A stretch of DNA of 64,000 nucleotides from Homoserinimonas aerilata (GTDB taxonomy: Bacteria > Actinomycetota > Actinomycetes > Actinomycetales > Microbacteriaceae), in assembly GCF_006716125.1 (NCBI RefSeq), contig NZ_VFOM01000004.1, positions 68,419-132,418 on the forward strand, in the 5' to 3' direction. A model generated the notes under the pieces. That model made no database searches. It saw only the letters and a program-made list of their open reading frames with translations, and was not told the DNA's origin. Position 1 is the first letter of the stretch. The number at the start of each line of letters is the position of its first letter. The translations under genes and the position numbers were made by a program. This document shows positions 1 to 64,000 of this stretch, in pieces.

Positions 1-677
1 AGGGCGGTGCCGTCGCCGCGCAGCCCCGCGCCGAGAGCCTCGACGGCCTTGTCGTTCGAGGTGGCGATCACGGGGATTCCGGCGGGCAGTCCGGTCGCGG
101 CGCTCGCCTGCTCGCTGACCAGCCCGAGCGTGTCGCCCGGCTGCACGAGCTCGAAGAGCATGTCGCGGGGCGTGCCGAAAGTCTCAGTCTCGGGCAGCCA
201 CTCCCAGCGGGCGGCGTCGATCGGCCACATGCCCTGATAGTTGCCGGCGGTGTCGCGGAACTCCCCCGTGAGTCGATGCGTGACGTAACCGGATGAGGTG
301 GTCACGTACGCGGCATCCGGCACCTCCTGCTCGTAGGGGCGCGACAGCCGCTCGTCCATCCAGCTCATGATCGGCTGCGCGAGCGAGCCGTCGGCGCGCA
401 GCACGGCGCGGCAGAACCGGATCGTGCACAGCCCCACCCCGGCGATCAGCGCGGGGTCACCGTCGAAGCGCGACAGTGCGAGCGAGGTGGCGGCCGCGAT
501 CGAATGCCAGATGTCGTCATCCGGATGCTCCCAGCGGCCAGGCGCGGAAGACACGTATGCCTTCAACGGCATGCGGGCTGCGGCGTGCACCCGCCCCGCA
601 CCGTCGACGATCGACACCTTCGTGCTCTGCGAGCCATTGTCGATCGCGACGACGTACGCCGCCTGCTGTTGCGCCAT
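1..677 (-). CDS. FGGY-family carbohydrate kinase, N-terminal part (runs off left edge)
   Basis: About 225 residues of the N-terminal half of an FGGY sugar kinase, read leftwards; the C-terminal ATP domain lies outside the window. The first phosphate-binding loop of the ASKHA fold is visible near residues 10-20 (AIDNGSQSTKV), followed by family-like segments around WEHPDDDIWHSI and MSWMDERL. Start: ATG at 675-677 with GGGGA upstream. It begins 22 bases after the FAD oxidase stop, so it is probably the distal gene of the operon that starts at the ABC transporter. FGGY kinases phosphorylate sugars or polyols; the substrate cannot be read from this half. Its presence suggests that the pathway passes through a polyol- or sugar-like intermediate. 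Confidence 0.85.
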   Translation of the reverse strand, partial: MAQQQAAYVVAIDNGSQSTKVSIVDGAGRVHAAARMPLKAYVSSAPGRWEHPDDDIWHSIAAATSLALSRFDGDPALIAGVGLCTIRFCRAVLRADGSLAQPIMSWMDERLSRPYEQEVPDAAYVTTSSGYVTHRLTGEFRDTAGNYQGMWPIDAARWEWLPETETFGTPRDMLFELVQPGDTLGLVSEQASAATGLPAGIPVIATSNDKAVEALGAGLRGDGTA

Positions 678-699
678 GATCCCCATCCTGCGGGGAAGC

Positions 700-2160
700 C
701 TATTCTGCCGGGAAGATCGTGCCGTGGTTCATCACGCCCCGCGGGTCGAACGCCTCCTTGAGGCCGCGCAGCAGCGGGTAGGCGCTGCCGTGCTCCTCGA
801 GCGTCCACGGTGTGCGGTACTTGCCGATGCCGTGGTGGTGCACCATCGAGCCGCCCAGGCGCAGCGCCTCCTCGACGACGATCGCGTTGATCGGCACGTG
901 GTATTCGGTGATCTCGTCGCGCGGCTCGACCTTGATGTCGTAGTCGTAGACGAAGTAGAGGTTGGTGCCCGTCTGGTAGCTGTGCGAGGAGTGCGCGCCC
1001 AGCATGGTGAGGTCGGCCGCGCGCGGGAACTCGGTGCGCACCCGGGCGATCACCGACTCGAAGAGCTCCTTCACGCCCGACCAGTTGATCGACACCTCCG
1101 TCGTGTAACCGAGGTGGGCATCCGCCAGCATCTGTGCCTTCTCGGCGTCGATCTTGTCCTGACCCCAGTTGAGGTTGTCGAACCAGCGCTCGATGTGGGC
1201 CGGGTCGACCTTCTCGTGGGGCACGTCGGCGAGGATGCGCTCGATGCCGTCGGCCGTGGCATCCGCGACCCCCGCAGGGCCTTCGGCGACGAGCACGACG
1301 ACGGCGCGACCCTTGGCGAAGTGCGCGAAGTGCTGCGCGGCGTCCTCCTCGGAGTAGGCGCGCGCGACGGAGGGCCGGTAGCCGTCCGCGATGATCTGGC
1401 GCAGCGCATCCGTGCCCGTCGGCAGGCTGTCGACAAGGTAACCGAGGAAGCGGTTGTTCTGCGGCTGGTACCTGAAGATCTTCACCGTGACCTCGGTGAT
1501 GAAGCACAGCGCCCCCTCATTGCCGATGACGATGTGCCGGATGTCCGGGCCGGCGGCACGACGCGGCACGTTCTTGATGCGGCTGATCTGACCGCCCGGG
1601 AACACCGCCTCGAGGCCGACCACCATGTCTTCGATGCCGCCGTAGAGGGTCGAGAACTGGCCGATGGAGCGAGTGGCGACAAGGCCGCCCATCTGCGCGA
1701 TCGGCTTCGACTGAGGCGAGTGGCCCGTCGTGAAGCCCTTCTCCCGCAGTGTGTCCTCGAGCACCTGCAGTGGCACACCACACTGCGCCGTGACCATCAT
1801 GTTCTCGACGTCGATGTCGATGATCTCGTTCATGTGCGAGCCGTCGAGCACGATCGTGTCGTCGACGGTCGTCTCGAGGCCGCCCTCTGTGGCGGTGCGA
1901 CCCGTGCGCGGCACCACGTTCACGAGGTTCTCGTTCGCGAAGGCGAGAACCGCGGCGACATCCGCCGTGGAGCGGGCATTCACGATCGCCGCCGGGATGG
2001 GCCCGTCGAAGATGCCGTGCACGGCCGTGTACTTCTTGAAGCGGTCGACGCTCGCCTCGCGCAGGTTCTGCTCGTCGGTGTCGACAACGGATGCGCCGAG
2101 CAGTTCGACCAGTCCTGAGATGATCTCGCTGCGGCTGAGGGAGGAGCGGGACGCTGACAT
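700..2160 (-). CDS. FAD-binding oxidase (VAO/PCMH family, alkyl-DHAP-synthase-like)
   Basis: A 486-residue flavoprotein. The N-terminal half carries a PCMH-type FAD-binding domain, with PRTGRTATEGG near residue 85 and a glycine-rich GHSPQSKPIAQMGGLVA stretch near 145. The C-terminal cap ends with HHHGIGKYRTPW near 441 and DPRGVMNHGTIF near 471, the arrangement seen in alkyldihydroxyacetonephosphate-synthase-like and D-lactate/glycolate-type oxidases. Such enzymes oxidise hydroxyacids or alcohols, or rearrange ether linkages; which applies here is unknown. I chose the ATG at 2160; a TTG at 2169 is an alternative, and neither has a strong Shine-Dalgarno. It lies between the SDR gene (48-base gap) and the FGGY kinase in one operon. 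Confidence 0.85.
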   Translation of the reverse strand: MSASRSSLSRSEIISGLVELLGASVVDTDEQNLREASVDRFKKYTAVHGIFDGPIPAAIVNARSTADVAAVLAFANENLVNVVPRTGRTATEGGLETTVDDTIVLDGSHMNEIIDIDVENMMVTAQCGVPLQVLEDTLREKGFTTGHSPQSKPIAQMGGLVATRSIGQFSTLYGGIEDMVVGLEAVFPGGQISRIKNVPRRAAGPDIRHIVIGNEGALCFITEVTVKIFRYQPQNNRFLGYLVDSLPTGTDALRQIIADGYRPSVARAYSEEDAAQHFAHFAKGRAVVVLVAEGPAGVADATADGIERILADVPHEKVDPAHIERWFDNLNWGQDKIDAEKAQMLADAHLGYTTEVSINWSGVKELFESVIARVRTEFPRAADLTMLGAHSSHSYQTGTNLYFVYDYDIKVEPRDEITEYHVPINAIVVEEALRLGGSMVHHHGIGKYRTPWTLEEHGSAYPLLRGLKEAFDPRGVMNHGTIFPAE

Positions 2161-2208
2161 GTTCTTCAACTCTTTCTTCGTGGGTCTTCTGCTCGAGGGG
2201 TGTGCGTC

Positions 2209-2985
2209 TCAGCGCACGAGGTAGCCGCCGTCGACCGTGAGCACGTGGCCGTTGACGTAGTCGGATGCCCGGCTCGCGAGAAACACGACGGCACCCATGA
2301 GGTCGGCGGGGTCACCCCAGCGGTCGGCGGGGATGTGGTCGAGCACCCTCTGGTTGGTCACCGGGTTCGAGCGGGTCTGCTCGGTGATCGCGGTCGCGAA
2401 ATAGCCGGGCGCGATCGCGTTGACCTGGATGCCGTGCGAGCCGAGCTCGTCGGCGTAGGCCTTCGTGAAGCCGACGATGCCGTGCTTCGTCGCGGCGTAG
2501 GCGGGCGAGCCGAGCCCGCCCAGAAAGGAGAACAGCGACGCGATGTTGATGATCTTGCCGCTGCCGCGCTCGATCATGTGCGCTGCGGCCTCGTGCGCCA
2601 GCTCGAAGGCGGCGGTCAGGTTGACGGCGACCATCGGGTCCCACTCCCTGCGCCCGAATTCGGTGACGGATGCGAGCCTGCTGATTCCGGCGGAGTTCAC
2701 GACCACGTCGACAGAGCCGAGGGTCTCGATGCAGCGCGCGATGACGGCCGCGGGCGTGCCCTCTTTGGTGAGGTCGGCATCCATCTGCTCGTAGCGGCGA
2801 CCCTCTGCGGTGACGAGGCGCTGCGTCTCACCGCCGTCGTCGAACATCCCGGGCACGAAGACGTCGGCCCCGGCCTTCGCCAGTGCGAGCGTGAACGCCC
2901 TGCCGAGGCCGGTGTTGCCGCCCGTGACGATCGCGTTCCTGCCCCTGAGGGAGAAGAAGTCGAGGGAGAAGTCGGTGGTTTCCAC
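2209..2985 (-). CDS. SDR-family NAD(P)-dependent oxidoreductase (KduD-like)
   Basis: A 258-residue classical short-chain dehydrogenase. The cofactor motif TGGNTGLG sits at 21-28, NSAG at 97-100, and the catalytic triad is S150, Y163 and K167 (YAATK). The C terminus VNGHVLTVDGGYLVR is typical. Overall resemblance is to KduD/2-deoxy-gluconate 3-dehydrogenase-type enzymes, which oxidise sugar acids or polyols; that assignment is by pattern only. The start is GTG at 2985 with AAGGA six bases upstream. It follows the aldehyde dehydrogenase by about 30 bases, consistent with one catabolic transcript. Confidence 0.9.
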   Translation of the reverse strand: METTDFSLDFFSLRGRNAIVTGGNTGLGRAFTLALAKAGADVFVPGMFDDGGETQRLVTAEGRRYEQMDADLTKEGTPAAVIARCIETLGSVDVVVNSAGISRLASVTEFGRREWDPMVAVNLTAAFELAHEAAAHMIERGSGKIINIASLFSFLGGLGSPAYAATKHGIVGFTKAYADELGSHGIQVNAIAPGYFATAITEQTRSNPVTNQRVLDHIPADRWGDPADLMGAVVFLASRASDYVNGHVLTVDGGYLVR

Positions 2986-3015
2986 GCTGATCCTTGTCTG
3001 GTGTTGGTGCGAGGC

Positions 3016-4482
3016 TCAGGCCGCGAACGGGTCTGCGATGCCGATGTAGCGGGTCTCGAGGTACTCGTCGATGCCCTCGAAGCCGCCCTCGCGGCCGAGG
3101 CCCGACTGCTTGACGCCGCCGAACGGTGCAGCCGGGTTGGAGACGAGGCCCGTGTTGAGGCCGAGCATTCCGGTGTCGAGGCGCTCGGCCAGGCGCAGGC
3201 CTCGGTTCAGGTCGCGAGTGTAGGCGAAGCAGACGAGTCCGTACTCGCTGGCGTTGGCCATCCGGATGGCCTCATCTTCATCGCGGAACCGCACGATGGG
3301 GGCCACCGGGCCGAAGATCTCCTCCGTGAGGATGTGCGCCGTCGGGGGCACATCGGTGAGCACGGTCGCCGGGTAGAAGTAGCCGGGGCCCGCTGCAGCC
3401 TCGCCGCCGAGCGCCACGACGGCACCCTCGGAGACGGCGCCGGCGACAAGCTCGGCGACCTTGGTGCGGGTGGCCTCGTCGACGAGCGGGCCGAGAGTCG
3501 TGCCCGGCTCGGTGCCCGCGCCCAGCTGGTATGAGCCCATGCGCTCGATCAGCTTCTCGCTGAACTCGTCGGCGACGGACTCGTGCACGAGAAAACGGTT
3601 CGCGGCGACGCACGCCTCTCCGCCGTTACGGAGCTTCGCGAGCAGCGCGCCCGAGACGGCCGCATCGATGTCGGCGTCATCGAAGACGAGGAACGGCGCA
3701 TTGCCGCCCAGCTCCATCGACACACGAAGCACCTGCTCTGCGGATGCTGCGATGAGCCGCTTGCCGACCTCCGTCGAGCCCGTGAACGACAGCTTGCGCA
3801 GCCGCGCGTCCGCGATGAGCGGCCCCGTGACGGCGCCGGCGCGGGAGGTGGGGATGACGTTGACGACCCCGGCGGGAACGCCCGCATCCTCGAGCACCTG
3901 CGTGAACAGCAGCGCCGTGAGCGGGGTCAGCGCGGCCGGCTTGAGCACAGACGTGCAGCCCGCGGCGAGCGCCGGCGCGATCTTGCGCGTCGCCATCGCG
4001 AGCGGAAAGTTCCAGGGGGTGATGAACAGGCACGGCCCCACAGGGCGCCTCGCCACCAGCAGTCGGTTCGCCCCATCGGGGGCGGTCGCGTAGCGCCCGG
4101 AGACCCTCACGGCCTCCTCCGAGAACCAGCGCAGGAACTCCGCGCCGTAGGCGACCTCGGCCCGCGACTCGGCCAGCGGCTTGCCCATCTCCAGCGTCAT
4201 CACGAGGGCGATCTGCTCGGTGCGCTCGACCGTGAGTTCGAAGGCTCGCCGCAGGATCTCGGCACGCGCCCGAGGCGCCGTTGCAGCCCATCCCTCCTGC
4301 GCGCGGTGTGCTGCCGCGAGCGCCGCCTCACCGTCTTCTGGGGTCGCATCCGCAACTCTGGCGATCACCTCACCGGTGGATGGGTCGACGACGTCGAATT
4401 CCTTACCCGAGGAGGCTGCCCGCCATTCGCCGTCGATGTAGAGGCGGGTGGGGGTGCCTGTGGGGAGATTGGTGCTTGTCAT
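3016..4482 (-). CDS. NAD(P)-dependent aldehyde dehydrogenase (succinate-semialdehyde dehydrogenase type)
   Basis: 488 residues, full length for the ALDH superfamily. Visible landmarks are PWNFP at 156-160, GSTEVG at 235-240, general base E257 in MELGGN, nucleophile C291 in GGEACVAANRF, and EIFGPVAPI further on. The pattern is closest to GabD/glutarate-semialdehyde enzymes, so a semialdehyde substrate is likely but not proven. The ATG at 4482 has AGGAGG upstream. The gene follows the beta-hydroxyacid dehydrogenase by 55 bases. Together these two enzymes could interconvert a hydroxyacid, its semialdehyde and the acid. Confidence 0.93.
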   Translation of the reverse strand: MTSTNLPTGTPTRLYIDGEWRAASSGKEFDVVDPSTGEVIARVADATPEDGEAALAAAHRAQEGWAATAPRARAEILRRAFELTVERTEQIALVMTLEMGKPLAESRAEVAYGAEFLRWFSEEAVRVSGRYATAPDGANRLLVARRPVGPCLFITPWNFPLAMATRKIAPALAAGCTSVLKPAALTPLTALLFTQVLEDAGVPAGVVNVIPTSRAGAVTGPLIADARLRKLSFTGSTEVGKRLIAASAEQVLRVSMELGGNAPFLVFDDADIDAAVSGALLAKLRNGGEACVAANRFLVHESVADEFSEKLIERMGSYQLGAGTEPGTTLGPLVDEATRTKVAELVAGAVSEGAVVALGGEAAAGPGYFYPATVLTDVPPTAHILTEEIFGPVAPIVRFRDEDEAIRMANASEYGLVCFAYTRDLNRGLRLAERLDTGMLGLNTGLVSNPAAPFGGVKQSGLGREGGFEGIDEYLETRYIGIADPFAA

Positions 4483-4537
4483 CGTGGTTCCCTCCTGGGT
4501 GCGGATGCGCGGTGTGATTCGCTGGGGTGGTGGGTCG

Positions 4538-5491
4538 TCAGACTGCCGCAGCGGTCATGGCGGGCTCAAGGCGGAGACTCGTGCCGAGGAGATCCTCGTA
4601 GAGCTTGAATGGCGTCATCTCGCCGGCACGGTCACCATAGGATGCCTTCGCCCGACGGTAGACCTGCTCGACGAGCGAGGAGAGCTCTGTTGGCACTCCG
4701 ACCGAGCGGGCCAGGTCGACAGAGAGGCCCAGATCTTTGCAGGCGAGCGCGATGGCGAAGCCCTCGTCGTAGTCGCCATTCTCGAGAATGGAGAGCACGT
4801 CGCGCTCGATGAAGTTGCTGTTGGCGGGGCTCGCGATGAGGGAGTCACGCAGGACGCCCAGGTCGACCCCTGCGGCGGTTCCGACGGCAAGGACCTCGGC
4901 TGTGGCGACGAGGTGCGAGAACCAGAGCTGGTTGATCATGAGTTTGACCGCGTAGCCGGCACCGTGCCTGCCGACATGCAGGATGCGATCCGGGTCGCCC
5001 ATGGCCTCGAACACGGGGCGGAGTCGGTCCACATCGTCGGCGTCGCCGCCGACGAAGATCTGCAGCATGCCGTTCGCAGCGCCGACCGACATGCCGCTGA
5101 CGGGGGCGTCGAGGATGTGCAGCCCGCGGTGGGCTTCGTCGCCGCGAACACGGTCGGCGACATCGGGCACCGAGGTGGACATGTCGATCCAGGTGCCGCC
5201 GTCTGCGATGCCGGCAAGGATGCCGTCTGACCCGTGCACAACATCCGAGACATGCCGCGGTGTCGGCAGCATGGTGATCACCACATCGCTCCCGGTCGCC
5301 ACCGCTGCTGCGGTGTCGGCCCAGGTGGCGCCTGCGGCCACGGCCTCGTCGGCGGACTCCCTGCGGATGTCCGTGACGACGAGTCTGTAGCCGGCCTTCT
5401 GGAGGTTGCGGACCATGCCGGAACCCATGCTGCCGAGGCCGATGAATCCGATCACCGGAAGCTCGGCACCCGGAAGCGATGTGGTGCTCAT
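4538..5491 (-). CDS. NAD(P)-dependent beta-hydroxyacid dehydrogenase (3-hydroxyisobutyrate dehydrogenase family)
   Basis: 317 residues. The Rossmann motif GFIGLGSMGSGM lies at 15-26, the substrate-binding DAPVSGMSVGA at 128-138, and the catalytic lysine is K183 with N187 in KLMIN. Family members reduce or oxidise 3-hydroxyisobutyrate, tartronate semialdehyde, 6-phosphogluconate-like acids or gamma-hydroxybutyrate. I take the ATG at 5491 rather than an upstream in-frame ATG, because the latter would add 14 non-conserved residues inside the preceding gene. The gene starts just inside the 3' end of the Fae homologue, so the two are translationally coupled. Confidence 0.9.
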   Translation of the reverse strand: MSTTSLPGAELPVIGFIGLGSMGSGMVRNLQKAGYRLVVTDIRRESADEAVAAGATWADTAAAVATGSDVVITMLPTPRHVSDVVHGSDGILAGIADGGTWIDMSTSVPDVADRVRGDEAHRGLHILDAPVSGMSVGAANGMLQIFVGGDADDVDRLRPVFEAMGDPDRILHVGRHGAGYAVKLMINQLWFSHLVATAEVLAVGTAAGVDLGVLRDSLIASPANSNFIERDVLSILENGDYDEGFAIALACKDLGLSVDLARSVGVPTELSSLVEQVYRRAKASYGDRAGEMTPFKLYEDLLGTSLRLEPAMTAAAV

Positions 5492-5493
5492 TG

Positions 5494-6009
5494 TTATGCG
5501 TTCTCTTTCGTGCTCGTGTAGAAGGGGTTCCACGGGTGCTCGCGGGCTGCGATCACCTCGGATGTTGCCGGCAGGTTGGCGGCGCCGTTGCCGAGGGCGG
5601 TGCGGGTCGCCTCCCGGTTGTTGCGGTAGACGGCGTCGGCGTCGTCGGCTCCCGGGTTCACCCAGACGGCGGCGATGACCACATGCGTGTCTGCCTGCTC
5701 TGCCGAGATGATTCCGTCGGCGAGGGCATCCGCGACTCCCGCCGCGACTCCGGCCTGCGCCGGACCCCAGATGTGGTTGCCGTGCTCGTCGCCAGCGGGT
5801 GCCGCCTTCGTGACGAACAACGTGAGCGGTTTCACGGGCAGCGAGGGGCGCAGCACGGCGACGAACGGCACATGCCCCTCACTGGGTGATGCGAGGGCTG
5901 TCGCCCAGGCGGTGCCCGCCGGCCCATCACGGTGCCCGAAGACGGTGTTGATGTGCGCGGCGTTCACCCCCTCGGAGATGAAGCTCTCACCGATCTGCAT
6001 GGTTGTCAC
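5494..6009 (-). CDS. Formaldehyde-activating-enzyme (Fae) domain protein
   Basis: 171 residues, the normal length of Fae. The family signature is clear: an IGES start, EGVNAAHINTVFG with the expected active-site histidine at H19, GHVPFVAVLRPSLPVKPLT, FGPAQ-like WGPAQAGVAAGVADA, and NPGADDADAVYRNNREAT near the end. In methylotrophs Fae condenses formaldehyde with tetrahydromethanopterin; no such cofactor genes are in this window. GTG at 6009 overlaps the stop of the lipoprotein gene (TAGTG) and has AGGGA eight bases upstream; ATG at 6000 is the alternative. Its place between a quaternary-amine transporter and dehydrogenases suggests formaldehyde binding, sensing or detoxification linked to demethylation, which is inference. 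Confidence 0.88.
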   Translation of the reverse strand: MTTMQIGESFISEGVNAAHINTVFGHRDGPAGTAWATALASPSEGHVPFVAVLRPSLPVKPLTLFVTKAAPAGDEHGNHIWGPAQAGVAAGVADALADGIISAEQADTHVVIAAVWVNPGADDADAVYRNNREATRTALGNGAANLPATSEVIAAREHPWNPFYTSTKENA

Positions 6010-6947
6010 TAGATGAGTCCCTGATCTTCGAGCCACGCGATCGCGACATCTTCGGGGTCTTCGCCGTCGACGTCGACCTGCTGGTTGAGTGACTGCATGA
6101 CCTCGGTGGTGAGGAGCGGCGACAGCTTCGCCATGACCGTTGCGATGGCCGGGTACTTGTCGAGAGTCGCCTGCTTGAGCGTGAAACCACCCTGGTAGCT
6201 GGGGAAGAAGTTCTCGTCGTCTTCCATCACCACGAGGTCGAGCGCGCTGATGCGGCCGTCGGTCTGGAACACCTCGCCGAAGTTGCAGTCATCGCCCTTC
6301 TGGGTGGCCGTGTAGATGACGCCCGTGTCGAGCATGGTCAAGCCCTTTGAGTCGTCGGCCGCAAACCCGTAGGCGGCCTTGAGCCCGGGCCATCCGTCGT
6401 CGCGTGTCGAGAATTCGCTCTCGATGCAGAAGGTCTGGTCGGCGGCGGGCAGCTTGGCCACATCGCTGAGCGTCTTCACGCCAAGCTTGTCGGCTTCACT
6501 CTTGCGGACGGCGAACGCGTAGGTGTTGTTGAACGGTGCCGCGTCGAGCCAGGCGATGTCTTTCTTCGCGTCGGCCTCCTTGACGGCATCGAACTGCTCC
6601 TGCACGCCCTTCACGGGTGCCGTGTTGCCGTTGTAGGTGACCCACGAGGTGCCCGTGTACTCCCAGTAGCCGAGGAACTGGTCGTTCTCGAGTGCCTGGC
6701 GCACGTTGGCGGAGCCGACGAGCTTAATGTTCGCCTCCACGTCGGCGCCGTTCGCGTTCAGAAGTTCCGCCGTCATGTAGGCGAGGATGTACTGCTCGGC
6801 GAAGTCCTTCGCGCCGATCTCACCTGTGAGACCGCTCAGTTCGCCGCTGCCGCCGTCGGATCCGCCGTCGGATCCGGTGGAGCATCCGGTGAGGATGAGG
6901 GCGCCGGCTGCGATGGCGGCGAATGTTCCGAGAACATGTTTCTTCAT
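6009..6947 (-). CDS. ABC transporter substrate-binding lipoprotein, glycine betaine/OpuAC family
   Basis: 312 residues. The signal peptide ends in a lipobox (LTGC, C22), followed by a Ser/Gly/Asp linker and an OpuAC-type binding domain beginning GEIGAKDFAEQYILAYMTAE. Conserved pieces are YWEYTGTSW, the NNTYAFAVRK segment and FFPSYQGGFTLK. This family delivers glycine betaine, choline, carnitine or related quaternary amines to an inner-membrane permease. Here it is the fourth gene of the transporter set and sits directly before the Fae homologue, so uptake and catabolism are probably co-expressed. Confidence 0.93.
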   Translation of the reverse strand: MKKHVLGTFAAIAAGALILTGCSTGSDGGSDGGSGELSGLTGEIGAKDFAEQYILAYMTAELLNANGADVEANIKLVGSANVRQALENDQFLGYWEYTGTSWVTYNGNTAPVKGVQEQFDAVKEADAKKDIAWLDAAPFNNTYAFAVRKSEADKLGVKTLSDVAKLPAADQTFCIESEFSTRDDGWPGLKAAYGFAADDSKGLTMLDTGVIYTATQKGDDCNFGEVFQTDGRISALDLVVMEDDENFFPSYQGGFTLKQATLDKYPAIATVMAKLSPLLTTEVMQSLNQQVDVDGEDPEDVAIAWLEDQGLI

Positions 6948-6993
6948 ATCCGTTTACCTTTCAGGTGATTGTGATTGCAGGGGTGTTGGGGTC

Positions 6994-7785
6994 TTACATT
7001 CCTCGCGGCCGCACCCACTCCTCGACGAGGCCCGCAAGCCAGTCGATGAGCACGGCGATCGAGGCGACGAGCACGGCGCCCACCACGAGGACGGGGTACC
7101 GCTGAAGCTTCAGGCCGTTGATGATCATGTCGCCGAGGCCGCCCGCATTGATGAACGTGGCGACCGTGGCGACACCGACGGCGAAGACGAGGGCCGTGCG
7201 GAGGCCCGCCAGGATGACCGGCGAGGCCAGCGGCAGTTCGACGCGGCGCAGCACCTGGCCCGGGGTCATTCCCATGCCGCGTGCTGACTCTTTGACGTTC
7301 GCATCCACCTGCTCAAGGCCGGCCATGGTGTTGCGCAGAACCGGGAGGAAAGAGTAGGCGACAAGCGCGACGAGTGCCGTCGCGAAGCCCGTCTGCCACA
7401 CGATGGCGAGCAGGATGACGACACCGATCGCCGGCGTCGCCTGACCGACATTCGCGATGCCGACAATGACGGCCGTGAACACTCGCGACTTCGAGCGGGT
7501 CACCGCGATACCGGCGGGGATGGCCAGGGCGGCCACCAGAAGGGACGCGGCGACGGTGAGCACCAGATGCTCGCGGATGCGCGCCACAATGTAGTCGGCG
7601 TTGAGCGTGCGCTGCTCGATCGAGTCGAGCTGAAGACTCGACACCCACGCCCACGTCGCCAACAGCACGACCACGACGATCACGAGCGGCATGAAGCGGC
7701 GGATGCGCGCCCAGGTTCGACGCGCCGGCCGAGTGTCAGTGACCGTCTTCACCACTGTGGTTGGCGATTCAACGACGGACATCAT
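6994..7785 (-). CDS. ABC transporter permease, glycine betaine/proline type
   Basis: 263 residues with an N-terminal hydrophilic stretch and about six membrane segments. The EAA-type cytoplasmic loop that docks on the ATPase is visible as KESARGMGMTPGQVLRRVEL. It starts with two ATG codons in a row (7785 and 7782); the first overlaps the ATPase stop as ATGA. With the second permease at 8810-9472 it would form a heterodimeric channel, as in OpuC systems. Confidence 0.92.
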   Translation of the reverse strand: MMSVVESPTTVVKTVTDTRPARRTWARIRRFMPLVIVVVVLLATWAWVSSLQLDSIEQRTLNADYIVARIREHLVLTVAASLLVAALAIPAGIAVTRSKSRVFTAVIVGIANVGQATPAIGVVILLAIVWQTGFATALVALVAYSFLPVLRNTMAGLEQVDANVKESARGMGMTPGQVLRRVELPLASPVILAGLRTALVFAVGVATVATFINAGGLGDMIINGLKLQRYPVLVVGAVLVASIAVLIDWLAGLVEEWVRPRGM

Positions 7786-8813
7786 CCACGCTCCCGGATG
7801 CGCGGGGCGACTCCTCCGAGTGCCGCGGAGATGGCCGCATGGTTGATGGATCCGACGACGCGGCCGGCATCCGAAACGTCCACCCGCTCGGCCCCTGTGA
7901 GCACCAGAAGGTCGATCGCATCCCGAAGCGAGGCCGCGGCATCCACCGAGGCGGAGCCGTCGATCCCCGTCGGCTGGCCCAGTTTCGCGTCAACGACCGG
8001 GATGAGCGCCAACCGCTTCAGTGCGGCGCCCTGCCCGATGAACGACGACACATAGTCGTTGGCGGGGGCCGCCAGGATGTTCGCCGGGGTGTCGAACTGC
8101 TCGATGCGGCTGCGTTCGCTCAGCACCGCGATGCGATCGCCGAGCCGGATGGCCTCCTCGAAGTCGTGCGTGACGAAGATGATGGTTTTGCCGATCTCCG
8201 CCTGCAGCCGCAGGAACTCGGCCTGCAGTTTCTCGCGGGTGATCGGGTCGGTCGCGCCGAACGGCTCATCCATGAGCATCACGGGCGGATCAGCGGCGAG
8301 CGCGCGGGCCACACCGACGCGCTGCTGCTGACCGCCGGAGAGCTGGCGCGGGTAGCGCTTTGCGAACACGCCCGGGTCGAGTTGCACGGTTGTGAGCAGT
8401 TCCTCAACGCGCTCGGCCGTGCGCTGCTTCGACCAGCCCAGCAGCCGCGGCACGGTCGCGATGTTCTCCGCGATGGTGAGATGCGGAAACAACCCGATCT
8501 GCTGGATGACGTAGCCGATGTGACGACGAAGCTCATTGGGGTTGAGTGAGAGAACGTCGCGGCCGTCGATACGGATCGCCCCCGACGACGGCTCGATGAT
8601 CCGGTTGATCATCTTCATGGTTGTCGTCTTGCCGCATCCGCTCGGCCCGACAAGCATGACAAGTTCGCCCGGCTCGATCGTCATAGAGAAACGCTCGACG
8701 GCGGGAACCGGCTGGCCGGGGTAAACCTTCGAGACCTCGTCCAGTTCGATGCCGACGGCGCCTTCGGATGCCGGCCGTGCGGAGAGACTGCCGGTTTCGG
8801 TGATTTCGGTCAC
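7782..8813 (-). CDS. Glycine betaine/quaternary amine ABC transporter ATP-binding protein
   Basis: 343 residues. Walker A GPSGCGKTT is at 56-64, the ABC signature LSGGQQQ starts at 158, Walker B VMLMDEP is at 178-184, and the switch histidine is in FVTHDFEEA. A C-terminal region of about 85 residues (DAKLGQPTGIDGSASVDAAASLRDAIDLL) looks like the CBS-type regulatory domain of OpuCA/ProV ATPases. An open frame extends about 80 codons upstream, but that part overlaps the permease gene out of frame and is not protein-like. The GTG at 8813 overlaps the permease stop (GTGA) and has GAAGGGG upstream, so I start there. Confidence 0.94.
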   Translation of the reverse strand: MTEITETGSLSARPASEGAVGIELDEVSKVYPGQPVPAVERFSMTIEPGELVMLVGPSGCGKTTTMKMINRIIEPSSGAIRIDGRDVLSLNPNELRRHIGYVIQQIGLFPHLTIAENIATVPRLLGWSKQRTAERVEELLTTVQLDPGVFAKRYPRQLSGGQQQRVGVARALAADPPVMLMDEPFGATDPITREKLQAEFLRLQAEIGKTIIFVTHDFEEAIRLGDRIAVLSERSRIEQFDTPANILAAPANDYVSSFIGQGAALKRLALIPVVDAKLGQPTGIDGSASVDAAASLRDAIDLLVLTGAERVDVSDAGRVVGSINHAAISAALGGVAPRIRERG

Positions 8814-9472
8814 TTCAACCCCTTCGAGATGGTGAGTCGTGCGATGAGCAGGAAGGCCGCGTCGAGGAGGAGAGCCAGAAGCAGTACCCCGACGGTGCCG
8901 GTGAGCGCGTAGTTGAGAGCGTTCTTGGAGCCCAGCGAGGAGAGCCCCTTGAAGATGTACTGGCCGAGCCCCGGGCCGGCCACGTAGGCGGCGATCGCTG
9001 CGATTCCGACCGTGAGCTGGGCAGCGACCCGGATGCCGGTGAGAATGACGGGCCACGCGATCGGCAGCTGCATGGTGAACAGAACCCGCAGCGGGCCCAT
9101 GCCGACGCCGCGCGCCGATTCGAGAATGGGGAGTGGCACCTCGCGCAGGCCGACGACGGTGTTGCGCACTATCGGGAGCAGCGAGTAGAAGACCAGCGCG
9201 ACAACTGAGGGCCCCCAGCCGAGACCCAGCAGCGGGCTCAGCAGGGCGAGCAGCGCGAGTGACGGGATGGTGAGCATCACGGCGGTTGCGGAGATCGACA
9301 CCGAGCGGGCGACCGGCTTGTTCCAGACGAGCATTCCGATTCCGACGCCGATGATGAGGGCGATCGCGAGGGAGATGAGCACAACGAGCAGGTGCTCCCC
9401 GGCGAGTTCGAGGACATCGTCATAGCGGCGACCGAGGAACGTGACCAGACCTTCCCAGTCGAAGCCTGTCAT
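8810..9472 (-). CDS. ABC transporter permease, glycine betaine/proline type (first gene of operon)
   Basis: 220 residues, about six membrane segments and an EAA loop (LESARGVGMGPLRVLFTMQL). Similar in type to the other permease of the operon but not close in sequence. I start at ATG 9472 (MTGFDWEG), which has a strong GGAGG upstream; the longer frame would add 21 residues inside the intergenic region. It is the promoter-proximal gene of the catabolic operon and faces the IclR regulator across about 120 bases. Confidence 0.92.
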   Translation of the reverse strand: MTGFDWEGLVTFLGRRYDDVLELAGEHLLVVLISLAIALIIGVGIGMLVWNKPVARSVSISATAVMLTIPSLALLALLSPLLGLGWGPSVVALVFYSLLPIVRNTVVGLREVPLPILESARGVGMGPLRVLFTMQLPIAWPVILTGIRVAAQLTVGIAAIAAYVAGPGLGQYIFKGLSSLGSKNALNYALTGTVGVLLLALLLDAAFLLIARLTISKGLK

Positions 9473-9558
9473 CTGGTACCTCCTGTCTCGACTCTGAGTG
9501 TGCGCCGGGAACGACGACACTCTGAAGATAACCACGTAACGCCATTTTCACAACAGAG

Positions 9559-9575
9559 GTTGTCTATATGGCAAC
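9559..9575. promoter_or_regulatory. Inverted repeat, candidate IclR operator
   Basis: GTTGTCTATATGGCAAC is an imperfect palindrome (GTTGnC-N5-GnCAAC). It lies in the divergent intergenic region and overlaps the proposed -35 box and spacer of the IclR gene, which fits autorepression and control of the facing operon. Confidence 0.5.
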
Positions 9576-9588
9576 ACATGGTTAGTGT
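9560..9588 (+). promoter_or_regulatory. Promoter of the IclR gene (leaderless type)
   Basis: TTGTCT, a 17-base spacer and TAGTGT (9583-9588), followed by seven bases and the ATG at 9596. There is no Shine-Dalgarno, so translation probably starts at or near the mRNA 5' end. Confidence 0.5.
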
Positions 9589-9595
9589 TGCTCTC

Positions 9596-10462
9596 ATGGC
9601 AGCAGCACCCAACGCCCCAGTGAGCCGCAAAAACTCATCCGGCCTCACCCGCGACGTCGAGATCCTCGAACTACTCGGCGACGCCGAAGCATTCCGCAAC
9701 GGCGGACTCACCGTCACCCGCATCGCCGAAATCACCGGACGCGACAAAGCAGTTATCTCCCGCGCCCTCGCAACCCTCGCCGCATCCGACATCATCGAAC
9801 GCGACGAAGACACCCTCAACTACCGCCTCGGCTCGCGGCTCTACGCCCTCGCCGCCCGAACATCGCAAGCCACCCTCGCCGCCCAATCACGCACCTCGCT
9901 GCGCCACATCGCCCAATCGACACGCGAAACCACCCACCTCTGCGTGCTCCGCGGCGGCAACGTCCTCACCCTCATCAGCGAACTCAGCTCCCACGAATTC
10001 CGCACCACCGGCTGGGAAGGCATCACCACCGCCGGCTGGCGCACCCCCTCCGGCCGCGTACTCATCAGCGACTGGGACGAAACATCCATCGCCCACTGGT
10101 ACAACCAGCACGGGCGAGACAGAGCACTCCTCGGCCCACTCGACCCGGCGCTCGCCTCAGCCGGCTTCGCCGTGCTCGACAGCCCGCCCGCCGACAAAGC
10201 CGTCGTCACAGACCTGGCCAGCCTCATGGCCGAGATCGACCGCATCCGCACCCGCGGCTACGCCCTGCTCGACGAAGAACTCGAGATCGGCGTCGTCGGG
10301 GCATCCGCACCCGTCATCGACTTCACCGGGCGCATCGTCGCCGCCGTCAACGTGAGCGGACCCAAATCGCGCATCGGGCACCGGCTCGACGCGCTCGGCT
10401 CATTCGTCGCGCGGGCGGCGGCCGGGCTGTCGGCCTCCATCGGAGGGCCGGCGGTGCGCTGA
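9596..10462 (+). CDS. IclR-family transcriptional regulator
   Basis: 288 residues. An N-terminal winged HTH (about 15-75: RDVEILELLG, VTRIAEITGRDKAVISRALATLAA) precedes an IclR effector domain containing RTSLRHIAQSTRETTHLCVLRGG, TPSGRVLISD and a C-terminal GASAPVIDFTGRIVAAVNVSGP segment. I start at the ATG at 9596, where homology begins; upstream ATG/GTG codons would add non-family residues. It diverges from the transporter/catabolic operon, the usual arrangement for an IclR controlling its neighbour. Codon choice (GAA, AAA and CGA more than GAG, AAG) differs from the operon it faces. The effector ligand is unknown and is presumably a pathway substrate or intermediate. Confidence 0.93.
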   Translation: MAAAPNAPVSRKNSSGLTRDVEILELLGDAEAFRNGGLTVTRIAEITGRDKAVISRALATLAASDIIERDEDTLNYRLGSRLYALAARTSQATLAAQSRTSLRHIAQSTRETTHLCVLRGGNVLTLISELSSHEFRTTGWEGITTAGWRTPSGRVLISDWDETSIAHWYNQHGRDRALLGPLDPALASAGFAVLDSPPADKAVVTDLASLMAEIDRIRTRGYALLDEELEIGVVGASAPVIDFTGRIVAAVNVSGPKSRIGHRLDALGSFVARAAAGLSASIGGPAVR

Positions 10463-10478
10463 GGGCGCGGCTTTCGCT

Positions 10479-10537
10479 GTCGAGTACGGCAAACGGATGC
10501 TCGGAGGCGGCCGGAACAGCCGAAAGGCGTACTCGAC
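10479..10537. repeat. Repeat family A, copy 1 (59-base hairpin repeat)
   Basis: Ends form a perfect 10-base stem (GTCGAGTACG / CGTACTCGAC). The interior contains CAAACGGATGCTC and CCGAAAGG, shared with copies at 26785-26843 and 30732-30790. It lies 16 bases after the IclR stop codon, so it may also work as a terminator. Confidence 0.75.
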
Positions 10538-10559
10538 CCGCTGGGTAACTCTGGTGGCA

Positions 10560-10645
10560 GGTCTCGAGACGGCACTCCGTGCCCCTCGACCAGCGGTTAC
10601 CCCGCTGGCTGAGGGGTTGCGCTCCAGCGCGACCGTCTCGAAGCC
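10560..10645. repeat. Repeat family B, copy 1 (long imperfect hairpin)
   Basis: Begins GGTCTCGAGACGGCACTCCG and ends CGTCTCGAAGCC, with CTCGACCAGCGG facing CCGCTGGCTGAG at the tip. The same unit recurs at 10661-10742 and in part at 10760-10797. Shorter relatives lie near 30.7-30.9 kb. Confidence 0.7.
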
Positions 10646-10660
10646 ACGCCCACGAGGGCC

Positions 10661-10742
10661 GGTCTCGAGACGGCACTCCGTGCCCCTCGACCAGCGGTTA
10701 ACCCTGCGGGTTGAGGAGGCCGCCCGCGGCCGTCTCGAAACC
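10661..10742. repeat. Repeat family B, copy 2 (long imperfect hairpin)
   Basis: The first 40 bases are identical to copy 1 (GGTCTCGAGACGGCACTCCG onwards to CAGCGGTTA). The second half differs but again returns to CGTCTCGAAACC. The 10463-10801 gap contains only repeats; I see no gene in it. Confidence 0.7.
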
Positions 10743-10759
10743 GGATCGTGCGAGCGTGA

Positions 10760-10797
10760 GGTCTCGAGACGGCACTTCGTGCCCCTCGACCAGCAGG
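10760..10797. repeat. Repeat family B, copy 3 (half unit)
   Basis: Only the left half of the unit, ending CTCGACCAGCAGG, five bases before the panC stop codon. It may contribute to transcription termination of the folate/pantothenate operon. Confidence 0.6.
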
Positions 10798-10801
10798 GCG
10801 G

Positions 10802-11656
10802 TCAGCGGATGCGGGTGGCCCGGTTGTCGATGAGACGGGTTGCGCCGACGCGGGCCGCGATGATGGCGAGCGCCTCGCCCGCGAAGTCACCCGCGACGGG
10901 CTTGAACGTCGCCGGGTCGACGAGCTCCGCGTAGTCCAGCACGGCACCCGGCTCGGCCCGGGCCACCTCGTGGGCGGCTGCTCGCGCAGCATCCGCCCCC
11001 TGCGCCCCGGCATCTGCGGCTGCCGCGAGCGCGGTCGACAGCACGAGCGCCGCCCGCTTCTCTTCCGCGCTCAGGTAGCGGTTGCGGCTCGACAGCGCCA
11101 GCCCGCCCGGCTCGCGCACGATCGGTGCGGCGTCGATGCGCACCGGCAGGTTCAACTCGGCGACCATCCGCCGCACCAGGAACAGCTGTTGCGCGTCCTT
11201 CTGGCCGAAGACGGCGACATCCGGTTGCACGATGTTCAGCAGTTTTGCGACGACGGTGAGCATCCCGTCGAAGTGCCCCGGCCGCACGGCACCTTCGAAC
11301 AGTGAGGCGACGGGGCCGGCGGTGATGCGCGTCTGCGAGGCTCCGCCCGGGTACATCTCTGCCGCATCCGGGGCGAAGACGAGCGACACCGGATGCTTCG
11401 CCAGCGCCGCGACGTCGGCATCCAGGGTGCGCGGGTAGCGGTCGAAGTCCTCCCCCTGCCCGAACTGCAGCGGGTTCACGAAGATCGACACGATGACCGT
11501 GTCGGCGAGTTCGGATGCGCGCTGCACGAGCGACACATGGCCGGCATGCAGCGCCCCCATGGTCGGCACGAGTGCGACGGTGCGCCCCTCGGCGCGCGCC
11601 CGCGCGACATGCGCCCGCACGCCGTCGATGGTGTGCTCGATGCTCGCGCTGCTCAT
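10802..11656 (-). CDS. panC: Pantoate--beta-alanine ligase
   Basis: 284 residues, full length. It condenses pantoate with beta-alanine using ATP, the last step of pantothenate synthesis, in the cytoplasm. The nucleotide-binding segment [10 protein letters not shown] is at 31-40 (HxGH). Also visible are [19 protein letters not shown], the GQKDAQQL segment and [10 protein letters not shown]. The ATG overlaps the stop of the DUF2520 gene (ATGA), so both are coupled at the distal end of the ftsH-fol operon. The gene ends in the repeat block. Confidence 0.97.
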
Positions 11657-12408
11657 GGTTCGTCCTCTCCGAGGGGCGGGGCGTCGAAGCTGCTCGCCGC
11701 GCCCGCCGTCAACGCGTTCTCCACCGCCGAGCGCACGAGCGGCGCCAGCACGCCCCCGGGCTCGTCCACGCCGATGCCGCGCAGCAGGCCGATCGCCTGC
11801 TCCACGATCGCCGAGGAGAAGCCTGCCGCGGTCGCGATCGCCTCCGCGTAGGCGGCCCTGTCACGCTCCTCCACGACGATGGGCTCCGCGCCCATCTCGA
11901 CGACGAGCGCCTGCCCGATCGGCAGCACGGGGGCGGGGGCGGTGACGGCGCAGAATGCGTCGCGCAGCCGCACCAGGTCGACGCTCGTGCCGGTGAAAGC
12001 GAGAGCCGGGTGAATGGCCAGCGGGATCGCGCCCGCAGCGAGGGCCGGCTGCAGCACCGACACACCGAAGCCGGGCGCCGTGTGCATCACCAGCTGCCCG
12101 GGAACCCACGCCCCCGTCTCGGCGAGGCCCGCGACGAGGCCCGGCAGCTCAGCATCCGGCACCGCCAGGATGACCAGCTCGCTGCGCTCCACGATCGTCG
12201 CGACGTCGAGGATGGGCGCGCCCGGCAGCATCACCTCGGCACGGTCGCGGCTCTCCGGTGACAGCGCGGAGATGCCGACGAGCGCATGCCCGGCGCCGGC
12301 GAGTGCCGCGCCCAGAACGGGGCCGACCCGGCCTGCCCCGATGATGCCGATGCCCAGCCGGCCGCTTCGGGTTTCTGGTCGCCCCAGTTCGGGGCTGCCG
12401 AAACTCAT
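11653..12408 (-). CDS. Rossmann-fold protein with DUF2520 domain (ketopantoate-reductase-like)
   Basis: 251 residues. The N-terminal NAD(P) motif [18 protein letters not shown] is near 18-35, with an ILAVPDAEL segment after beta 4 and a helical C-terminal domain ([20 protein letters not shown]). This is the pattern of Rossmann-like/DUF2520 proteins, which often neighbour panC in actinobacteria. A role in pantoate metabolism is plausible but unproven. It is coupled to the PH-domain gene upstream and panC downstream by 4-base overlaps. Confidence 0.88.
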
Positions 12409-14081
12409 GGCGCCTGCTCCGAAGAACCAGGCTCCGGATGCCCTGAAGCAGCATCCTGCGCATCAGCATCGCCCGCACCCCAGCGGTGGGAGTGGTCGCG
12501 CTGGGCTGCGGCGATCATCAGCGCGGCGGCGTCGCCGAAGAAGCGCACCGCGACATCCGCATCGACGGCTCCGAGCCTCGCCGTGATGGGACCGGCGACG
12601 GTGTGCAGTTGCAGGGTGACCAGGCGCAGCGCCCGCCGCAGCGGCCCCTGCTCGACGGCGAGGCTCTGCAGGCGCGGGGCCGGCACGACGACCAGTTGCC
12701 GCCAGACGGCGCCCTTGCGCAGCACGAAGGCGGCATCCGTGAGCGCGAATCCGTTGCGCCGCCACGAGAACCAGCGCAGCACTGCGGCACGGCGCGGCGA
12801 GTTCTCGAAGCCGTCACCGGGCTCGCCGCGACCGGCGAAGCCCGACGCCAGCAGCGCGGCGGCCTGCTCGTCGCGCAGCACATCGGGCAGCAGCAGCTGC
12901 AGCACGCGCAGCACGTCCCCGCGATCGCCGACGGGCAGGATGGTCGTGTTCGCCTCGCCGGCGGCGCCCTTGGCCGTCGACTGGCTGGCCCGGTTGACCC
13001 GAATCTGCCACCAGCCCGCCGGACGCCACAGCAGCGGCTGGCTGAGCTGAACCGAGTGGATGCGCCCGGGCGGCAGCGTCTCGTTGCTGGTCGAGAGCAG
13101 GCCGAAGCCCACGCGCACCCCGTCGGGCGTGGCCGCGATCGAGTACCGCAGCGACCTCGTGAACTTCGAGACGATGTACCCGCCGAGGCCCAGCATGACC
13201 GGGATCACGCCGATGAAGCCGAGGAGCTCGCCCGAGACGATCACCCCCACGATCACGCCGATGATCATGAGCAGCAGGATGATCGTGGTCTCGCTGAGCG
13301 CGATGGAGCCGGCCAGGCGACCCGCATTCAGTTTGACGACCGACTGCGGCGGTGCCGCATCCGGATCCAGCTCCGGCGCCAGAAGCTCGTGCACCCGACT
13401 CTCGATGAAGCCCTCCCCGGCGGGGACGGCCTGCGGGCTCGCGGCGGCCTGCGTGCCGGAGGCGAGACGCAGGATCTCGCGACGCAGCTCATCCGACGCC
13501 GAGGAGCCCAGATAGGCGAGCTGCACGTTCGCGTCAGCGCCCGCCTGGTTGATCTCCAGCCGGGCCGTTCCGAAGAGACGCGCGATGAACGGGCGCACGA
13601 TGTTGATGCCCTGGATGCGGTCGAGTCGGGCCTTGCGGCTCGTGCGGAACAGGATGCCGGAGCGCACCTCCACCAGCTCGTCGGTGATGCGGAAGCTGTG
13701 CATGCGCCACGACACGTAGAACCCGATGATGAGCACAACCACGACGCCGAGCACCACGAGCAGCGCCCATCCGGTCAGGCCGGAGTCGATCACATAGTCG
13801 AGCGGGTCGCCCCCCTCGTTCCACTCCGGAACGAAGATCTGGATGAGCCGCTCACGCAGATTCGCGACCACGACACCCAGAATGGCGATCAGCGCGATGC
13901 CACCCTTCAGCAGTGGCGAGGCCGGGTGCATGCGATGCCATTCGCCGTCGGCGAGGCGTTTGGCGACGGCCGCCACGGGGGCACCAGGGGTGATCGGTGC
14001 ACCAGGGGTAACGGGGGCACCAGGAATGCCCGGGGCAGGGGCGCCCGGATCGACCGGCACCCATCCCTCCTGCTCGGTCAC
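12405..14081 (-). CDS. Membrane protein with repeated bacterial PH (DUF304/bPH2) domains, YdbT-like
   Basis: 558 residues. After a Pro/Gly-rich N terminus (PGAPVTPGAPITPGAP) come paired membrane segments (about 60-75 and 110-130), each followed by a bPH2 domain; SFRITDELVEVRSGILFR and its companion KARLDRIQGINIVRP are diagnostic. Two further PH-like segments follow (YSIAATPDGVRVGFGLLS and FALTDAAFVLRKGAVWRQ). The GTG at 14081 overlaps the stop of the small PH protein (GTGA); a longer open frame upstream is shadow. With its partner it forms the usual YdbS-YdbT pair. In Bacillus such pairs affect envelope stress or bacteriocin resistance; the role here is unknown. Confidence 0.88.
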   Translation of the reverse strand: MTEQEGWVPVDPGAPAPGIPGAPVTPGAPITPGAPVAAVAKRLADGEWHRMHPASPLLKGGIALIAILGVVVANLRERLIQIFVPEWNEGGDPLDYVIDSGLTGWALLVVLGVVVVLIIGFYVSWRMHSFRITDELVEVRSGILFRTSRKARLDRIQGINIVRPFIARLFGTARLEINQAGADANVQLAYLGSSASDELRREILRLASGTQAAASPQAVPAGEGFIESRVHELLAPELDPDAAPPQSVVKLNAGRLAGSIALSETTIILLLMIIGVIVGVIVSGELLGFIGVIPVMLGLGGYIVSKFTRSLRYSIAATPDGVRVGFGLLSTSNETLPPGRIHSVQLSQPLLWRPAGWWQIRVNRASQSTAKGAAGEANTTILPVGDRGDVLRVLQLLLPDVLRDEQAAALLASGFAGRGEPGDGFENSPRRAAVLRWFSWRRNGFALTDAAFVLRKGAVWRQLVVVPAPRLQSLAVEQGPLRRALRLVTLQLHTVAGPITARLGAVDADVAVRFFGDAAALMIAAAQRDHSHRWGAGDADAQDAASGHPEPGSSEQAP

Positions 14082-14569
14082 AGGCCCGCCCGGCGGGTCT
14101 CTGCGAGCGCCACCAGCTCGTCGCGCAGCTGCTCGGCCTCCGCCTCCGGCAGGCCCGGGATGACGACAGCGGATGCCGCGGCGGCGGTCACGAACTTGAG
14201 CTCGCTGAGCCCGAATGCGCGCGACAGTGGCCCGCGGTTGATGTCGACCAGCTGCATCCGGCCGTACGGCACCGCCACGATGCGGTGGAACATGATGCCC
14301 TTGCGGAAGACGAGGTCGTCGCTGCGCAGCTCGTAACCGTACGCCCGCACCCGACGGAAGGTGAAGATCACGTCGAGCACGAAGATCACGGCCGCCGCGC
14401 CCAGCACCCACAGAGGCCAGTCATCCTTGAGTGCAACCGCGAGCAGGATCGCGCCGACCATGATGGCGCCCCAGAAGCTGAAACTCGCGATCAGCTCGGC
14501 GCCGATCAGCTTGCGCGAGACCCCACGCCACTGGATGCTCGGCGGATCGAGGTGCGAGGTCGAGGTCAT
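14078..14569 (-). CDS. Small PH-domain membrane protein, YdbS-like
   Basis: 163 residues. Two membrane segments (about 22-45 and 50-67) are followed by a bPH2 domain (AYGYELRSDDLVFRKGIMF, VAVPYGRMQLVDINRGPL) and a short helical tail. It is the typical small partner of the larger PH protein downstream, with which it overlaps by four bases. Confidence 0.88.
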   Translation of the reverse strand: MTSTSHLDPPSIQWRGVSRKLIGAELIASFSFWGAIMVGAILLAVALKDDWPLWVLGAAAVIFVLDVIFTFRRVRAYGYELRSDDLVFRKGIMFHRIVAVPYGRMQLVDINRGPLSRAFGLSELKFVTAAAASAVVIPGLPEAEAEQLRDELVALAETRRAGL

Positions 14570-14590
14570 GGTGTTACCGGCCTTCTTGCG

Positions 14591-15067
14591 TCATGACGGC
14601 GCGGGCACCGTCTCCTTGTCGTCATCGTCGTCGTCCGCGGGAGGAACACGGCACAGCTCCTCGGCGATGAGCCCCCCGGCGAGAAGGAGCACCGCCCCCA
14701 CGGCCATTCCGATGGAGTACCCGATCGAGCCTAGTGCCGGCACCGACCGCGTGAGCAGGTACACGATGAAGCCGACACCGACACCGGCGAGGAGGCCGCC
14801 CGACAGTGCCGAGGCCTTCGCCAGCACGAGCACCCGCAGCGCGTAGAACGGGTCGACCCTGCTGCGCGCAGAACCCTTCACCGAGCGACGGATGGGCACC
14901 GCGAGCGCCACCACGATCCCGCCGATCGCGGCGAGCACGATCGCGAGCGTCACGGGCGGCACGACGCCGGGGCGACCCGCGGATGCGAGGGCCAACTGGG
15001 CGAACAGGCCCACCACGAAGCCGATCACCACCATCACGAGCAGCAGGGATGCCCGTGTGCGCTTCAC
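14591..15067 (-). CDS. DUF3180 family membrane protein
   Basis: 158 residues with four predicted membrane helices (about 6-25, 34-53, 85-107 and 118-135) and an acidic C-terminal tail (ADDDDDDKETVP). DUF3180 proteins sit next to folK in actinobacteria; their function is unknown. The GTG at 15067 overlaps the folK stop (GTGA). A longer frame upstream is rejected because it lies out of frame within folK. Confidence 0.88.
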   Translation of the reverse strand: MKRTRASLLLVMVVIGFVVGLFAQLALASAGRPGVVPPVTLAIVLAAIGGIVVALAVPIRRSVKGSARSRVDPFYALRVLVLAKASALSGGLLAGVGVGFIVYLLTRSVPALGSIGYSIGMAVGAVLLLAGGLIAEELCRVPPADDDDDDKETVPAPS

Positions 15068-15609
15068 GAGGCCGCCCCCTGTTTCGGGAGTTCGGCCGGC
15101 AGCAGCGGTGCGGCCGCGTAGGGCAGCACCTCGTCGGTGGCCGCCGCGCGCAGCTCGGCGACCGATCCTCGGCCGGTGAGCACCGCATCCGGCTGCAGGC
15201 GAAGCCACGGCTCGAGCACGAAGGCACGCTCGGCGGCGCGCGGATGCGGCAGCGTCAACCGCTCGGTCGCCATCGTCATGCCGTCGACGTCGATCAGGTC
15301 GAGGTCGAGCGTGCGGTCGCCCCAGTGCTCCTCGCGCGTGCGGCCGTGCTCGGCCTCGATGCCGTTCAGCGCGCCGAGCAGCTCGAGCGGCCCGAGCGCG
15401 CTGCGCACCACGACCACCGCGTTCAGATAGGCGGGCGCGTCACGGTCGACGCCCTGCGGCTTCAGGGCGGGAGACTCGACGATTGCGGATGCCGCCACAA
15501 GGGTCACGCCGTCGATCTCACCGATGCGACGCACGGCAGAGCGCAGCGTCGCCTCCCTCTCGCCCAGGTTGCTGCCCAGGGCGATCACGGCACCATGCGC
15601 GGCCGTCAC
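15064..15609 (-). CDS. folK: 6-hydroxymethyl-7,8-dihydropterin pyrophosphokinase (HPPK)
   Basis: 181 residues. It transfers pyrophosphate from ATP to hydroxymethyl-dihydropterin in folate synthesis. The start ALGSNLGEREATL and the family signature around EEHWGDRTLDLDLIDVDG are clear, followed by LTLPHPRAAERAFVLEPW. The start is GTG at 15609, overlapping the folB stop (GTGA). Confidence 0.97.
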   Translation of the reverse strand: MTAAHGAVIALGSNLGEREATLRSAVRRIGEIDGVTLVAASAIVESPALKPQGVDRDAPAYLNAVVVVRSALGPLELLGALNGIEAEHGRTREEHWGDRTLDLDLIDVDGMTMATERLTLPHPRAAERAFVLEPWLRLQPDAVLTGRGSVAELRAAATDEVLPYAAAPLLPAELPKQGAAS

Positions 15610-15992
15610 TGGCGCAACCGGGTGATCGTCACCGACACGTCATCGAAGGGAACCTCGATCGGCGCCGACGGCTTGTGCAGGGTGACCCGGGTCGCCTGAA
15701 CCGCCGCGAATGACAGCGCCACATCGGCCACGCGCTGCGCCACCGTCTCGATCAGGTCGACCGGCTCGGTCTCGACGGCCGCAACCGCAGCATTCGCCAG
15801 CTCGCCGTAGTGCACCGTCTGCGCCAGCTCATCGCTCGCGCCGGACACACCCAGGTCGAGCCACACCGTCACATCGATGACGAACTCCTGGCCGTCGCGG
15901 CGCTCCTCCGCGAAGACGCCGTGATGGCCCCTCGCGCGCAGCCCCGTGAGCGTTATGTGATCGCCGGAGCCGATGCGAACATCCGCCGTCAC
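15606..15992 (-). CDS. folB: Dihydroneopterin aldolase
   Basis: 128 residues, full length. It cleaves dihydroneopterin to hydroxymethyl-dihydropterin and glycolaldehyde. Family features are ITLTGLRARGHHGVFAEERR, TVHYGELAN and VTLHKPSAPI near the end. The GTG at 15992 overlaps the folP stop. The folE-P-B-K order supplies the whole pterin branch in one operon. Confidence 0.96.
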   Translation of the reverse strand: MTADVRIGSGDHITLTGLRARGHHGVFAEERRDGQEFVIDVTVWLDLGVSGASDELAQTVHYGELANAAVAAVETEPVDLIETVAQRVADVALSFAAVQATRVTLHKPSAPIEVPFDDVSVTITRLRQ

Positions 15993-16843
15993 CGCGGAAC
16001 CCTGAACGAGCTCCGCGCCCGGTGCGGCATCGGCGGGCGCTCCTCGCCTTCGACCGCATCCCACGCATCCAGAAGCTGACGGGTCGACGTCACATCGTGC
16101 ACACGCACCGCCCAGGCGCCCGCCTCCGCGGCGAGCGCACTCGTCACGGCGGTCGCCCGGTCGCGGTCCTTCGCGCTCGCTCCCTCCGGCAGCAGCGGCG
16201 ACAGGAAACGCTTGCGCGAGGTGCCGACGAGCACCCTGAAACCGAGCGAACCGAACTCGCGCAGATGGGTGAGCACCTGCCAGGAGTGCTCGCTGCGCTT
16301 GGCGAAACCGAGGCCCGGGTCGACGATGATGCGCTCCGGGGCGACACCCGTGACGATCAGCTCGGCGATGCGCTGCTCCAGCTCACCGCGCACCTCGGCG
16401 ACGACGTCACCGTACACCGCCTGGCCGTCCATTCCTGAGCTCGGGCCGCGCCAGTGCATGGCGACGAAGTCGACGTCGAGGCCCGCGACGGTCGTGGCCA
16501 TGGCCGGGTCGGCGAGCCCACCCGAGACATCATTGACGATCTCGACGCCCAGCTCGGCCGTCGCAGCAGCCGTCGCAGCATTCATGGTGTCGACAGAGAT
16601 GCGGATGCCCTGGTCGCGCAGTTCACGGATCACCGGCAGGATGCGCCGCTGCTCCTCCTCGACGGTCACACGCTGCGCGCCCGGCCTGGTCGTCTCCCCG
16701 CCGACGTCAATCACGTCTGCACCCGCGTCGACCATCTCCACGGCGTGCGCCACAGCGGCCTCCGTGCGGGCGAAATCCCCGCCGTCGCTGAAAGAATCGG
16801 GGGTCACGTTGAGGACCCCCATGATGAGCGGACGAACAGTCAT
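15989..16843 (-). CDS. folP: Dihydropteroate synthase
   Basis: 284 residues. It joins hydroxymethyl-dihydropterin pyrophosphate to p-aminobenzoate. Both signatures are visible: MGVLNVTPDSFSDGG at 8-22 and VIDVGGETTRPGA at 45-57. Further landmarks are NDVSGG, the VDPGLGFAKR pterin-site segment, and VGTSRKRFL. The start ATG overlaps the folE stop (ATGA). Confidence 0.97.
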   Translation of the reverse strand: MTVRPLIMGVLNVTPDSFSDGGDFARTEAAVAHAVEMVDAGADVIDVGGETTRPGAQRVTVEEEQRRILPVIRELRDQGIRISVDTMNAATAAATAELGVEIVNDVSGGLADPAMATTVAGLDVDFVAMHWRGPSSGMDGQAVYGDVVAEVRGELEQRIAELIVTGVAPERIIVDPGLGFAKRSEHSWQVLTHLREFGSLGFRVLVGTSRKRFLSPLLPEGASAKDRDRATAVTSALAAEAGAWAVRVHDVTSTRQLLDAWDAVEGEERPPMPHRARSSFRVPR

Positions 16844-17505
16844 CCCCTGCTCCCATCTACTGGATCATGGGCGGCAACGCCGCCGCCCGCTGGTGAGGAG
16901 CCGATGAGCGACAGCACGGCTGCGCGCTGTGCAGGGTCATCGAGCTCACCCCTGCTGGCCACCGTCAGCGTCGAACTGTGAACCTGCCGCACGCCGCGCG
17001 AGACGACGCATCCGTGGCTCGCATCGAGAACGACGAGCACGCCGCGCGGGTCGAGACCCTCCTGCAGCGCGTCGGCGATCTCCTCGCCGAGCCGCTCCTG
17101 CAGCTGCGGCCGCGAGGCGAGCGTGTCGACGACTCGGGGCAGCCGGCCCAGCCCGACGACGCGGGTACGAGGAACGTAGGCCACATGCGCGACGCCGAGG
17201 AACGGCAACAGGTGATGCTCACAGATGGAACGGAACTCGATGCCGCGCAGCAGCACCAGCTCGCCCAGCTCATCCGGCTCCAACTCGACCGAATCGGCGA
17301 GATGCGAGACGGGGTCAACGCTGAGGCCGGAGAAGAACTCGGAGTACGCCTCCGCGACCCGCGCCGGGGTCGAGGCGAGCCCGGGCCGGGCGGTGTCTTC
17401 ACCTATCGCGGCAAGCAGTTCAAGCACGGCCGCCTCGATCCGGGGTCGATCGACGCCGGATCGCGCAGGCGAGCCATCGACACCGGTGCCGCTCGCGCCA
17501 GCCAT
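16840..17505 (-). CDS. folE: GTP cyclohydrolase I
   Basis: 221 residues. It opens the GTP imidazole ring to give dihydroneopterin triphosphate, the first step of folate synthesis. Zinc ligands are expected at C95 (ICEHHLLPF), H98 and C166 (HGCVVSRGV). It follows ftsH by nine bases and starts the fol genes. Confidence 0.97.
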   Translation of the reverse strand: MAGASGTGVDGSPARSGVDRPRIEAAVLELLAAIGEDTARPGLASTPARVAEAYSEFFSGLSVDPVSHLADSVELEPDELGELVLLRGIEFRSICEHHLLPFLGVAHVAYVPRTRVVGLGRLPRVVDTLASRPQLQERLGEEIADALQEGLDPRGVLVVLDASHGCVVSRGVRQVHSSTLTVASRGELDDPAQRAAVLSLIGSSPAGGGVAAHDPVDGSRG

Positions 17506-17514
17506 CGCGTCGCC

Positions 17515-19509
<1,995 letters not shown>

Positions 19510-19576
19510 AGTTCTGCAAGGGTACCGTGCGGCCCCTGAGCGCGGCCCCCGTGTTTGCTGGGGGCGTAACCGCCCC

Positions 19577-20524
19577 TCACCGGCTGCTGCGACTACTCAC
19601 AGCCGCCGCCAGATCGGCCAACGCCAGGTCACCGTGCACCGCGCCGCCGGCCATCACCCCCGCAGCGGCTGCAGCCGTGATCATGGCCATCGAATCACTC
19701 GAGTTTCCTGCCGCCCAGACGCCGGGCACGGCAGTGGCCCCGCGTGGATCGGTGGGGATGTGTTCGCCGAACGGTGTCAGCATCCGCTCTCCCCCCAATG
19801 CCTCATACAACTCGGTGCGCGCGACAAACCGTGGCGCCACAACGACGGCGTCAACCTCGAAGGAGCCGCCGCCCTCCACCTCGACCGCGCGCACCTGCGT
19901 GCCATCGACGACCAGGCGTTCGACCCGAGGCGCCACCACGCGCACCCCCAACGCCGCGAACTGCTCCCGCTGCTCCGCCGTCGGCTCGGGCGCGTCATGG
20001 ATGAAGAAGGTGACATCGTCGCTGAGCTGACGGAACAGCATCACCTGGTGGAGCGCGTTCTCGTTGCGACCCAGCACGGCGATGCGCTGATCGCGCACCT
20101 CCCAGCCGTGGCAGAACGGACAGTGCAGAACGCTGTGACCCCACGCAGCGGCAACGCCGGGCACATCGGGCAGATCATCGACGAGCCCCGTCGCCAGCAC
20201 GATGCGGCGAGCGGCGACACGGACGGCACCACCGTCGACCTCGGCGGTGAAGTCGTCGAGGGCTCCGGATGCCCCGGTCACGGATCCGCTCACAATGCGC
20301 ACCCCGTAACCCTCCGCCTCTGCACGGCCCCGCGCGAGCAGCTCGAGCGGCGGAACCCCCTCCTGCCCGAGCAGATTGTGCGCGCCGGCGGCCGGGGCAT
20401 TGCGTGGCTCTCCGGCATCCACAAGAACAACGTTCCGCCGGGAACGGCCTAGCGCAATGGCGGCCGCCAGCCCGGCCGCGCCGCCTCCGATGACAACAAC
20501 ATCGGCCTGCATCTTGGTGGTCAT
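19577..20524 (-). CDS. Thioredoxin-reductase-like FAD/NAD(P) oxidoreductase
   Basis: 315 residues. The FAD motif [13 protein letters not shown] starts near residue 10, the redox pair CPFC is at 135-138 in HCPFCHGW, and the C-terminal FAD segment is [10 protein letters not shown]. The NADPH motif is unusual: GRNENA at 152-157, where GGGDSA-type sequences are expected. It therefore resembles standalone TrxR-like proteins near regulators rather than the housekeeping reductase. The start ATG overlaps the methyltransferase stop (ATGA), so both are one transcript. Confidence 0.88.
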
Positions 20525-21456
20525 CGCTGTGCTCCGTTCGTGTCTGGGTTGTCGGCGGTCGCCGGCCCCGGTTGTTTGTCGATGTTCGGGCGGACGGCGA
20601 CCCAGACCGCTCGGCCCGAGGTGAAACTGAGCCGTGACGTGCCGTCAGCCAGTGCGGCGAGCACTTCCTGGATCGCGGCGAGATCGTGGCTGCCGAGATC
20701 GTCGGCGAGCATGTCGCGGCTGCGGGTCAACTGCAGTTCGAGGTATCGCGCGCCGGCGCTCGTGTCGGCGGATGCCCTGAATACGGTCTCGAGGCGGTCG
20801 ACCGGCGCGAAGCCTGCCGCTGTGAGGTCCGCCGTCCAGTCGGCGGTGACGGGGTATCCGCGGGCCGCGAGCGCCTCGACGATACGGGGGCCGAGGTCGG
20901 CGCTGTCGGTTCCCATGTCGGCAGGGTCATAGCTTGCAGAGATCGCGAACTCGGTGACGACGAGCACACCGCCGGGGCGCAGCACGTCGAACACCTGGGC
21001 CAGCACCTGCGCCGGCTCTGTCACGTGGTGCAGCGAGAGCGCAGCCCACGCGAGGTCGACCCCTTCGGGGAGCACAGCCGGCCAGTCGCCGTCGAGGTCG
21101 ACCAGGTGCGACTCGACGCGGTCGGCGACCGCAGCCTCCTGCGCCGAGGTGCGAAGGTGATCGAGCATGCCGGGCGAGACGTCGAGCGCATGGATGAGGG
21201 CGCCGGCAAAGCGGCGTGCGAGTGCGATCGTTCCGGTTCCCGTTCCTGCGCCCAGATCGACGACGATTCTCGGCACAGGCGAGAGCACAGGCGAGAGCGC
21301 AGCGGATGCGGCGTCGAGCGCCGTGGCCAAGCCTGGCGCGCCGAGCGCAGCGTCGAGGTCGAGCAGCTCGGCGAGACCGCTGTCGCCCTCCGGGGCGGGT
21401 CCGTGGCCGGCTCTCTCATGATGCGAGCCCGGCGCGGATGTGTGCGTATGCGTCAT
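20521..21456 (-). CDS. Class I SAM-dependent methyltransferase
   Basis: 311 residues. SAM-binding motif I (VVDLGAGTGTGTIAL) is near residue 68, the acidic motif ALDVSPGMLDHL follows, and LAWAALSLHHVTEPAQVLAQ with LRPGGVLVVTEF marks motifs III and IV. I start at ATG 21456: a TAGCGT box lies seven bases upstream with no Shine-Dalgarno, and the longer frame crosses the divergent promoter. It is coupled with the TrxR-like gene and diverges from a XRE-cupin regulator. The substrate is unknown. Confidence 0.88.
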   Translation of the reverse strand: MTHTHTSAPGSHHERAGHGPAPEGDSGLAELLDLDAALGAPGLATALDAASAALSPVLSPVPRIVVDLGAGTGTGTIALARRFAGALIHALDVSPGMLDHLRTSAQEAAVADRVESHLVDLDGDWPAVLPEGVDLAWAALSLHHVTEPAQVLAQVFDVLRPGGVLVVTEFAISASYDPADMGTDSADLGPRIVEALAARGYPVTADWTADLTAAGFAPVDRLETVFRASADTSAGARYLELQLTRSRDMLADDLGSHDLAAIQEVLAALADGTSRLSFTSGRAVWVAVRPNIDKQPGPATADNPDTNGAQR

Positions 21457-21463
21457 GAGGACG

Positions 21464-21469
21464 ACGCTA
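21464..21469 (-). promoter_or_regulatory. -10 box of the methyltransferase gene (leaderless)
   Basis: TAGCGT on the minus strand, seven bases before the ATG. It fits the TAnnnT-N7-ATG geometry of several genes in this window. Confidence 0.45.
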
Positions 21470-21491
21470 CCCCGATGATGCGCTGGTGGCA

Positions 21492-21497
21492 TACAGT
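21492..21497 (+). promoter_or_regulatory. -10 box of the XRE-cupin gene (leaderless)
   Basis: TACAGT, seven bases before the ATG at 21505. It lies 22 bases from the opposing -10 box, so the two promoters are close enough for one regulator to control both. Confidence 0.45.
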
Positions 21498-21498
21498 A

Positions 21499-21513
21499 TT
21501 GCGTATGACGCAA
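21499..21513. promoter_or_regulatory. Perfect palindrome over the XRE start codon, candidate operator
   Basis: TTGCGT-ATG-ACGCAA: a perfect 6-base inverted repeat whose 3-base centre is the start codon itself. Binding of the encoded regulator would block its own transcription start. Confidence 0.55.
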
Positions 21514-22080
21514 GAATTGATTGACGAGGTGGTTCGCCAGCGCATCCGGAGTCTGCGTATAGCCCGCGGCTGGACCCTCGACACGCTCGCTGCCCGCTGC
21601 TTCCTCTCGGCCTCCACACTGAGCCGCATCGAGACCGGACACCGGCGCATCGCCCTCGACCAGCTCGTACCGATCGCCCAAGCACTGGGCACGACACTCG
21701 ACCAACTCGTCGAACCAGAAGGAGACGACGACGTCGTCATCCGCCCCGAACCCGAGACGAGCCCCGGCTCGACCATGTGGCTTCTGTCACGCGAACGCGA
21801 CCGACGAGGCGTCACGATCGCCAAGATGCGCATCACCCCCGACCGCGCCACCAACAAACCACAGGTGCACCCCGGCTACGAATGGTTCACCGTGCTCAGC
21901 GGAACAGTGCGGCTACAGCTGGGCGAACGCACAATCCTGGTGCGCGAAGGGCAGGCCGCCGAGTTCTCTACGATGACACCCCACGCAATCGAGGCGCACG
22001 AAGGGCCCGTCGAGCTGCTGACGATCTTCGACCACGACGGCGAGCGCGCACACCTGCCGGGTCACCATCACTCGCGCTGA
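21505..22080 (+). CDS. XRE-family regulator with C-terminal cupin domain
   Basis: 191 residues. A helix-turn-helix lies at about 10-65 (IRSLRIARGWTLDTLAARCFLSASTLSRIE), and a cupin_2 beta-barrel at about 110-185 (HPGYEWFTVLSGTVRL, TPHAIEAHEGPVELLTIFD). The start is ATG at 21505, leaderless; longer upstream frames cross the divergent promoter region. It probably represses the facing methyltransferase/TrxR pair and itself, with the cupin sensing a small ligand (inference). It ends 24 bases from the convergent hpt end. Confidence 0.92.
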   Translation: MTQELIDEVVRQRIRSLRIARGWTLDTLAARCFLSASTLSRIETGHRRIALDQLVPIAQALGTTLDQLVEPEGDDDVVIRPEPETSPGSTMWLLSRERDRRGVTIAKMRITPDRATNKPQVHPGYEWFTVLSGTVRLQLGERTILVREGQAAEFSTMTPHAIEAHEGPVELLTIFDHDGERAHLPGHHHSR

Positions 22081-22104
22081 GCGAGCGACAGGTCAGACCC
22101 TGCG

Positions 22105-22656
22105 CTACGCGTAGACGTGGGGGGCGAGGATGCCGATATCGCGCAGATTGCGGTACTTCTCGGCATAGTCGAGGCCGTAGCCGACGACGAACTCGTTCGG
22201 GATCTCGAACCCCACGTAGCGCACATCGACGTCGACCTTGGCGGCCTCCGGCTTGCGCAGCAGCGCGCAGATCTCGACCGAGTGGGCGCCGCGGCTCTCC
22301 AGGTTGGCGCGCAGCCACGACAGCGTCAGCCCTGAGTCGATGATGTCTTCGACGATGAGAACCTTGCGCCCCGTCAGGTCACTGTCGAGGTCCTTCAGGA
22401 TGCGCACGACACCGGATGATTTGGTGCCAGACCCGTAGGACGACACCGCCATCCAATCCATGTCGATGGGCAGCTTCAGTTCGCGCGCCAGATCGGCCAT
22501 GACCATGACGGCACCCTTGAGCACACCCACGAGCAGCACCTTCTCGCCCGCATAGTCGGCCTCGATGCGGCGCGACAGCTCAGCGATCTTGTCGAGGATC
22601 TGCTTCTCGGTGAGCAGCACGCTCGTGAGGTCGCCGGAGATTTCGCTCGATTCCAT
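22105..22656 (-). CDS. hpt: Hypoxanthine phosphoribosyltransferase
   Basis: 183 residues. It salvages hypoxanthine and guanine with PRPP. The PRPP motif [14 protein letters not shown] is near residue 100, with [19 protein letters not shown] before it and the C-terminal [14 protein letters not shown] typical of the family. It lies eight bases downstream of tilS and is presumably co-transcribed. The usual next gene, ftsH, is displaced by the inserted divergon. Confidence 0.97.
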
Positions 22657-22664
22657 GTGTTTCC

Positions 22665-23807
22665 CTACTCTGCTGCTGGGGCTGCCGTCGGCGCGTGCGC
22701 CGGGACATCCGCCGGCACATCCGCCGCCGAGAAGACGATCAGTCGACCCTGTCGTTCAACCCTAACGCCCGGCAGCTGCAGCGGGCCCTGCCCATGCCAG
22801 TCGGTGACCAGCCTCGCCACCTCGAGGGTGTGCAGTCGGCTCAGCGACAGGCCGAACTCCGAGGAGACGGCGAGACGGATGAGACGCTGCCGCAGGGCGG
22901 GCGGGTTCGCCTCGAGCGCGCCCACCGGCAGCGAGAGCCCCGCCTCTGCGGGCTCGGCGAGCTCCTCGATCTGCTCCTGCGCGAAATGGTCGAGCGCCTC
23001 CGTGTCCTCACGCAGCTGCTCTGCGGTTCGGGCGAGTGCCTCCGCGACGCCGGGGCCGAGCTCCCGTTCGAGCAGCGGAAGCACGCCGCGGCGCACGCGC
23101 ACCCGCGTGAACGACTCGTCATCATTGTGCGGGTCGCGCCAGGCGGTGAGGTCGGCATCGACGCAGGCCTGCACGGTGGTCTCGCGCCGGATGCCCAGAA
23201 GCGGTCGCAAGAACACGATCGCGCCGTGAGTTGCCTCCAAGTGCGCTTCGTTGGCTGCAGGAGCAGCACTTTGAGGCAACTCACGCACCGTCACCGGAGC
23301 CATGCCGGCGAGGCTCGTGGGGCCGCTGCCGCGGGCGAGACCCAGCAGCACCGTCTCGGCCTGGTCGTCGAGCGTGTGACCGAGCAGGATCGCCGCGGCC
23401 CCCGCATCCGTCGCCGCCGCTCCGAGAGCGCGGTAGCGGGCATCGCGAGCCGCCGCCTCGGGGCCGCCGGTGTCGCCGACCGTGACGCGCGTCACAATGA
23501 CGGGGTGCAGGCCGAGCTCGCGCGCCTGTCGTGCGGCCTCAGCCGCGACATCCGCAGACGCCTCCTGCAACGCATGATCGACGATGACGACGCCCGCCCG
23601 GATGCCCGCCCGCGGCGCCTCGAACGCGGTCGCCGCAGCGAGCGCAAGCGAATCGGGGCCGCCACTCAGCGCGACAAGAACGAGCGGGCCGGATGCTTCG
23701 GCCCCGTCGCGAGCGGCCGCATCCGGGAACGCACCCGCCAGACCTTCGCGCACCGCACGGCGCACATCCGCAATGGCAGGAGAGAGTCGGGGGCGTCGAG
23801 GCTGCAT
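22665..23807 (-). CDS. tilS: tRNA(Ile)-lysidine synthase
   Basis: 380 residues. It modifies the wobble C of the AUA-reading tRNA-Ile to lysidine, using ATP. The PP-loop motif [12 protein letters not shown] is near residues 46-57, with [29 protein letters not shown] and [10 protein letters not shown] following. Between GMAPV and FLRPLL there are about 20 extra residues ([18 protein letters not shown] and on) encoded by a 59-base palindrome at 23226-23284, an apparent in-frame insertion at a loop. A TAACGT box lies six bases before the ATG, suggesting a leaderless transcript. Confidence 0.95.
23226..23284. repeat. 59-base palindromic element inserted in frame in tilS
   Basis: The 19-base arms GTGAGTTGCCTCCAAGTGC and GCACTTTGAGGCAACTCAC are inverted copies with one mismatch, around a 21-base centre. 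The element lies within the tilS coding sequence and adds a hydrophilic peptide without breaking the frame. Confidence 0.8.
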
Positions 23808-23811
23808 CCAG

Positions 23812-23819
23812 TAACGTTA
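23812..23819. promoter_or_regulatory. Palindromic TAACGTTA, possible shared -10 of tilS and ppa
   Basis: On the minus strand TAACGT stands six bases before the tilS ATG. On the plus strand TAACGT at 23812-23817 would give ppa a leader of about 30 bases that includes its AAGGAG ribosome binding site. Confidence 0.4.
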
Positions 23820-23851
23820 TTGCAGCCGACGACAACCAAGGAGCACCCAGC

Positions 23852-24343
23852 ATGGCCGCGTACGACGCCGTAATCGAAATCCCCAAGGGCAGCCGCAACA
23901 AGTACGAGATCGACCACGAGACAGGCCGCGTCTACCTCGACCGCGTGCTCTTCACCGGTTTCGTCTACCCGACCGACTACGGCTTCTTCGAGAACACGCT
24001 CGGCCTCGACGGCGACCCCGTCGACGTGCTCGTGCTGCTCGACTACCCGCTGTTCCCGGGCGTCGGCCTGTCGGTTCGCCCCGTCGGCGTCTTCAACATG
24101 ACGGATGACGGCGGCAGCGACGCGAAGGTCATCGCCGTGCAGGCGAAGGACCCGCGCTGGGCGCACATCCAAGACATCGACGACGTCCCCGAGTACACGC
24201 GCAAAGAGATCGAGCACTTCTTCGAGCACTACAAGGACCTCGAGCCCGGCAAGTGGGTCAAGACCGAAGGCTGGGGCAACGCCGCAGAGGCCGAGCAGAT
24301 CATCATCGACGGCATCGCGAAGCTCAAGGCCGAAGGCCACTAG
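23852..24343 (+). CDS. ppa: Inorganic pyrophosphatase
   Basis: 163 residues, family I soluble pyrophosphatase. The signature DGDPVDVL is at 53-60, and the RNKYEID and VYPTDYGF segments are in place. Cytoplasmic Mg-dependent hydrolysis of pyrophosphate. Start: ATG 23852 with AAGGAG upstream; the longer open frame crosses tilS on the other strand. ppa divergent from tilS is a common actinobacterial arrangement. Confidence 0.97.
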
Positions 24344-24356
24344 GGGTGGCTCGCGG

Positions 24357-24773
24357 GTGAGCGGCGCAGATCTCGACGAGCTGCGGCGGTTGCGCCGCGC
24401 GCGCGACCAGATGGACCGCGACTACGCGCATCCGCTCGACGTGCCCGCCCTGGCGCGCACCGCCCTCATGTCGACCGCGCACTTCAGCCGCCGATTCCGC
24501 GAGGCCTACGGTGAGACGCCGTACTCGCACCTGATGACCCGACGCATCGAGCGGGCGCAGGCGCTTCTGCGGCGCGGCGAACTGAGCATCACCGAGGTCT
24601 GCTTCGCCGTCGGCTGTACAAGTCTCGGCTCCTTCAGCTCGCGCTTCACCGAGATCGTCGGCTGCACGCCGAGCGCCTATCGCGCCCGCGACCACGACGA
24701 CAGCCAGACGGTTCCGGGATGCATGGCGATGATGCTGGGGCGAGTGCGCCGCGAGCGAGCACAGCCGAGCTGA
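24357..24773 (+). CDS. AraC-type helix-turn-helix regulator
   Basis: 138 residues, essentially only the DNA-binding part of AraC/XylS: two HTH motifs (VPALARTALMSTAHFSRRFR, then ITEVCFAVGCTSLGSFSSRF) followed by a short tail. The GTG at 24357 fits the beginning of family similarity; the open frame extends upstream over ppa in another phase. It lies directly before a VOC protein. AraC-VOC pairs of this kind recur in actinobacteria, the VOC gene being the likely target (inference). Confidence 0.88.
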   Translation: MSGADLDELRRLRRARDQMDRDYAHPLDVPALARTALMSTAHFSRRFREAYGETPYSHLMTRRIERAQALLRRGELSITEVCFAVGCTSLGSFSSRFTEIVGCTPSAYRARDHDDSQTVPGCMAMMLGRVRRERAQPS

Positions 24774-24821
24774 ACCATCCGATCGAGCAGGATCGGAGAA
24801 GCGACTGTCGCGGGTGCGTCC

Positions 24822-24827
24822 TAGCAT
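24822..24827 (+). promoter_or_regulatory. -10 box of the VOC gene (leaderless)
   Basis: TAGCAT, seven bases before the ATG at 24835. No Shine-Dalgarno is seen. Confidence 0.45.
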
Positions 24828-24834
24828 CGTGCAC

Positions 24835-25239
24835 ATGACAATCTCACTCAGCGCCGTGCACGTCTTCACCGACGACCCCGACGCCTCCCTCGCCTTCTAC
24901 CGCGACGCCCTCGGTCTCGAGCTGCGCAACGAGGTCGCCAACGACGGATTCCGCTGGCTCACCCTGTCGACGGCCGAGCAGCCGGAGGTCGAGATCGTGC
25001 TCTCGCAGCCGCACGCCGGTCGCTCCCAAGAAGACGGCGACGCCCTCGCGGCGATGCTTGCGAAGGGCGAGCTTCCGGGCCTGCTGTTCCGCGCATCCGA
25101 CCTCGACGCCGCCTTCGAGAAGGTCCAGGCCTCCGGCAACGCCGAGATCCTGCAGGAGCCGACAGACCAGTTCTGGGGCGTCCGCGATGCCGCGTTCCGC
25201 GACCCGGCCGGCAACATGGTGCGCATCAGCCAGGCCTGA
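24835..25239 (+). CDS. VOC-family (glyoxalase-like) protein
   Basis: 134 residues, two beta-alpha-beta-beta-beta modules: SAVHVFTDDPDASLAFYRDAL at the start and DQFWGVRDAAFRDPAGNMVRI at the end. The final DPAGNMV(R)I segment is typical of bleomycin-resistance/dioxygenase-fold proteins. I start at ATG 24835 because the TAnnnT box fits a leaderless start there; ATG 24814 is possible. The substrate is unknown. Confidence 0.88.
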   Translation: MTISLSAVHVFTDDPDASLAFYRDALGLELRNEVANDGFRWLTLSTAEQPEVEIVLSQPHAGRSQEDGDALAAMLAKGELPGLLFRASDLDAAFEKVQASGNAEILQEPTDQFWGVRDAAFRDPAGNMVRISQA

Positions 25240-25310
25240 GTTTGCAGGCTGATGCCGTGGCAGTCATCCGGATACGCCCGGATGCGCCGCCTGCTGAATG
25301 CCGCTGCCCG

Positions 25311-26603
25311 CTAGATGCCGACGCCGCGGGCGCGGAGGAACGGCACCGGGTCGACCGTGGAGCCGCCGACGCGCACCTCGAAGTGCAGGTGGCATCCGGT
25401 CGAGACGCCCGTCGAGCCGACCTTCGCGATCTGCTGGCCCGCGCCCACCTGCTGGCCGACGTGCACAAGCACTCCGCCGTCGACGATGTGCGCGTAGGAG
25501 GTCTGGGTGCCGTCGCCGTGGCGCACCGAGATGTAGTTGCCGTAGCCGCCCGTCTTGGCGGCGAAGATCACGGTGCCCGAGTTGGCCGCGAAGATCGGCG
25601 CATAGCATCCGGGAGCCAGATCGACACCGGCGTGCAGAGTGCTCGCGCCGCTCGTCGGCGGAACCCGCCAGCCATAGCTGCTCGAGATGTACCCGCCCGA
25701 GGGCCGCACCCACCCTGAGGGGGCCGCCACACCTCCACCACCGCCACCACCATTGCCTGCTGCAGCCGCTGCTTCCGCAGCAGCCTTGGCGGCTGCTGCC
25801 GCCGCGGCGGCCGCCGCAGCCGCCTCAGCAGCCTTGCGGATCTCCTCACCCTTGGTGAACTCCGCCTCCGTGGCGATGCGGTTCTCGACGAGGCTCGCCA
25901 GCTGCGCCTGCAGCCTCGCCTGATTCGCAGCCTGCTCCTGCTCGGCCGCGGCAGCAGCATCCGCCGCCGCCTGCGCCTCGATCATGGCTTTCTCGGCCGC
26001 CGCCGCGAGCTCCTCGAGCGCCACCTTCTGCGCATCCGCCAGATCGGTCAACGACTGGGCCGCGTTCTGATCCTGCTTGGCCTTCGCGATGATGCCGGTC
26101 GAATGCTGACTGACCTTGGATGCGATGCCCAGTTGCGAGAGGAGCTGATCGCTCGACGAGTCAAAGAAGATGGTGGCGGTGAGGTCGCCCCCGCTGACAC
26201 GCTGCGTGCGCGCCGCGATCTGGCCTGCCTGCCGCATGGACTCAACGGCGACGGCCTGCGCCTCATCGGCCTGCTGCTGCAGCTGCTGCTGCTTGTACGA
26301 CGCCTCGTCGAAGGCCTGCTGGGCGGCGAGGAACTCGTCACCCTTCTCGATCGCCTTCGCGTTCGCCTCAACGACCGCAGCCTGAAGCTGAGTCAAGAGC
26401 GCCTCGATGCGTGTGACCTCGCGGGCCTTGTTGCTCTCGCTCGAGCGGGCGTTCTGCACGTCCTGCCAGCTCGGGTAGTCGGCGGCACTCGCCGAAGCAC
26501 CGGCCTGGGTCACGACAAGCCCGACCGCCAGAAGTGCGGCCGCCGCAAGCATGGCGACGGCGCGGCGCGGCGCGGCGAGCGAGCGCATGGTGGCCTGCGT
26601 CAT
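25311..26603 (-). CDS. Secreted M23 peptidase with N-terminal coiled coil (copy 1)
   Basis: 430 residues. A signal peptide (about 1-40, ending ASASA) precedes a long coiled coil (about 45-275), an Ala-rich then Gly-rich linker (about 260-293), and a LytM/M23 domain. Zinc ligands are in LHAGVDLAPG and CHLHFEV. It probably cleaves peptidoglycan cross-links outside the membrane; the coiled coil resembles EnvC/RipC-type regulators of division hydrolases. It shares layout and wording with the gene immediately upstream (26855-28102), pointing to a tandem duplication. A TTGATT...TAACAG promoter-like pair near 26670-26700 and GTTAAC/GTTAC repeats precede it. Confidence 0.92.
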   Translation of the reverse strand: MTQATMRSLAAPRRAVAMLAAAALLAVGLVVTQAGASASAADYPSWQDVQNARSSESNKAREVTRIEALLTQLQAAVVEANAKAIEKGDEFLAAQQAFDEASYKQQQLQQQADEAQAVAVESMRQAGQIAARTQRVSGGDLTATIFFDSSSDQLLSQLGIASKVSQHSTGIIAKAKQDQNAAQSLTDLADAQKVALEELAAAAEKAMIEAQAAADAAAAAEQEQAANQARLQAQLASLVENRIATEAEFTKGEEIRKAAEAAAAAAAAAAAAKAAAEAAAAAGNGGGGGGGVAAPSGWVRPSGGYISSSYGWRVPPTSGASTLHAGVDLAPGCYAPIFAANSGTVIFAAKTGGYGNYISVRHGDGTQTSYAHIVDGGVLVHVGQQVGAGQQIAKVGSTGVSTGCHLHFEVRVGGSTVDPVPFLRARGVGI

Positions 26604-26784
26604 AGATCCCCGAATCTGAGTCTGATCACTCCAGTGCGACCCAGTTCTTCACTCAAGTAACACTGTTAACATCCGTCACACTAGCAATCAATGGGCGCTC
26701 TGGGTAGTCCTCGCGAGGATTGCGGATGCCATTCCCCACTCTCGGACGCGGCGGCGCCCGCGTCAGATCCGCCCGCGAGAGCGA

Positions 26785-26843
26785 CTCGGGCACGGCAAAC
26801 GGATGCTCGGGGCACGCAAGAGCGGCCGAAAGGCGTACCCGAG
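26785..26843. repeat. Repeat family A, copy 2
   Basis: CTCGGGCACG at one end faces CGTACCCGAG at the other (one wobble), with CAAACGGATGCTC and CCGAAAGG inside. It lies 11 bases after the stop of the second M23 gene. Confidence 0.75.
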
Positions 26844-26854
26844 ACCCCAGAACG

Positions 26855-28102
26855 CTAGATGCTGACGCCCTGGCCGCGCAGGAACCCGACAGGGTCGATC
26901 GGGCTGCCACCCTGGCGCACCTCGAAGTGCAGATGGCAGCCGGTGGAGGTTCCGGTGGTGCCGACGCGGGCGATGTTCTGGCCGGGGCCGACACCCTGGC
27001 CGACATGCACGAGAATGCCGCCGTCGACGATGTGCCCGTACGCGGTGGAGGTTCCATCGCCGTTGTTGACGAGGATGTAGTTGCCGTAGCCGCCGTTGCG
27101 GCCGGCGTAGACGACGGTGCCGCCGTGTGCCGCGAAGATGGGCGCGCCGCATCCGGGGGCCAGATCGACGCCCGCGTGCAGCGTGCTCGCGCCGCGCTTC
27201 GGCGGGACGCGCCAGCCGAATCCGCTCGAGATGTGCCCGCCGGAGGGCCGCGCCCACCCGGTGGCGCTGATCTCACCCGCACCCAGGTTCGCCCCGGCGC
27301 CCCACATCGCGCGGATGCCCTCGACGTACTCGTCCTCCGCGGCGATGCGGTTCTCGACGAGGCTCGCCAGCTGCGCCTTCAGCCTGGCCTGGTTCGCCGC
27401 CTGCTCCTCGAGAGCCGCCGTGGCAGCATCCGCCGCCGCCTGCGCCTCGATCATGGCCTGCTGCGCCGCAAGCGCGAGCTCCTCGAGAGCCGCCTTCGCC
27501 AGATTGGCCTGGTCGGTGAGGGACTGCGCGTTGTTCTGGTCCTGCTTGGCCTTCGTGAAGATTCCGGATGACTGCTGGCTGACCTTCGAGGCCATGCCCA
27601 GCTGGGTGAGCAAATCACCCGCGGAGGAGTCGCTGAAGAACAGCGTCGCAGTGAGGTCGGAACCGCCCGCCCGCTGCGTGCGGGCGGCGATCTGGCCGGC
27701 CTGCCTCATGGACTCATCGGCGGCGATGCTCGCCTCGTCGGCCTGCTCCTGCAGCTTCTGCGCCTTGAGGGCGGCCTCGTCGTACACCTGCTGGGCGGCG
27801 AAGTAGAGCTCACCCTTCTGCTCGGACACCGCCTGGGTGGCCTTCACGTTGGCCTCGAGCTGCACCAGCAGCGCCTCGAGCCGGGTGATCTCCGCCTCCT
27901 TGGCGGACTCGCTGGCGCGCGCGTTGAGCACATCGCCCCAGCTCGGGTAGTCGGCCGCGACCGCCGCCGGCGCACCGGGCTGGCCGACGACAGCGCCCGT
28001 CACGAGCACGGCCACCGCGGAGGCGAGCGCGACCCAGCGACGCAGCCGCGTGCTGCGGACCATCGGAGGAATGCCCGCAGCCTTCGCCGAGCCGTGCGTC
28101 AT
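26855..28102 (-). CDS. Secreted M23 peptidase with N-terminal coiled coil (copy 2)
   Basis: 415 residues, paralogous to the neighbouring M23 gene. A basic N terminus and hydrophobic segment (about 20-45) act as signal sequence, followed by ADYPSWGDVLNARASES, a coiled coil to about 265, a short linker without the poly-Ala run, and an M23 domain with LHAGVDLAPG and CHLHFEV zinc motifs. I start at ATG 28102 with GGGGAA upstream; a longer frame reaches 28303 but is not protein-like. Peptidoglycan remodelling outside the membrane is the likely role. Confidence 0.92.
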   Translation of the reverse strand: MTHGSAKAAGIPPMVRSTRLRRWVALASAVAVLVTGAVVGQPGAPAAVAADYPSWGDVLNARASESAKEAEITRLEALLVQLEANVKATQAVSEQKGELYFAAQQVYDEAALKAQKLQEQADEASIAADESMRQAGQIAARTQRAGGSDLTATLFFSDSSAGDLLTQLGMASKVSQQSSGIFTKAKQDQNNAQSLTDQANLAKAALEELALAAQQAMIEAQAAADAATAALEEQAANQARLKAQLASLVENRIAAEDEYVEGIRAMWGAGANLGAGEISATGWARPSGGHISSGFGWRVPPKRGASTLHAGVDLAPGCGAPIFAAHGGTVVYAGRNGGYGNYILVNNGDGTSTAYGHIVDGGILVHVGQGVGPGQNIARVGTTGTSTGCHLHFEVRQGGSPIDPVGFLRGQGVSI

Positions 28103-28348
28103 CTGTTCCCCGAATCCGGCGACACCCTTGGTGCCGCCCGCGCCTTGTAGCAGCCACATCAGAAGCGCCCAGACGGCATCACAGCGGATGCCGTCGGCAC
28201 TCCTTGAAACGACGTTAGACCCGGGCGGCGGCGCATGGCAGCTCCCTCCCGGCGCGCCCCCGAAAATGAGCCGGATGCTCGGTTTGGTAAATCGCCCACG
28301 CATCCGTATGCTTATCTGTCGGTAGCTAAGAAGGTTGTTTTACTTCGA

Positions 28349-28421
28349 GGCCCCATCGTTTAGTGGCCTAGGACACCGCCCTTTCACGGCGGCAGCACGG
28401 GTTCGAATCCCGTTGGGGTCA
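28349..28421 (+). tRNA. tRNA-Glu (anticodon TTC)
   Basis: The acceptor stem GGCCCCA pairs with TGGGGTC, the anticodon stem is CCGCC/GGCGG with loop CTTTCAC, and the T-arm contains GGTTCGAATCC. The discriminator base is A; CCA is not encoded. Confidence 0.96.
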
Positions 28422-28445
28422 CAAAACAAACAAGTTTAATAGCTA

Positions 28446-28519
28446 GGCCCTGTAGCGCAGTTGGTTAGCGCGCCGCCCTGTCACGGCGGAGGTCGCCGGT
28501 TCAAGTCCGGTCAGGGTCG
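28446..28519 (+). tRNA. tRNA-Asp (anticodon GTC)
   Basis: The acceptor GGCCCTG pairs with CAGGGTC, the anticodon loop is CTGTCAC on a CCGCC/GGCGG stem, and the T-loop is GGTTCAAGTCC. The discriminator is G, as expected for tRNA-Asp. It is 24 bases after tRNA-Glu and shares its anticodon stem sequence. Confidence 0.96.
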
Positions 28520-28520
28520 C

Positions 28521-28560
28521 AAGGCACGGTCTACTCTCGCCAGTGGCCGTGCCTTATTTA
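28521..28560 (+). terminator. Hairpin between tRNA-Asp and tRNA-Phe, terminator-like
   Basis: AAGGCACGG pairs perfectly with CCGTGCCTT across a 17-base loop, followed by ATTTA. It could be a weak terminator or a processing signal within the tRNA transcript. Confidence 0.5.
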
Positions 28561-28592
28561 CTCGGTGCCGGCACTGTCGAAGACCCGCGTAA

Positions 28593-28665
28593 GGCTCTGT
28601 AGCTCAGTTGGTAGAGCGTTCGACTGAAAATCGAAAGGTCACCGGATCGACGCCGGTCGGAGCCA
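28593..28665 (+). tRNA. tRNA-Phe (anticodon GAA)
   Basis: The acceptor GGCTCTG pairs with CGGAGCC (one wobble pair), and the anticodon loop is CTGAAAA on TTCGA/TCGAA. The T-loop reads GGATCGACGCC instead of the usual GGTTCGA. The discriminator is A. Confidence 0.95.
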
Positions 28666-28669
28666 CTGG

Positions 28670-28705
28670 AACCCTCACCTAGCTTCTACATGGTGGGGGT
28701 TTCTT
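28670..28705 (+). terminator. Rho-independent terminator after the tRNA cluster
   Basis: AACCCTCACC pairs with GGTGGGGGTT (one mismatch), followed by TTCTTG. Confidence 0.65.
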
Positions 28706-28788
28706 GCATTCGCCGTCGCGGGGTCGCGAGACTGCACGAAACGTACGTTTCAGCGCCGAAAACGAGCGATTTGCGTACTCTCGGGGGC

Positions 28789-29211
28789 TCAGCGCGCCGC
28801 CAGATGCAGCGGGAAGACGTGCTCGCTCGTGAGCGGCGCGATGGGCACGTCGAAACTCTGCGCGGCCGGGTCGAACCACCTCGCCTCGGCGATCTCCGCG
28901 GCGACCGTGACCGACGCATCCGTCACCAGGGTGAACACCTCGCAGTCGACCGACCAGCCCGGCTCGTTCGCCGCCGGAGCCTCGAACCTGCCCAGGTAGC
29001 CGAAGTCGGCCGGGTCGAGCGTCAACGTCAGCTCCTCGGCCAGCTCGCGCACGATGCACTGCAGCGCCGACTCGCCCGGCTCGATCTTTCCGCCCGGCTG
29101 CATGAACGCATCCGTGCCCCTCTTGCGCACCAGCAGCGCACGGCCCGCACTGTCGAGCACAAGGGCCGCGGCAAGCGTGAATACCCTCGGATGCACGACA
29201 GTCTCGGTCAC
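28789..29211 (-). CDS. Nudix hydrolase
   Basis: 140 residues. The Nudix box begins at G41 (GKIEPGE) and continues through RELAEEL at 55-61; the usual glycine after EEx is replaced by threonine. LVRKRGTDAFMQPGG before the box suggests an NUDT/MutT-like pyrophosphohydrolase, possibly for ADP-ribose or oxidised nucleotides. The GTG start at 29211 has TAGCGT six bases upstream, overlapping the stop codon of the preceding gene, so it may have its own leaderless promoter as well as read-through. Confidence 0.9.
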   Translation of the reverse strand: MTETVVHPRVFTLAAALVLDSAGRALLVRKRGTDAFMQPGGKIEPGESALQCIVRELAEELTLTLDPADFGYLGRFEAPAANEPGWSVDCEVFTLVTDASVTVAAEIAEARWFDPAAQSFDVPIAPLTSEHVFPLHLAAR

Positions 29212-29217
29212 GCGACA

Positions 29218-29223
29218 ACGCTA
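29218..29223 (-). promoter_or_regulatory. -10 box of the Nudix gene (leaderless)
   Basis: TAGCGT on the minus strand, six bases before the GTG. Its TAG is also the stop codon of the upstream serine hydrolase. Confidence 0.35.
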
Positions 29224-30672
29224 CCCGAGGGCGGGCGCCGCAGCGGGGGCGAGGGCCTCCACGCGCAGGCTCTGCACGCGCGGTGGCAGCTCAGGGGTCA
29301 GCTGGATGTGCACGCGCAGTCGGCCGACGGTGCCGGGTACGAACCAGCTCAGCTGCGAGGGCGCCGCGGATGAGGCATCCGTCGTCTCGCCATCGACCAG
29401 ACCGCCGACCTTGTCGATCGCCGCCGCAAGGGCCGCGCGACGCTGCGCGAACGGCATGTCGAGCCCCACATTCGGCGTGAACAGCCGCTGCGCATCAGCG
29501 TCGTTCCAGGAGCGCAGCAACGCCGTCACGGCCCGCTGCGCGTCGCGCACCTCAGGCCACACGGCGAGCTCCTTCGGCTCCGGAAGCGAGCCCAGCAGCC
29601 CATCGAACGCGGCCGTCGTCGTCACCGGCACACGCGAGAACGTCGCATTCTCAAACGCGACAACGCCCACACCGCGCGCCGCCGACCAGCGCATGTGCGC
29701 CGAGAATCCGGGGTAGCCGCCCGAATGGGAGACCACCGGGCCGAACTTTGCGTAGTGATCCACGAACAGGCCGAAACCGTAACCGGCAGGATGCCCGACG
29801 TTGTGCGGCATGTCCGGCGGGATCAGGCGATGCGGCTGCTGCAACTCGCGACGCGACGCCCGGCTGAGCGGCGAACCCGGCTCGTCGGCACCATCCGCGT
29901 CGAAAGCGGATGCGAGCCAGCCGGCCCAGCGCGCCAGATCCGTGACCGTACTGAACAGGCCGCCGATCGGCGAGAACACGCCCGGGCCCGTCATGGGCAG
30001 ATACTCCCAGCGCCCATCGATCACGCGCGCGCCCGCCGCCACCCGGTGCTCCTCGAAATGCTCACGCTCGAACGCGGTGCCCGTCAGCCCCAGCGGGCCG
30101 AGAAAACGCTCGCGCACCACCTCGCGGAAGCCGCGGCCCGTCACCGCCTCCACCACCTGCCCGACCAGCGCGTAGCCGAGATTCGAATACGCGAAACGGG
30201 TGCCAGGCACGCTGTCGAAACTCACGCCCGCGCGCAGCAGCGCCGCGAACTCCTCGCCCGACATCGCCTCCTGCCGGTCCGCCCACGGGTCATCCGTGGG
30301 GAACCCCGCCGACATGGTCAACAGCATCCGCACCGTCGGAACAGGCGAATCTGCCGACGGCAGCGTCACCCCTGCGAGCTCCGGAACGAAACGCGTCACC
30401 GGGTCATCGAGACCCAACAGGCCCTCATCGCGCAGGGCCAGCACCGTCGCCGCCGCGAAACTCTTCGTACAGGAGGCGATGCGGTACGCCGTGTCGGCAT
30501 CCGGAATCGCGCCACCCTCCAGCCGGCCCGCCGCACCCGTGTGCACGAGACCCGAGCGGTCGAACACGCCCCACACGGCGCTCGGCGCGGCACCCCCGGC
30601 CTGCTGATCGCGGAAGACCCCATCAACGGTCTCGAGTGCTTCTGCGCTGACTGTCTCGCTCGGGATGCCCAT
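29221..30672 (-). CDS. Serine hydrolase, beta-lactamase/class C penicillin-binding family
   Basis: 483 residues. The catalytic SxxK is S67-C-T-K70, the YSN motif lies in TRFAYSNLGYA near 160-170, and the third motif HSGG is in VVSHSGGYPGF. A C-terminal domain of about 130 residues (from near 360) follows. No clear signal peptide is present, so an intracellular esterase or D-aminopeptidase is as likely as a cell-wall enzyme. The start is ATG at 30672, leaderless-looking (CACAAT, six bases, ATG). Confidence 0.88.
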   Translation of the reverse strand: MGIPSETVSAEALETVDGVFRDQQAGGAAPSAVWGVFDRSGLVHTGAAGRLEGGAIPDADTAYRIASCTKSFAAATVLALRDEGLLGLDDPVTRFVPELAGVTLPSADSPVPTVRMLLTMSAGFPTDDPWADRQEAMSGEEFAALLRAGVSFDSVPGTRFAYSNLGYALVGQVVEAVTGRGFREVVRERFLGPLGLTGTAFEREHFEEHRVAAGARVIDGRWEYLPMTGPGVFSPIGGLFSTVTDLARWAGWLASAFDADGADEPGSPLSRASRRELQQPHRLIPPDMPHNVGHPAGYGFGLFVDHYAKFGPVVSHSGGYPGFSAHMRWSAARGVGVVAFENATFSRVPVTTTAAFDGLLGSLPEPKELAVWPEVRDAQRAVTALLRSWNDADAQRLFTPNVGLDMPFAQRRAALAAAIDKVGGLVDGETTDASSAAPSQLSWFVPGTVGRLRVHIQLTPELPPRVQSLRVEALAPAAAPALG

Positions 30673-30696
30673 GCATCCATTGTGGCGCGGTCAGCG

Positions 30697-30724
30697 GGTT
30701 TCGAGACGCTCCTCAACCAGCAGG
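30697..30724. repeat. Repeat family B relative (short form) 1
   Basis: GGTTTCGAGACGCTCCTCAACCAGCAGG. The GGTT and AACC ends and the GAG/CTC inner pairs can fold. Related units follow at 30835 and 30893. Confidence 0.65.
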
Positions 30725-30731
30725 GATCGTG

Positions 30732-30790
30732 CTCGAGTACGCCAAACGGATGCTCCGGGGCCGCAAGAACGACCGAAAGGCGTACCCGAG
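30732..30790. repeat. Repeat family A, copy 3
   Basis: CTCGAGTACG at one end faces CGTACCCGAG (one wobble), with CAAACGGATGCTC and CCGAAAGG inside. It lies between the serine hydrolase start and the metallopeptidase end. Confidence 0.75.
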
Positions 30791-30834
30791 AGACAGCGTG
30801 CAGGGTGTGGGGGTGCCGAGTTTCTCGTTGGTGA

Positions 30835-30873
30835 GGTTTCGAGACGCTCCTTCGTCGCTCCTCAACCAGCAGG
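30835..30873. repeat. Repeat family B relative (short form) 2
   Basis: Starts GGTTTCGAGACGCTCC and ends CTCCTCAACCAGCAGG, with a variable centre of a few bases. Confidence 0.65.
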
Positions 30874-30892
30874 AAGGGCTGCGCGTCGGTGA

Positions 30893-30935
30893 GGTTTCGA
30901 GACGGCCTCGTCCCTCGGCCTCCTCAACCAGCAGG
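30893..30935. repeat. Repeat family B relative (short form) 3
   Basis: Starts GGTTTCGAGACGGCC and ends CTCCTCAACCAGCAGG, just before the metallopeptidase stop codon. It may serve as terminator for that gene. Confidence 0.65.
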
Positions 30936-30946
30936 AGGGGGTTGGG

Positions 30947-31807
30947 TCAGAGCCGGGCGGCCGCGAAGGTGTCGCAGGCGCCCGTGCCCTGCTCGTAGCC
31001 GGCCGTGAACCAGCGCTGGCGCTGCTCGCTCGAACCGTGGCTCCACGTGTGCGGGTTCACCTCGGCGCCCGAAGCCTCCTGGATGCGGTCGTCACCGATC
31101 ACGGACGCCGCGTTCAGGGCATCCGCCACCTGCGCGGCCGTGATCGGCTGCAGGAACGGCGTGCCGTTCTCGTCGACCGTCTCTGTCGCCCCGCCCGCCC
31201 AGGCGCCCGCGTAGCAGTCCGCCTGCAGTTCGAGTCGCACCGAGTCGGAGTCGGCGCCCACCTCGCCCTGCGTGACCTGCCCCATGATTCCGGTGATGTT
31301 CTGGATGTGGTGCCCCCACTCGTGCGCGACCACATACATCTGGGAGAGGCTGCCGCCGCTGGCGCCGAACTGTGTGCGCAGCGCGTCGTAGAACGCGGTG
31401 TCGAGGTAGACGGTTGAGTCGCCGGGGCAGTAGAACGGGCCGACCGCGCTTGTGGCGTTGCCGCACGCCGTCGAGACGCTGCCCTCGAAGAGCACAAGGG
31501 GCGGCATCGTGTACTTGTCGCCGAGTTCTCCCTCCCAGAAGTCGTCGAGTGACTGGGCGGTGAAGTCGACGCGGCACTGCACGTTCTCGTTCGCGTCGGC
31601 GCCCGTGTCGCAGTTCTCGACCGCCGAGTCGGGTCCGGATGCGACACCGCCGCCCGAGACGAGGCCGGTCAGGTCGACACCCAGAAGCTGGGAGATGAGC
31701 ACGATCGCGATGACGCCGATGCCTCCGCCGCCGAGGGCGATTCCGGTGTTGCGCCCCCGCTTGCTGGCGCGCGGGCCCCCGCTGCGCGCCCCTTCGTTGA
31801 ATGTCAT
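30947..31807 (-). CDS. Neutral zinc metallopeptidase, YpfJ family
   Basis: 286 residues. A basic Gly-rich N terminus, one membrane segment (about 25-44) and an extracytoplasmic domain. The zinc motif HEWGH is at 162-166, followed by SVRLELQADCYAGAWA, which contains the third ligand region. Four cysteines (near 66, 78, 115 and 127) may form disulfides. Substrates of this family are unknown. ACGGTA on the plus strand (TACCGT on the gene strand) lies seven bases before the ATG. Confidence 0.92.
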   Translation of the reverse strand: MTFNEGARSGGPRASKRGRNTGIALGGGGIGVIAIVLISQLLGVDLTGLVSGGGVASGPDSAVENCDTGADANENVQCRVDFTAQSLDDFWEGELGDKYTMPPLVLFEGSVSTACGNATSAVGPFYCPGDSTVYLDTAFYDALRTQFGASGGSLSQMYVVAHEWGHHIQNITGIMGQVTQGEVGADSDSVRLELQADCYAGAWAGGATETVDENGTPFLQPITAAQVADALNAASVIGDDRIQEASGAEVNPHTWSHGSSEQRQRWFTAGYEQGTGACDTFAAARL

Positions 31808-31814
31808 GGCAGAA

Positions 31815-31820
31815 ACGGTA
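31815..31820 (-). promoter_or_regulatory. -10 box of the YpfJ-type metallopeptidase gene (leaderless)
   Basis: TACCGT on the gene strand, seven bases before the ATG at 31807. No Shine-Dalgarno. Confidence 0.45.
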
Positions 31821-31972
31821 GCCGAAGGATGCGCCTCCTGTGCGCCGTGACGCCTCTTTTCGTTCTGGAAGGTGAACGACGTGCAGCCGCGGAATGACCA
31901 GTCAGGGCTTAATCAGCGACCGATATCAGATTCTCGATTCATTTGCATGAATTTTACGGCGTGTCGCGACAT

Positions 31973-31993
31973 ATACCCCCGAAAGGGGGGTAT
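31973..31993. promoter_or_regulatory. Inverted repeat ATACCCCC-N5-GGGGGTAT
   Basis: Perfect 8-base arms. The centre-to-centre distance to the next repeat (32029-32044) is about 53 bases, five helical turns. Candidate binding site for a regulator of the exopolysaccharide locus. Confidence 0.55.
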
Positions 31994-32028
31994 CGGGATG
32001 GGTGAACTGAGCCTACCTTGAGTGCCAT

Positions 32029-32044
32029 ACCCCCTTCCGGGGGT
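32029..32044. promoter_or_regulatory. Inverted repeat ACCCCC-TTCC-GGGGGT
   Basis: Perfect 6-base arms with a 4-base centre, preceded by AT as in the first repeat. It may be a second operator, or a short hairpin in the leader mRNA. Confidence 0.5.
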
Positions 32045-32315
32045 CGAAAGCCCGAAAAGCGACTTCATATTCGCTCCAAACCCTGCGCCGTCCGACGCCC
32101 CGATCGTCGGCAGCCAGGGTTCTTGGTGTTGGCCGCCAGGTTCGACGCCGCCCCGATTCATGCCCGCTTACCCAGCATTCACAGATCATTGTGCCGTCAA
32201 CTGATATATCACTATATCGGTTGGCATCCCGACCCCGGCCGTTGCCCCATCCGCGCCCACCCAGGCGCTACAGCATCAATGGCACCACCTGTAATCCCGA
32301 AATACAGGAAACCCG

Positions 32316-33902
32316 ATGACCACCCCCGAACCGCACGTTCCGTCGTTCCCCACCGCAACCTTCGCCAGCCCGGCAGAACAGCTCCGCGCACAGCATCTCG
32401 CCCCACAGTCGACCGCCCCGCGACTGCGGCTCGTCGAGCCGAACCTGCCGTCGACGCATCCGACGCCCACCCAGGCCGCACCCGGATCCGGCACCGCCTG
32501 GACCCGCAAGTACCGCGACCGGCTGCGCCTCAGCGACAGCATCGTCGTGATCGCCGCCGTCGCCGCATCCGCCATCGTGAGCGCGCCCTCACTCGCTGCC
32601 GAGGCATCCGCCATCGCAGGACACTGGGCCATCGCGGCGCTCGTCGCAGCACTCTGGCTCGTGTCGCTCGCAGCCCTCCACACCCGCGACACCCGCGTGC
32701 TCAGCGTCGGCATCGCCGAATACAAGCGCGTCGTGAGCGCCTGCACCATGACCTTCGGCCTACTCGCGATCGCCTTCGTCATCGTTCAGGTCGACTCGGT
32801 GCGCTGGTACTTCGTGATCGCCCTCCCGATCGGCGTCGTCGCGCTCGTGCTCGGCCGGTGGATCTGGCGGCGCTGGCTGCTCTGGCAGGGGCGGCGGGGC
32901 AACGCGCTCTCGCGGGTCATCGTCGTCGGGCAGCGCGCCGACGTCGAGTACGTGGTCGCGCAGATCGCGAAGAACAGCGGCGCCGCCTACACCGTCGTCG
33001 GCGCCGTCATCGACTCCGACGGATCCGGCATCCGGCACGGCCTCCCCGACAGCCTTCCCGTCTGCTATTCGCTCGACACGGTCGCCAGCACAGCCGAGCG
33101 GCTGGGGGCGGATGCGGTGGTCGTCGCCGGCCCGCCGGTCGGGCAGGGCGACTTCATCCGTACGCTCGCGTGGGACCTCGAGGGAACCGCGACGGCCCTC
33201 ATCCTCGCGACCAATCTTGCGAACATCGCAGGCCCGCGCATCCACCTGCGCCCCATCGAGGGGCTGCCACTCATCCACGTGGAGATCCCACAGTTCGAAG
33301 GCGGCAAGCATGTGCTCAAGCGGGCGTTCGACATCGTCGCCGCCGGCGCCGCCCTGCTGCTGCTGTCACCCGTCTTCGCCGCGCTCGCCCTCATCGTTCG
33401 TCTCGACAGCCCGGGCCCCGCGCTGTTCCGGCAGGAGCGGGTCGGCCGCGACGGCAACACCTTCACGATCATGAAGTTCCGCTCCATGGTCACGACGGCG
33501 ACCGCCGATCTCGCCGGGCTGCTCGACAGCAACAACGGCGCAGGCCTGCTCTTCAAGATGAAGAACGACCCGCGCGTCACCCGCGCCGGCCGATACCTGC
33601 GCAAATACTCGCTCGACGAACTGCCACAGCTCTGGAACATCTTCATCGGTGACATGAGCCTCGTCGGGCCCCGGCCACCACTCGCGACCGAGGTCGCCGA
33701 CTATGAGACGCATGTTCACCGGCGCCTGTACATCCGACCGGGCCTCACCGGCATGTGGCAGGTGAACGGGCGCTCCGACCTCGGCTGGGAGGAGAGCGTG
33801 CAGCTCGACCTCTACTACGTCGAGAACTGGTCGCTCATCGGCGACATCGTCATCCTGTGGCGCACCGCGCGCGTCGTACTCAAGCCGGTCGGAGCATACT
33901 GA
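32316..33902 (+). CDS. Exopolysaccharide polyprenyl-phosphate sugar-1-phosphate transferase (WcaJ/CpsE type)
   Basis: 528 residues. The N-terminal half has about four to five membrane segments (around 72-175) and a Rossmann-like CoA-binding_3 domain (about 200-310). The C-terminal Bac_transf domain starts with KRAFDIVAAGAALLLLSP, then VGRDGNTFTIMKFRSM, then DELPQLWNIFIGDMSLVGPRPP. It transfers a sugar-1-phosphate to undecaprenyl phosphate and thus starts each repeat unit. It is the first gene of the locus, with AGGAAA before the ATG, and its stop overlaps the next start. Confidence 0.96.
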   Translation: MTTPEPHVPSFPTATFASPAEQLRAQHLAPQSTAPRLRLVEPNLPSTHPTPTQAAPGSGTAWTRKYRDRLRLSDSIVVIAAVAASAIVSAPSLAAEASAIAGHWAIAALVAALWLVSLAALHTRDTRVLSVGIAEYKRVVSACTMTFGLLAIAFVIVQVDSVRWYFVIALPIGVVALVLGRWIWRRWLLWQGRRGNALSRVIVVGQRADVEYVVAQIAKNSGAAYTVVGAVIDSDGSGIRHGLPDSLPVCYSLDTVASTAERLGADAVVVAGPPVGQGDFIRTLAWDLEGTATALILATNLANIAGPRIHLRPIEGLPLIHVEIPQFEGGKHVLKRAFDIVAAGAALLLLSPVFAALALIVRLDSPGPALFRQERVGRDGNTFTIMKFRSMVTTATADLAGLLDSNNGAGLLFKMKNDPRVTRAGRYLRKYSLDELPQLWNIFIGDMSLVGPRPPLATEVADYETHVHRRLYIRPGLTGMWQVNGRSDLGWEESVQLDLYYVENWSLIGDIVILWRTARVVLKPVGAY

Positions 33903-36900
33903 TGCAAGCCACCCAGCAGACCCCGATCGGCCTGAGCCGCCCCTGGCGCGTGGCCACCGCGATCGTCTCGCCGCTCGTTCTCACGGCCGCCCTGCTCACC
34001 GCCGGCGCGGCGCCCCTCGCCCTCGCCGACCCATGCAGCCCCGACGGCAACGCGATCAGCTGCGAGAACAGCAAGCCGGGCACGCCCGCCTCCGTGTGGG
34101 ACATCGGCGGCGACGGTGACGACTCCATCCAGGGCTTCGCCACCGACATCAGCGTGAACGCGGGCAAGACGATCGATTTCAAGATCGACACGGATGCCTC
34201 GGCCTACACGATCGAGATCTACCGCACCGGCTGGTACGGCGGCGACGGTGCGAGGCTCATCGACAGCATCCTTCCCTCCGCCTCACTGCCGCAGATGCAG
34301 CCGGAGTGCATCACCGAGCTCGCCACCGAGTTCTACGACTGCGGCACCTGGGGCGTCTCCGCGTCGTGGGCGGTGCCCGCGGATGCCGTCTCCGGCGTGT
34401 ACATCGCCCTGCTCGATCGCGGAGACACGCACGGCCAGAGCCACATCATCTTCGTGGTGCGCGACGACGCCAGCACGTCTGACGTGCTGTTCCAGACATC
34501 CGACCCCACCTGGCACGCCTACAACTCCTACGGCGGATCGGACTTCTACCAGGGCGGCGCCAACAACCGCGCCTACAAGATCAGCTACAACAGGCCGTTC
34601 AACACGCGTGAGGGCGTCACCCGTCGCGACTTCTACTTCAGCAGCGAATACGCCCAGGTGCGGTTCATGGAACGCAACGGCTACGACGTGACCTATGCGA
34701 GCGGCGTCGACACCGACCGCTACGGGGCACACCTGCTCAACCACCGCGTGTTCCTCTCCGTCGGTCACGACGAGTACTGGTCGGCGGCGCAGCGCGCCAA
34801 CATCGAGGCGGCACGGGATGCGGGGGTCAACCTTCAATTCCTCACCGGCAACGAGGGCTACTGGCACACCCGCTACGAGCCCGCCGCATCACAGGATGCC
34901 ACCTCGTACCGCACGCTCGTCTCCTACAAGGAGACCTGGAGCAACGCCAAGATCGACCCCTCGCCGGAATGGACCGGCACCTGGCGCGACCCGCGCTTCG
35001 CCTCGCCGCAGCAGGGCGCAGGCATGCCCGAGAACGCCCTCACCGGCACCATCTACATGGTCAACCACGACGACCTGCCCGTCACCGTCAGCGCGACGGA
35101 GGGCAAGAACCGTCTCTGGCGGAGCACCGGGCTGAGCTCGCTCTCGCCCGGAACCCAGGCCGAGCTCGCCCCGCACACCGTCGGCTACGAATCCAACGAA
35201 GACCTCGACAACGGCTTCCGACCGGAGGGCCTCATCAGGCTCTCCACCACGATCGGCGACGTGCCCGAATACCTTATGGACTTCGGCAACACCGTCGCCT
35301 CCGGCAGCACCACCCACCACCTCACCCTGTACCGAGCGGCGAGCGGCGCCCTCGTGTTCTCGACCGGAAGCGTGCAGTGGGCGTGGGGCCTCGACGCGAC
35401 CCACGACGGCGACGGCGCACCCGCCGACGCACGGATGCAACAGGCCCAGGTGAACCTGCTGGCCGACATGGGCGCGCAGCCCGCCACCCTCATGGCCGGC
35501 CTCGCCGCAGCATCCGCAAGCACCGATTCCACGCCGCCGACGGTGACGGTGACCTCGCCGACGGCAGGCACCACCGTGCCCAACGGTGGCCTCGTGACCG
35601 TCACCGGCACGGCATCCGATGTCGGCGGCGTCGTCGCGGGCGTCGAATACTCGACCGACGGCGGCACCCGCTGGCACCCCGCGAACGGCACGACCGACTG
35701 GAGCTTCAGCTACAACCAGCGCGGCATGGGCCAGCAGCAGATCGCCGTGCGCGCGATCGACGACAGCGCCAATCACCCGGCCGCCGGCACGACGGTCGCG
35801 GTCGACGTGACCGGGCCGTACAGCGTCTTCGGTGAGCAGCTGCCCGCGGTCATCGACTCGGGTGACGGCTCTGCGGTCGAACTGGGCCTGCACTTCAGCC
35901 CCGACATCAACGGCTTCGTCTCGGGCGTGCGCTTCTACAAGTCCGCTGCCAACCAGGGCGCGCACAACGGCTCACTGTGGGATGCGGCGGGCAACCGCCT
36001 CGCCACGGTCGCCTTCTCGAGCGAGTCGACGAGCGGATGGCAGACGGCCTTCTTCTCGAGCGCCGTCCCGGTGACCGCGGGCGAAGACTACGTCGTCTCG
36101 TACACGGCACCCCGCGGCCACTACTCTGTCGAGGGCTTCCACTGGCCCTACAAGGCACGCTCGAGCGCGCCGCTCACCGTGAAGAGCGGATTCGGGCATC
36201 CGGCGCCGGGGGTCTACGGCACTCCGGGGGCCTTCCCCGCCGAGACCTTCGACTTCAGCAACTACTTCGTCGACGCCGTGTTCGACACCGTCAACACCAC
36301 GCCGCTCGCCGCATTCGGCCAGTGGCCGGGGCAGGGCGCCACCGAGGTGCCGCTCGGCACGACCGTCAGCGCACGCTTCTCGAACGACGTCGACCCGGCA
36401 TCCGTCACCCTCCAGCTCAGCGGCCCGGCCGGCGCCATCGCGGGCGCGGTCTCGTACGAGTCGACGACGCGCACGGCCCGCTTCACCCCGGCCGCCGCAC
36501 TGCCCGCCGAGACGAGTCTCACGGCGACCGTCGGCGCGACGAGCGCAGAGGGCGGCCCGCTCGTCGCCGGAAGCACCTGGTCGTTCACGACCGCGGCGAG
36601 CACTGAGGCCGTCGTCTGCCCGTGCACACTGTTCGCCGACGGCATCGTGCCCGCCATCCTCGCCGTCGACGACAGCGGGCCGGTCACGCTCGGGGTTCGC
36701 TTCACCGCCCGCACCGACGGAGCCGTCACAGCCATCCGCTTCTACAAGTCGGCCGCGAACACCGGAACCCACACGGGGCAGCTGTGGAGCGCATCCGGCG
36801 ATCTGCTCGCGACCGCGACCTTCGTCAACGAGACGGCCACCGGATGGCAGACCGTGTACTTCAGCCAGCCCGTCGCAGTGCAGGCCGGCAGCGAATACAT

Positions 36901-38542
36901 GGCGTCATATCGCACCAACACGGGCGCGTACTCGGCCACGCTCGACGCCTTCGCCGGCCCCGGGTTCGTGCGCGGTCCGCTCGGCGTCGGCAACGCCGCG
37001 GGCGCATTCACCTACGGCACCGGATTCCCGTCGAACGCATCGACCACGAACTACTTCGTCGATCTGATCTTCAGCACGGATGCCCAGGCACCGGCGGCCG
37101 TGACGGTCACGGCGAGCACACCGGCAGCAGGGGCCACGGATGCGCCCACGGGCACGACCGTGACGGCCACGCTGTCGAGTGCGGCAGTCGCGACGGCGCC
37201 AGTGCTCTCGCTGGCCGGCCCCGCGGGAGCGGTCGCCGGCAGCAGCGCCTGGGACCCGGCGTCGGCGAAGATCGTCTTCACCCCGGCCGCCGCGCTCCAG
37301 CCGACGACGCAGTACGCGGCGACGGCGAGCATCGGCGGGGTGACGCTGCCCGGCGGCGTGTGGTCGTTCACGACGGGCGCCGCGCCCGCGAGCGGAGAGT
37401 TCTCGCTGCTCACGGGCGTGCTGCCCCAGGGCACGGCGCTCGACGACACCTCCTCCGTCGAACTGGGCATGGCCTTCACGGTGACGCAGCCCGGCTCGGT
37501 CACGGCCATCCGCTTCTACAAGGGCGACGGCAGCGGCGGAACCCACACGGGAACCCTGTGGTCGCCCGTCGGCACCGCTCTCGCGACCGTCACCTTCACG
37601 GCAGAGACGGCGAACGGATGGCAGGAGGCCGCGCTCTCGACCCCGGTCGCGCTGACCCCCGGCGAGCGCTACATCGTCTCGTATCTCGCACCGCAGGGCC
37701 GCTACGCGTACACGTCGGCCTACTTCGCGACGCCACGGCTGGTCGGGGCCATCGTCGCCGAGAGTCCGCAGAACGGCCTGTACCTGTACGGCTCGGGCGG
37801 CCTGCCCGTGCACAGCTGGAACTCGTCGAACTACTTCGTCGACGTCGTGTTCCGCACGGCCGATCTGCCGGCGCTTCCGCCGGTGACACCGCCCACCGAT
37901 CCCCCCGTGGAGCCGCCGGTCGATCCCCCGGTTGATCCGCCCGTGGAGCCGCCGGTTGATCCTCCCGTTGACCCACCAGTGGATCCGCCGGTAGACCCAC
38001 CCGTTGACCCGCCCGTCGACCCGCCGGTCGATCCACCAGTGGACCCGCCGGTCGACCCACCCGTTGACCCGCCAGCCGTCACCGAGTTCAGCATGTTCGC
38101 CTCTGACGCCGTGCCCGCGCACGACGCCTGGGACGACCCCGTGCCCGTTCAGGTGGGAACCCGCTTCGGCACCTCCGTCGTGGGCACCGCCACCGGCATC
38201 CGCTTCTACAAGGGAGCCACCAACACGGGCACCCACACCGGCTACCTGTGGACGGCGGCAGGCGAGAAGCTCGCCGAGATCGTCTTTACCGGCGAGACGG
38301 CGAGCGGATGGCAGACCGCCCAGCTCGTCACGCCCGTCACCCTGGTGCCGGGCACCGAATACCGCGTCACCCTGCACAGCACGAGCGGCAACTACGCGAT
38401 CGATCTGGGCGGGCTCGCCGCACCGATCGCATCCGGGCCCCTCACCGCCCTCGGCGGCGCCTGGGTCTACTCGCAGGAGTTCCCGATCGGCGAGGCGACA
38501 CACAACTACTGGGTGGACATCGTGTTCGCCCCGGCCGTGTGA
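33902..38542 (+). CDS. Giant secreted protein: dimethylformamidase-like domain, Ig-like domains and four DUF4082 repeats
   Basis: 1546 residues. A signal peptide (about 1-42) is followed by a region like the C-terminal domain of N,N-dimethylformamidase large subunits (about 45-540; DVLFQTSDPTWHAYNSYGG, SVGHDEYWSAAQR). Next come an Ig-like domain, then DUF4082 modules near 640-800, 905-1055, 1165-1320 and 1396-1546, each with a GIRFYKG/VRFYKS core, a T(A/S)GWQ segment and an NYFVD(V/L)VF end. Big_5-like domains separate modules 1, 2 and 3. A PVDPP-type proline repeat (about 1322-1390) precedes the last module. I see no sorting signal. It overlaps the sugar transferase gene by one base, so it is part of the locus; polysaccharide binding or processing at the surface is the likely role. 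The start is ATG 33902. Confidence 0.9.
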   Translation: MQATQQTPIGLSRPWRVATAIVSPLVLTAALLTAGAAPLALADPCSPDGNAISCENSKPGTPASVWDIGGDGDDSIQGFATDISVNAGKTIDFKIDTDASAYTIEIYRTGWYGGDGARLIDSILPSASLPQMQPECITELATEFYDCGTWGVSASWAVPADAVSGVYIALLDRGDTHGQSHIIFVVRDDASTSDVLFQTSDPTWHAYNSYGGSDFYQGGANNRAYKISYNRPFNTREGVTRRDFYFSSEYAQVRFMERNGYDVTYASGVDTDRYGAHLLNHRVFLSVGHDEYWSAAQRANIEAARDAGVNLQFLTGNEGYWHTRYEPAASQDATSYRTLVSYKETWSNAKIDPSPEWTGTWRDPRFASPQQGAGMPENALTGTIYMVNHDDLPVTVSATEGKNRLWRSTGLSSLSPGTQAELAPHTVGYESNEDLDNGFRPEGLIRLSTTIGDVPEYLMDFGNTVASGSTTHHLTLYRAASGALVFSTGSVQWAWGLDATHDGDGAPADARMQQAQVNLLADMGAQPATLMAGLAAASASTDSTPPTVTVTSPTAGTTVPNGGLVTVTGTASDVGGVVAGVEYSTDGGTRWHPANGTTDWSFSYNQRGMGQQQIAVRAIDDSANHPAAGTTVAVDVTGPYSVFGEQLPAVIDSGDGSAVELGLHFSPDINGFVSGVRFYKSAANQGAHNGSLWDAAGNRLATVAFSSESTSGWQTAFFSSAVPVTAGEDYVVSYTAPRGHYSVEGFHWPYKARSSAPLTVKSGFGHPAPGVYGTPGAFPAETFDFSNYFVDAVFDTVNTTPLAAFGQWPGQGATEVPLGTTVSARFSNDVDPASVTLQLSGPAGAIAGAVSYESTTRTARFTPAAALPAETSLTATVGATSAEGGPLVAGSTWSFTTAASTEAVVCPCTLFADGIVPAILAVDDSGPVTLGVRFTARTDGAVTAIRFYKSAANTGTHTGQLWSASGDLLATATFVNETATGWQTVYFSQPVAVQAGSEYMASYRTNTGAYSATLDAFAGPGFVRGPLGVGNAAGAFTYGTGFPSNASTTNYFVDLIFSTDAQAPAAVTVTASTPAAGATDAPTGTTVTATLSSAAVATAPVLSLAGPAGAVAGSSAWDPASAKIVFTPAAALQPTTQYAATASIGGVTLPGGVWSFTTGAAPASGEFSLLTGVLPQGTALDDTSSVELGMAFTVTQPGSVTAIRFYKGDGSGGTHTGTLWSPVGTALATVTFTAETANGWQEAALSTPVALTPGERYIVSYLAPQGRYAYTSAYFATPRLVGAIVAESPQNGLYLYGSGGLPVHSWNSSNYFVDVVFRTADLPALPPVTPPTDPPVEPPVDPPVDPPVEPPVDPPVDPPVDPPVDPPVDPPVDPPVDPPVDPPVDPPVDPPAVTEFSMFASDAVPAHDAWDDPVPVQVGTRFGTSVVGTATGIRFYKGATNTGTHTGYLWTAAGEKLAEIVFTGETASGWQTAQLVTPVTLVPGTEYRVTLHSTSGNYAIDLGGLAAPIASGPLTALGGAWVYSQEFPIGEATHNYWVDIVFAPAV
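37897..38080 (+). repeat. Proline-rich tandem coding repeat (P-V-D/E-P-P units)
   Basis: Roughly 12-base units CCnCCnGTnGAn, imperfect at third positions, forming the linker before the last DUF4082 module. Unit number may vary between strains. Confidence 0.75.
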
Positions 38543-38585
38543 GACAGAACAGCATCATGACCGAGACAGACACGGGGGAGAGAGC

Positions 38586-39683
38586 ATGACACACGCACTG
38601 CGCATCGCCGTCATCGGCGCCGGCTACTGGGGGCCCAACCTGGCCCGCAACTTCAGGGCCGCACCCGACTGGGAGCTCGCCACCATCTGCGACCTCGACG
38701 CCGACCGCGCCCGCCAGGTCTCGGATCAGGTGGGCGGCGTCGCCGTGACCACAAGCCTGAGGGAGGTGCTGGCCGACCCCACCATCGACGCCGTCGCCAT
38801 CGCCACCCCCGCCAGAACCCACCACGACATCGCCGTGGCCGCGCTGCGGGCCGGCAAGCATGTCGTCGTGGAGAAGCCACTCGCCGACACGAGGGCGCGG
38901 GGTTCGGCCATGGTCGACGAGGCGGCCGCGCGCGGGCTCGTACTCATGACCGATCACACCTACTGCTACACGCCCGCCGTGCTCAAGATCCGAGAGCTCA
39001 TCGAGGAGGACGCCCTCGGCGACATCCTCTTCATCGACTCGGTGCGCATCAACCTGGGGCTCATCCAACCCGACGTCGACGTGTTCTGGGATCTCGCGCC
39101 GCACGACCTCTCCATCATCGACTTCATCGTTCCCGGTGGGCTCGCCCCCGCGACCGTCTCCGCGCAGGGGGCCGACCCGCTGCGCTCCGGCAAATCCTGC
39201 ATCGGCTACCTCAGCATCCCGCTCGCCGGCGGGGCCATCGCCCACGTTCACGTCAACTGGCTGAGCCCCACCAAGATCAGGCAGATGGTCATCGGCGGCA
39301 GCCGCCGCACGCTCGTCTGGGATGACCTCAACCCGCAGCAGCGCCTCAGCATCTACGACCGCGGAGTCGACATCACCCAGGTCTCGGCCGCGACCCGCGC
39401 TGAGCGCACCGAGGCGACGGTGGCGTACCGGCTCGGCGACACCTGGTCGCCCGCCCTCCCCGAGCGGGAGGCGCTGTCATCGATGGCCGCCGAGTTCGCC
39501 GCCGCGATCACGGGCGAGCGCCCCGCGCGCACCGACGGCCTCTCAGGCCTGCGCGTGCTCTCCGTTCTCGAGGCGGCAAGCCGCAGCCTCACCACCGGCT
39601 CGGCCGCGAAGGTCGAGCGGGACGCGCTCATCGACATCGACACATCCGAACTCTCAGAACCCGAACTGGAGGCAATCGCATGA
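38586..39683 (+). CDS. Gfo/Idh/MocA-family sugar dehydrogenase (WlbA/WbpB-like)
   Basis: 365 residues. The Rossmann start RIAVIGAGYWGPNLARNF is at 5-22, the EKPLAD motif near 95 carries the conserved lysine, and WDLAPHDLSIID lies in the C-terminal domain with a catalytic-type histidine. WlbA/WbpB enzymes oxidise the C3 position of UDP-GlcNAc(A) before transamination. The ATG at 38586 has GGGGAG upstream; the frame is open further upstream but overlaps the DUF4082 gene. Its stop overlaps the epimerase start. Confidence 0.93.
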   Translation: MTHALRIAVIGAGYWGPNLARNFRAAPDWELATICDLDADRARQVSDQVGGVAVTTSLREVLADPTIDAVAIATPARTHHDIAVAALRAGKHVVVEKPLADTRARGSAMVDEAAARGLVLMTDHTYCYTPAVLKIRELIEEDALGDILFIDSVRINLGLIQPDVDVFWDLAPHDLSIIDFIVPGGLAPATVSAQGADPLRSGKSCIGYLSIPLAGGAIAHVHVNWLSPTKIRQMVIGGSRRTLVWDDLNPQQRLSIYDRGVDITQVSAATRAERTEATVAYRLGDTWSPALPEREALSSMAAEFAAAITGERPARTDGLSGLRVLSVLEAASRSLTTGSAAKVERDALIDIDTSELSEPELEAIA

Positions 39684-40675
39684 CCGAGTTGACAGGAGCC
39701 CGCGTGCTCGTCACGGGAGGGGCCGGCACGATCGGCTCCGCCGTCGTCGACCAGCTGCTCGAGGCGGGCGTCGCCCACATCGACGTGCTCGACAATCTGG
39801 TACGCGGCAGGCGCTCCAATCTGGCGGATGCTCTTGCAACAGGCCGCGTAGAACTGGTCGAGGGAGACATCCGTGATCGCGATCTTGTGCACGATGTGAC
39901 CCGGGGCAAGGATCTGGTCTTCCACCAGGCGGCGATCAGGATCACCCAGTGCGCGGAGGAGCCGCGGCTCGCCCTCGAGGTTCTCGTCGACGGCACCTTC
40001 AGCGTCTACGAGGCCGCCGCGGAGGCGAAGGTCGACAAGGTGGTGTCGGCATCCAGTGCCTCCGTCTATGGCATGGCCGAGGAGTTCCCGACGACGGAAC
40101 GGCACCATCACCACAACAACGACACCTTCTACGGCGCCGCCAAGTCTTTCAACGAGGGCATGCTGCGCAGCTTCCGCGCCATGCACGGCCTCGACCATGT
40201 TCTGCTGCGCTACTTCAATGTGTACGGGCCCCGCATGGACGTGCACGGCCTCTACACCGAGGTGCTCGTGCGGTGGATGGAGCGCATCGCCGACGGGCTG
40301 CCGCCGCTGATCTTCGGCGACGGCCGGCAGACGATGGACTTCGTCTTCACCCGCGACATCGCGCGCGCCAATCTGCTCGCCGCCGGCAGCGACATCCGGG
40401 AGGGCGTCTTCAATGTGGCCAGCGGCCAGGAGACGAGCCTGCTCGAACTCGCCGAGGCGCTGCTGCTGGCCATGGGCTCGGAGCTGAGCGTCGAGTTCGG
40501 CCCCGAACGCGCCGTCAACGGGGTCGTGCGTCGGCTCGCCGACACGACCGCCGCGCGACACGACCTGGGCTTCGTCGCCGAGGTCGGCCTCGAGGAGGGC
40601 CTCGCCGAGCTGGTCGAATGGTGGGCTCCTCTGCGCGAGGAGATCGCCGCAGGCCGGGCGGTGCCGGTGTCATGA
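39680..40675 (+). CDS. NAD-dependent epimerase/dehydratase (extended SDR)
   Basis: 331 residues. TGGAGTIGSAV at 13-23 binds NAD; HQAAI, SSASVYG and the catalytic Y-x3-K (FYGAAKSFNEG) mark the active site. The substrate side (RYFNVYGPRMDVHGLYTE) resembles GalE/WbpP-like UDP-sugar epimerases. It overlaps both neighbours by four bases. It probably makes or epimerises a UDP-amino sugar for this polysaccharide. Confidence 0.92.
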   Translation: MTELTGARVLVTGGAGTIGSAVVDQLLEAGVAHIDVLDNLVRGRRSNLADALATGRVELVEGDIRDRDLVHDVTRGKDLVFHQAAIRITQCAEEPRLALEVLVDGTFSVYEAAAEAKVDKVVSASSASVYGMAEEFPTTERHHHHNNDTFYGAAKSFNEGMLRSFRAMHGLDHVLLRYFNVYGPRMDVHGLYTEVLVRWMERIADGLPPLIFGDGRQTMDFVFTRDIARANLLAAGSDIREGVFNVASGQETSLLELAEALLLAMGSELSVEFGPERAVNGVVRRLADTTAARHDLGFVAEVGLEEGLAELVEWWAPLREEIAAGRAVPVS

Positions 40676-41844
40676 ACGAGACGCAGGGGGCCGGGCGCAT
40701 CAATGTGATGAAGCCGTGGATGGGGGAGGAAGAACTGCGAGCAGTCGCAGAAGTGATCGAGTCGGGGTGGGTTGCGCAGGGTCCTCGCGTGGCCCGCTTC
40801 GAAGCAGCATTCGCCGCCGCAGTCGAGGCAGACCATGCGGTCGCCACGTCGAGCTGCACGACCGCGCTGCATCTCGCCCTAGTCGTCGCCGGGATCGGGC
40901 CCGGCGACGGCGTAATCGTGCCGTCATTCTCATTCATAGCGACGGCCAACGCAGCAGGCTATGTCGGCGCACGGCCCCTGTTCGCCGACGTCGACCCCGT
41001 CACAGGAAACGTGACAGCCGAGACGATCGAGGCGGCCCTCACCCCCGACACGAGGGCTGTCATCGTCGTCGACCAGGGCGGGGTGCCGGTCGACCTCGAC
41101 CCGATCCGGATGCTGTGCGACCCCCTCGGGATCGTCGTCATCGAGGATGCGGCGTGCGGTGCGGGGTCAACGTATCGCGGGCATCCGGTCGGCTCAGGTG
41201 CTGTGCTCACGGCGTGGTCGTTCCATCCACGCAAGCTGCTCACGACGGGCGAGGGCGGGATGCTCACGACCTCGGATGCCGCGTGGGCGGAGCGGGCGCG
41301 CCGGTTGCGCGAGCACGCGATGAGCGTCTCGGCGAAGGACCGCCAGGCGAGCATTCTCGCCCCGGCCGAGGAGTATCTGGAGATCGGTTTCAACTTTCGC
41401 ATGACCGACCTGCAGGCGGCGATCGGGCTCGTGCAGCTCGACCGCCTGCCGGAGGTCGTGCGGCGGCGGCGCGAGCTGGCCGCCGAATATTCCGCGCGGC
41501 TCGGTGATGTGCCCGGGCTGCGCGTGGTCTCTGACCCCGACTGGGGCACGAGCAACTTCCAGTCGTTCTGGGTCGAGGCGCTGCCCGAGTGCGCGACCGA
41601 CCGCGACGGGTTGCTCGAGGCCCTGGCCGGGGCCGGAGTCTCGGCCAGGCGCGGCATCATGGCCGCCCACCGGCAGCCCGCCTACCGCGGGCGCGAGACG
41701 GGGGGCGCCGCGCTTGAGGCGACGGAGCGGCTCACCGACAACACGCTCATCCTTCCGCTGTTCCACCAGATGACCGAGGCGGAGCAGCGCCGCGTCATCG
41801 AGGCGCTCGCGGGTGCCACCATCCGGCAGGAGGGTGCGGCGTGA
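40672..41844 (+). CDS. DegT/DnrJ/EryC1 aminotransferase 1 (PglE-like)
   Basis: 390 residues. A fold-type I sugar aminotransferase: the PLP lysine is in WSFHPRKLLTTGEGG, with TSSCTTALHLAL and PSFSFIATANAAGYVGARPLFADVD at the front. This wording is typical of PglE/PseC-type enzymes that put a 4-amino group on a UDP-4-keto sugar. The start is ATG 40672, overlapping the epimerase stop. A second, different DegT enzyme lies two genes downstream, so the repeat unit may hold two amino sugars or one diamino sugar. Confidence 0.94.
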   Translation: MNETQGAGRINVMKPWMGEEELRAVAEVIESGWVAQGPRVARFEAAFAAAVEADHAVATSSCTTALHLALVVAGIGPGDGVIVPSFSFIATANAAGYVGARPLFADVDPVTGNVTAETIEAALTPDTRAVIVVDQGGVPVDLDPIRMLCDPLGIVVIEDAACGAGSTYRGHPVGSGAVLTAWSFHPRKLLTTGEGGMLTTSDAAWAERARRLREHAMSVSAKDRQASILAPAEEYLEIGFNFRMTDLQAAIGLVQLDRLPEVVRRRRELAAEYSARLGDVPGLRVVSDPDWGTSNFQSFWVEALPECATDRDGLLEALAGAGVSARRGIMAAHRQPAYRGRETGGAALEATERLTDNTLILPLFHQMTEAEQRRVIEALAGATIRQEGAA

Positions 41845-42482
41845 GCGAGCTGTTGCTGCTGGGGGCGAGCGGTCTGGCGCGTGAGGCGCTGGCCGTGCTC
41901 AGGAAGCAGGGCGAGCACACCGTGCTCGGCTGCCTCGATGATGACCCGACGACCTGGGATCGCGAATACGATCGGATGCTCGTGTTCGGCGGCATCGAGC
42001 AGGTCGAGCGCTTTCCGGGTGCGAAGCTGCTGGTCTGCGTCGGCAAGGGCAGCCACAGGGCGACGCTGTCGCAGCGCCTCATCGCGCTCGGCCGCGACGA
42101 CCACGATTATGCGACCGTCATCGACGAGAGTGTGTCGATCCCGGCGGGCTGTCTCGTGGGCGCGGGCAGCATCCTGCTCGCCGGTTCTGTTCTCACCACC
42201 AACGTGACAATCGGCCGCCATGTGGTCGTCATGCCCCATGTCACGCTCACGCATGACGCCTTTGTCGAGTCGTTCGCCACGCTCTGCGCCGGCGTCACCC
42301 TGGGCGGCAATGTGCTCGTCGGCGAGCGCTCCTATCTGGGCATGAACTCGAGCGTGCGCGAGGGGCTGCGGGTGGGGCGCGACGCGGTGCTGGGCATGGG
42401 CGCGGTGCTGCTCGATGAGTTGCCGCCCGGGCAGACGTGGGCCGGCGTGCCCGCGCGGCAGATTCTGAGGGCCGCGTCATGA
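41841..42482 (+). CDS. NeuD/PglD-type sugar O/N-acetyltransferase
   Basis: 213 residues. An N-terminal Rossmann-like PglD_N part (LLLLGASGLAREALAVLR) is followed by left-handed beta-helix hexapeptide repeats (VSIPAGCLVGAGSILLAGSV, VTLGGNVLVGERSYLGMNSS). NeuD/PglD proteins acetylate amino sugars or sialic acids with acetyl-CoA. It probably acetylates the product of the neighbouring aminotransferase. The GTG start overlaps the previous stop. Confidence 0.92.
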   Translation: MSELLLLGASGLAREALAVLRKQGEHTVLGCLDDDPTTWDREYDRMLVFGGIEQVERFPGAKLLVCVGKGSHRATLSQRLIALGRDDHDYATVIDESVSIPAGCLVGAGSILLAGSVLTTNVTIGRHVVVMPHVTLTHDAFVESFATLCAGVTLGGNVLVGERSYLGMNSSVREGLRVGRDAVLGMGAVLLDELPPGQTWAGVPARQILRAAS

Positions 42483-43618
42483 GGGTTCCCTTTGTCGATC
42501 TCGTCTCCCAGCAGGCCGAGATCGCTGCCGAGGTTCTGCCGCTGTGGCAGCAGATCTTCGAGACGGCGGGGTTCATCGGCGGTGATCATGTCGAGTCCTT
42601 CGAGCGCGATTTCGCCTCCTTCACGGGTGTGCGGCACTGCGTCGGGGTCGCGAACGGCACGGATGCGCTCGAGTTGGCGTTGCGGGCGGTCGGGGTCGAG
42701 CCCGCCGGCGAGGTGATCATTCCGGTGAACACGTTCATCGCGACGGCGGAGGCCGCGTCGCGGATCGGCGCGGTTCCCGTCTTCGTCGACGTCGACCCGC
42801 AGCAGTTGCTCATCGACCCTGACGCGGTCGCCGCGGCCGTGACCTCGCGAACGCAGGCGATCATCCCCGTGCACCTGTACGGCCAGGTCGCGCCTGTCGG
42901 CCGGCTGCTGCCGATCGCCGCTCGCCACGGCCTTCCGATCGTCGAGGACAATGCGCAGGCGCAGGGGGCGTCGGATGCCTCGGGTCGGGCAGGCGGATTG
43001 GGCACGATCGCCGCGACAAGCTTCTATCCGGGCAAGAATCTGGGGGCCGCGGGTGACGCGGGCGCGGTGACGACGGATGACGCGGGGCTGGCGCAGATCG
43101 TGCGCGAGCTCGGCGCCCACGGCAGCGCCGTCAAATACGTGCACAAGCGCATCGGCGTGAACTCGCGGCTGGATGCCATCCAGGCCGTCGTGCTGTCGGC
43201 CAAACTGAAGCGCTTGGAGGGTTGGAATGCGCTGCGGCGCGCGGCCGCCGACCGCTACCGCGAGCTCCTCGCCGACCGTGACGATGTGCGGGCGCCCCTG
43301 TCGCGGCCGGGCTCGCTCGACGTCTGGCACCTCTACGTCGTGCAGGTGGAGGAGCGCGAGCGGATGCTCACAGCGCTCGGCGCCGCGGGCGTCGGTGCCG
43401 GCATCCACTATCCGACCCCGCTGCATCTGACGGAGGCCTACGCGGGTCTCGGCCATCGGCGCGGCGAGTTCCCGGTCGCGGAGGCTGCGGCCGGGCGTCT
43501 GCTCTCGCTGCCGATGTTCCCGCATCTCTCGGCTGAGCAGCAGGAGTATGCGGTCGATTCGATTCCGAAGGGGGCAGCGAATGTCGAGTTCTACGACGAG
43601 CAGATCGAGGTCGCGTGA
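42479..43618 (+). CDS. DegT/DnrJ/EryC1 aminotransferase 2 (WlbC/FdtB-like)
   Basis: 379 residues. It begins MRVPFVDLVSQQAEI; GVANGTDALELALRAVG, IPVHLYGQVA, EDNAQAQGA and the PLP lysine in SFYPGKNLGA identify the family. This pattern is that of 3-keto-sugar aminotransferases (WlbC, FdtB, QdtB), matching the WlbA-like dehydrogenase three genes upstream. The ATG overlaps the acetyltransferase stop. Confidence 0.94.
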   Translation: MRVPFVDLVSQQAEIAAEVLPLWQQIFETAGFIGGDHVESFERDFASFTGVRHCVGVANGTDALELALRAVGVEPAGEVIIPVNTFIATAEAASRIGAVPVFVDVDPQQLLIDPDAVAAAVTSRTQAIIPVHLYGQVAPVGRLLPIAARHGLPIVEDNAQAQGASDASGRAGGLGTIAATSFYPGKNLGAAGDAGAVTTDDAGLAQIVRELGAHGSAVKYVHKRIGVNSRLDAIQAVVLSAKLKRLEGWNALRRAAADRYRELLADRDDVRAPLSRPGSLDVWHLYVVQVEERERMLTALGAAGVGAGIHYPTPLHLTEAYAGLGHRRGEFPVAEAAAGRLLSLPMFPHLSAEQQEYAVDSIPKGAANVEFYDEQIEVA

Positions 43619-44687
43619 GCTGTCAGGTGCCGACAAAGGCCAGCCGCCCATCGTGTCGGTCGTCATCCCCTGCTACAACTACGGACGGTTCCTGGCGAGC
43701 TGCGTTCGCAGCGTCGTCTCTCAGGAGGGCGTGCGCACGCGGGTACTCGTGATCGATGACGCCTCGAGCGATGATTCGACGACGATCGCGGCGGGGCTTG
43801 CTGACGAGCATCCGCAGGTCGAGGTTCTCGTCCACGAGGTGAACAGGGGGCACATCGCCACCTACAACGAGGGGCTGCTCGAGTGGGCGTCGGGCGACTA
43901 CGTCACCCTGCTGTCGGCCGATGACGAGCTGCCCGCGGGGTCGCTCGCGCGCTCGGTGCGCCTGATGGAGGCGAACCCCGGAGTGGGCATGGTCTACGGC
44001 GGCATCGAGGAGATCAGCGACATCTCCGCGCCTGCGTCGGGCTCGAATCGGCGCGCGCGGGCGACCGTTCACTCCGGCCGAACGTGGCTGCGCAGGCGCT
44101 GCCGCGAGGCCGTGAACGTCGTGCCGACTCCCGGCACGGTGCTGCGGCTCGGGGTCCAGCAGGGCGTCGGCGGCTACGACCCGCTCCTCACGCACGCCGG
44201 CGACTTCGACATGTGGCTGCGGGTCGCCCTCGTCTCCGACATCGGCTACATCGGTGGCCCGCCACAGGGCCGCTACCGCATCCACGACTCGAGCATGAGC
44301 CACGAGGTGTACACGGAGCCCCTCGCCGACGTGCGGCAGCGCAAGCTCGTCTTCGACAGCCTCTTCGCGGGCCACGCCGACGCACTCACGCGCGCCGGGA
44401 TCGACGCCGAGCCCACCTACGCGCGCCTTGCGGGGCATCCGCTCTGGTGGGCCTGCCGAGCGCACGAGAAGGGGCAGCCGGATGCGACGGCCATCGAGGA
44501 GTGGCTGGCCTTCGCCCGCGAGACGCACCCCGCCGTCGAATCGCTCCGGCCGTATCGGGCGCTGCGCCGGCGGCAGCGACTGGGTGCGGCGTTCTGCCAC
44601 CGCACGCAGCTGTTCGTGGGCACGGCGATCGTGCGTCGCCTCGCCAACTCGTGGTGGTGGTTCCGGTGGAAGAGATTCGGGGGCTGA
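43581..44687 (+). CDS. Glycosyltransferase family 2
   Basis: 368 residues. A GT-A domain starts at about residue 27 (VSVVIPCYNYGRFLASCV), with VLVIDDASSDDS and the metal-binding acidic pair in LLSADDELPAG. The C-terminal half (from about 230) is basic and of unknown role. The ATG at 43581 has GGGGG upstream and lies inside the end of the preceding gene (38-base overlap). Confidence 0.9.
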   Translation: MSSSTTSRSRSRELSGADKGQPPIVSVVIPCYNYGRFLASCVRSVVSQEGVRTRVLVIDDASSDDSTTIAAGLADEHPQVEVLVHEVNRGHIATYNEGLLEWASGDYVTLLSADDELPAGSLARSVRLMEANPGVGMVYGGIEEISDISAPASGSNRRARATVHSGRTWLRRRCREAVNVVPTPGTVLRLGVQQGVGGYDPLLTHAGDFDMWLRVALVSDIGYIGGPPQGRYRIHDSSMSHEVYTEPLADVRQRKLVFDSLFAGHADALTRAGIDAEPTYARLAGHPLWWACRAHEKGQPDATAIEEWLAFARETHPAVESLRPYRALRRRQRLGAAFCHRTQLFVGTAIVRRLANSWWWFRWKRFGG

Positions 44688-44691
44688 GACG

Positions 44692-45942
44692 ATGACATCG
44701 ACCACGCCTCTCGTGGCACCCGCGCGAGCGGTTCGCCATCTGAGCTCCCGGCTCGCGAAGGCGGTCTCCATCGTGCGCCGCGACGGCCCGCGCGCGTTCG
44801 CGCAGCGCTTGGCACGCCTCGCCTACATCCGGCTGGGCGCGGCGACCCTCGCCGAGCCACTGCTCGACGACGACGTCGCCGACTCCACCCAGCTCGAGCT
44901 CGCCGTACCGACGGTTCGACCCGCGCGCGGCGAGGCGCTGACGATCGGCTGGATCATGACGCCGCCGAGCGCCGGCTCCGGAGGGCACACGACGCTGTTC
45001 CGGATGGTCAGGGCCGCCGAGGAGGCCGGCCACCGTTGCGTGCTGTTCCTGTATGACCGCTATGCCGGCGACATCCGGGCTCAGGAGCGGGTCATCCGCG
45101 AATGGTGGCCCGATCTGCGTGCCGAGGTTCGCAACGCCGTCGACGGCATCGATGGTGTCGACGCGTGTGTCGCCTCGTCGTGGGAGAGCGCCCATGTGCT
45201 GGCCCGCCGCGGTTTCTCGCCCATGCGGCGGCTCTATTTCATCCAGGACTACGAACCGTTCTTCTATGCGCGCGGCGCCATGTATGCATTGGCGGAGGAC
45301 TCGTACCGTTTCGGCTTCCGCTGCATCGCGCTGGGTGAGATGATCGCCGGGCTGCTGCGCAGCGAGATCGGCGTCGAGCCCGATGTGACCGAATTCGGAT
45401 GCGACACCACGGTGTACCGGCTGCTGCCGGAGCGCGAACGCTCCGGCGTCGTCTTCTTCGCGCGCCCCGATTTTCCGCGCCGCGGGTACTGGCTGGCGCG
45501 CCTCGCCCTGCAGCGGTTTCACGAGCTGCACCCGGAGCAGGAGATCCACTTCTACGGCTCACGGATCGCGGGCCTGCCGTTCCCGACGACGCAGCACGGC
45601 AGGCTCAGCGCCGAGCAGCTCAACACGCTCTACAACTCCTGCATCGCCGGGCTCGTGCTGTCATTCACGAACGTGTCGCTCGTGCCGGAGGAGATGCTCG
45701 CGGCGGGGGCGATCCCCGTCATGAACGACGAGGCGCACGCGAAGCTCGTGCTGCAGAACGAGCACGCCGTGTGGGCCGCGCCGACCCCCTCCCGACTCGC
45801 GACGGCGCTCAGCGAGGTCGTCACGAGGCCCCGCATCTCGGAGACGGCGCGCGCCGCATCCGAGTCCGTGCGCGGGGTCGGATGGGCTCGGGCGCAGGCC
45901 GACATCGTGCGGATCATCGAGGACGAGGTGTACGGGCTCTGA
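44692..45942 (+). CDS. Glycosyltransferase, WsaF-like (GT4-related rhamnosyltransferase type)
   Basis: 416 residues. After an 80-residue basic N terminus come IGWIMTPPSAGSGGHTTLFR, YFIQDYEPFFYARGAMYALA and a GT-B C-terminal domain with FYGSRIAG and LVPEEMLAAGAIPV. These segments match WsaF-type rhamnosyltransferases; the actual donor is not proven. Start: ATG 44692, four bases after the previous stop; the open frame extends upstream but in another phase from the preceding gene. Confidence 0.85.
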   Translation: MTSTTPLVAPARAVRHLSSRLAKAVSIVRRDGPRAFAQRLARLAYIRLGAATLAEPLLDDDVADSTQLELAVPTVRPARGEALTIGWIMTPPSAGSGGHTTLFRMVRAAEEAGHRCVLFLYDRYAGDIRAQERVIREWWPDLRAEVRNAVDGIDGVDACVASSWESAHVLARRGFSPMRRLYFIQDYEPFFYARGAMYALAEDSYRFGFRCIALGEMIAGLLRSEIGVEPDVTEFGCDTTVYRLLPERERSGVVFFARPDFPRRGYWLARLALQRFHELHPEQEIHFYGSRIAGLPFPTTQHGRLSAEQLNTLYNSCIAGLVLSFTNVSLVPEEMLAAGAIPVMNDEAHAKLVLQNEHAVWAAPTPSRLATALSEVVTRPRISETARAASESVRGVGWARAQADIVRIIEDEVYGL

Positions 45943-45990
45943 CGCCCGTCACACCGGAACGACGCGCGAGAACACGAGGGGGGAGGGGAC

Positions 45991-47604
45991 ATGCCAGAAC
46001 AGACAGGCACGCAGCAGCCGGATTCGATAGGGCGCCAGGCGGCCTCCGGCGTGCTGTGGCTGATCGTGCAGAAATGGGCGATCAGGATCACGGGCTTCGT
46101 CACGATCGCCGTGCTCACCCGCTTTCTCAGCCCGGAGGACTTCGGCACCGTCGCCGCCGCATCCACCATGCTCCCCTTCTTCTATCTGCTGGCCGATCTG
46201 GGATTCGCCGCCTACATCGTGCAGGCCGACACAACGGACCGCCGGATGCTGAGCACCGGGTTCTGGTTCTCCACGGTCGCCGGTCTGCTCCTGGCCGGGG
46301 CGCTCATCCTGTGCGCTCCCCTCGTCGGGCTGGTGTTCCGCTCGGAACAGATCGTGCCCGTGATGCAGGTGCTCTCGCTCGCCGTCGTGTTCACGGCGAC
46401 GGCATCCGTTCCCATGGCACTTCTGCGGCGCGGGATGCGGTTCCGGGCGATCGCCGCGCAGGGCAGTGTGGCCGCCGTGGTCGCGCAGGTCGTGGCGGTG
46501 GGGATGACGCTCGCGGGTCTCGGCGTGTGGGCGCTGGTCGGGCAGATCCTGGTCTCGCTGTTCCTGACCGCCGTGCTCGCCTGGGTGGCCGCCCGCTGGC
46601 GGCCGGCCTTCGCATTCTCCTACGCCGAGTTCCGTGTCATGGCGCGCTTCGGCAGCCAGGTGCTCGGCGTCGAGTTCGTGGCCATGTTCCGCGCCTGGGC
46701 CGAGGCGGCCATCATCTCGACCGTGCTCGGCATGGCGGCGCTCGGCTATCTGAACATCGCGCAGAGGCTCGTGCAGATCGTGCAAGACCTCACGGGGGCG
46801 GCGCTCGTTCCGGTCTCCACGGTCGCGTTCGCGAAGATCCGGGGCTCCTCCGAGCGGCTGCGCAGCGCCTACCTCAAAGCGCTCCGGATGACGTACGCGG
46901 TCATGTCCCCGCCCCTGACTCTTCTCGCGGTGGCGGCACCGCTGGTGATCCCCATCGTCTTCGGCGACGGCTGGGAGCAGAGCGCGCGCGTCGCCCAAGT
47001 GCTCGCCCTCGCCGGTCTGCTGGTCGTCGGGGCGACCCTCGACCACGGTCTCTTCTACGGCCTCGGCAGGCCGGGCCGGTGGTTCCTCTACGCGCTGTTC
47101 ATCGACGCCTGCACCGTCGCGGCCACCGCGCTGACCGCGCAGTGGGGGCTCGAGGCCGCCGCCTACGGCTTCCTCGCCGTGGCCGTGCTCGCCACCGTGA
47201 GCCGCTGGTTCCTCGTCGCCCGGCTCCTGCAGACGTCGCCGAGAACCCTCGCCGGGCCTTTCGGCTTCCTCGCCGCCGCAACCATCTGCGGGGGCGGGGC
47301 CGGATGGCTGGTGCTCGCACTGACCGACGGCCTCGCCCCCCTCGTGCGCATCCTGCTCATCGGCGTCGCCGTGCTGCTCGCCTATCTCGTCATCGTGCGC
47401 CTGCTCGCCCGCCAGCTCGTCTCAGAGTTGCGCGCGTATCTGCCCCGCCTCCCGGCGAAGCTCGGCGGACAGAAATCCGGCCCGGCAGCATCCGACCTAG
47501 CAGCATCCGACCCTGCGGCATCCGCCTCATCAGCATCCACACCAGCAGCATCCGTCCCATCGATGCCGGCCCCGGCCGGTTCCGAGCTGAAGGAGCCCTC
47601 ATGA
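45991..47604 (+). CDS. Polysaccharide flippase (Wzx, oligosaccharide-lipid translocase)
   Basis: 537 residues with about 12-14 membrane helices between 17 and 470. RQAASGVLWLIVQKWAIRI and FLSPEDFGTVAAAS are typical of the WzxC/polysaccharide export branch of MATE-like flippases. It would flip lipid-linked repeat units to the outer face. The cytoplasmic tail (about 480-530) is a low-complexity Ala-Ser-Pro run encoded by repeated GCATCC hexamers. The stop overlaps the next start. Confidence 0.94.
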   Translation: MPEQTGTQQPDSIGRQAASGVLWLIVQKWAIRITGFVTIAVLTRFLSPEDFGTVAAASTMLPFFYLLADLGFAAYIVQADTTDRRMLSTGFWFSTVAGLLLAGALILCAPLVGLVFRSEQIVPVMQVLSLAVVFTATASVPMALLRRGMRFRAIAAQGSVAAVVAQVVAVGMTLAGLGVWALVGQILVSLFLTAVLAWVAARWRPAFAFSYAEFRVMARFGSQVLGVEFVAMFRAWAEAAIISTVLGMAALGYLNIAQRLVQIVQDLTGAALVPVSTVAFAKIRGSSERLRSAYLKALRMTYAVMSPPLTLLAVAAPLVIPIVFGDGWEQSARVAQVLALAGLLVVGATLDHGLFYGLGRPGRWFLYALFIDACTVAATALTAQWGLEAAAYGFLAVAVLATVSRWFLVARLLQTSPRTLAGPFGFLAAATICGGGAGWLVLALTDGLAPLVRILLIGVAVLLAYLVIVRLLARQLVSELRAYLPRLPAKLGGQKSGPAASDLAASDPAASASSASTPAASVPSMPAPAGSELKEPS

Positions 47605-48959
47605 CCTCCCGCGCCGCGACCCCGCCGCATGTGCTGATCATCGTGCAGAATCTGCCGGTACCGCTCGACCGCCGGGTCTGGCTGGAGTGCCAGGCCCTCG
47701 TGGCCCGCGGCTACAGCGTCAGCGTGATCTGCCCGAAGGGGCCCGGCGACCCCGCACATCAGCTGCTCGACGGCGTCAGCATCCACAAGTACGCCCCCGC
47801 GCCCGAGGCGAAGGGGCTCCTCGGCTTCGTGTGGGAGTTCGCGTACAGCTGGGTGCGCACCGCCTGGCTTTCGCTGAAAGTACGCCGGATGCAGCGCTTC
47901 GATGTGATCCAGGCCTGCAACCCGCCGGACACCTACTGGCTGCTCGCGCTGCTGTGGCGCCCCTTCGGCGTCGACTTCGTGTTCGACCACCACGACCTCA
48001 ACCCCGAACTGTTCGTGTCGCGCTTCGGTGAGCCGCGCGGCGGCCTGAAGGCGCTTGAACACCGCGGCCTGCTCTGGCTCGAGCGCCGCACCTTCCGCGC
48101 CGCGCAGCACGTGATCTCGACCAACGAGTCGTACAAGGCGGTCGCCATCCGGCGAGGAGGCCGCATGCCCAGCAAGGTGACCGTCGTTCGCAGCGGGCCA
48201 GACACCCGGCAGATGCGCCCCATCCATCCGGACCACCCCCGCCCTGCCGGCGAGATCAACCTCGTCTATCTCGGAATCATGGGGCCGCAGGACGGCGTCG
48301 ACCAGGTGCTGCTCGTCGTCGACGAGCTCGTGCACCGTCGCGGCCGCAGCACCGTGACGGCCACACTGCTCGGATTCGGCGACTGCCTCGAGGAGCTGAA
48401 GGCCCAGTCGACGGCGTTGGGGCTCGACGACCATGTGAGCTTCACCGGTCGGGTCGACCGGGCCGAGATCGCGGAGCATCTCAGCCGCGCCGACATCGGC
48501 CTCTGCCCCGATCTGAAGACCCCGCTCAACGAGCTGTCGACGATGAACAAGACCATGGAGTACATGGCCTACGGGCTGCCCGCCGTGTCGTTCGACCTCA
48601 CCGAGACCCGCGTCTCGGGCGGCGACACCCTCCTCTATGTGCCCTCCGGCGATGTGGCGGCGTTCGCGGATGCGGTCGAGGCGCTCATCGACGACCCCTC
48701 GCTTCGCGCGCGGCTCGGCCGGGCGGCCCGGGCCCGCGTCTCCACACTCCTGGACTGGCGGCCGCAGGCCACTGCCTACGTCTCCGTCTTCGACCGGCTG
48801 ACCGGCTTCGCACCGCTCGAGGTCACGCCCGTGACCGAAGCGGATGACGCATCCGACACCGATCCGCAGGGGCGGCGCTACGTCGACCTCGACGACGAGA
48901 CCGGGTTCGAGCGCTATCTCGTCGAGCGCGGCGCAGACGCAGAGCGGGGCGCACGGTGA
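47601..48959 (+). CDS. Glycosyltransferase family 4
   Basis: 452 residues. A GT-B fold: PVPLDRRVWLECQALVARGY at the front, DHHDLNPELF in the middle, and the donor-site segment LNKTMEYMAYGLPAVSF-like (TMNKTMEYMAYGLPAVSFD) near 330. An extra C-terminal tail of about 45 acidic residues follows. The ATG overlaps the flippase stop (ATGA) and its own stop overlaps the ligase start, so this gene links the assembly genes to the carrier-protein cassette. Confidence 0.93.
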   Translation: MTSRAATPPHVLIIVQNLPVPLDRRVWLECQALVARGYSVSVICPKGPGDPAHQLLDGVSIHKYAPAPEAKGLLGFVWEFAYSWVRTAWLSLKVRRMQRFDVIQACNPPDTYWLLALLWRPFGVDFVFDHHDLNPELFVSRFGEPRGGLKALEHRGLLWLERRTFRAAQHVISTNESYKAVAIRRGGRMPSKVTVVRSGPDTRQMRPIHPDHPRPAGEINLVYLGIMGPQDGVDQVLLVVDELVHRRGRSTVTATLLGFGDCLEELKAQSTALGLDDHVSFTGRVDRAEIAEHLSRADIGLCPDLKTPLNELSTMNKTMEYMAYGLPAVSFDLTETRVSGGDTLLYVPSGDVAAFADAVEALIDDPSLRARLGRAARARVSTLLDWRPQATAYVSVFDRLTGFAPLEVTPVTEADDASDTDPQGRRYVDLDDETGFERYLVERGADAERGAR

Positions 48960-50551
48960 CGGCGATCAGAACGCACCTCCACGACCTACTCGCACAGGCG
49001 GCCGCGGCGACTCCTGCCGCGCCCGCGCTGAGCTACCGCGGCACGACCGTCGACTACGAGGAGGTCTGGCGGATGTCGCGCACGGCCGCAGCGCAGCTGC
49101 TCACGGTGGGCCTGCAGCGCGGCGACCGGGTGGCGATCTACCTCGAGAAGCGCATTGAGACGGTCGTGTCGATCTTCGCCGTCTCCGCCGCCGGGGGCGT
49201 GTTCGTGCCCGTCAACCCCGTGCTCAAGCCGACCCAGGTGTGGCACATCCTCAGCGACAGCGGGGCGGAGGTGCTCGTGACCTCGGCCGAGCGGCTGCCG
49301 CAGCTCGCGGCCATTCTGCCGGCCACGCGCATCACGCAGGTCATCGTCGTCGGTGACGGGGCAGCATCCGACCGCACGGCATCGGGTGACATGGCAGCAG
49401 ACGGCGCAGCGTCCTTGTTGCTCCACCGCTGGGAGCACGGCCAGCTCGCGGCAGGCGAGCCGGCGTCCTCCTCCGCGATCGACGTAGACCCGGCGGCCAT
49501 CCTGTACACCTCGGGCAGCACGGGCAGCCCCAAGGGCGTCGTCGTCAGCCACCGCAACCTGATCGTCGGCGCAGAGAGCGTGAGCAGCTATCTGGGCAAC
49601 ACGAGCGACGACGTCATCCTGAGCGTGCTCCCCCTCAGCTTCGACGCGGGCCTCAGCCAGGTGACGACGGCGTTCTCCGTCGGCGCGCACTGCGTGCTCA
49701 TGAACTACCTGCTGCCGCGTGAGGTGCCGCGGCTGTGCGAGCAGTACGGCGTCACAGGGCTGACCTGCGTTCCGCCGCTGTGGCTGCAGCTCGCCGACCT
49801 GGACTGGCCGGAGGAGACCGCGCAGAGGCTGCGCTACTGGGCGAACACGGGCGGGCGGATGCCCCGGGCCACACTCGATCGGCTGCGCGGGGTGTTCACG
49901 ACCGCCGAGCCGTACCTCATGTACGGCCTCACGGAGGCGTTCCGCTCCACCTATCTCGACCCCGCGGAGGTCGACCGTCGACCCGATTCGATCGGGCGGG
50001 CCATCCCGAACGCCGAGGTGCTCGTGCTGCGCCCCGACGGCACCCCGTGTGCACCCGGCGAGGAGGGCGAGCTCGTGCACCGCGGGGCGCTCGTCACGCT
50101 CGGCTACTGGAACGACCCCGTGCGCACCGCGGAGAGATACCGCCTCGTGCGGCACCCGCAGTGGCGCGCCCCCGAGACCGCGGTGTGGTCGGGCGACACG
50201 GTCGTGGCCGATGCGGACGGCTTTCTGTATTTCGTGGGCCGGAAGGATCACATGATCAAGACATCCGGCTACCGGGTGAGCCCCGACGAGATCGAGGAGG
50301 CCGCCTACAGCACGGGCCTCGTGCGCGACGCGGTCGCCCTCGGCGTCGACGACCCGGCACTCGGGCAGAGGATCGTTCTCGTGGCCACGCCGACGGCAAC
50401 CGGTCTCGACGTCGTCGCGCTCACCGCGGCCCTCAAGAAGCTCCTGCCGCTCTACATGGTGCCCTCGCGCATCGAGCTGCGCGAGGAGCTGCTCCGCTCG
50501 CCGAACGGCAAATACGATCGCACCCTTCTCGCCGAGGAGGTCGTGGCATGA
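48956..50551 (+). CDS. AMP-dependent acyl/aminoacyl ligase, exosortase-A-locus type
   Basis: 531 residues of the ANL superfamily. P-loop LYTSGSTGSPKGVVV is at about 183-197, MYGLTEAFRSTY is the A5 region, and IKTSGYRVSPDEIEEAAYS with the C-terminal lysine in SPNGKYDR completes the set. It resembles the acyl-CoA ligase that accompanies exosortase-A polysaccharide loci. It would activate an amino acid or acid as adenylate and load it on the carrier protein encoded two genes downstream. The GTG start overlaps the GT4 stop; the stop overlaps the decarboxylase start. Confidence 0.92.
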   Translation: MTAIRTHLHDLLAQAAAATPAAPALSYRGTTVDYEEVWRMSRTAAAQLLTVGLQRGDRVAIYLEKRIETVVSIFAVSAAGGVFVPVNPVLKPTQVWHILSDSGAEVLVTSAERLPQLAAILPATRITQVIVVGDGAASDRTASGDMAADGAASLLLHRWEHGQLAAGEPASSSAIDVDPAAILYTSGSTGSPKGVVVSHRNLIVGAESVSSYLGNTSDDVILSVLPLSFDAGLSQVTTAFSVGAHCVLMNYLLPREVPRLCEQYGVTGLTCVPPLWLQLADLDWPEETAQRLRYWANTGGRMPRATLDRLRGVFTTAEPYLMYGLTEAFRSTYLDPAEVDRRPDSIGRAIPNAEVLVLRPDGTPCAPGEEGELVHRGALVTLGYWNDPVRTAERYRLVRHPQWRAPETAVWSGDTVVADADGFLYFVGRKDHMIKTSGYRVSPDEIEEAAYSTGLVRDAVALGVDDPALGQRIVLVATPTATGLDVVALTAALKKLLPLYMVPSRIELREELLRSPNGKYDRTLLAEEVVA

Positions 50552-51774
50552 AGCCGCACGATCACGCCGCCGCATTCGGCACGGCCGACGGAGAGCTCAG
50601 GGTCGGCGGGATGCCCCTCAGCCGGCTTGCCGCCCGTGTCGGCTCGACACCGTTCTTCGCCTACGACCGCGGGCTGCTCGACCGGCGCATCGACGAACTG
50701 CGCGCAGCGTTCCCCGAACGCCTCGAGCTCAGCTACGCGATGAAGGCGAACCCCATGCCGGCCATCGTGCAGCATCTGGCGAACAGGGTCGACCGCATCG
50801 ACGTCGCATCCGGGCTCGAGCTGCAGGCCGCGCTCGACACGACCATGCGCAGCGAGCGGATCAGCTTCGCCGGCCCCGGCAAGTCGCCCGCCGAGATCCG
50901 GCAGGCCGTCGCATCCGGAATCATCGTCGAGCTCGAATCGCGCACCGAATTCGATCGCGTGATCGCCGCCGGCGACGAACTCGGGCTCACACCGAATGTC
51001 GCCATCCGGGTGAACCCCGACTTCGCGGTGAAGGGCTCCGGGATGCGGATGGGCGGCGGGCCGCAGCAGTTCGGCATCGACGCAGAACAGGTGCCTGCGG
51101 TGCTGCGCGACTATGCGGCCGCCGGCGTGAACGTGCTCGGCTTCCATGTCTTCGCCGGCTCGCAGAATCTCGCCGCGGCCGTCATCGCGGAGGCGCAGCG
51201 GCGCACGGTCGACCTCGTCAGCAGCCTCGCCGAACACCTGGCCACCCCGGTGCGCTACCTCAACCTGGGCGGCGGATTCGGCATCCCGTACGTGGAGAAG
51301 GACCAGCCGCTCGAACTGCAACTCGTCGCCGACAACCTGCACGACCTCGTCGACGGGCCGGTGGCCGAGCGGATGCCCGAGGCCACGCCGGTCATCGAGC
51401 TCGGCAGATATCTGGTCGGGGAATGCGGCGTCTACGTCACGCGGGTGCTCGACCGCAAGGATTCGCGGGGCACGACCTTCCTGGTGGTGGACGGCGGCAT
51501 GCACCACCAGCTCGCCGCCTCCGGCAACTTCGGCCAGGCCATCCGCCGCAACCACCCGCTCGTGCTGGGCAACCACGTCGGACGCCCGCTCACCGAACGC
51601 GCCACCGTCGTCGGCTGCCTGTGCACCCCGCTCGACCTGCTCGGCGACCACGTCGAGCTGCCCGAGGCGGAGATCGGCGACCTCGTGGTCATCTTCCAGG
51701 CCGGGGCCTACGGCCTCACCGCGAGCCCGACGGCGTTCCTCGGCCACCCCGCACCGGCGGAGGTCATCGTGTGA
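50548..51774 (+). CDS. PLP-dependent decarboxylase, fold type III, exosortase-A-locus type
   Basis: 408 residues of the ornithine/DAP/arginine decarboxylase family. The PLP lysine is K66 (LSYAMKANPMP), NLGGGFGIPY near 240 binds phosphate, and GECGVYVTRVLDRK and VDGGMHHQLA follow. Members linked to polysaccharide loci may decarboxylate a free or carrier-bound amino acid. Being translationally coupled to the ligase and followed by a carrier protein, it likely produces the amine-bearing group of the decoration (inference). Confidence 0.93.
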   Translation: MKPHDHAAAFGTADGELRVGGMPLSRLAARVGSTPFFAYDRGLLDRRIDELRAAFPERLELSYAMKANPMPAIVQHLANRVDRIDVASGLELQAALDTTMRSERISFAGPGKSPAEIRQAVASGIIVELESRTEFDRVIAAGDELGLTPNVAIRVNPDFAVKGSGMRMGGGPQQFGIDAEQVPAVLRDYAAAGVNVLGFHVFAGSQNLAAAVIAEAQRRTVDLVSSLAEHLATPVRYLNLGGGFGIPYVEKDQPLELQLVADNLHDLVDGPVAERMPEATPVIELGRYLVGECGVYVTRVLDRKDSRGTTFLVVDGGMHHQLAASGNFGQAIRRNHPLVLGNHVGRPLTERATVVGCLCTPLDLLGDHVELPEAEIGDLVVIFQAGAYGLTASPTAFLGHPAPAEVIV

Positions 51775-51838
51775 GAGGCCCCAACGCATCCGCCCAGCCA
51801 CATTTTGACCAGCCACGTCTCGACCACAAGGAGCAGTC

Positions 51839-52096
51839 ATGACAACAACCCTCGACGCCGTGCGCGGCGTGCTGATCGAGTCACTCGAACTCAGCCAGAG
51901 CCCCGACGAGCTGAAGGAGGACACCGCGCTGTTCGGCTCGCTGCCGGAGCTCGACTCCTTCGGCGTCGTGCAGTTGGTGACGTCGATCGAGGACCGCTTC
52001 GACATCACAGTCGACGACGACGAGTTCGGCGCCGAGATCTTCGAGACGGTGGGCACGCTCACCGGATTCGTCGATGCCAAGCTCGCCGCTGCCTGA
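51839..52096 (+). CDS. Acyl carrier protein
   Basis: 85 residues. The 4'-phosphopantetheine site is S40 in ELDSFGVVQL, with acidic helices around it (EDRFDITVDDDEF). AAGGAG precedes the ATG. It is not the fatty-acid ACP context: it sits inside the ligase-decarboxylase-asparagine-synthase cassette and should carry the substrate for that pathway. A 4'-phosphopantetheinyl transferase is not in the window. Confidence 0.94.
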   Translation: MTTTLDAVRGVLIESLELSQSPDELKEDTALFGSLPELDSFGVVQLVTSIEDRFDITVDDDEFGAEIFETVGTLTGFVDAKLAAA

Positions 52097-52097
52097 C

Positions 52098-53867
52098 ATG
52101 CGCGGCCCGCTCGGGACCCTGCCCGGTTTCATCGCGCACGGCAGCGACGACGCCGGGCGCATCAGCGCGCTCCTCGAGCATCCTGCCGTCTCCATGGCGA
52201 GCTGCGGGCCCGTGAGTCTGGCCTCGTGGGGGCTGGATTCGCTGGGCCCCGCCCCGGCGTTCGCCCTGTCGCGCGTGATCCGCTCTGATCGCGGCGCGGT
52301 TGCACCCGCCGAGATCGTGGACGCGATGCGTGACGACCCGGCAGCCCTGACGCGCCTGCTCCCGCCGTTCGCCGCCGTCGCGGGCGACGAGCGGGGTGTG
52401 ACGATGGTCGCCGATTCGATGGGGTTCCGGCAGCTCTTTCACAGCGCACCGGATGCCTCGGGCACACCTGTGCTGTCGACCTCGGCGCTGCTCGCGGGCC
52501 GGGCGCGCGCCGCCGAGCTCGATGACACCGCGGTGGCCGTGCAGTCGCTGCTCGGCTGGCAGCTGGGACGGCGCACACTGTTCCGCGGCATCGAGAAGCT
52601 CGCCGAGGGCGCCGTCGCCCGCATCGATGCGCAGGGGCTGCGCATCGACCCGGCCCCCGCTGAGGCGGACGAGCGGGTGTCGCTCGACGACGCCGTGGCG
52701 AGCGCTGCTGCGCTGCTGCGTGCCTCCCTCGAAGCGCTCCTCGACGATCATCCGGATGCCGTTCTGCAGCTCACCGGCGGCCAGGACTCCCGCATCCTGC
52801 TCAGCGCCATCCCCGCCTCCCGTCGGCGCGGGCTGCGGGCGATGACCCTGGGAGGCCCCGGCAGCGGCGATGTGCGCGTCGCCCGAGACCTCGCGGCGCG
52901 CTACGGTCTGCGGCACGAGGCGCACGACTTCGCTGCGCTCGATGCGGTGAGCCCCGCGGATGCGTGGGGCCTGGTGGCGGATGCTGCGGTGCGGCTCGAC
53001 GGAATGGCCGACCCGGTCGCGCTTGCTGCTCTCTCCGTCGCCGAGCGCAACTTCGAGCAGGGGGTGCGGATCTCGGGCCTCGGCGGCGAGGTCGCCCGCG
53101 GCTTCTACTATCTGGGGGCGGTGCGCGACCGCCCGTTCACGCGGATCGACTCAGAACAACTCGCGTCCTGGCGCATGTTCGCGAACGAGTCGGTCGAGCC
53201 GGGCCTCCTCGGCAGCGAGTTCGCCGGCTGGGCCCGCAGCGTCGCCGACGACGAACTCGCCTCCGTCATGGCGGCGGCGAGCGAGGAGTGGTTCCGCGCG
53301 ACCGACGATCTCTACCTGCGGCACCGGATGCAACGCTGGGCGGGAGCCACCGACACGGCCGTCGGCCACGACCGCGTCGTCGTGAATCCGATGCTTTGCC
53401 AGCACTTTCTCAGTCTCGCCTCTCGGCTGTCACCGGGGGACAAAGCCCACTCTCTTTTTCTCGCCCGACTGCAGCTCGAACTCGACCCCGAACTGGCCCG
53501 GATTCCCCTCGAAGGTCGGCCCGCCCCGATCGCCATGGCCCACCCCACCCCGTGGCGCTCGGTGACCGGCACGGTGGGTGCGGCGCTGCGCCTGTCTCGC
53601 AAGGCGACCCAGCGCATCCGGAACAGGAATCGGCCTCCGGCCGGGGGTTTAGAACTTGCCGGGCGCGTGGTCGAGCACTGGCGTGAGAACCCCGCGCTTC
53701 TCTCCTCCGCGCGCCTTCCCGGCTATGTCGAGCAGGACTGGATCGACGGTGTGCTTGCCGGCCGCATCACGCCGCGACCCAGCTCGGTCGCCTTGCTCAC
53801 GAACCTGCTCGTGGCAGGCGGCGCGACGGTGCGAGAGGCTCGACCATCCGACCGAACGGCGAGGTGA
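52098..53867 (+). CDS. Asparagine-synthase-like ATP-dependent amidotransferase/ligase
   Basis: 589 residues. The ATP-pyrophosphatase loop LTGGQDSR is at about 224-231, followed by the synthetase domain (ISGLGGEVARGFYY; PMLCQHFLSLASRLSPGDK). The N-terminal region has the glutaminase-like fold pattern but lacks a Cys2 nucleophile, so glutamine hydrolysis is unlikely. It may form an amide using a free amine, like beta-lactam synthetase-type relatives. I start at ATG 52098, two bases after the ACP stop; ATG 52074 would overlap ACP by 23 bases. Confidence 0.9.
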   Translation: MRGPLGTLPGFIAHGSDDAGRISALLEHPAVSMASCGPVSLASWGLDSLGPAPAFALSRVIRSDRGAVAPAEIVDAMRDDPAALTRLLPPFAAVAGDERGVTMVADSMGFRQLFHSAPDASGTPVLSTSALLAGRARAAELDDTAVAVQSLLGWQLGRRTLFRGIEKLAEGAVARIDAQGLRIDPAPAEADERVSLDDAVASAAALLRASLEALLDDHPDAVLQLTGGQDSRILLSAIPASRRRGLRAMTLGGPGSGDVRVARDLAARYGLRHEAHDFAALDAVSPADAWGLVADAAVRLDGMADPVALAALSVAERNFEQGVRISGLGGEVARGFYYLGAVRDRPFTRIDSEQLASWRMFANESVEPGLLGSEFAGWARSVADDELASVMAAASEEWFRATDDLYLRHRMQRWAGATDTAVGHDRVVVNPMLCQHFLSLASRLSPGDKAHSLFLARLQLELDPELARIPLEGRPAPIAMAHPTPWRSVTGTVGAALRLSRKATQRIRNRNRPPAGGLELAGRVVEHWRENPALLSSARLPGYVEQDWIDGVLAGRITPRPSSVALLTNLLVAGGATVREARPSDRTAR

Positions 53868-53922
53868 GGCGTGTCGTCAGCTTGACCCGGGGGCATACGT
53901 CGGTTCTAATTGACAGGTCATG

Positions 53923-53943
53923 TTGCCCCTCGAATGGGGGCAA
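53923..53943. promoter_or_regulatory. Inverted repeat TTGCCCC-N6-GGGGGCAA with nearby G-run half-sites
   Basis: Arms TTGCCCC and GGGGCAA. Half-sites GGGGGCATAC (near 53890) and GGGGGTAC (near 53956) flank it, and TTGACA at 53910-53915 could be a -35 box. Similar to the repeats at 31973 and 32029. The 53868-54053 gap contains no gene. Confidence 0.5.
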
Positions 53944-54053
53944 GCCTCTCCCGATGGGGGTACAACCTCACCCGCTCTGCCTAACTGCGACGCGGGCGAC
54001 GACTCGACACACAAGACGAGCTAGGATGTATTTTGATTTCCCCTCATTTTAAG

Positions 54054-55607
54054 ATGATTCCCCTATTGGCGAGCCCGAAGAGAGTGAAACTCGCCCTCGG
54101 GGCGGCAGTGGCAGCTCTCGCGCTGCTCGTCTCCCTCTTCGTGACAGCCCCATGGGGCGTGGCCCCCGTTGCGGCATCCGCCAACACGATCCTCGGCGAC
54201 AAGGCACCACGAAGCCTCGTCGAGCATTCGGATGACACCGGTGTCGAGGTCGGCACCCGCTTCAGCGTGCGCGCCGATGGCAACGCCACCGCGATGCGCT
54301 TCTGGAAGGGTGACCGCGCCGTCGGCCCCCACACGGGAACCCTGTGGAGCGAACGCGGCCGGGTGCTCGCGACGACCACATTCGACGACGAGACCGACTC
54401 TGGCTGGCAGACAGCCGAGTTCGACCGGCCCGTGACCCTCGAGGCCGGTAAGACGTACGTCGTCTCGTACTACGCCACCGACGGTCGCTACGCGGCGACG
54501 CACAACTTCGACGAGAAGTCGCAGTCGTCGCAGCTGACGATCAAGCGCGGCGCGGGCGTGTTCAAGTACGGCACGAAGACGAAGTTCCCCACCGACACCT
54601 ACCGCTCCAGCAACTACTGGGTCGATGTGGTGTTCAGCGTCGGCGCCCCCGCAGGCCCGACGACGCCGGGCGAACCGGGCACCTCGAACCCCGGTGACGG
54701 CGAGACGCCGGCACCCGGCGACGAAGAGACGCCGGCCCCGGAGCCCACGCCCGAGCCCACTCCGGCCCCGACTCCGCAGCCGGAGCCCGCTCCGACTCCC
54801 GCACCGACGCCCACCCCCGCCCCGTCTCAGGGATTCCCGACGGCGGCGACCACGGGAGTGCCCGCCGGCACGGCCCTCACGCCGTACACCGGATCGTGCA
54901 CCATCACGGCACCCGGCACCGTCATCGACGCCAAGCAGGTGAACTGCTCGACCCTGAGCATCCAGGCGCAGAACGTCGTGATCAGCCGCTCCGTCATCAA
55001 CGGCACCGTCTCGAACAGCGAGCGCGGTACCAGCTCGTTCACGATCACCGACAGCGAGGTGCACTCCGGAAACCAGGTGGCGACCGGCATCGGCGACGCC
55101 CGCTTCACGGCGACCCGCGTCGAGGTCACCGGCGGCAACCGCTCGGTGAACTGCGCGCTCGACTGCGCCGTCGTCTCCTCCTATGTGCACGGGCAGTTCC
55201 GTGACGATTCGGGCCGCGCGCACGAATCGGGCATCCGCATGGGTGCCGGCTCCGTCATCCGCGGCAACACCATCGTGTGTGACGCACCGGATGTCGCCCC
55301 CGACGCCGGATGCTCGGCAGCACTGACCGGGTACGGCGACTTCGCGGTCGTGCAGAACAACGTCATCGACGGCAACCTGTTCGGCGCCGGATCGGGCGGC
55401 TACTGCAGCTACGGCGGGTCGACCGGCGGCAAGCCGTTCTCCAGCGGAACCAGGGACATCCGGTTCACCAACAATGTCTGGCAGCGAGGCGACTCCGGCA
55501 AGTGTGGCTTCTACGGCCCCATCACGTCGTTCGACTCGAACGCGCCCGGCAACGTGTGGAGCAACAACACGTGGGATGACGGCACGCCCGTCCGCGCCGC
55601 GAACTGA
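54054..55607 (+). CDS. Secreted DUF4082 protein with proline-rich linker and parallel beta-helix domain
   Basis: 517 residues. A signal peptide (about 8-45) is followed by one DUF4082 module (about 48-195; AMRFWKGDRAVGPHTGTLW, NYWVDVVFSVG), a Pro/Glu/Thr linker (about 197-258) and a right-handed beta-helix (about 265-517; VVISRSVINGTVSNSERG, VVQNNVIDGN) of the pectate-lyase/carbohydrate-binding kind. It shares its DUF4082 module type with the giant protein at 33902. It likely binds or trims the exported polysaccharide. The ATG at 54054 lacks a Shine-Dalgarno; an in-frame TTG at 54033 would lengthen it by seven residues. Confidence 0.88.
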   Translation: MIPLLASPKRVKLALGAAVAALALLVSLFVTAPWGVAPVAASANTILGDKAPRSLVEHSDDTGVEVGTRFSVRADGNATAMRFWKGDRAVGPHTGTLWSERGRVLATTTFDDETDSGWQTAEFDRPVTLEAGKTYVVSYYATDGRYAATHNFDEKSQSSQLTIKRGAGVFKYGTKTKFPTDTYRSSNYWVDVVFSVGAPAGPTTPGEPGTSNPGDGETPAPGDEETPAPEPTPEPTPAPTPQPEPAPTPAPTPTPAPSQGFPTAATTGVPAGTALTPYTGSCTITAPGTVIDAKQVNCSTLSIQAQNVVISRSVINGTVSNSERGTSSFTITDSEVHSGNQVATGIGDARFTATRVEVTGGNRSVNCALDCAVVSSYVHGQFRDDSGRAHESGIRMGAGSVIRGNTIVCDAPDVAPDAGCSAALTGYGDFAVVQNNVIDGNLFGAGSGGYCSYGGSTGGKPFSSGTRDIRFTNNVWQRGDSGKCGFYGPITSFDSNAPGNVWSNNTWDDGTPVRAAN

Positions 55608-55613
55608 TCAACC

Positions 55614-55650
55614 GGTCATGGCCGCCCCTCGGGGCGGCCATGACCTCTTT
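55614..55650. terminator. Strong bidirectional terminator
   Basis: GGTCATGGCCGCCCC pairs perfectly with GGGGCGGCCATGACC, followed by TCTTT on the plus strand and preceded by a few As for the minus direction. It separates the convergent beta-helix and GNAT genes. Confidence 0.9.
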
Positions 55651-55675
55651 AACGAACAGTCCCGGATGCCCGCCG

Positions 55676-56557
55676 CTACCACTCGAGCAGCGTCAGTTCG
55701 CTGTACAGATAGTCGATGCCCTGGGCTGTGACCTCGGCGCTGCGGAACATCTTCGCGCGCGGGGCCTTCAGGGTGACGCCAAGGGCGGGAACGCGGCCGA
55801 GCACGCGATGCTCCGCGAGGGTCGCCACAGCGCCGCCGAGCAGCAGCCGCGACGCGATCTGCGGCCACGCCGTCGCGAGGAGCGCCGCGCTGCCGCCGAG
55901 GTACAGCGGCGAGGCGAACAGCGGGAGGCCCTTGCGTCGGTCGCGACGGTAGACGAGGTACGCATACTCCTCGCCGTCGACCGCGAGGAGATGGCGGGCC
56001 GCCGGGGCGTCGCGGTGGTCACGGAACAGCCGCGCATCCGCCCCCGTGAGCGTCCGTTCGATCGTGGCCGCATCATCCGTCACCTCGAGGCCTCGCCTCG
56101 GCAGGCTCGGAAGATTCACGAGCAGGCGGGTCGTCGTGTCGAGCGGCACGAAGCCGAGCCTCCTGTTCAGCTCCACCACGTTGCCGCTCGGTGAGAGATC
56201 GGTGAACTCGAAACCCTTCTGGCCGAGGATGGCGCGCAGCAGCCGAAAGCTCTGCGCGCGGTGCTCCTCGCGAACGCAGAACGCCGCCAGGTTGCAGAAG
56301 CGGCGCCGCACACCCTCCACCTCGCGCTCGGAATAGACGGCGATGTAGACGCCCACGATCTCGGCGCCACCCTGAGCATCCGTGCCCGCCACAAGCTGGA
56401 AGCCGCTGTTGGGGGCCTCCGCCTGCCAGGGCGGATCGAGCAGCGCAGCCCACGCCGAGAGCGGCACGCGAGGGTTCAACTCGGCCGACAGAAACCGGGC
56501 GACCGCCTCGGCATCACCCCGTGCGATCGGCCGAACCTCGATCTCTCCTCGAGTCAT
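55676..56557 (-). CDS. GNAT-family N-acetyltransferase
   Basis: 293 residues, probably a GNAT fold in the N-terminal half (EVRPIARGDAEAVARFLSAEL, FQLVAGTDAQGGAEIVGVYIAVY, LAAFCVREEHRAQSFRLLRAIL) and a second, divergent half ending LGRVPALGVTLKAPRAKMFRS. It is the only minus-strand gene in the core of the locus. The leaderless promoter TAATAT stands seven bases before the ATG. Its substrate is unknown, possibly a sugar of the polymer. Confidence 0.75.
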   Translation of the reverse strand: MTRGEIEVRPIARGDAEAVARFLSAELNPRVPLSAWAALLDPPWQAEAPNSGFQLVAGTDAQGGAEIVGVYIAVYSEREVEGVRRRFCNLAAFCVREEHRAQSFRLLRAILGQKGFEFTDLSPSGNVVELNRRLGFVPLDTTTRLLVNLPSLPRRGLEVTDDAATIERTLTGADARLFRDHRDAPAARHLLAVDGEEYAYLVYRRDRRKGLPLFASPLYLGGSAALLATAWPQIASRLLLGGAVATLAEHRVLGRVPALGVTLKAPRAKMFRSAEVTAQGIDYLYSELTLLEW

Positions 56558-56564
56558 GCTGCGA

Positions 56565-56570
56565 ATATTA
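56565..56570 (-). promoter_or_regulatory. -10 box of the GNAT gene (leaderless)
   Basis: TAATAT on the gene strand, seven bases before the ATG at 56557. It is the closest to consensus of the leaderless boxes here. Confidence 0.55.
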
Positions 56571-56657
56571 CGGCACGAGTGGGGGCCCGCCCGCTATCCT
56601 GCTCGAAGAGGGAACTCACTGCCTGTCGTACCCGACCATGGCGAAGGGAACCGCACC

Positions 56658-57530
56658 ATGCCGAGCGTCGTGATCGCCGCGCACAACGAGCAGAATGTGC
56701 TCGGGGCGAGCCTCAGCGCGCTGTTGGGCCAGGCGGTGTCGGAGCCGCTCGAGATCATCGTCAGCGCGAACGGGTGCACCGACGACACGGTGGCCGTGGC
56801 GACGCGCGCCGGCGTCACCGTGATCGACCGCCCCGAGCCGGGAAAGGCCGCCGCGCTCAACGCGGGCGAGCGGCTCGCGCACTACTTTCCCCGCATCTAT
56901 CTCGATGCCGACATCCTGGTTCCGCCCGGCGGTCTCGCCTCGGTCACCGGCCGCTTCTCGCATCCGCCATACCCACTCGCGGTGGTTCCGCGGCGACGCC
57001 TCGACACCTCCGGGCGCCCCTGGCCTGTTCGCGCGTACTGCGCGATCAACGAACGGCTGCCGGCGTTCAGAAACGGCCTGTTCGGGCGCGGGATGATCGC
57101 ACTCTCAGAGCAGGGCCGCAGCCGCTTCGACTCCTTCCCGGCCATGATCGCCGATGACCTGTTTCTCGACTCCCAGTTCGCCGATGCCGAGAAGGCGGAG
57201 GCGAGCGACGTCGAGGTCGTCGTCGCCGCCCCGTTCACGACGCGCGAACTGCTGAACAGGCTCGTGCGGGTGCGCCGCGGTAACGCCCAACTGCGCGCGG
57301 CCGCCACAGCCGGCGCGGTCGACGTTGCGGTGCGCCCGGCCGATCGCTGGGCCTGGCTGCGCCATGTGGTGCTGCCGACTCCCCGGCTGGCGTTTGCCGC
57401 GGTGCCCTATGTCGTGATCACGTTGCTGGCGGGGCTGCTCGCCCGGCGCACGGTCCGGGCGGGCGACGGGTGGGGGCGCGACGAGAGCACGCGCGGCGCG
57501 CCACCGGCGACGAACGGGGCGGCCACATGA
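56658..57530 (+). CDS. Glycosyltransferase family 2 with C-terminal membrane segment
   Basis: 290 residues. The GT-A domain begins SVVIAAHNEQNVLGASLSAL; ANGCTDDT and YLDADILVP carry the nucleotide- and metal-binding acids; a hydrophobic segment (about 235-262) may anchor it. ATG 56658 has GAAGGGA upstream. Its stop overlaps the deacetylase start. It is the first gene of the second plus-strand group of the locus. Confidence 0.9.
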   Translation: MPSVVIAAHNEQNVLGASLSALLGQAVSEPLEIIVSANGCTDDTVAVATRAGVTVIDRPEPGKAAALNAGERLAHYFPRIYLDADILVPPGGLASVTGRFSHPPYPLAVVPRRRLDTSGRPWPVRAYCAINERLPAFRNGLFGRGMIALSEQGRSRFDSFPAMIADDLFLDSQFADAEKAEASDVEVVVAAPFTTRELLNRLVRVRRGNAQLRAAATAGAVDVAVRPADRWAWLRHVVLPTPRLAFAAVPYVVITLLAGLLARRTVRAGDGWGRDESTRGAPPATNGAAT

Positions 57531-58181
57531 TCGCCAACATCTGCTTTCACGGCATCGGCACGATCATCCGCGAACGTGAACCGGGCGAGGCGCGCTACTG
57601 GGTCACAGAGGGCAGTTTTCTGCGCATCCTCGATGAGCTCCGCGAGAACCCCCGCGTGCGGCTGAGCTTCGATGACGGCAACGCCTCGGATGCCTCGGTG
57701 GCGCTTCCGGCACTGCTCGAGCGAGGTCTCCAGGCGACCTTCTTCGCGCTCGCCGGCCGCCGCGACGACGCCGCGAGCCTCTCACCGGCAGACCTGCGCG
57801 AGCTGCGCGGCGCCGGGATGCAGATCGGCAGCCACGGTTGGGAGCATGTGCCGTGGCGCGGTCTGAGCGACGCCGAGGCACGCCGCGAGCTGATCGACGC
57901 CCGCACCGCCCTCGTCGAGGCCAGCGGCGGCCCCATCGATGACGCCGCGCTCCCCGCTGGGGCGCTACGACCGCCGCCTGCTGGCCCGGCTGCGGCAGGC
58001 CCGGTACCGCACCGTGTACACGAGCGACCGCCTCCCGGCCAGGCCCACCTCGCACATCCAGGCGCGCTACAGCGTCACGGCACTCGACACGGCAGAGTCG
58101 GTGCGCTCCCTCGTGGAGCATCGCCCGGGCATCCGGGATCTTCGCAACCTCGCGGCGAGCGCGGTGAAGAGGCTCCGGTGA
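57527..58181 (+). pseudogene. Polysaccharide deacetylase (NodB type), single frameshift
   Basis: About 217 residues if repaired. The first part reads MIANICFHGIGTIIRER through LSFDDGNASDASVALP (catalytic Asp-Asp) and IGSHGWEHVPW (metal histidines). The frame then breaks at the CCCC run 57952-57955; dropping one C joins it to LGRYDRRLLARLRQARYRTV in the other phase, ending at 58181. Its ATG overlaps the GT2 stop, and the repaired stop overlaps the next gene's GTG. If the shift is real the enzyme loses its last third; a sequencing error is more likely given the pattern downstream. Confidence 0.8.
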
Positions 58182-58858
58182 CCATCCGCCACATCGTGAC
58201 CGCAATGCTGCGACGCTGGTACGCGCCGCTGGCGTTGCTCCTCTGCGCGGTGCTTGCCACGGCGCTCATGCTGCACGACGGCGGCACGTACAGCACGCGA
58301 ACCGTGATCTCGTTCATGCGCCCCTCGACAACGACCCTGTCGCCGAGCAACGGAACGAACGACTCGAACATCATCGCCTTCGCGGCGGCCGTCACGGCGC
58401 AGGTCAACAACGGCAGAGCCGCCGCGCGATACTCGATGGACGACGCCCCCTTCTACGGTGCCGGCATCCGCGAGGGCGTGCTCGTCGACCTGGCCGACTC
58501 GGGCAACCAGTGGGCCGCGACGATCGACAAGGCCGAGATCGAGGTCCAGGTCGTCGGCCGCACCCTCGACTGGGTCGAATCACGACAGCAGCAGCTGATC
58601 GACAAGATCGTGAGCACCGCCGAATCGCAGCAGGCGCAACTGTCGGTCACCGATGACGGCCGCATCACGGCATCCGTCGTGCCGCTCACCACGCAGATCG
58701 AACACGTCACCCCCTCGCGCAGCGCCCTTGTGACGGCGTTCGCGGCGATGCTCGCGGTCGCCCTTCTCATCGGGGCCTGGGCATCCGTGGGCATCGACCG
58801 GATGCTCACCGCGCGACACGATCGGGCATCTGACAGTGCGAAAGGACAGACTCCGTGA
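58178..58858 (+). CDS. Wzz-like chain-length/polysaccharide co-polymerase protein
   Basis: 226 residues. Two membrane segments (about 14-30 and 188-208) flank an extracytoplasmic region with a coiled-coil-prone stretch (DWVESRQQQLIDKIVSTAES). This is the topology of Wzz/capsular chain-length regulators without a kinase domain. The GTG start overlaps the deacetylase stop, and its stop overlaps the next Wzz-like gene. Confidence 0.85.
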   Translation: MTIRHIVTAMLRRWYAPLALLLCAVLATALMLHDGGTYSTRTVISFMRPSTTTLSPSNGTNDSNIIAFAAAVTAQVNNGRAAARYSMDDAPFYGAGIREGVLVDLADSGNQWAATIDKAEIEVQVVGRTLDWVESRQQQLIDKIVSTAESQQAQLSVTDDGRITASVVPLTTQIEHVTPSRSALVTAFAAMLAVALLIGAWASVGIDRMLTARHDRASDSAKGQTP

Positions 58859-59578
58859 ACTTCTCCGACACCCTCCGTGGGCTGCTGAGGCGGTGGTACA
58901 TCGTCGTGCCTGGTCTGCTCGCGGCCGCAGCGATCGCGATCGGCGCCTGGTTCGCGATCCCCCCGGGCTACAACCGTTCGGCCACGCAGCTTCTGCTGCC
59001 CGGCGCGAACAGCATCCCCGAGGGGGCGAACCCGTACCTGTTCCTGGGAGGCCTGGCACCGGCCGCGGATGTTCTGGTGCGGGCGATCGGCTCGGAGAAC
59101 GTGGTCAACGACATGGCCGAGAAGCACCCGGGAGTGGAGATCGCGATCTCGCGAGACACCACGACGGCGGGCCCCATCATCCTCATCACCGTCACCGCCG
59201 ACAGCGACGCCGCGGCAGAGGAGGTGCTCACGCTGCTCGTCGAACGCACGGCGACGGTGCTCGAGGACTTCCAGACGAGCGAGCGCATCCCGGCAGACAA
59301 CCGGATGAGCGTGATCCCCCATCACCGTCGACGAGAAGAGCGTCGCCGAGCAGCGCACGCGCATCCTGGTCGCGGCGGGAGGCGGCCTCGGCATCGCCGC
59401 GCTGACCCTGCTGCTGGCCGGACTCGTCGAAGGGCTGAGCCGACAGCGGCGCAAGCGTGCGCGGCAGAAGCCGGCGGCGTCTGCGGCTGCAGCATCAGAA
59501 CCGACGGCATCCGAGTCTGCGGCATCTGAACCTGCCGTGTCCGAGCCCGCGGCGTCCGAACCCGACAGCGAGGAGTGA
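58855..59578 (+). pseudogene. Second Wzz-like protein, single frameshift
   Basis: About 240 residues if repaired. MNFSDTLRGLLRRWYIVVPG and a first membrane segment open the protein. The frame is lost in the C5 run at 59316-59320; with one C removed it continues ITVDEKSVAEQRTRILVAA, a second membrane segment and an Ala-Ser-Glu-rich tail ending at 59578. Unrepaired, the frame stays open to 59529 with a scrambled C terminus. It pairs with the upstream Wzz-like protein. Confidence 0.8.
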
Positions 59579-59584
59579 CTCGGC

Positions 59585-60973
59585 GTGTCGACCCAGCGAG
59601 CAACCCGCCGCCGCCTCGATCGTGACGGTGGCGCACCGCGGCGTGAGATCGATGCGGTCGGCATGCTCACGGTCTACCTGGTGCTGCTTCTCGCGATTCC
59701 GTCGGGGGTCACCATCGGTCTGCTCGGCACGCTCGGCCGCCCGTCCCTGATCTGGGGTCTGGTGCTCCTCGCCTGGTGGGTGATCTCCCGCCTGCAGGCG
59801 CGAGAGTCGGAGCTGCGGCCCGTGTCGCAGCCGGTGAGCTTCGCGTTCATGGCGTTCTTCGTGCTCGTGCTGGTGAGTTTCGCGGCAGCCATGCTGCGCG
59901 GCCAGCCCGACGATCAGGTGAGCCCGGCACTCACGGCGCTCATCCGGCTGCTGTCGTGGGCCGGCGTGCTGCTGGTCGCGGTCGACGGCATCCGCACTCT
60001 GGGCGACCTCACCACGATGGCGCGACGCATCGGCATCGGCGCGGGGCTGCTCGCCACGCTCGGCCTGCTTCAGTTCGTGACCGGGCAGGCTCTCGTCGAC
60101 TTCTTCGGCACGATTCCGGGGCTCTCGCTCGCGGGCGGGCTCGGCGAGCGCGCCGGCGTCGTGCGCTCCTCGGGCACCGCCATCCACCCGCTCGAATACG
60201 CGACCGCGCTGAACGCGGCGCTCCCGCTCGTGATCGCCGCCGCCATCTCGCGCGGATTCCAGGCGCCGCACAGTCGCGGAGGGCTGCGCTGGTGGCTGCC
60301 CGTCGCCCTCATCTCCGTGTCGTCGATGGTGGCCGTCTCCCGCTCCGCCATCATCGGATTCGCGGTGGCCGTGGTGTCGATGATCCCGGCGCTCTCCCCC
60401 CGCTCCCGCATCGTCGCGATCGGCGTCGGCGGGGTGCTCGGTGTCGCCGTCTTCGCGGCCGTGCCCGGCCTGCTGACCACCACCGTCGGCCTGTTCGCCG
60501 GCGCCGCAGACGACCCGAAGCACACAGTCGCGCACGAGCGGCCTGGCGCGTGTGCCCGAATTCATGTCGACATCCCCTGTGATCGGTTCCGGCTTCGGTC
60601 TCTTCCTGCCGCGGTACTACATCTTCGACAACCAGTGGGTGCTCATCGCCATCGAGCTGGGCGTGCTCGGCGTCATCGCATTCGCCGGTTTCTTCGCCGC
60701 CGCCATCGGCAGCGCTCTCCGGGCGAAGCGGGCATCCGAACCGCAGTTGCGGCTCCTTGCGCATGCGCTTGCCGCGTCGATCATCAATGTGGCCGTTCTG
60801 TTCGCGTTCTTCGACGGGCTCTCGTTCCCGATCGCGGGCGCATGCTGTTTCTGCTTGCCGGGCTGTGCGGGAGCGTTCGCCGCATCACCTGGGAGAGTCA
60901 TCCGCCCGCAGGCCCCCACATGCAAGCGCCACCACACGCAAGCCCCACCACACGCAAGGGAGCCGCACAGTGA
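59585..60973 (+). CDS. Wzy-like O-antigen ligase/polymerase, with two compensating frameshifts
   Basis: 462 codons open throughout. About ten membrane helices; the central VVRSSGTAIHPLEYATALNA and SRSAIIGFAVAVVSM segments are typical of O-antigen ligase/polymerase (Wzy_C) proteins. Between about 60518 (extra A) and 60838 (missing G) the meaningful reading is in another phase: TQSRTSGLARVPEFMSTSP then GSGFGLFLPRYYIFDNQWV, the conserved late segment. It then returns to the original frame (GGMLFLLAGLCG after repair). The GTG start at 59585 has GAGGAG upstream. It would join repeat units outside the membrane. Confidence 0.8.
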   Translation: MSTQRATRRRLDRDGGAPRREIDAVGMLTVYLVLLLAIPSGVTIGLLGTLGRPSLIWGLVLLAWWVISRLQARESELRPVSQPVSFAFMAFFVLVLVSFAAAMLRGQPDDQVSPALTALIRLLSWAGVLLVAVDGIRTLGDLTTMARRIGIGAGLLATLGLLQFVTGQALVDFFGTIPGLSLAGGLGERAGVVRSSGTAIHPLEYATALNAALPLVIAAAISRGFQAPHSRGGLRWWLPVALISVSSMVAVSRSAIIGFAVAVVSMIPALSPRSRIVAIGVGGVLGVAVFAAVPGLLTTTVGLFAGAADDPKHTVAHERPGACARIHVDIPCDRFRLRSLPAAVLHLRQPVGAHRHRAGRARRHRIRRFLRRRHRQRSPGEAGIRTAVAAPCACACRVDHQCGRSVRVLRRALVPDRGRMLFLLAGLCGSVRRITWESHPPAGPHMQAPPHASPTTRKGAAQ

Positions 60974-61900
60974 CGGCATCTGATCAGGCCGCAGGCAGCG
61001 GGCCTCTCGACGTCGCCGCGGTCGTCGTCACCTACAACAGCAGCCGGCACGTGACTGGCCTGCTCGACAGCCTGCCAGACGCCTTCGGTGACCTCTCGTA
61101 TTCGGTCGTCGTGGTCGACAACGGGTCGAGCGATGACACCGTCGAGCTGCTCGCGCGCCGCACCGACTGCACCGTCGTGCCCTCCACGAACGACGGCTAT
61201 GCGGCCGGCATCAACAGGGCGGTGCGCGAATCACCGGATGCCTCGGCCATCCTCATCCTGAATCCCGACGCGACGCTCGACCCCGACTCTGTGCCGCGGA
61301 TGCTCGAGACGCTGCGTCGACCGGGCACCGGAATCGTCGCCCCCCGGGTGCGCGAGGAGGACGGCCGGCTCTCCCCGACGATCCGACGCGGGCCGAACGC
61401 TCGCCCGCGTCGGAGGGCTCAGCTTCACGGGCCTGCCCGTCTTCAGCGGAACGCAACGACGGGCATCCGAATATGAGAGCGAGCACGAGGTCGACTGGGC
61501 GGTGGGGGCCATCCTGCTCGTCGACCGCGAATGCTTCGACGCCCTCGACGGCCTCGACGAGTCGTTCTTCCTGTACTCGGAGGAGACCGATCTCAGCCTC
61601 AGGGCGAAGGATGCGGGATGGGCGACCATGTACACGCCGCGCGCCGGCGGAATGCAGATAGGAGGGGGCTCCGGTGAGAGCTGGGCCACCCACACCATGC
61701 AGATGCTCAACCGGGTGCGCCTGTACCGGCGGCGGGCGGGCGACGGCCGCGCCTGGCTCTACTTCGGCATGACCGTGCTCGTGGAGCTGCGGCGCGGACT
61801 CCTCGGGCAGCGCACCTCCTGGCCGACGCTGCGCGCCCTGCTGCGCCCGTCGCTGCGACCGCCTCAGATGGGCGCGAACGACACGATGCTTCCCCGCTGA
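60970..61900 (+). pseudogene. Glycosyltransferase family 2 (WbbL-like), single frameshift
   Basis: About 309 residues if repaired. The N-terminal GT-A part (VAAVVVTYNSSRHVTGLLDSL, VVVVDNGSSDD, ILILNPDATLDPDS) breaks near 61389-61399. Removing one base joins it to TLARVGGLSFTGLPVFSG and GAILLVDRECFDALDGLDE, with the SEETDLSLRAKDAG segment typical of rhamnosyltransferase-like GT2 enzymes. The GTG start overlaps the Wzy stop. Confidence 0.8.
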
Positions 61901-61910
61901 CGGCAACGCA

Positions 61911-62965
61911 TCAGCCGCGCACGACCGCCGGCGACCACGCGTGCTCGATGAACAAGGTCGGCTTCTGCGCTGCCATCCGCCGGGGCCGACCACACGTCGC
62001 TGTCTCCCACCGCATCCAGGCCGCGGCAGACCGAACAGGAGGGTGTTGTCGTCGAGCCATTCCACCTGGTCGTCGACGCTGCTCTCGCCCGGGACCACCG
62101 TCTCCGTGCCGCTCGCCAGGTCGTACACGGCAATCGACCAGCTCGAGACCGACCCCGTCGACACGTTCTTCTTGAACGCGATGCGCGTGCCATCCGGTGA
62201 CAGCGACGGGCACTCCACATTGCTGCGCAGCGACACCATGGTGCGTTTCGCCAGATCGCCGCGCACCAACCAGGTGCTGCCGCCGGATGCCGCGGTCGCG
62301 TAGAAGGTGTTGCCATCGGTCGGCGAAGGTGACGCCCCAGAAGTTTGCGGTCGCTCGTGGTCAGCGGCTCCCCCTCGATCGTCGTCGTGAAGTCCTCCAG
62401 GTTGCCGTACTCGGTGCCATCCGCGCCGCTGATCGTCGTCGCCGTCGAGAAACCGATCGTCGCGTAGGAGTGGCCGGTCACGAAGGCCGTGCTCGCCCAC
62501 AACTGCGAATCCGGCGTGATGCGGGTGCGACTCGGCACCCCCGCAGCGGCCAACCACCCAGCTCGTTCCACTCGTTGTCGTACAGCTTCGCCTCGAACTT
62601 CGAGCCGAGCCGGCGATCCGTGTGCAGGCACAGCACCCTGTCGGCGCTCGCATGCACGCGGTCGCAGGCGACCTTCGAGACCGCGCGCGGAGCATCCGGA
62701 GCCACCGTCGCATCCGTGCCGTCGGCGCCCTCGAGTGGCACCGCGCCACCACCCGTACTGCTGCCCGAAGCAACCGTGTGTTGCGGAACAGCACCCGCGG
62801 CCATCGAGCAAGCTCTCGAACGGCACGGCGCCACCCGCCGCCTCGGCTGCCGCCGACACCCTGCCCTGATAGTCGAGATACGCCCCACACGCCGTAGCCG
62901 CCCGTCGCCAGCAGCACAACGGCCACGACAGCGGCGAGCCACGCCCAACGCCCGCGACCGCTCAC
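61911..62965 (-). pseudogene. TolB-like beta-propeller membrane-anchored protein, multiply frameshifted
   Basis: A reconstruction from three phases. It starts with GTG at 62965 (VSGRGRWAWLAAVVAVVLLA, a membrane anchor), then YLDYQGRVSAAAEAAGGAVP, VASGSSTGGGAVPLEGADG, RITPDSQLWASTAFVTGHSY, FYATAASGGSTWLVRGDLA and CPSLSPDGTRIAFKKN. It ends LFIEHAWSPAVVRG. SPDGTRIAF-type blades point to a PD40/TolB-like propeller. At least seven one-base shifts are needed (for example near 62883, 62810, 62550, 62342, 62319, 62025 and 61965). The start overlaps the stop of the MFS gene. Confidence 0.65.
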
Positions 62966-64000
62966 CCCTCGGCCACCCGTTCTGCGGGGTCATCCGCGGT
63001 GCCCTCATCTGACGGGCGCTCGTCTGACGTGCCCTCGTCCGCAGTGCCCTCGTCCGGCGTGCCCTCGTCTGGCGTGCCATCGTCTGGCGGGCCCTCGTCT
63101 GGCGGGCGCCGGGTCGCCTGCCGCAGCAGCCAGGCCGCGAACGGAATCACCACAGCACAGCGCCACCGCCACCACGATCACGCATTCGCGCGCCCCGCGA
63201 AGAACACAGAAGCCCGAAACCGGTCGACGCGAAGAACGACACACCGCCACAACCGTCTGCGCCGCGCGCGATGCCGCTCGCCCCGCGCCGACACCGGCGT
63301 GAACTGCGTGGCCCAGCGCCGCGATGATGCCATCGGTGGCCGCATAGAACACGCCCAGCAGCAGAAGGCAGGCGATCGTGATCGGAGCCCCCGCCACCGG
63401 CAGCGCCGCCGACACGGTACGCCGCCAGCAGCGCAACATGCCCGATCACGAATATGCGCGCACGCCCGACCCTGTCGGCGAGCCGGCCGACCGGCACCGC
63501 CAGCGCGAGGAACGCCACATTCGTGCCCACATAGAGCAGCGGAAACCACTCCGCTGCAAACGCAGCCCCTGTCCTGCAGCACCAGATATGATGAACCCCG
63601 TCACGAACGCGTCAGCAGCCCGAACAGCGCCGCAACCAGCAGCAGCGGCGCAGGCGGGGGTCACGCAACTCGCGCAGACTGAACCGCTTCGCCGGTGCGG
63701 GCCACCCAGGCGCCTCGGCCGCGGGCGGCGATTCGGAACAATGAAACCGAGCACGCCAGGCCGAGCAGCGCGAACGCCAACGTACACCACGAAGATCGTG
63801 ATGCGAAGCCGTCCGGGCATGAGCAGCAGAATCCACGAGGCGATGTAGAGGCCCAGCGCCGCGCCGTATCGTGTCAAGCATCCGGTGCATGCCGAACGCC
63901 CTGCCCAAAGCATCCGATGCGACGAAGCAGCGTGAGGGCATCGCGCGGCGCCGTACGCACCCCCTTGCCGAGCCTGTCGATCGCCAGCACCGCCGTCAGC
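62962..64000 (-). pseudogene. MFS transporter, multiply frameshifted, 5' end beyond the window
   Basis: Pieces in three phases read as one major-facilitator protein: AIDRLGKGVRTAPRDAL at the right edge, SDALGRAFGMHRMLDT, LGLYIASWILLLMPGRLR, KRFSLRELRDPRLRR, NVAFLALAVPVGRLADRVGR with FVIGHVALLA, and ITIACLLLLGVFYAATDGII. The DRLGKGxRTAPRDAL motif is typical of an MFS subgroup of unknown substrate. The C terminus at 62962-63153 is a final helix and a repetitive acidic tail. Roughly one indel per 100-150 bases is needed, so order is certain but exact sequence is not. Confidence 0.65.
62999..63103. repeat. Seven 15-base tandem repeats (D-E-G-T-P/A tail of the MFS protein)
   Basis: Units such as GTGCCCTCGTCTGGC repeat seven times with one to three changes each. 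On the minus strand they encode a run of DEGTP, DEGTA and DEGTS pentapeptides in the C-terminal tail. Confidence 0.8.

Follow-up and report, generated by a model that had tools for sequence, protein, structure and literature searches.

What does a cassette for an AMP-forming ligase, a PLP decarboxylase and a stand-alone acyl carrier protein (ACP) do in an exopolysaccharide locus of Homoserinimonas aerilata? The cassette was analyzed in its window, the whole 64,000-nucleotide stretch of DNA under study. Its distribution was surveyed in 398 genomes of the family, 11 of which (window genome included) carry a decarboxylase above the TIGR03099 cut-off. A wider survey covered 80 named loci, with neighbors counted within a flank.

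The carrier-protein cassette and its predicted substrate

The host exopolysaccharide locus occupies positions 32316..47604 of the plus strand. Pfam and NCBIfam matches identify a priming sugar transferase, a Gfo/Idh/MocA protein, an epimerase, two DegT aminotransferases, a PglD-type N-acetyltransferase, glycosyltransferases and a Wzx-type flippase; a Wzy candidate in the polysaccharide locus of the window scored below the Pfam cut-off. Directly upstream of the ligase lies a GT4 glycosyltransferase (47634..48959, plus strand), which adjoins the ligase in 7/10 related family loci, is also present in the cassette-free locus of family genome G200, and is assigned to the polysaccharide locus outside the cassette core. 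A first-pass annotation had described four consecutive genes, mostly coupled by overlaps; they were confirmed at the stated coordinates, all on the plus strand. The ligase gene (48956..50551, GTG start) overlaps the preceding glycosyltransferase by 4 bases, the decarboxylase gene (50548..51774) overlaps the ligase by another 4, the ACP gene (51839..52096) follows after a gap of 64 bases, and a gene for an asparagine-synthase-like protein (52074..53867) overlaps the 3' end of the ACP gene by 23 bases. The 19.2 kb at positions 44837-64000 of the window recur at the end of contig C5 with 99.5% identity and 78 gap positions; the second ligase/decarboxylase copy on that contig was rejected as a paralogue, since these are overlapping contig ends.

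In profile searches the ligase matched NCBIfam TIGR03098 (ligase_PEP_1) with 707 bits (curated cut-off 592.35), and the decarboxylase matched TIGR03099 (dCO2ase_PEP1) with 560.8 bits (curated cut-off 478.45), as the first-pass annotation had expected. Placement in fatty-acid or lysine/arginine metabolism, which it had named as evidence against itself, did not occur: the ligase scored 285 bits against a fatty-acyl-CoA ligase model and the decarboxylase 241.5 bits against the lysA model (cut-off 297.9), both below cut-off. In the PDB the decarboxylase matched BtrK best (252 bits), an entry titled L-glutamyl-[BtrI acyl-carrier protein] decarboxylase; the highest-scoring diaminopimelate decarboxylase reached 163 bits. 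In the PDB alignment LCTP-D is common to BtrK and the decarboxylase, and LCTPLD is found in the decarboxylases of all 80 named loci. CTPLD stands where a LysA-like protein, encoded by a separate gene elsewhere in the genome, has CESGD, the motif typical of LysA (diaminopimelate decarboxylase). The ACP matched PF00550, with 2lki as best PDB match (66 bits); its D39-S40 pair, with Ser40 in LDSFG, is invariant in 11/11 family sequences. DltA/DltC-type models and structures also matched the ligase and the ACP, far below cut-off.

A PDB search with the whole ligase alignment placed gramicidin synthase at the top of the table and gave 3wvn 231 bits. With the pocket segment, the sole matches at E<=1e-5 were 3wv4/3wv5 and 3wvn, which we take to be VinN. 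The pocket Asp and Arg of 3wv4/3wvn align to Asp230 and Arg330 of the ligase. Asp230 was kept in 73/73 and Arg330 in 75/75 of the alignment rows covering each position, and the two residues are common to ligases of Proteobacteria and Actinomycetota. In a VinN-type pocket the Arg presumably contacts the carboxylate, and the Asp is assigned to the amino group. In a control comparison, three AMP-ligase paralogues encoded in this genome lack both residues; the pocket was not covered by L008. By itself the Asp is not specific, because the NRPS-like paralogue L007 has it without the Arg. The ligase is predicted from sequence to activate an Asp-like amino acid by adenylation and to load the ACP with it; the assignment of Asp comes from comparing about 140 residues around the pocket. 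The first-pass proposal that an amino acid is loaded on the ACP and decarboxylated there gains support from the VinN-like pocket and the BtrK-like decarboxylase, although both steps remain predictions.

Constant and accessory partners of the cassette

The ligase, decarboxylase and ACP genes are adjacent in 11/11 family loci, namely the window and 10 related loci above the TIGR03099 cut-off, and because all of them share it the grouping is more than chance. Failure of the genes to recur elsewhere, the other outcome named as adverse in the first-pass annotation, was therefore not observed for these three. In the wider survey the ligase adjoins a TIGR03099 decarboxylase in 74/80 loci, the typical arrangement of the two families; in two loci (L100 and L108) a different AMP-binding protein stands beside the decarboxylase-ACP pair.

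The asparagine-synthase-like gene does not belong to this unit. It was found in 8/398 family genomes, 7 of them cassette-bearing, lies directly 3' of the ACP in 7/11 family loci, and occurs in 15/80 named loci. It is absent genome-wide (E<=1e-30) from 4/11 cassette genomes and present in cassette-free G200, a distribution by which it was rejected as cassette core; it is accessory. Its product had no match in Pfam or in a PDB sequence search at E<=1, and NCBIfam matches were weak, at most 32 bits (macrolactam cyclase, asparagine synthase, an amidotransferase). The predicted fold is nearest to carbapenam synthetase, TsnB9 and beta-lactam synthetase, and the ATP-pyrophosphatase-type motif LTGGQDSR is kept. 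The protein begins MPSSP, without Cys at position 2 and with its first Cys at residue 44; at this start, the exact codon of which is uncertain, the N-terminal Cys nucleophile of glutamine-dependent asparagine synthase is missing, as had been noticed before.

The constant partners of the cassette are two other genes, both outside the stretch delimited in the first-pass annotation. One encodes a tandem-GNAT acyltransferase of an unnamed family (55676..56557, minus strand), the predicted transfer enzyme; its start is uncertain, and many homologues have 288 amino acids. The other encodes a NodB-type polysaccharide deacetylase (57530..58178, plus strand). The GNAT occurs in exactly the 11/398 family genomes with an over-cut-off TIGR03099 protein, and strong deacetylase matches (at least 262 bits) were confined to the same 11, the next best reaching 149 bits. 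Among the 80 named loci, 45 have the GNAT; the deacetylase accompanies it in 39/45 (6/45 show none within the flank) compared with 0/35 loci without the GNAT nearby. In 20/80 loci the GNAT immediately precedes the ligase on the same strand, and the order GNAT-ligase-decarboxylase-ACP is found in 19/80. In the family loci it lies either on the other strand or at a different place in the locus, at distances from the ACP of up to about 8.5 kb, and in genome G130 it is on another contig. Most of the polysaccharide locus persists in G200, as does the asparagine-synthase-like gene, but the genes for ligase, decarboxylase, ACP, GNAT and deacetylase are missing from that locus. A six-member clade (Streptomyces, Saccharothrix, Labedaea, Herbidospora) combines the ligase with the decarboxylase but carries no GNAT, either in the locus or elsewhere in the genome, and in G073 an under-cut-off relative of the decarboxylase lies beside an ACP-like gene without the GNAT. 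The GNAT-like and ATP-grasp-like neighbors at locus L126 were rejected as general partners, as they recur in 1 and 2 other loci of the 80, respectively.

The GNAT had no match in Pfam or in a PDB sequence search at E<=1. Its AF2 model (pLDDT 94.8) matches tandem GNATs and identifies the fold. The model gave 253 PDB structural matches at E<=0.001; among the 50 matches listed, nearly all are titled GNAT/acetyltransferase or N-myristoyltransferase (2hv2 is titled unknown function), with TM-scores (by query) of 0.34-0.59 and identities of 8-17%. In the phosphate-binding motif, where the canonical sequence of CoA-using GNATs usually has Gly/Ala, Arg/Lys was found in 46/46 sequences. For the deacetylase, the window ORF matched PF01522 with 60 bits and its relative L030 with 76 bits; FDDG is present in 36/38 and the second motif (HxxxH, metal) in 34/38. 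The reading frame shifts near 57954-57961 in the window and is open on the overlapping contig end, and inspection by eye found no signal peptide. The annotated deacetylase query is a fused frame whose second half is the following gene, to which the G200 match belongs; a separate profile distinguishes the two genes.

The first-pass interpretation is partly supported by these results. Its view of the four genes as the unit was not supported, nor was its assignment of the asparagine-synthase-like protein to the amide-forming step; the invariant partners are the GNAT and the deacetylase. Its aside that one of the acyltransferases of the locus might take part came closest.

A proposed pathway and its alternatives

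From gene content, family membership, conservation and co-occurrence we infer a pathway, including its catalytic steps, substrate and sugar. The ligase would adenylate an Asp-like amino acid, probably L-aspartate via its side-chain carboxylate, and load it on the stand-alone ACP. The BtrK-like PLP enzyme would then remove the free alpha-carboxylate from the ACP-bound acid, probably yielding beta-alanyl-ACP or else a close homologue, e.g. GABA- or 3-aminoisobutyryl-ACP. The deacetylase, probably cytoplasmic, would release the amino group of an N-acetylated sugar while the precursor is nucleotide- or lipid-linked, and the tandem GNAT would pass the aminoacyl group from the ACP to this amine, giving a polymer with a primary amine in place of an acetyl group. 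The asparagine-synthase-like protein may add a further, optional amide. We assign a probability of roughly 55% to this reading, in which carrier-protein chemistry exchanges or adds an aminoacyl group at an amino sugar of the exopolysaccharide.

Co-occurrence establishes a unit and not its reaction; the GNAT and the deacetylase could act on a different substrate. They might constitute an independent pair for N-acyl editing of the same polysaccharide, with acetyl-CoA or another acyl-CoA as donor, which travels with the cassette only through a shared type of polymer. GNATs are most often CoA enzymes, and the scattered positions of the GNAT in the family loci would suit such a pair. However, the 20 loci with the GNAT immediately ahead of the ligase, the altered CoA-phosphate motif, and the persistence in G200 of other polysaccharide-locus genes without cassette or pair make this explanation unlikely. 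The amide could instead be formed by the asparagine-synthase-like protein, which would move the carrier-bound group or condense it with a sugar carboxylate while the GNAT does something else. Its frequent position behind the ACP, the kept motif and the beta-lactam/carbapenam synthetase fold agree with this, and 12/21 exosortase-type loci have a different kind of asparagine-synthase relative in the flank. We nevertheless regard it as unlikely, given the patchy distribution of the gene and the exact tracking of the cassette by GNAT and deacetylase in the same 398 genomes.

It is decidedly improbable that transfer of the amino acid from the ACP takes place outside the cell in a Dlt-like manner, or that the amino acid feeds a small natural product and not a sugar. 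The sub-threshold DltA/DltC-type matches would fit, and in the related clade without GNAT the Labedaea pair (L106) lies beside a PKS-like gene, as judged by eye. However, no MBOAT/DltB-type match was obtained among the 26 window proteins run through Pfam, and the context in the window is a polysaccharide locus with a flippase. Ordinary metabolism, that is, a fatty-acid ligase and a lysine/arginine-type decarboxylase beside an ACP by chance, could draw on the fatty-acyl-CoA ligase and LysA scores (285 and 242 bits). It is hardly credible, being already contradicted by the scores above cut-off for the specific families, the 11/11 adjacency of the three genes and the separate LysA-like gene.

The aminoacyl-transfer pathway would give TIGR03098/TIGR03099 a testable function, drawn from the VinN-like pocket, the similarity of the decarboxylase to BtrK and the existence of a version that lacks exosortase but has two constant partners: the predicted supply of a carrier-bound beta-amino acid for N-acylation of polysaccharides. 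If true, it is an unexpected route to primary amines on bacterial surface polymers, with carrier chemistry of the natural-product type in a polysaccharide pathway. More tentatively, the five genes (VinN-like ligase, BtrK-like decarboxylase, ACP, ACP-dependent tandem GNAT and cytoplasmic deacetylase) may form a module that, across Actinomycetota, converts the N-acetyl groups of surface-polysaccharide sugars to N-beta-alanyl (or GABA-type) groups. This proposal would also explain the ligase/decarboxylase pair of exosortase-A loci as the same source of aminoacyl-ACP, delivering there perhaps to a FemAB-type transferase.

Comparison with known systems

In NCBIfam, TIGR03098 and TIGR03099 take their names solely from an association with exosortase A and have the type hypothetical equivalog; a search of the open-licence literature turned up no paper describing what they do. 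In the available text of a floc paper (PMC9850573), 'acyl carrier' and 'decarboxylase' do not occur and 'ligase' appears only as T4 DNA ligase. The link drawn in the first-pass annotation to exosortase-A-type loci, here without exosortase, holds: both families score above cut-off and Asp230/Arg330 are shared, whereas PF09721 gave 0 matches in the whole H. aerilata genome, so an exosortase elsewhere in the genome was rejected, and the GNAT and the deacetylase are present instead. Among 50 relatives tested, exosortase was strong in 10/11 exosortase-type genomes and in 0/39 others. FemAB (TIGR03019) exceeded its cut-off only in the same 10 genomes; with 0/39 above cut-off (best 58 bits against 260), it was rejected as a partner in the exosortase-free relatives. 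In the flanks of 21 exosortase-type loci neither this GNAT nor this deacetylase occurs, and 9/10 exosortase-type genomes searched are without the GNAT genome-wide (the deacetylase was sought in the flanks). Since these loci share the ligase code yet have no GNAT in the flank, the chemistry common to both types does not require it. An ACP-profile match lies within the flank in 12/21 of them, and the decarboxylase tree splits exosortase-type from exosortase-free members.

The cassette resembles the VinN-VinL-VinO system of vicenistatin, in which an amino acid is loaded on a carrier and decarboxylated there, and that of FlvN, which takes Asp, fluvirucin B2 having a beta-alanine starter; all combine a stand-alone adenylation enzyme, a stand-alone ACP and a PLP decarboxylase whose substrate is the carrier-bound acid (PMC11284099). 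The window ligase has the pocket Asp and Arg in common with the VinN structures. The vicenistatin and fluvirucin systems feed a polyketide synthase via a second aminoacylation and an acyltransferase, whereas the window holds a polysaccharide locus with a GNAT and a deacetylase. The likeness to BtrK-BtrI of butirosin lies in BtrK, the nearest structure to the window decarboxylase. In butirosin biosynthesis the carrier is loaded by a different kind of ligase, and transfer is to an aminoglycoside. BtrK decarboxylates carrier-bound Glu to GABA (PMC7857480). In predicted fold, the window GNAT resembles the tandem GNATs Eis, N-myristoyltransferase and MAB_4324, at the low identities given above for the matches listed, and the asparagine-synthase-like protein resembles carbapenam/beta-lactam synthetase and TsnB9, at about 15% identity.

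The cassette in the window

The first-pass annotation had described four consecutive genes as a cassette, and all four were found as described, on the plus strand: ligase (48956–50551), decarboxylase (50548–51774), ACP (51839–52096) and an asparagine-synthase-like protein (52074–53867). The cassette is real and meaningful, and its families had been named correctly. The ligase belongs to TIGR03098 (707 bits; cut-off 592.35) and the decarboxylase to TIGR03099 (560.8 bits; cut-off 478.45). Among the matches listed, which for the ligase were 25 of 106, all other models, those for LysA, fatty-acyl-CoA ligases and NRPS included, scored far lower and below their own cut-offs. The ACP matched PF00550. 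The surrounding polysaccharide locus encodes a priming sugar transferase, a Gfo/Idh/MocA protein, an epimerase, two DegT aminotransferases, a PglD-type acetyltransferase, glycosyltransferases and a Wzx-type flippase. Two DUF4082 proteins also lie within it (33755–38542 and 54033–55607); in the large one, four stretches match DUF4082 and two match Big_5, and there is also an N,N-dimethylformamidase-beta-like domain.

A second cassette copy in the genome assembly (2.84 Mb, six contigs) was rejected as a paralogue. Over its final 19.2 kb (window 44837–64000), the window's contig overlaps the end of contig C5; the two stretches are 99.5% identical, with 78 gapped positions, and frame shifts on either copy are therefore suspect. 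The ligase match on C5 is split into two pieces. The gene for a NodB-type deacetylase (57530–58178, plus strand) changes frame near 57954–57961 in the window and is a single open frame on the overlapping contig end (L012:11117–11764).

Distribution of the unit

In a sample of 398 genomes of the family Microbacteriaceae, TIGR03099 matched above its cut-off in 11, the window's genome included. Ligase, decarboxylase and ACP adjoin in that order at all 11 loci (the window and 10 others), and the asparagine-synthase-like gene is next in the row at 7. The latter gene was detected in 8/398 genomes at E ≤ 1e-30, namely those 7 and G200. A tandem-GNAT acyltransferase (GNAT; 55676–56557, minus strand) was found at E ≤ 1e-10 in 11/398 genomes, exactly those with TIGR03099 above its cut-off. 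Strong matches to the deacetylase (≥262 bits) were confined to the same 11; the next, in G022, scored 149 bits, and seven more genomes gave weak matches below 48 bits. The chance of one such set equalling another is about 1e-21 if the genomes are treated as independent, which they are not. The 11 genomes are spread over 9 of 85 genera, and the GNAT is absent from the four other listed genomes of the window's own genus. A twelfth genome, G073, was left out of these counts: its TIGR03099 match (344 bits) is below the cut-off, at its locus, a decarboxylase relative and an ACP-like gene lie 3 kb from a distant ligase match (27%), and the genome gave no GNAT match.

The best-supported unit consists of ligase, decarboxylase, ACP, GNAT and deacetylase. 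The first-pass annotation had treated the four-gene cassette as the unit, with the asparagine-synthase-like protein as the amide-forming step; the cassette stands, and its borders have to be moved, as the distribution draws the unit differently and adds the GNAT and the deacetylase. G200 is a natural control, a polysaccharide locus without the unit. It keeps most of the same locus, with the asparagine-synthase-like gene directly 3′ of a GT4 gene. Searches of 20 kb of this locus gave no match for the ligase, decarboxylase, ACP or GNAT, nor for the deacetylase profile, and G200 is absent from the TIGR03099, GNAT and deacetylase matches of the 398-genome searches. A match to a fused deacetylase query was rejected, as it covers the second half of the query, i.e. 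the following gene. In G089, a second GNAT paralogue (L059:10014–10856, about 43% identical) lies in the same polysaccharide region beside a large DUF4082 protein.

Beyond the family, a decarboxylase-alignment scan of named genomes yielded at least 472 encoded relatives, of which the best 80 were analyzed; 6 of these also belong to the family sample. Profiles from the window's family, applied to the locus flank, within which many contigs end, placed the GNAT at 45/80 loci and the deacetylase at 39 of these 45 and at 0/35 others; one deacetylase match, at L117, reached only 61 bits. Among the same best 80 of at least 472, the ligase directly precedes the decarboxylase at 74, the decarboxylase the ACP at 49 and the GNAT the ligase at 20; 19 have all four in an unbroken row, and 15 carry the asparagine-synthase-like gene.

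A decarboxylase tree of these 80 and the window (81 rows) showed a well-supported split between 21 Pseudomonadota rows and 60 others, of which 46 have the GNAT. The rhizobial loci L098 and L121 nest within the GNAT side and carry the actinobacterial-type GNAT-ligase-decarboxylase-ACP row, likely through transfer between phyla. Fourteen GNAT-side rows lack a nearby GNAT. Six encode it at a contig end or in another part of the genome (L062, L076, L087, L088, L090, L110), and in eight no GNAT was found in the genome (L078, L082, L103, L106, L107, L111, L112, L118). The last six of these eight form one clade, in which the ligase is present; weak ACP-like ORFs lie near it in several members. By eye, L106 (Labedaea) also has a PKS-like gene and a protein whose start, CGITG, is of the asparagine-synthase type; this locus is possibly a natural-product cluster. 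On the Pseudomonadota side, the GNAT was missing from 9 of 10 genomes searched; G443 gave a 127-bit match.

Predicted chemistry and product

Among solved structures, the decarboxylase scores best with BtrK (two entries, 252 and 251 bits); the best diaminopimelate decarboxylase reaches 163 bits. The motif LCTPLD occurs in all 80 decarboxylases (best 80 of at least 472), and the LysA-like protein of the window's genome has HCESGD at that place. According to PMC7857480, BtrK makes GABA by decarboxylating glutamate bound to its carrier, BtrI.

The best structural-database matches of the whole ligase are NRPS adenylation domains. For the pocket segment alone, 3wv4/3wv5 and 3wvn, titled only "Non-ribosomal peptide synthetase," were the sole PDB matches at E ≤ 1e-5. 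We take these entries to be VinN, in which the aligned Asp and Arg would be residues 230 and 331, contacting the amino group and the carboxylate, if the chain has 16 extra N-terminal residues. An alignment of 75 ligases from the best 80 loci has 76 rows, as one protein accounts for two; Asp230 is present in 73/73 and Arg330 in 75/75 covering rows, on both sides of the tree. Both are missing from three AMP-ligase paralogues of the window's genome, and an NRPS-like paralogue has the Asp and not the Arg. According to PMC11284099, a conserved Asp of the VinN class touches the amino group, VinN loads 3-methylaspartate onto VinL, VinO can decarboxylate only once the thioester has formed, FlvN uses Asp, and the fluvirucin B2 starter is beta-alanine. 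Three GNAT-decarboxylase-ACP loci (L100, L108, L114) encode another kind of AMP-binding protein, a shorter one, near the decarboxylase and ACP, at L114 beside the usual ligase; it is a possible replacement loading enzyme.

The predicted GNAT structure (mean pLDDT 94.8) resembles tandem GNATs such as Eis, MAB_4324 and N-myristoyltransferase. Its phosphate-binding motif is mostly R-x-x-(S/G)-x-(R/K), and the final position is R/K in 46/46 proteins; CoA-using GNATs usually have G/A there. The altered motif is consistent with, and not proof of, a non-CoA donor. The deacetylase motifs are well kept (FDDG in 36/38, the second motif in 34/38). In the proposed route, the deacetylase would uncover an amine, which the GNAT would then acylate. 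The predicted product is an omega-aminoacyl substituent, probably beta-alanyl, on an amino sugar of the polysaccharide. The asparagine-synthase-like protein keeps LTGGQDSR, and its predicted fold (mean pLDDT 85.8) is like those of carbapenam synthetase and TsnB9; it is most likely a maker of another, optional amide.

Comparison with exosortase-type loci

No match to exosortase (PF09721) was found in the window's genome. In 50 of the 80 named genomes, 11 from the Pseudomonadota side and 39 others, PF09721 was strong in 10/11 of the former. The 39 others gave weak, short matches in four genomes (≤30.5 bits), two of them above the family cut-off (G404, G416). FemAB (TIGR03019) exceeded its cut-off in the same 10 exosortase genomes and in 0/39 of the others, where the best match was 58 bits. 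The ligase-decarboxylase pair is decoupled from exosortase. At L126, a locus of the exosortase type, ligase and decarboxylase occur with hydrolases 1 and 2 (TIGR03100, TIGR03101), an ACP-like protein and an asparagine-synthase relative. L126 also encodes two proteins without a Pfam match and with only weak NCBIfam matches, one GNAT-like and one ATP-grasp-like, which recur in one and two others, respectively, of the best 80 of at least 472 loci. An asparagine-synthase relative of the L126 kind lies within the flank of 12 of the 21 Pseudomonadota-side loci.
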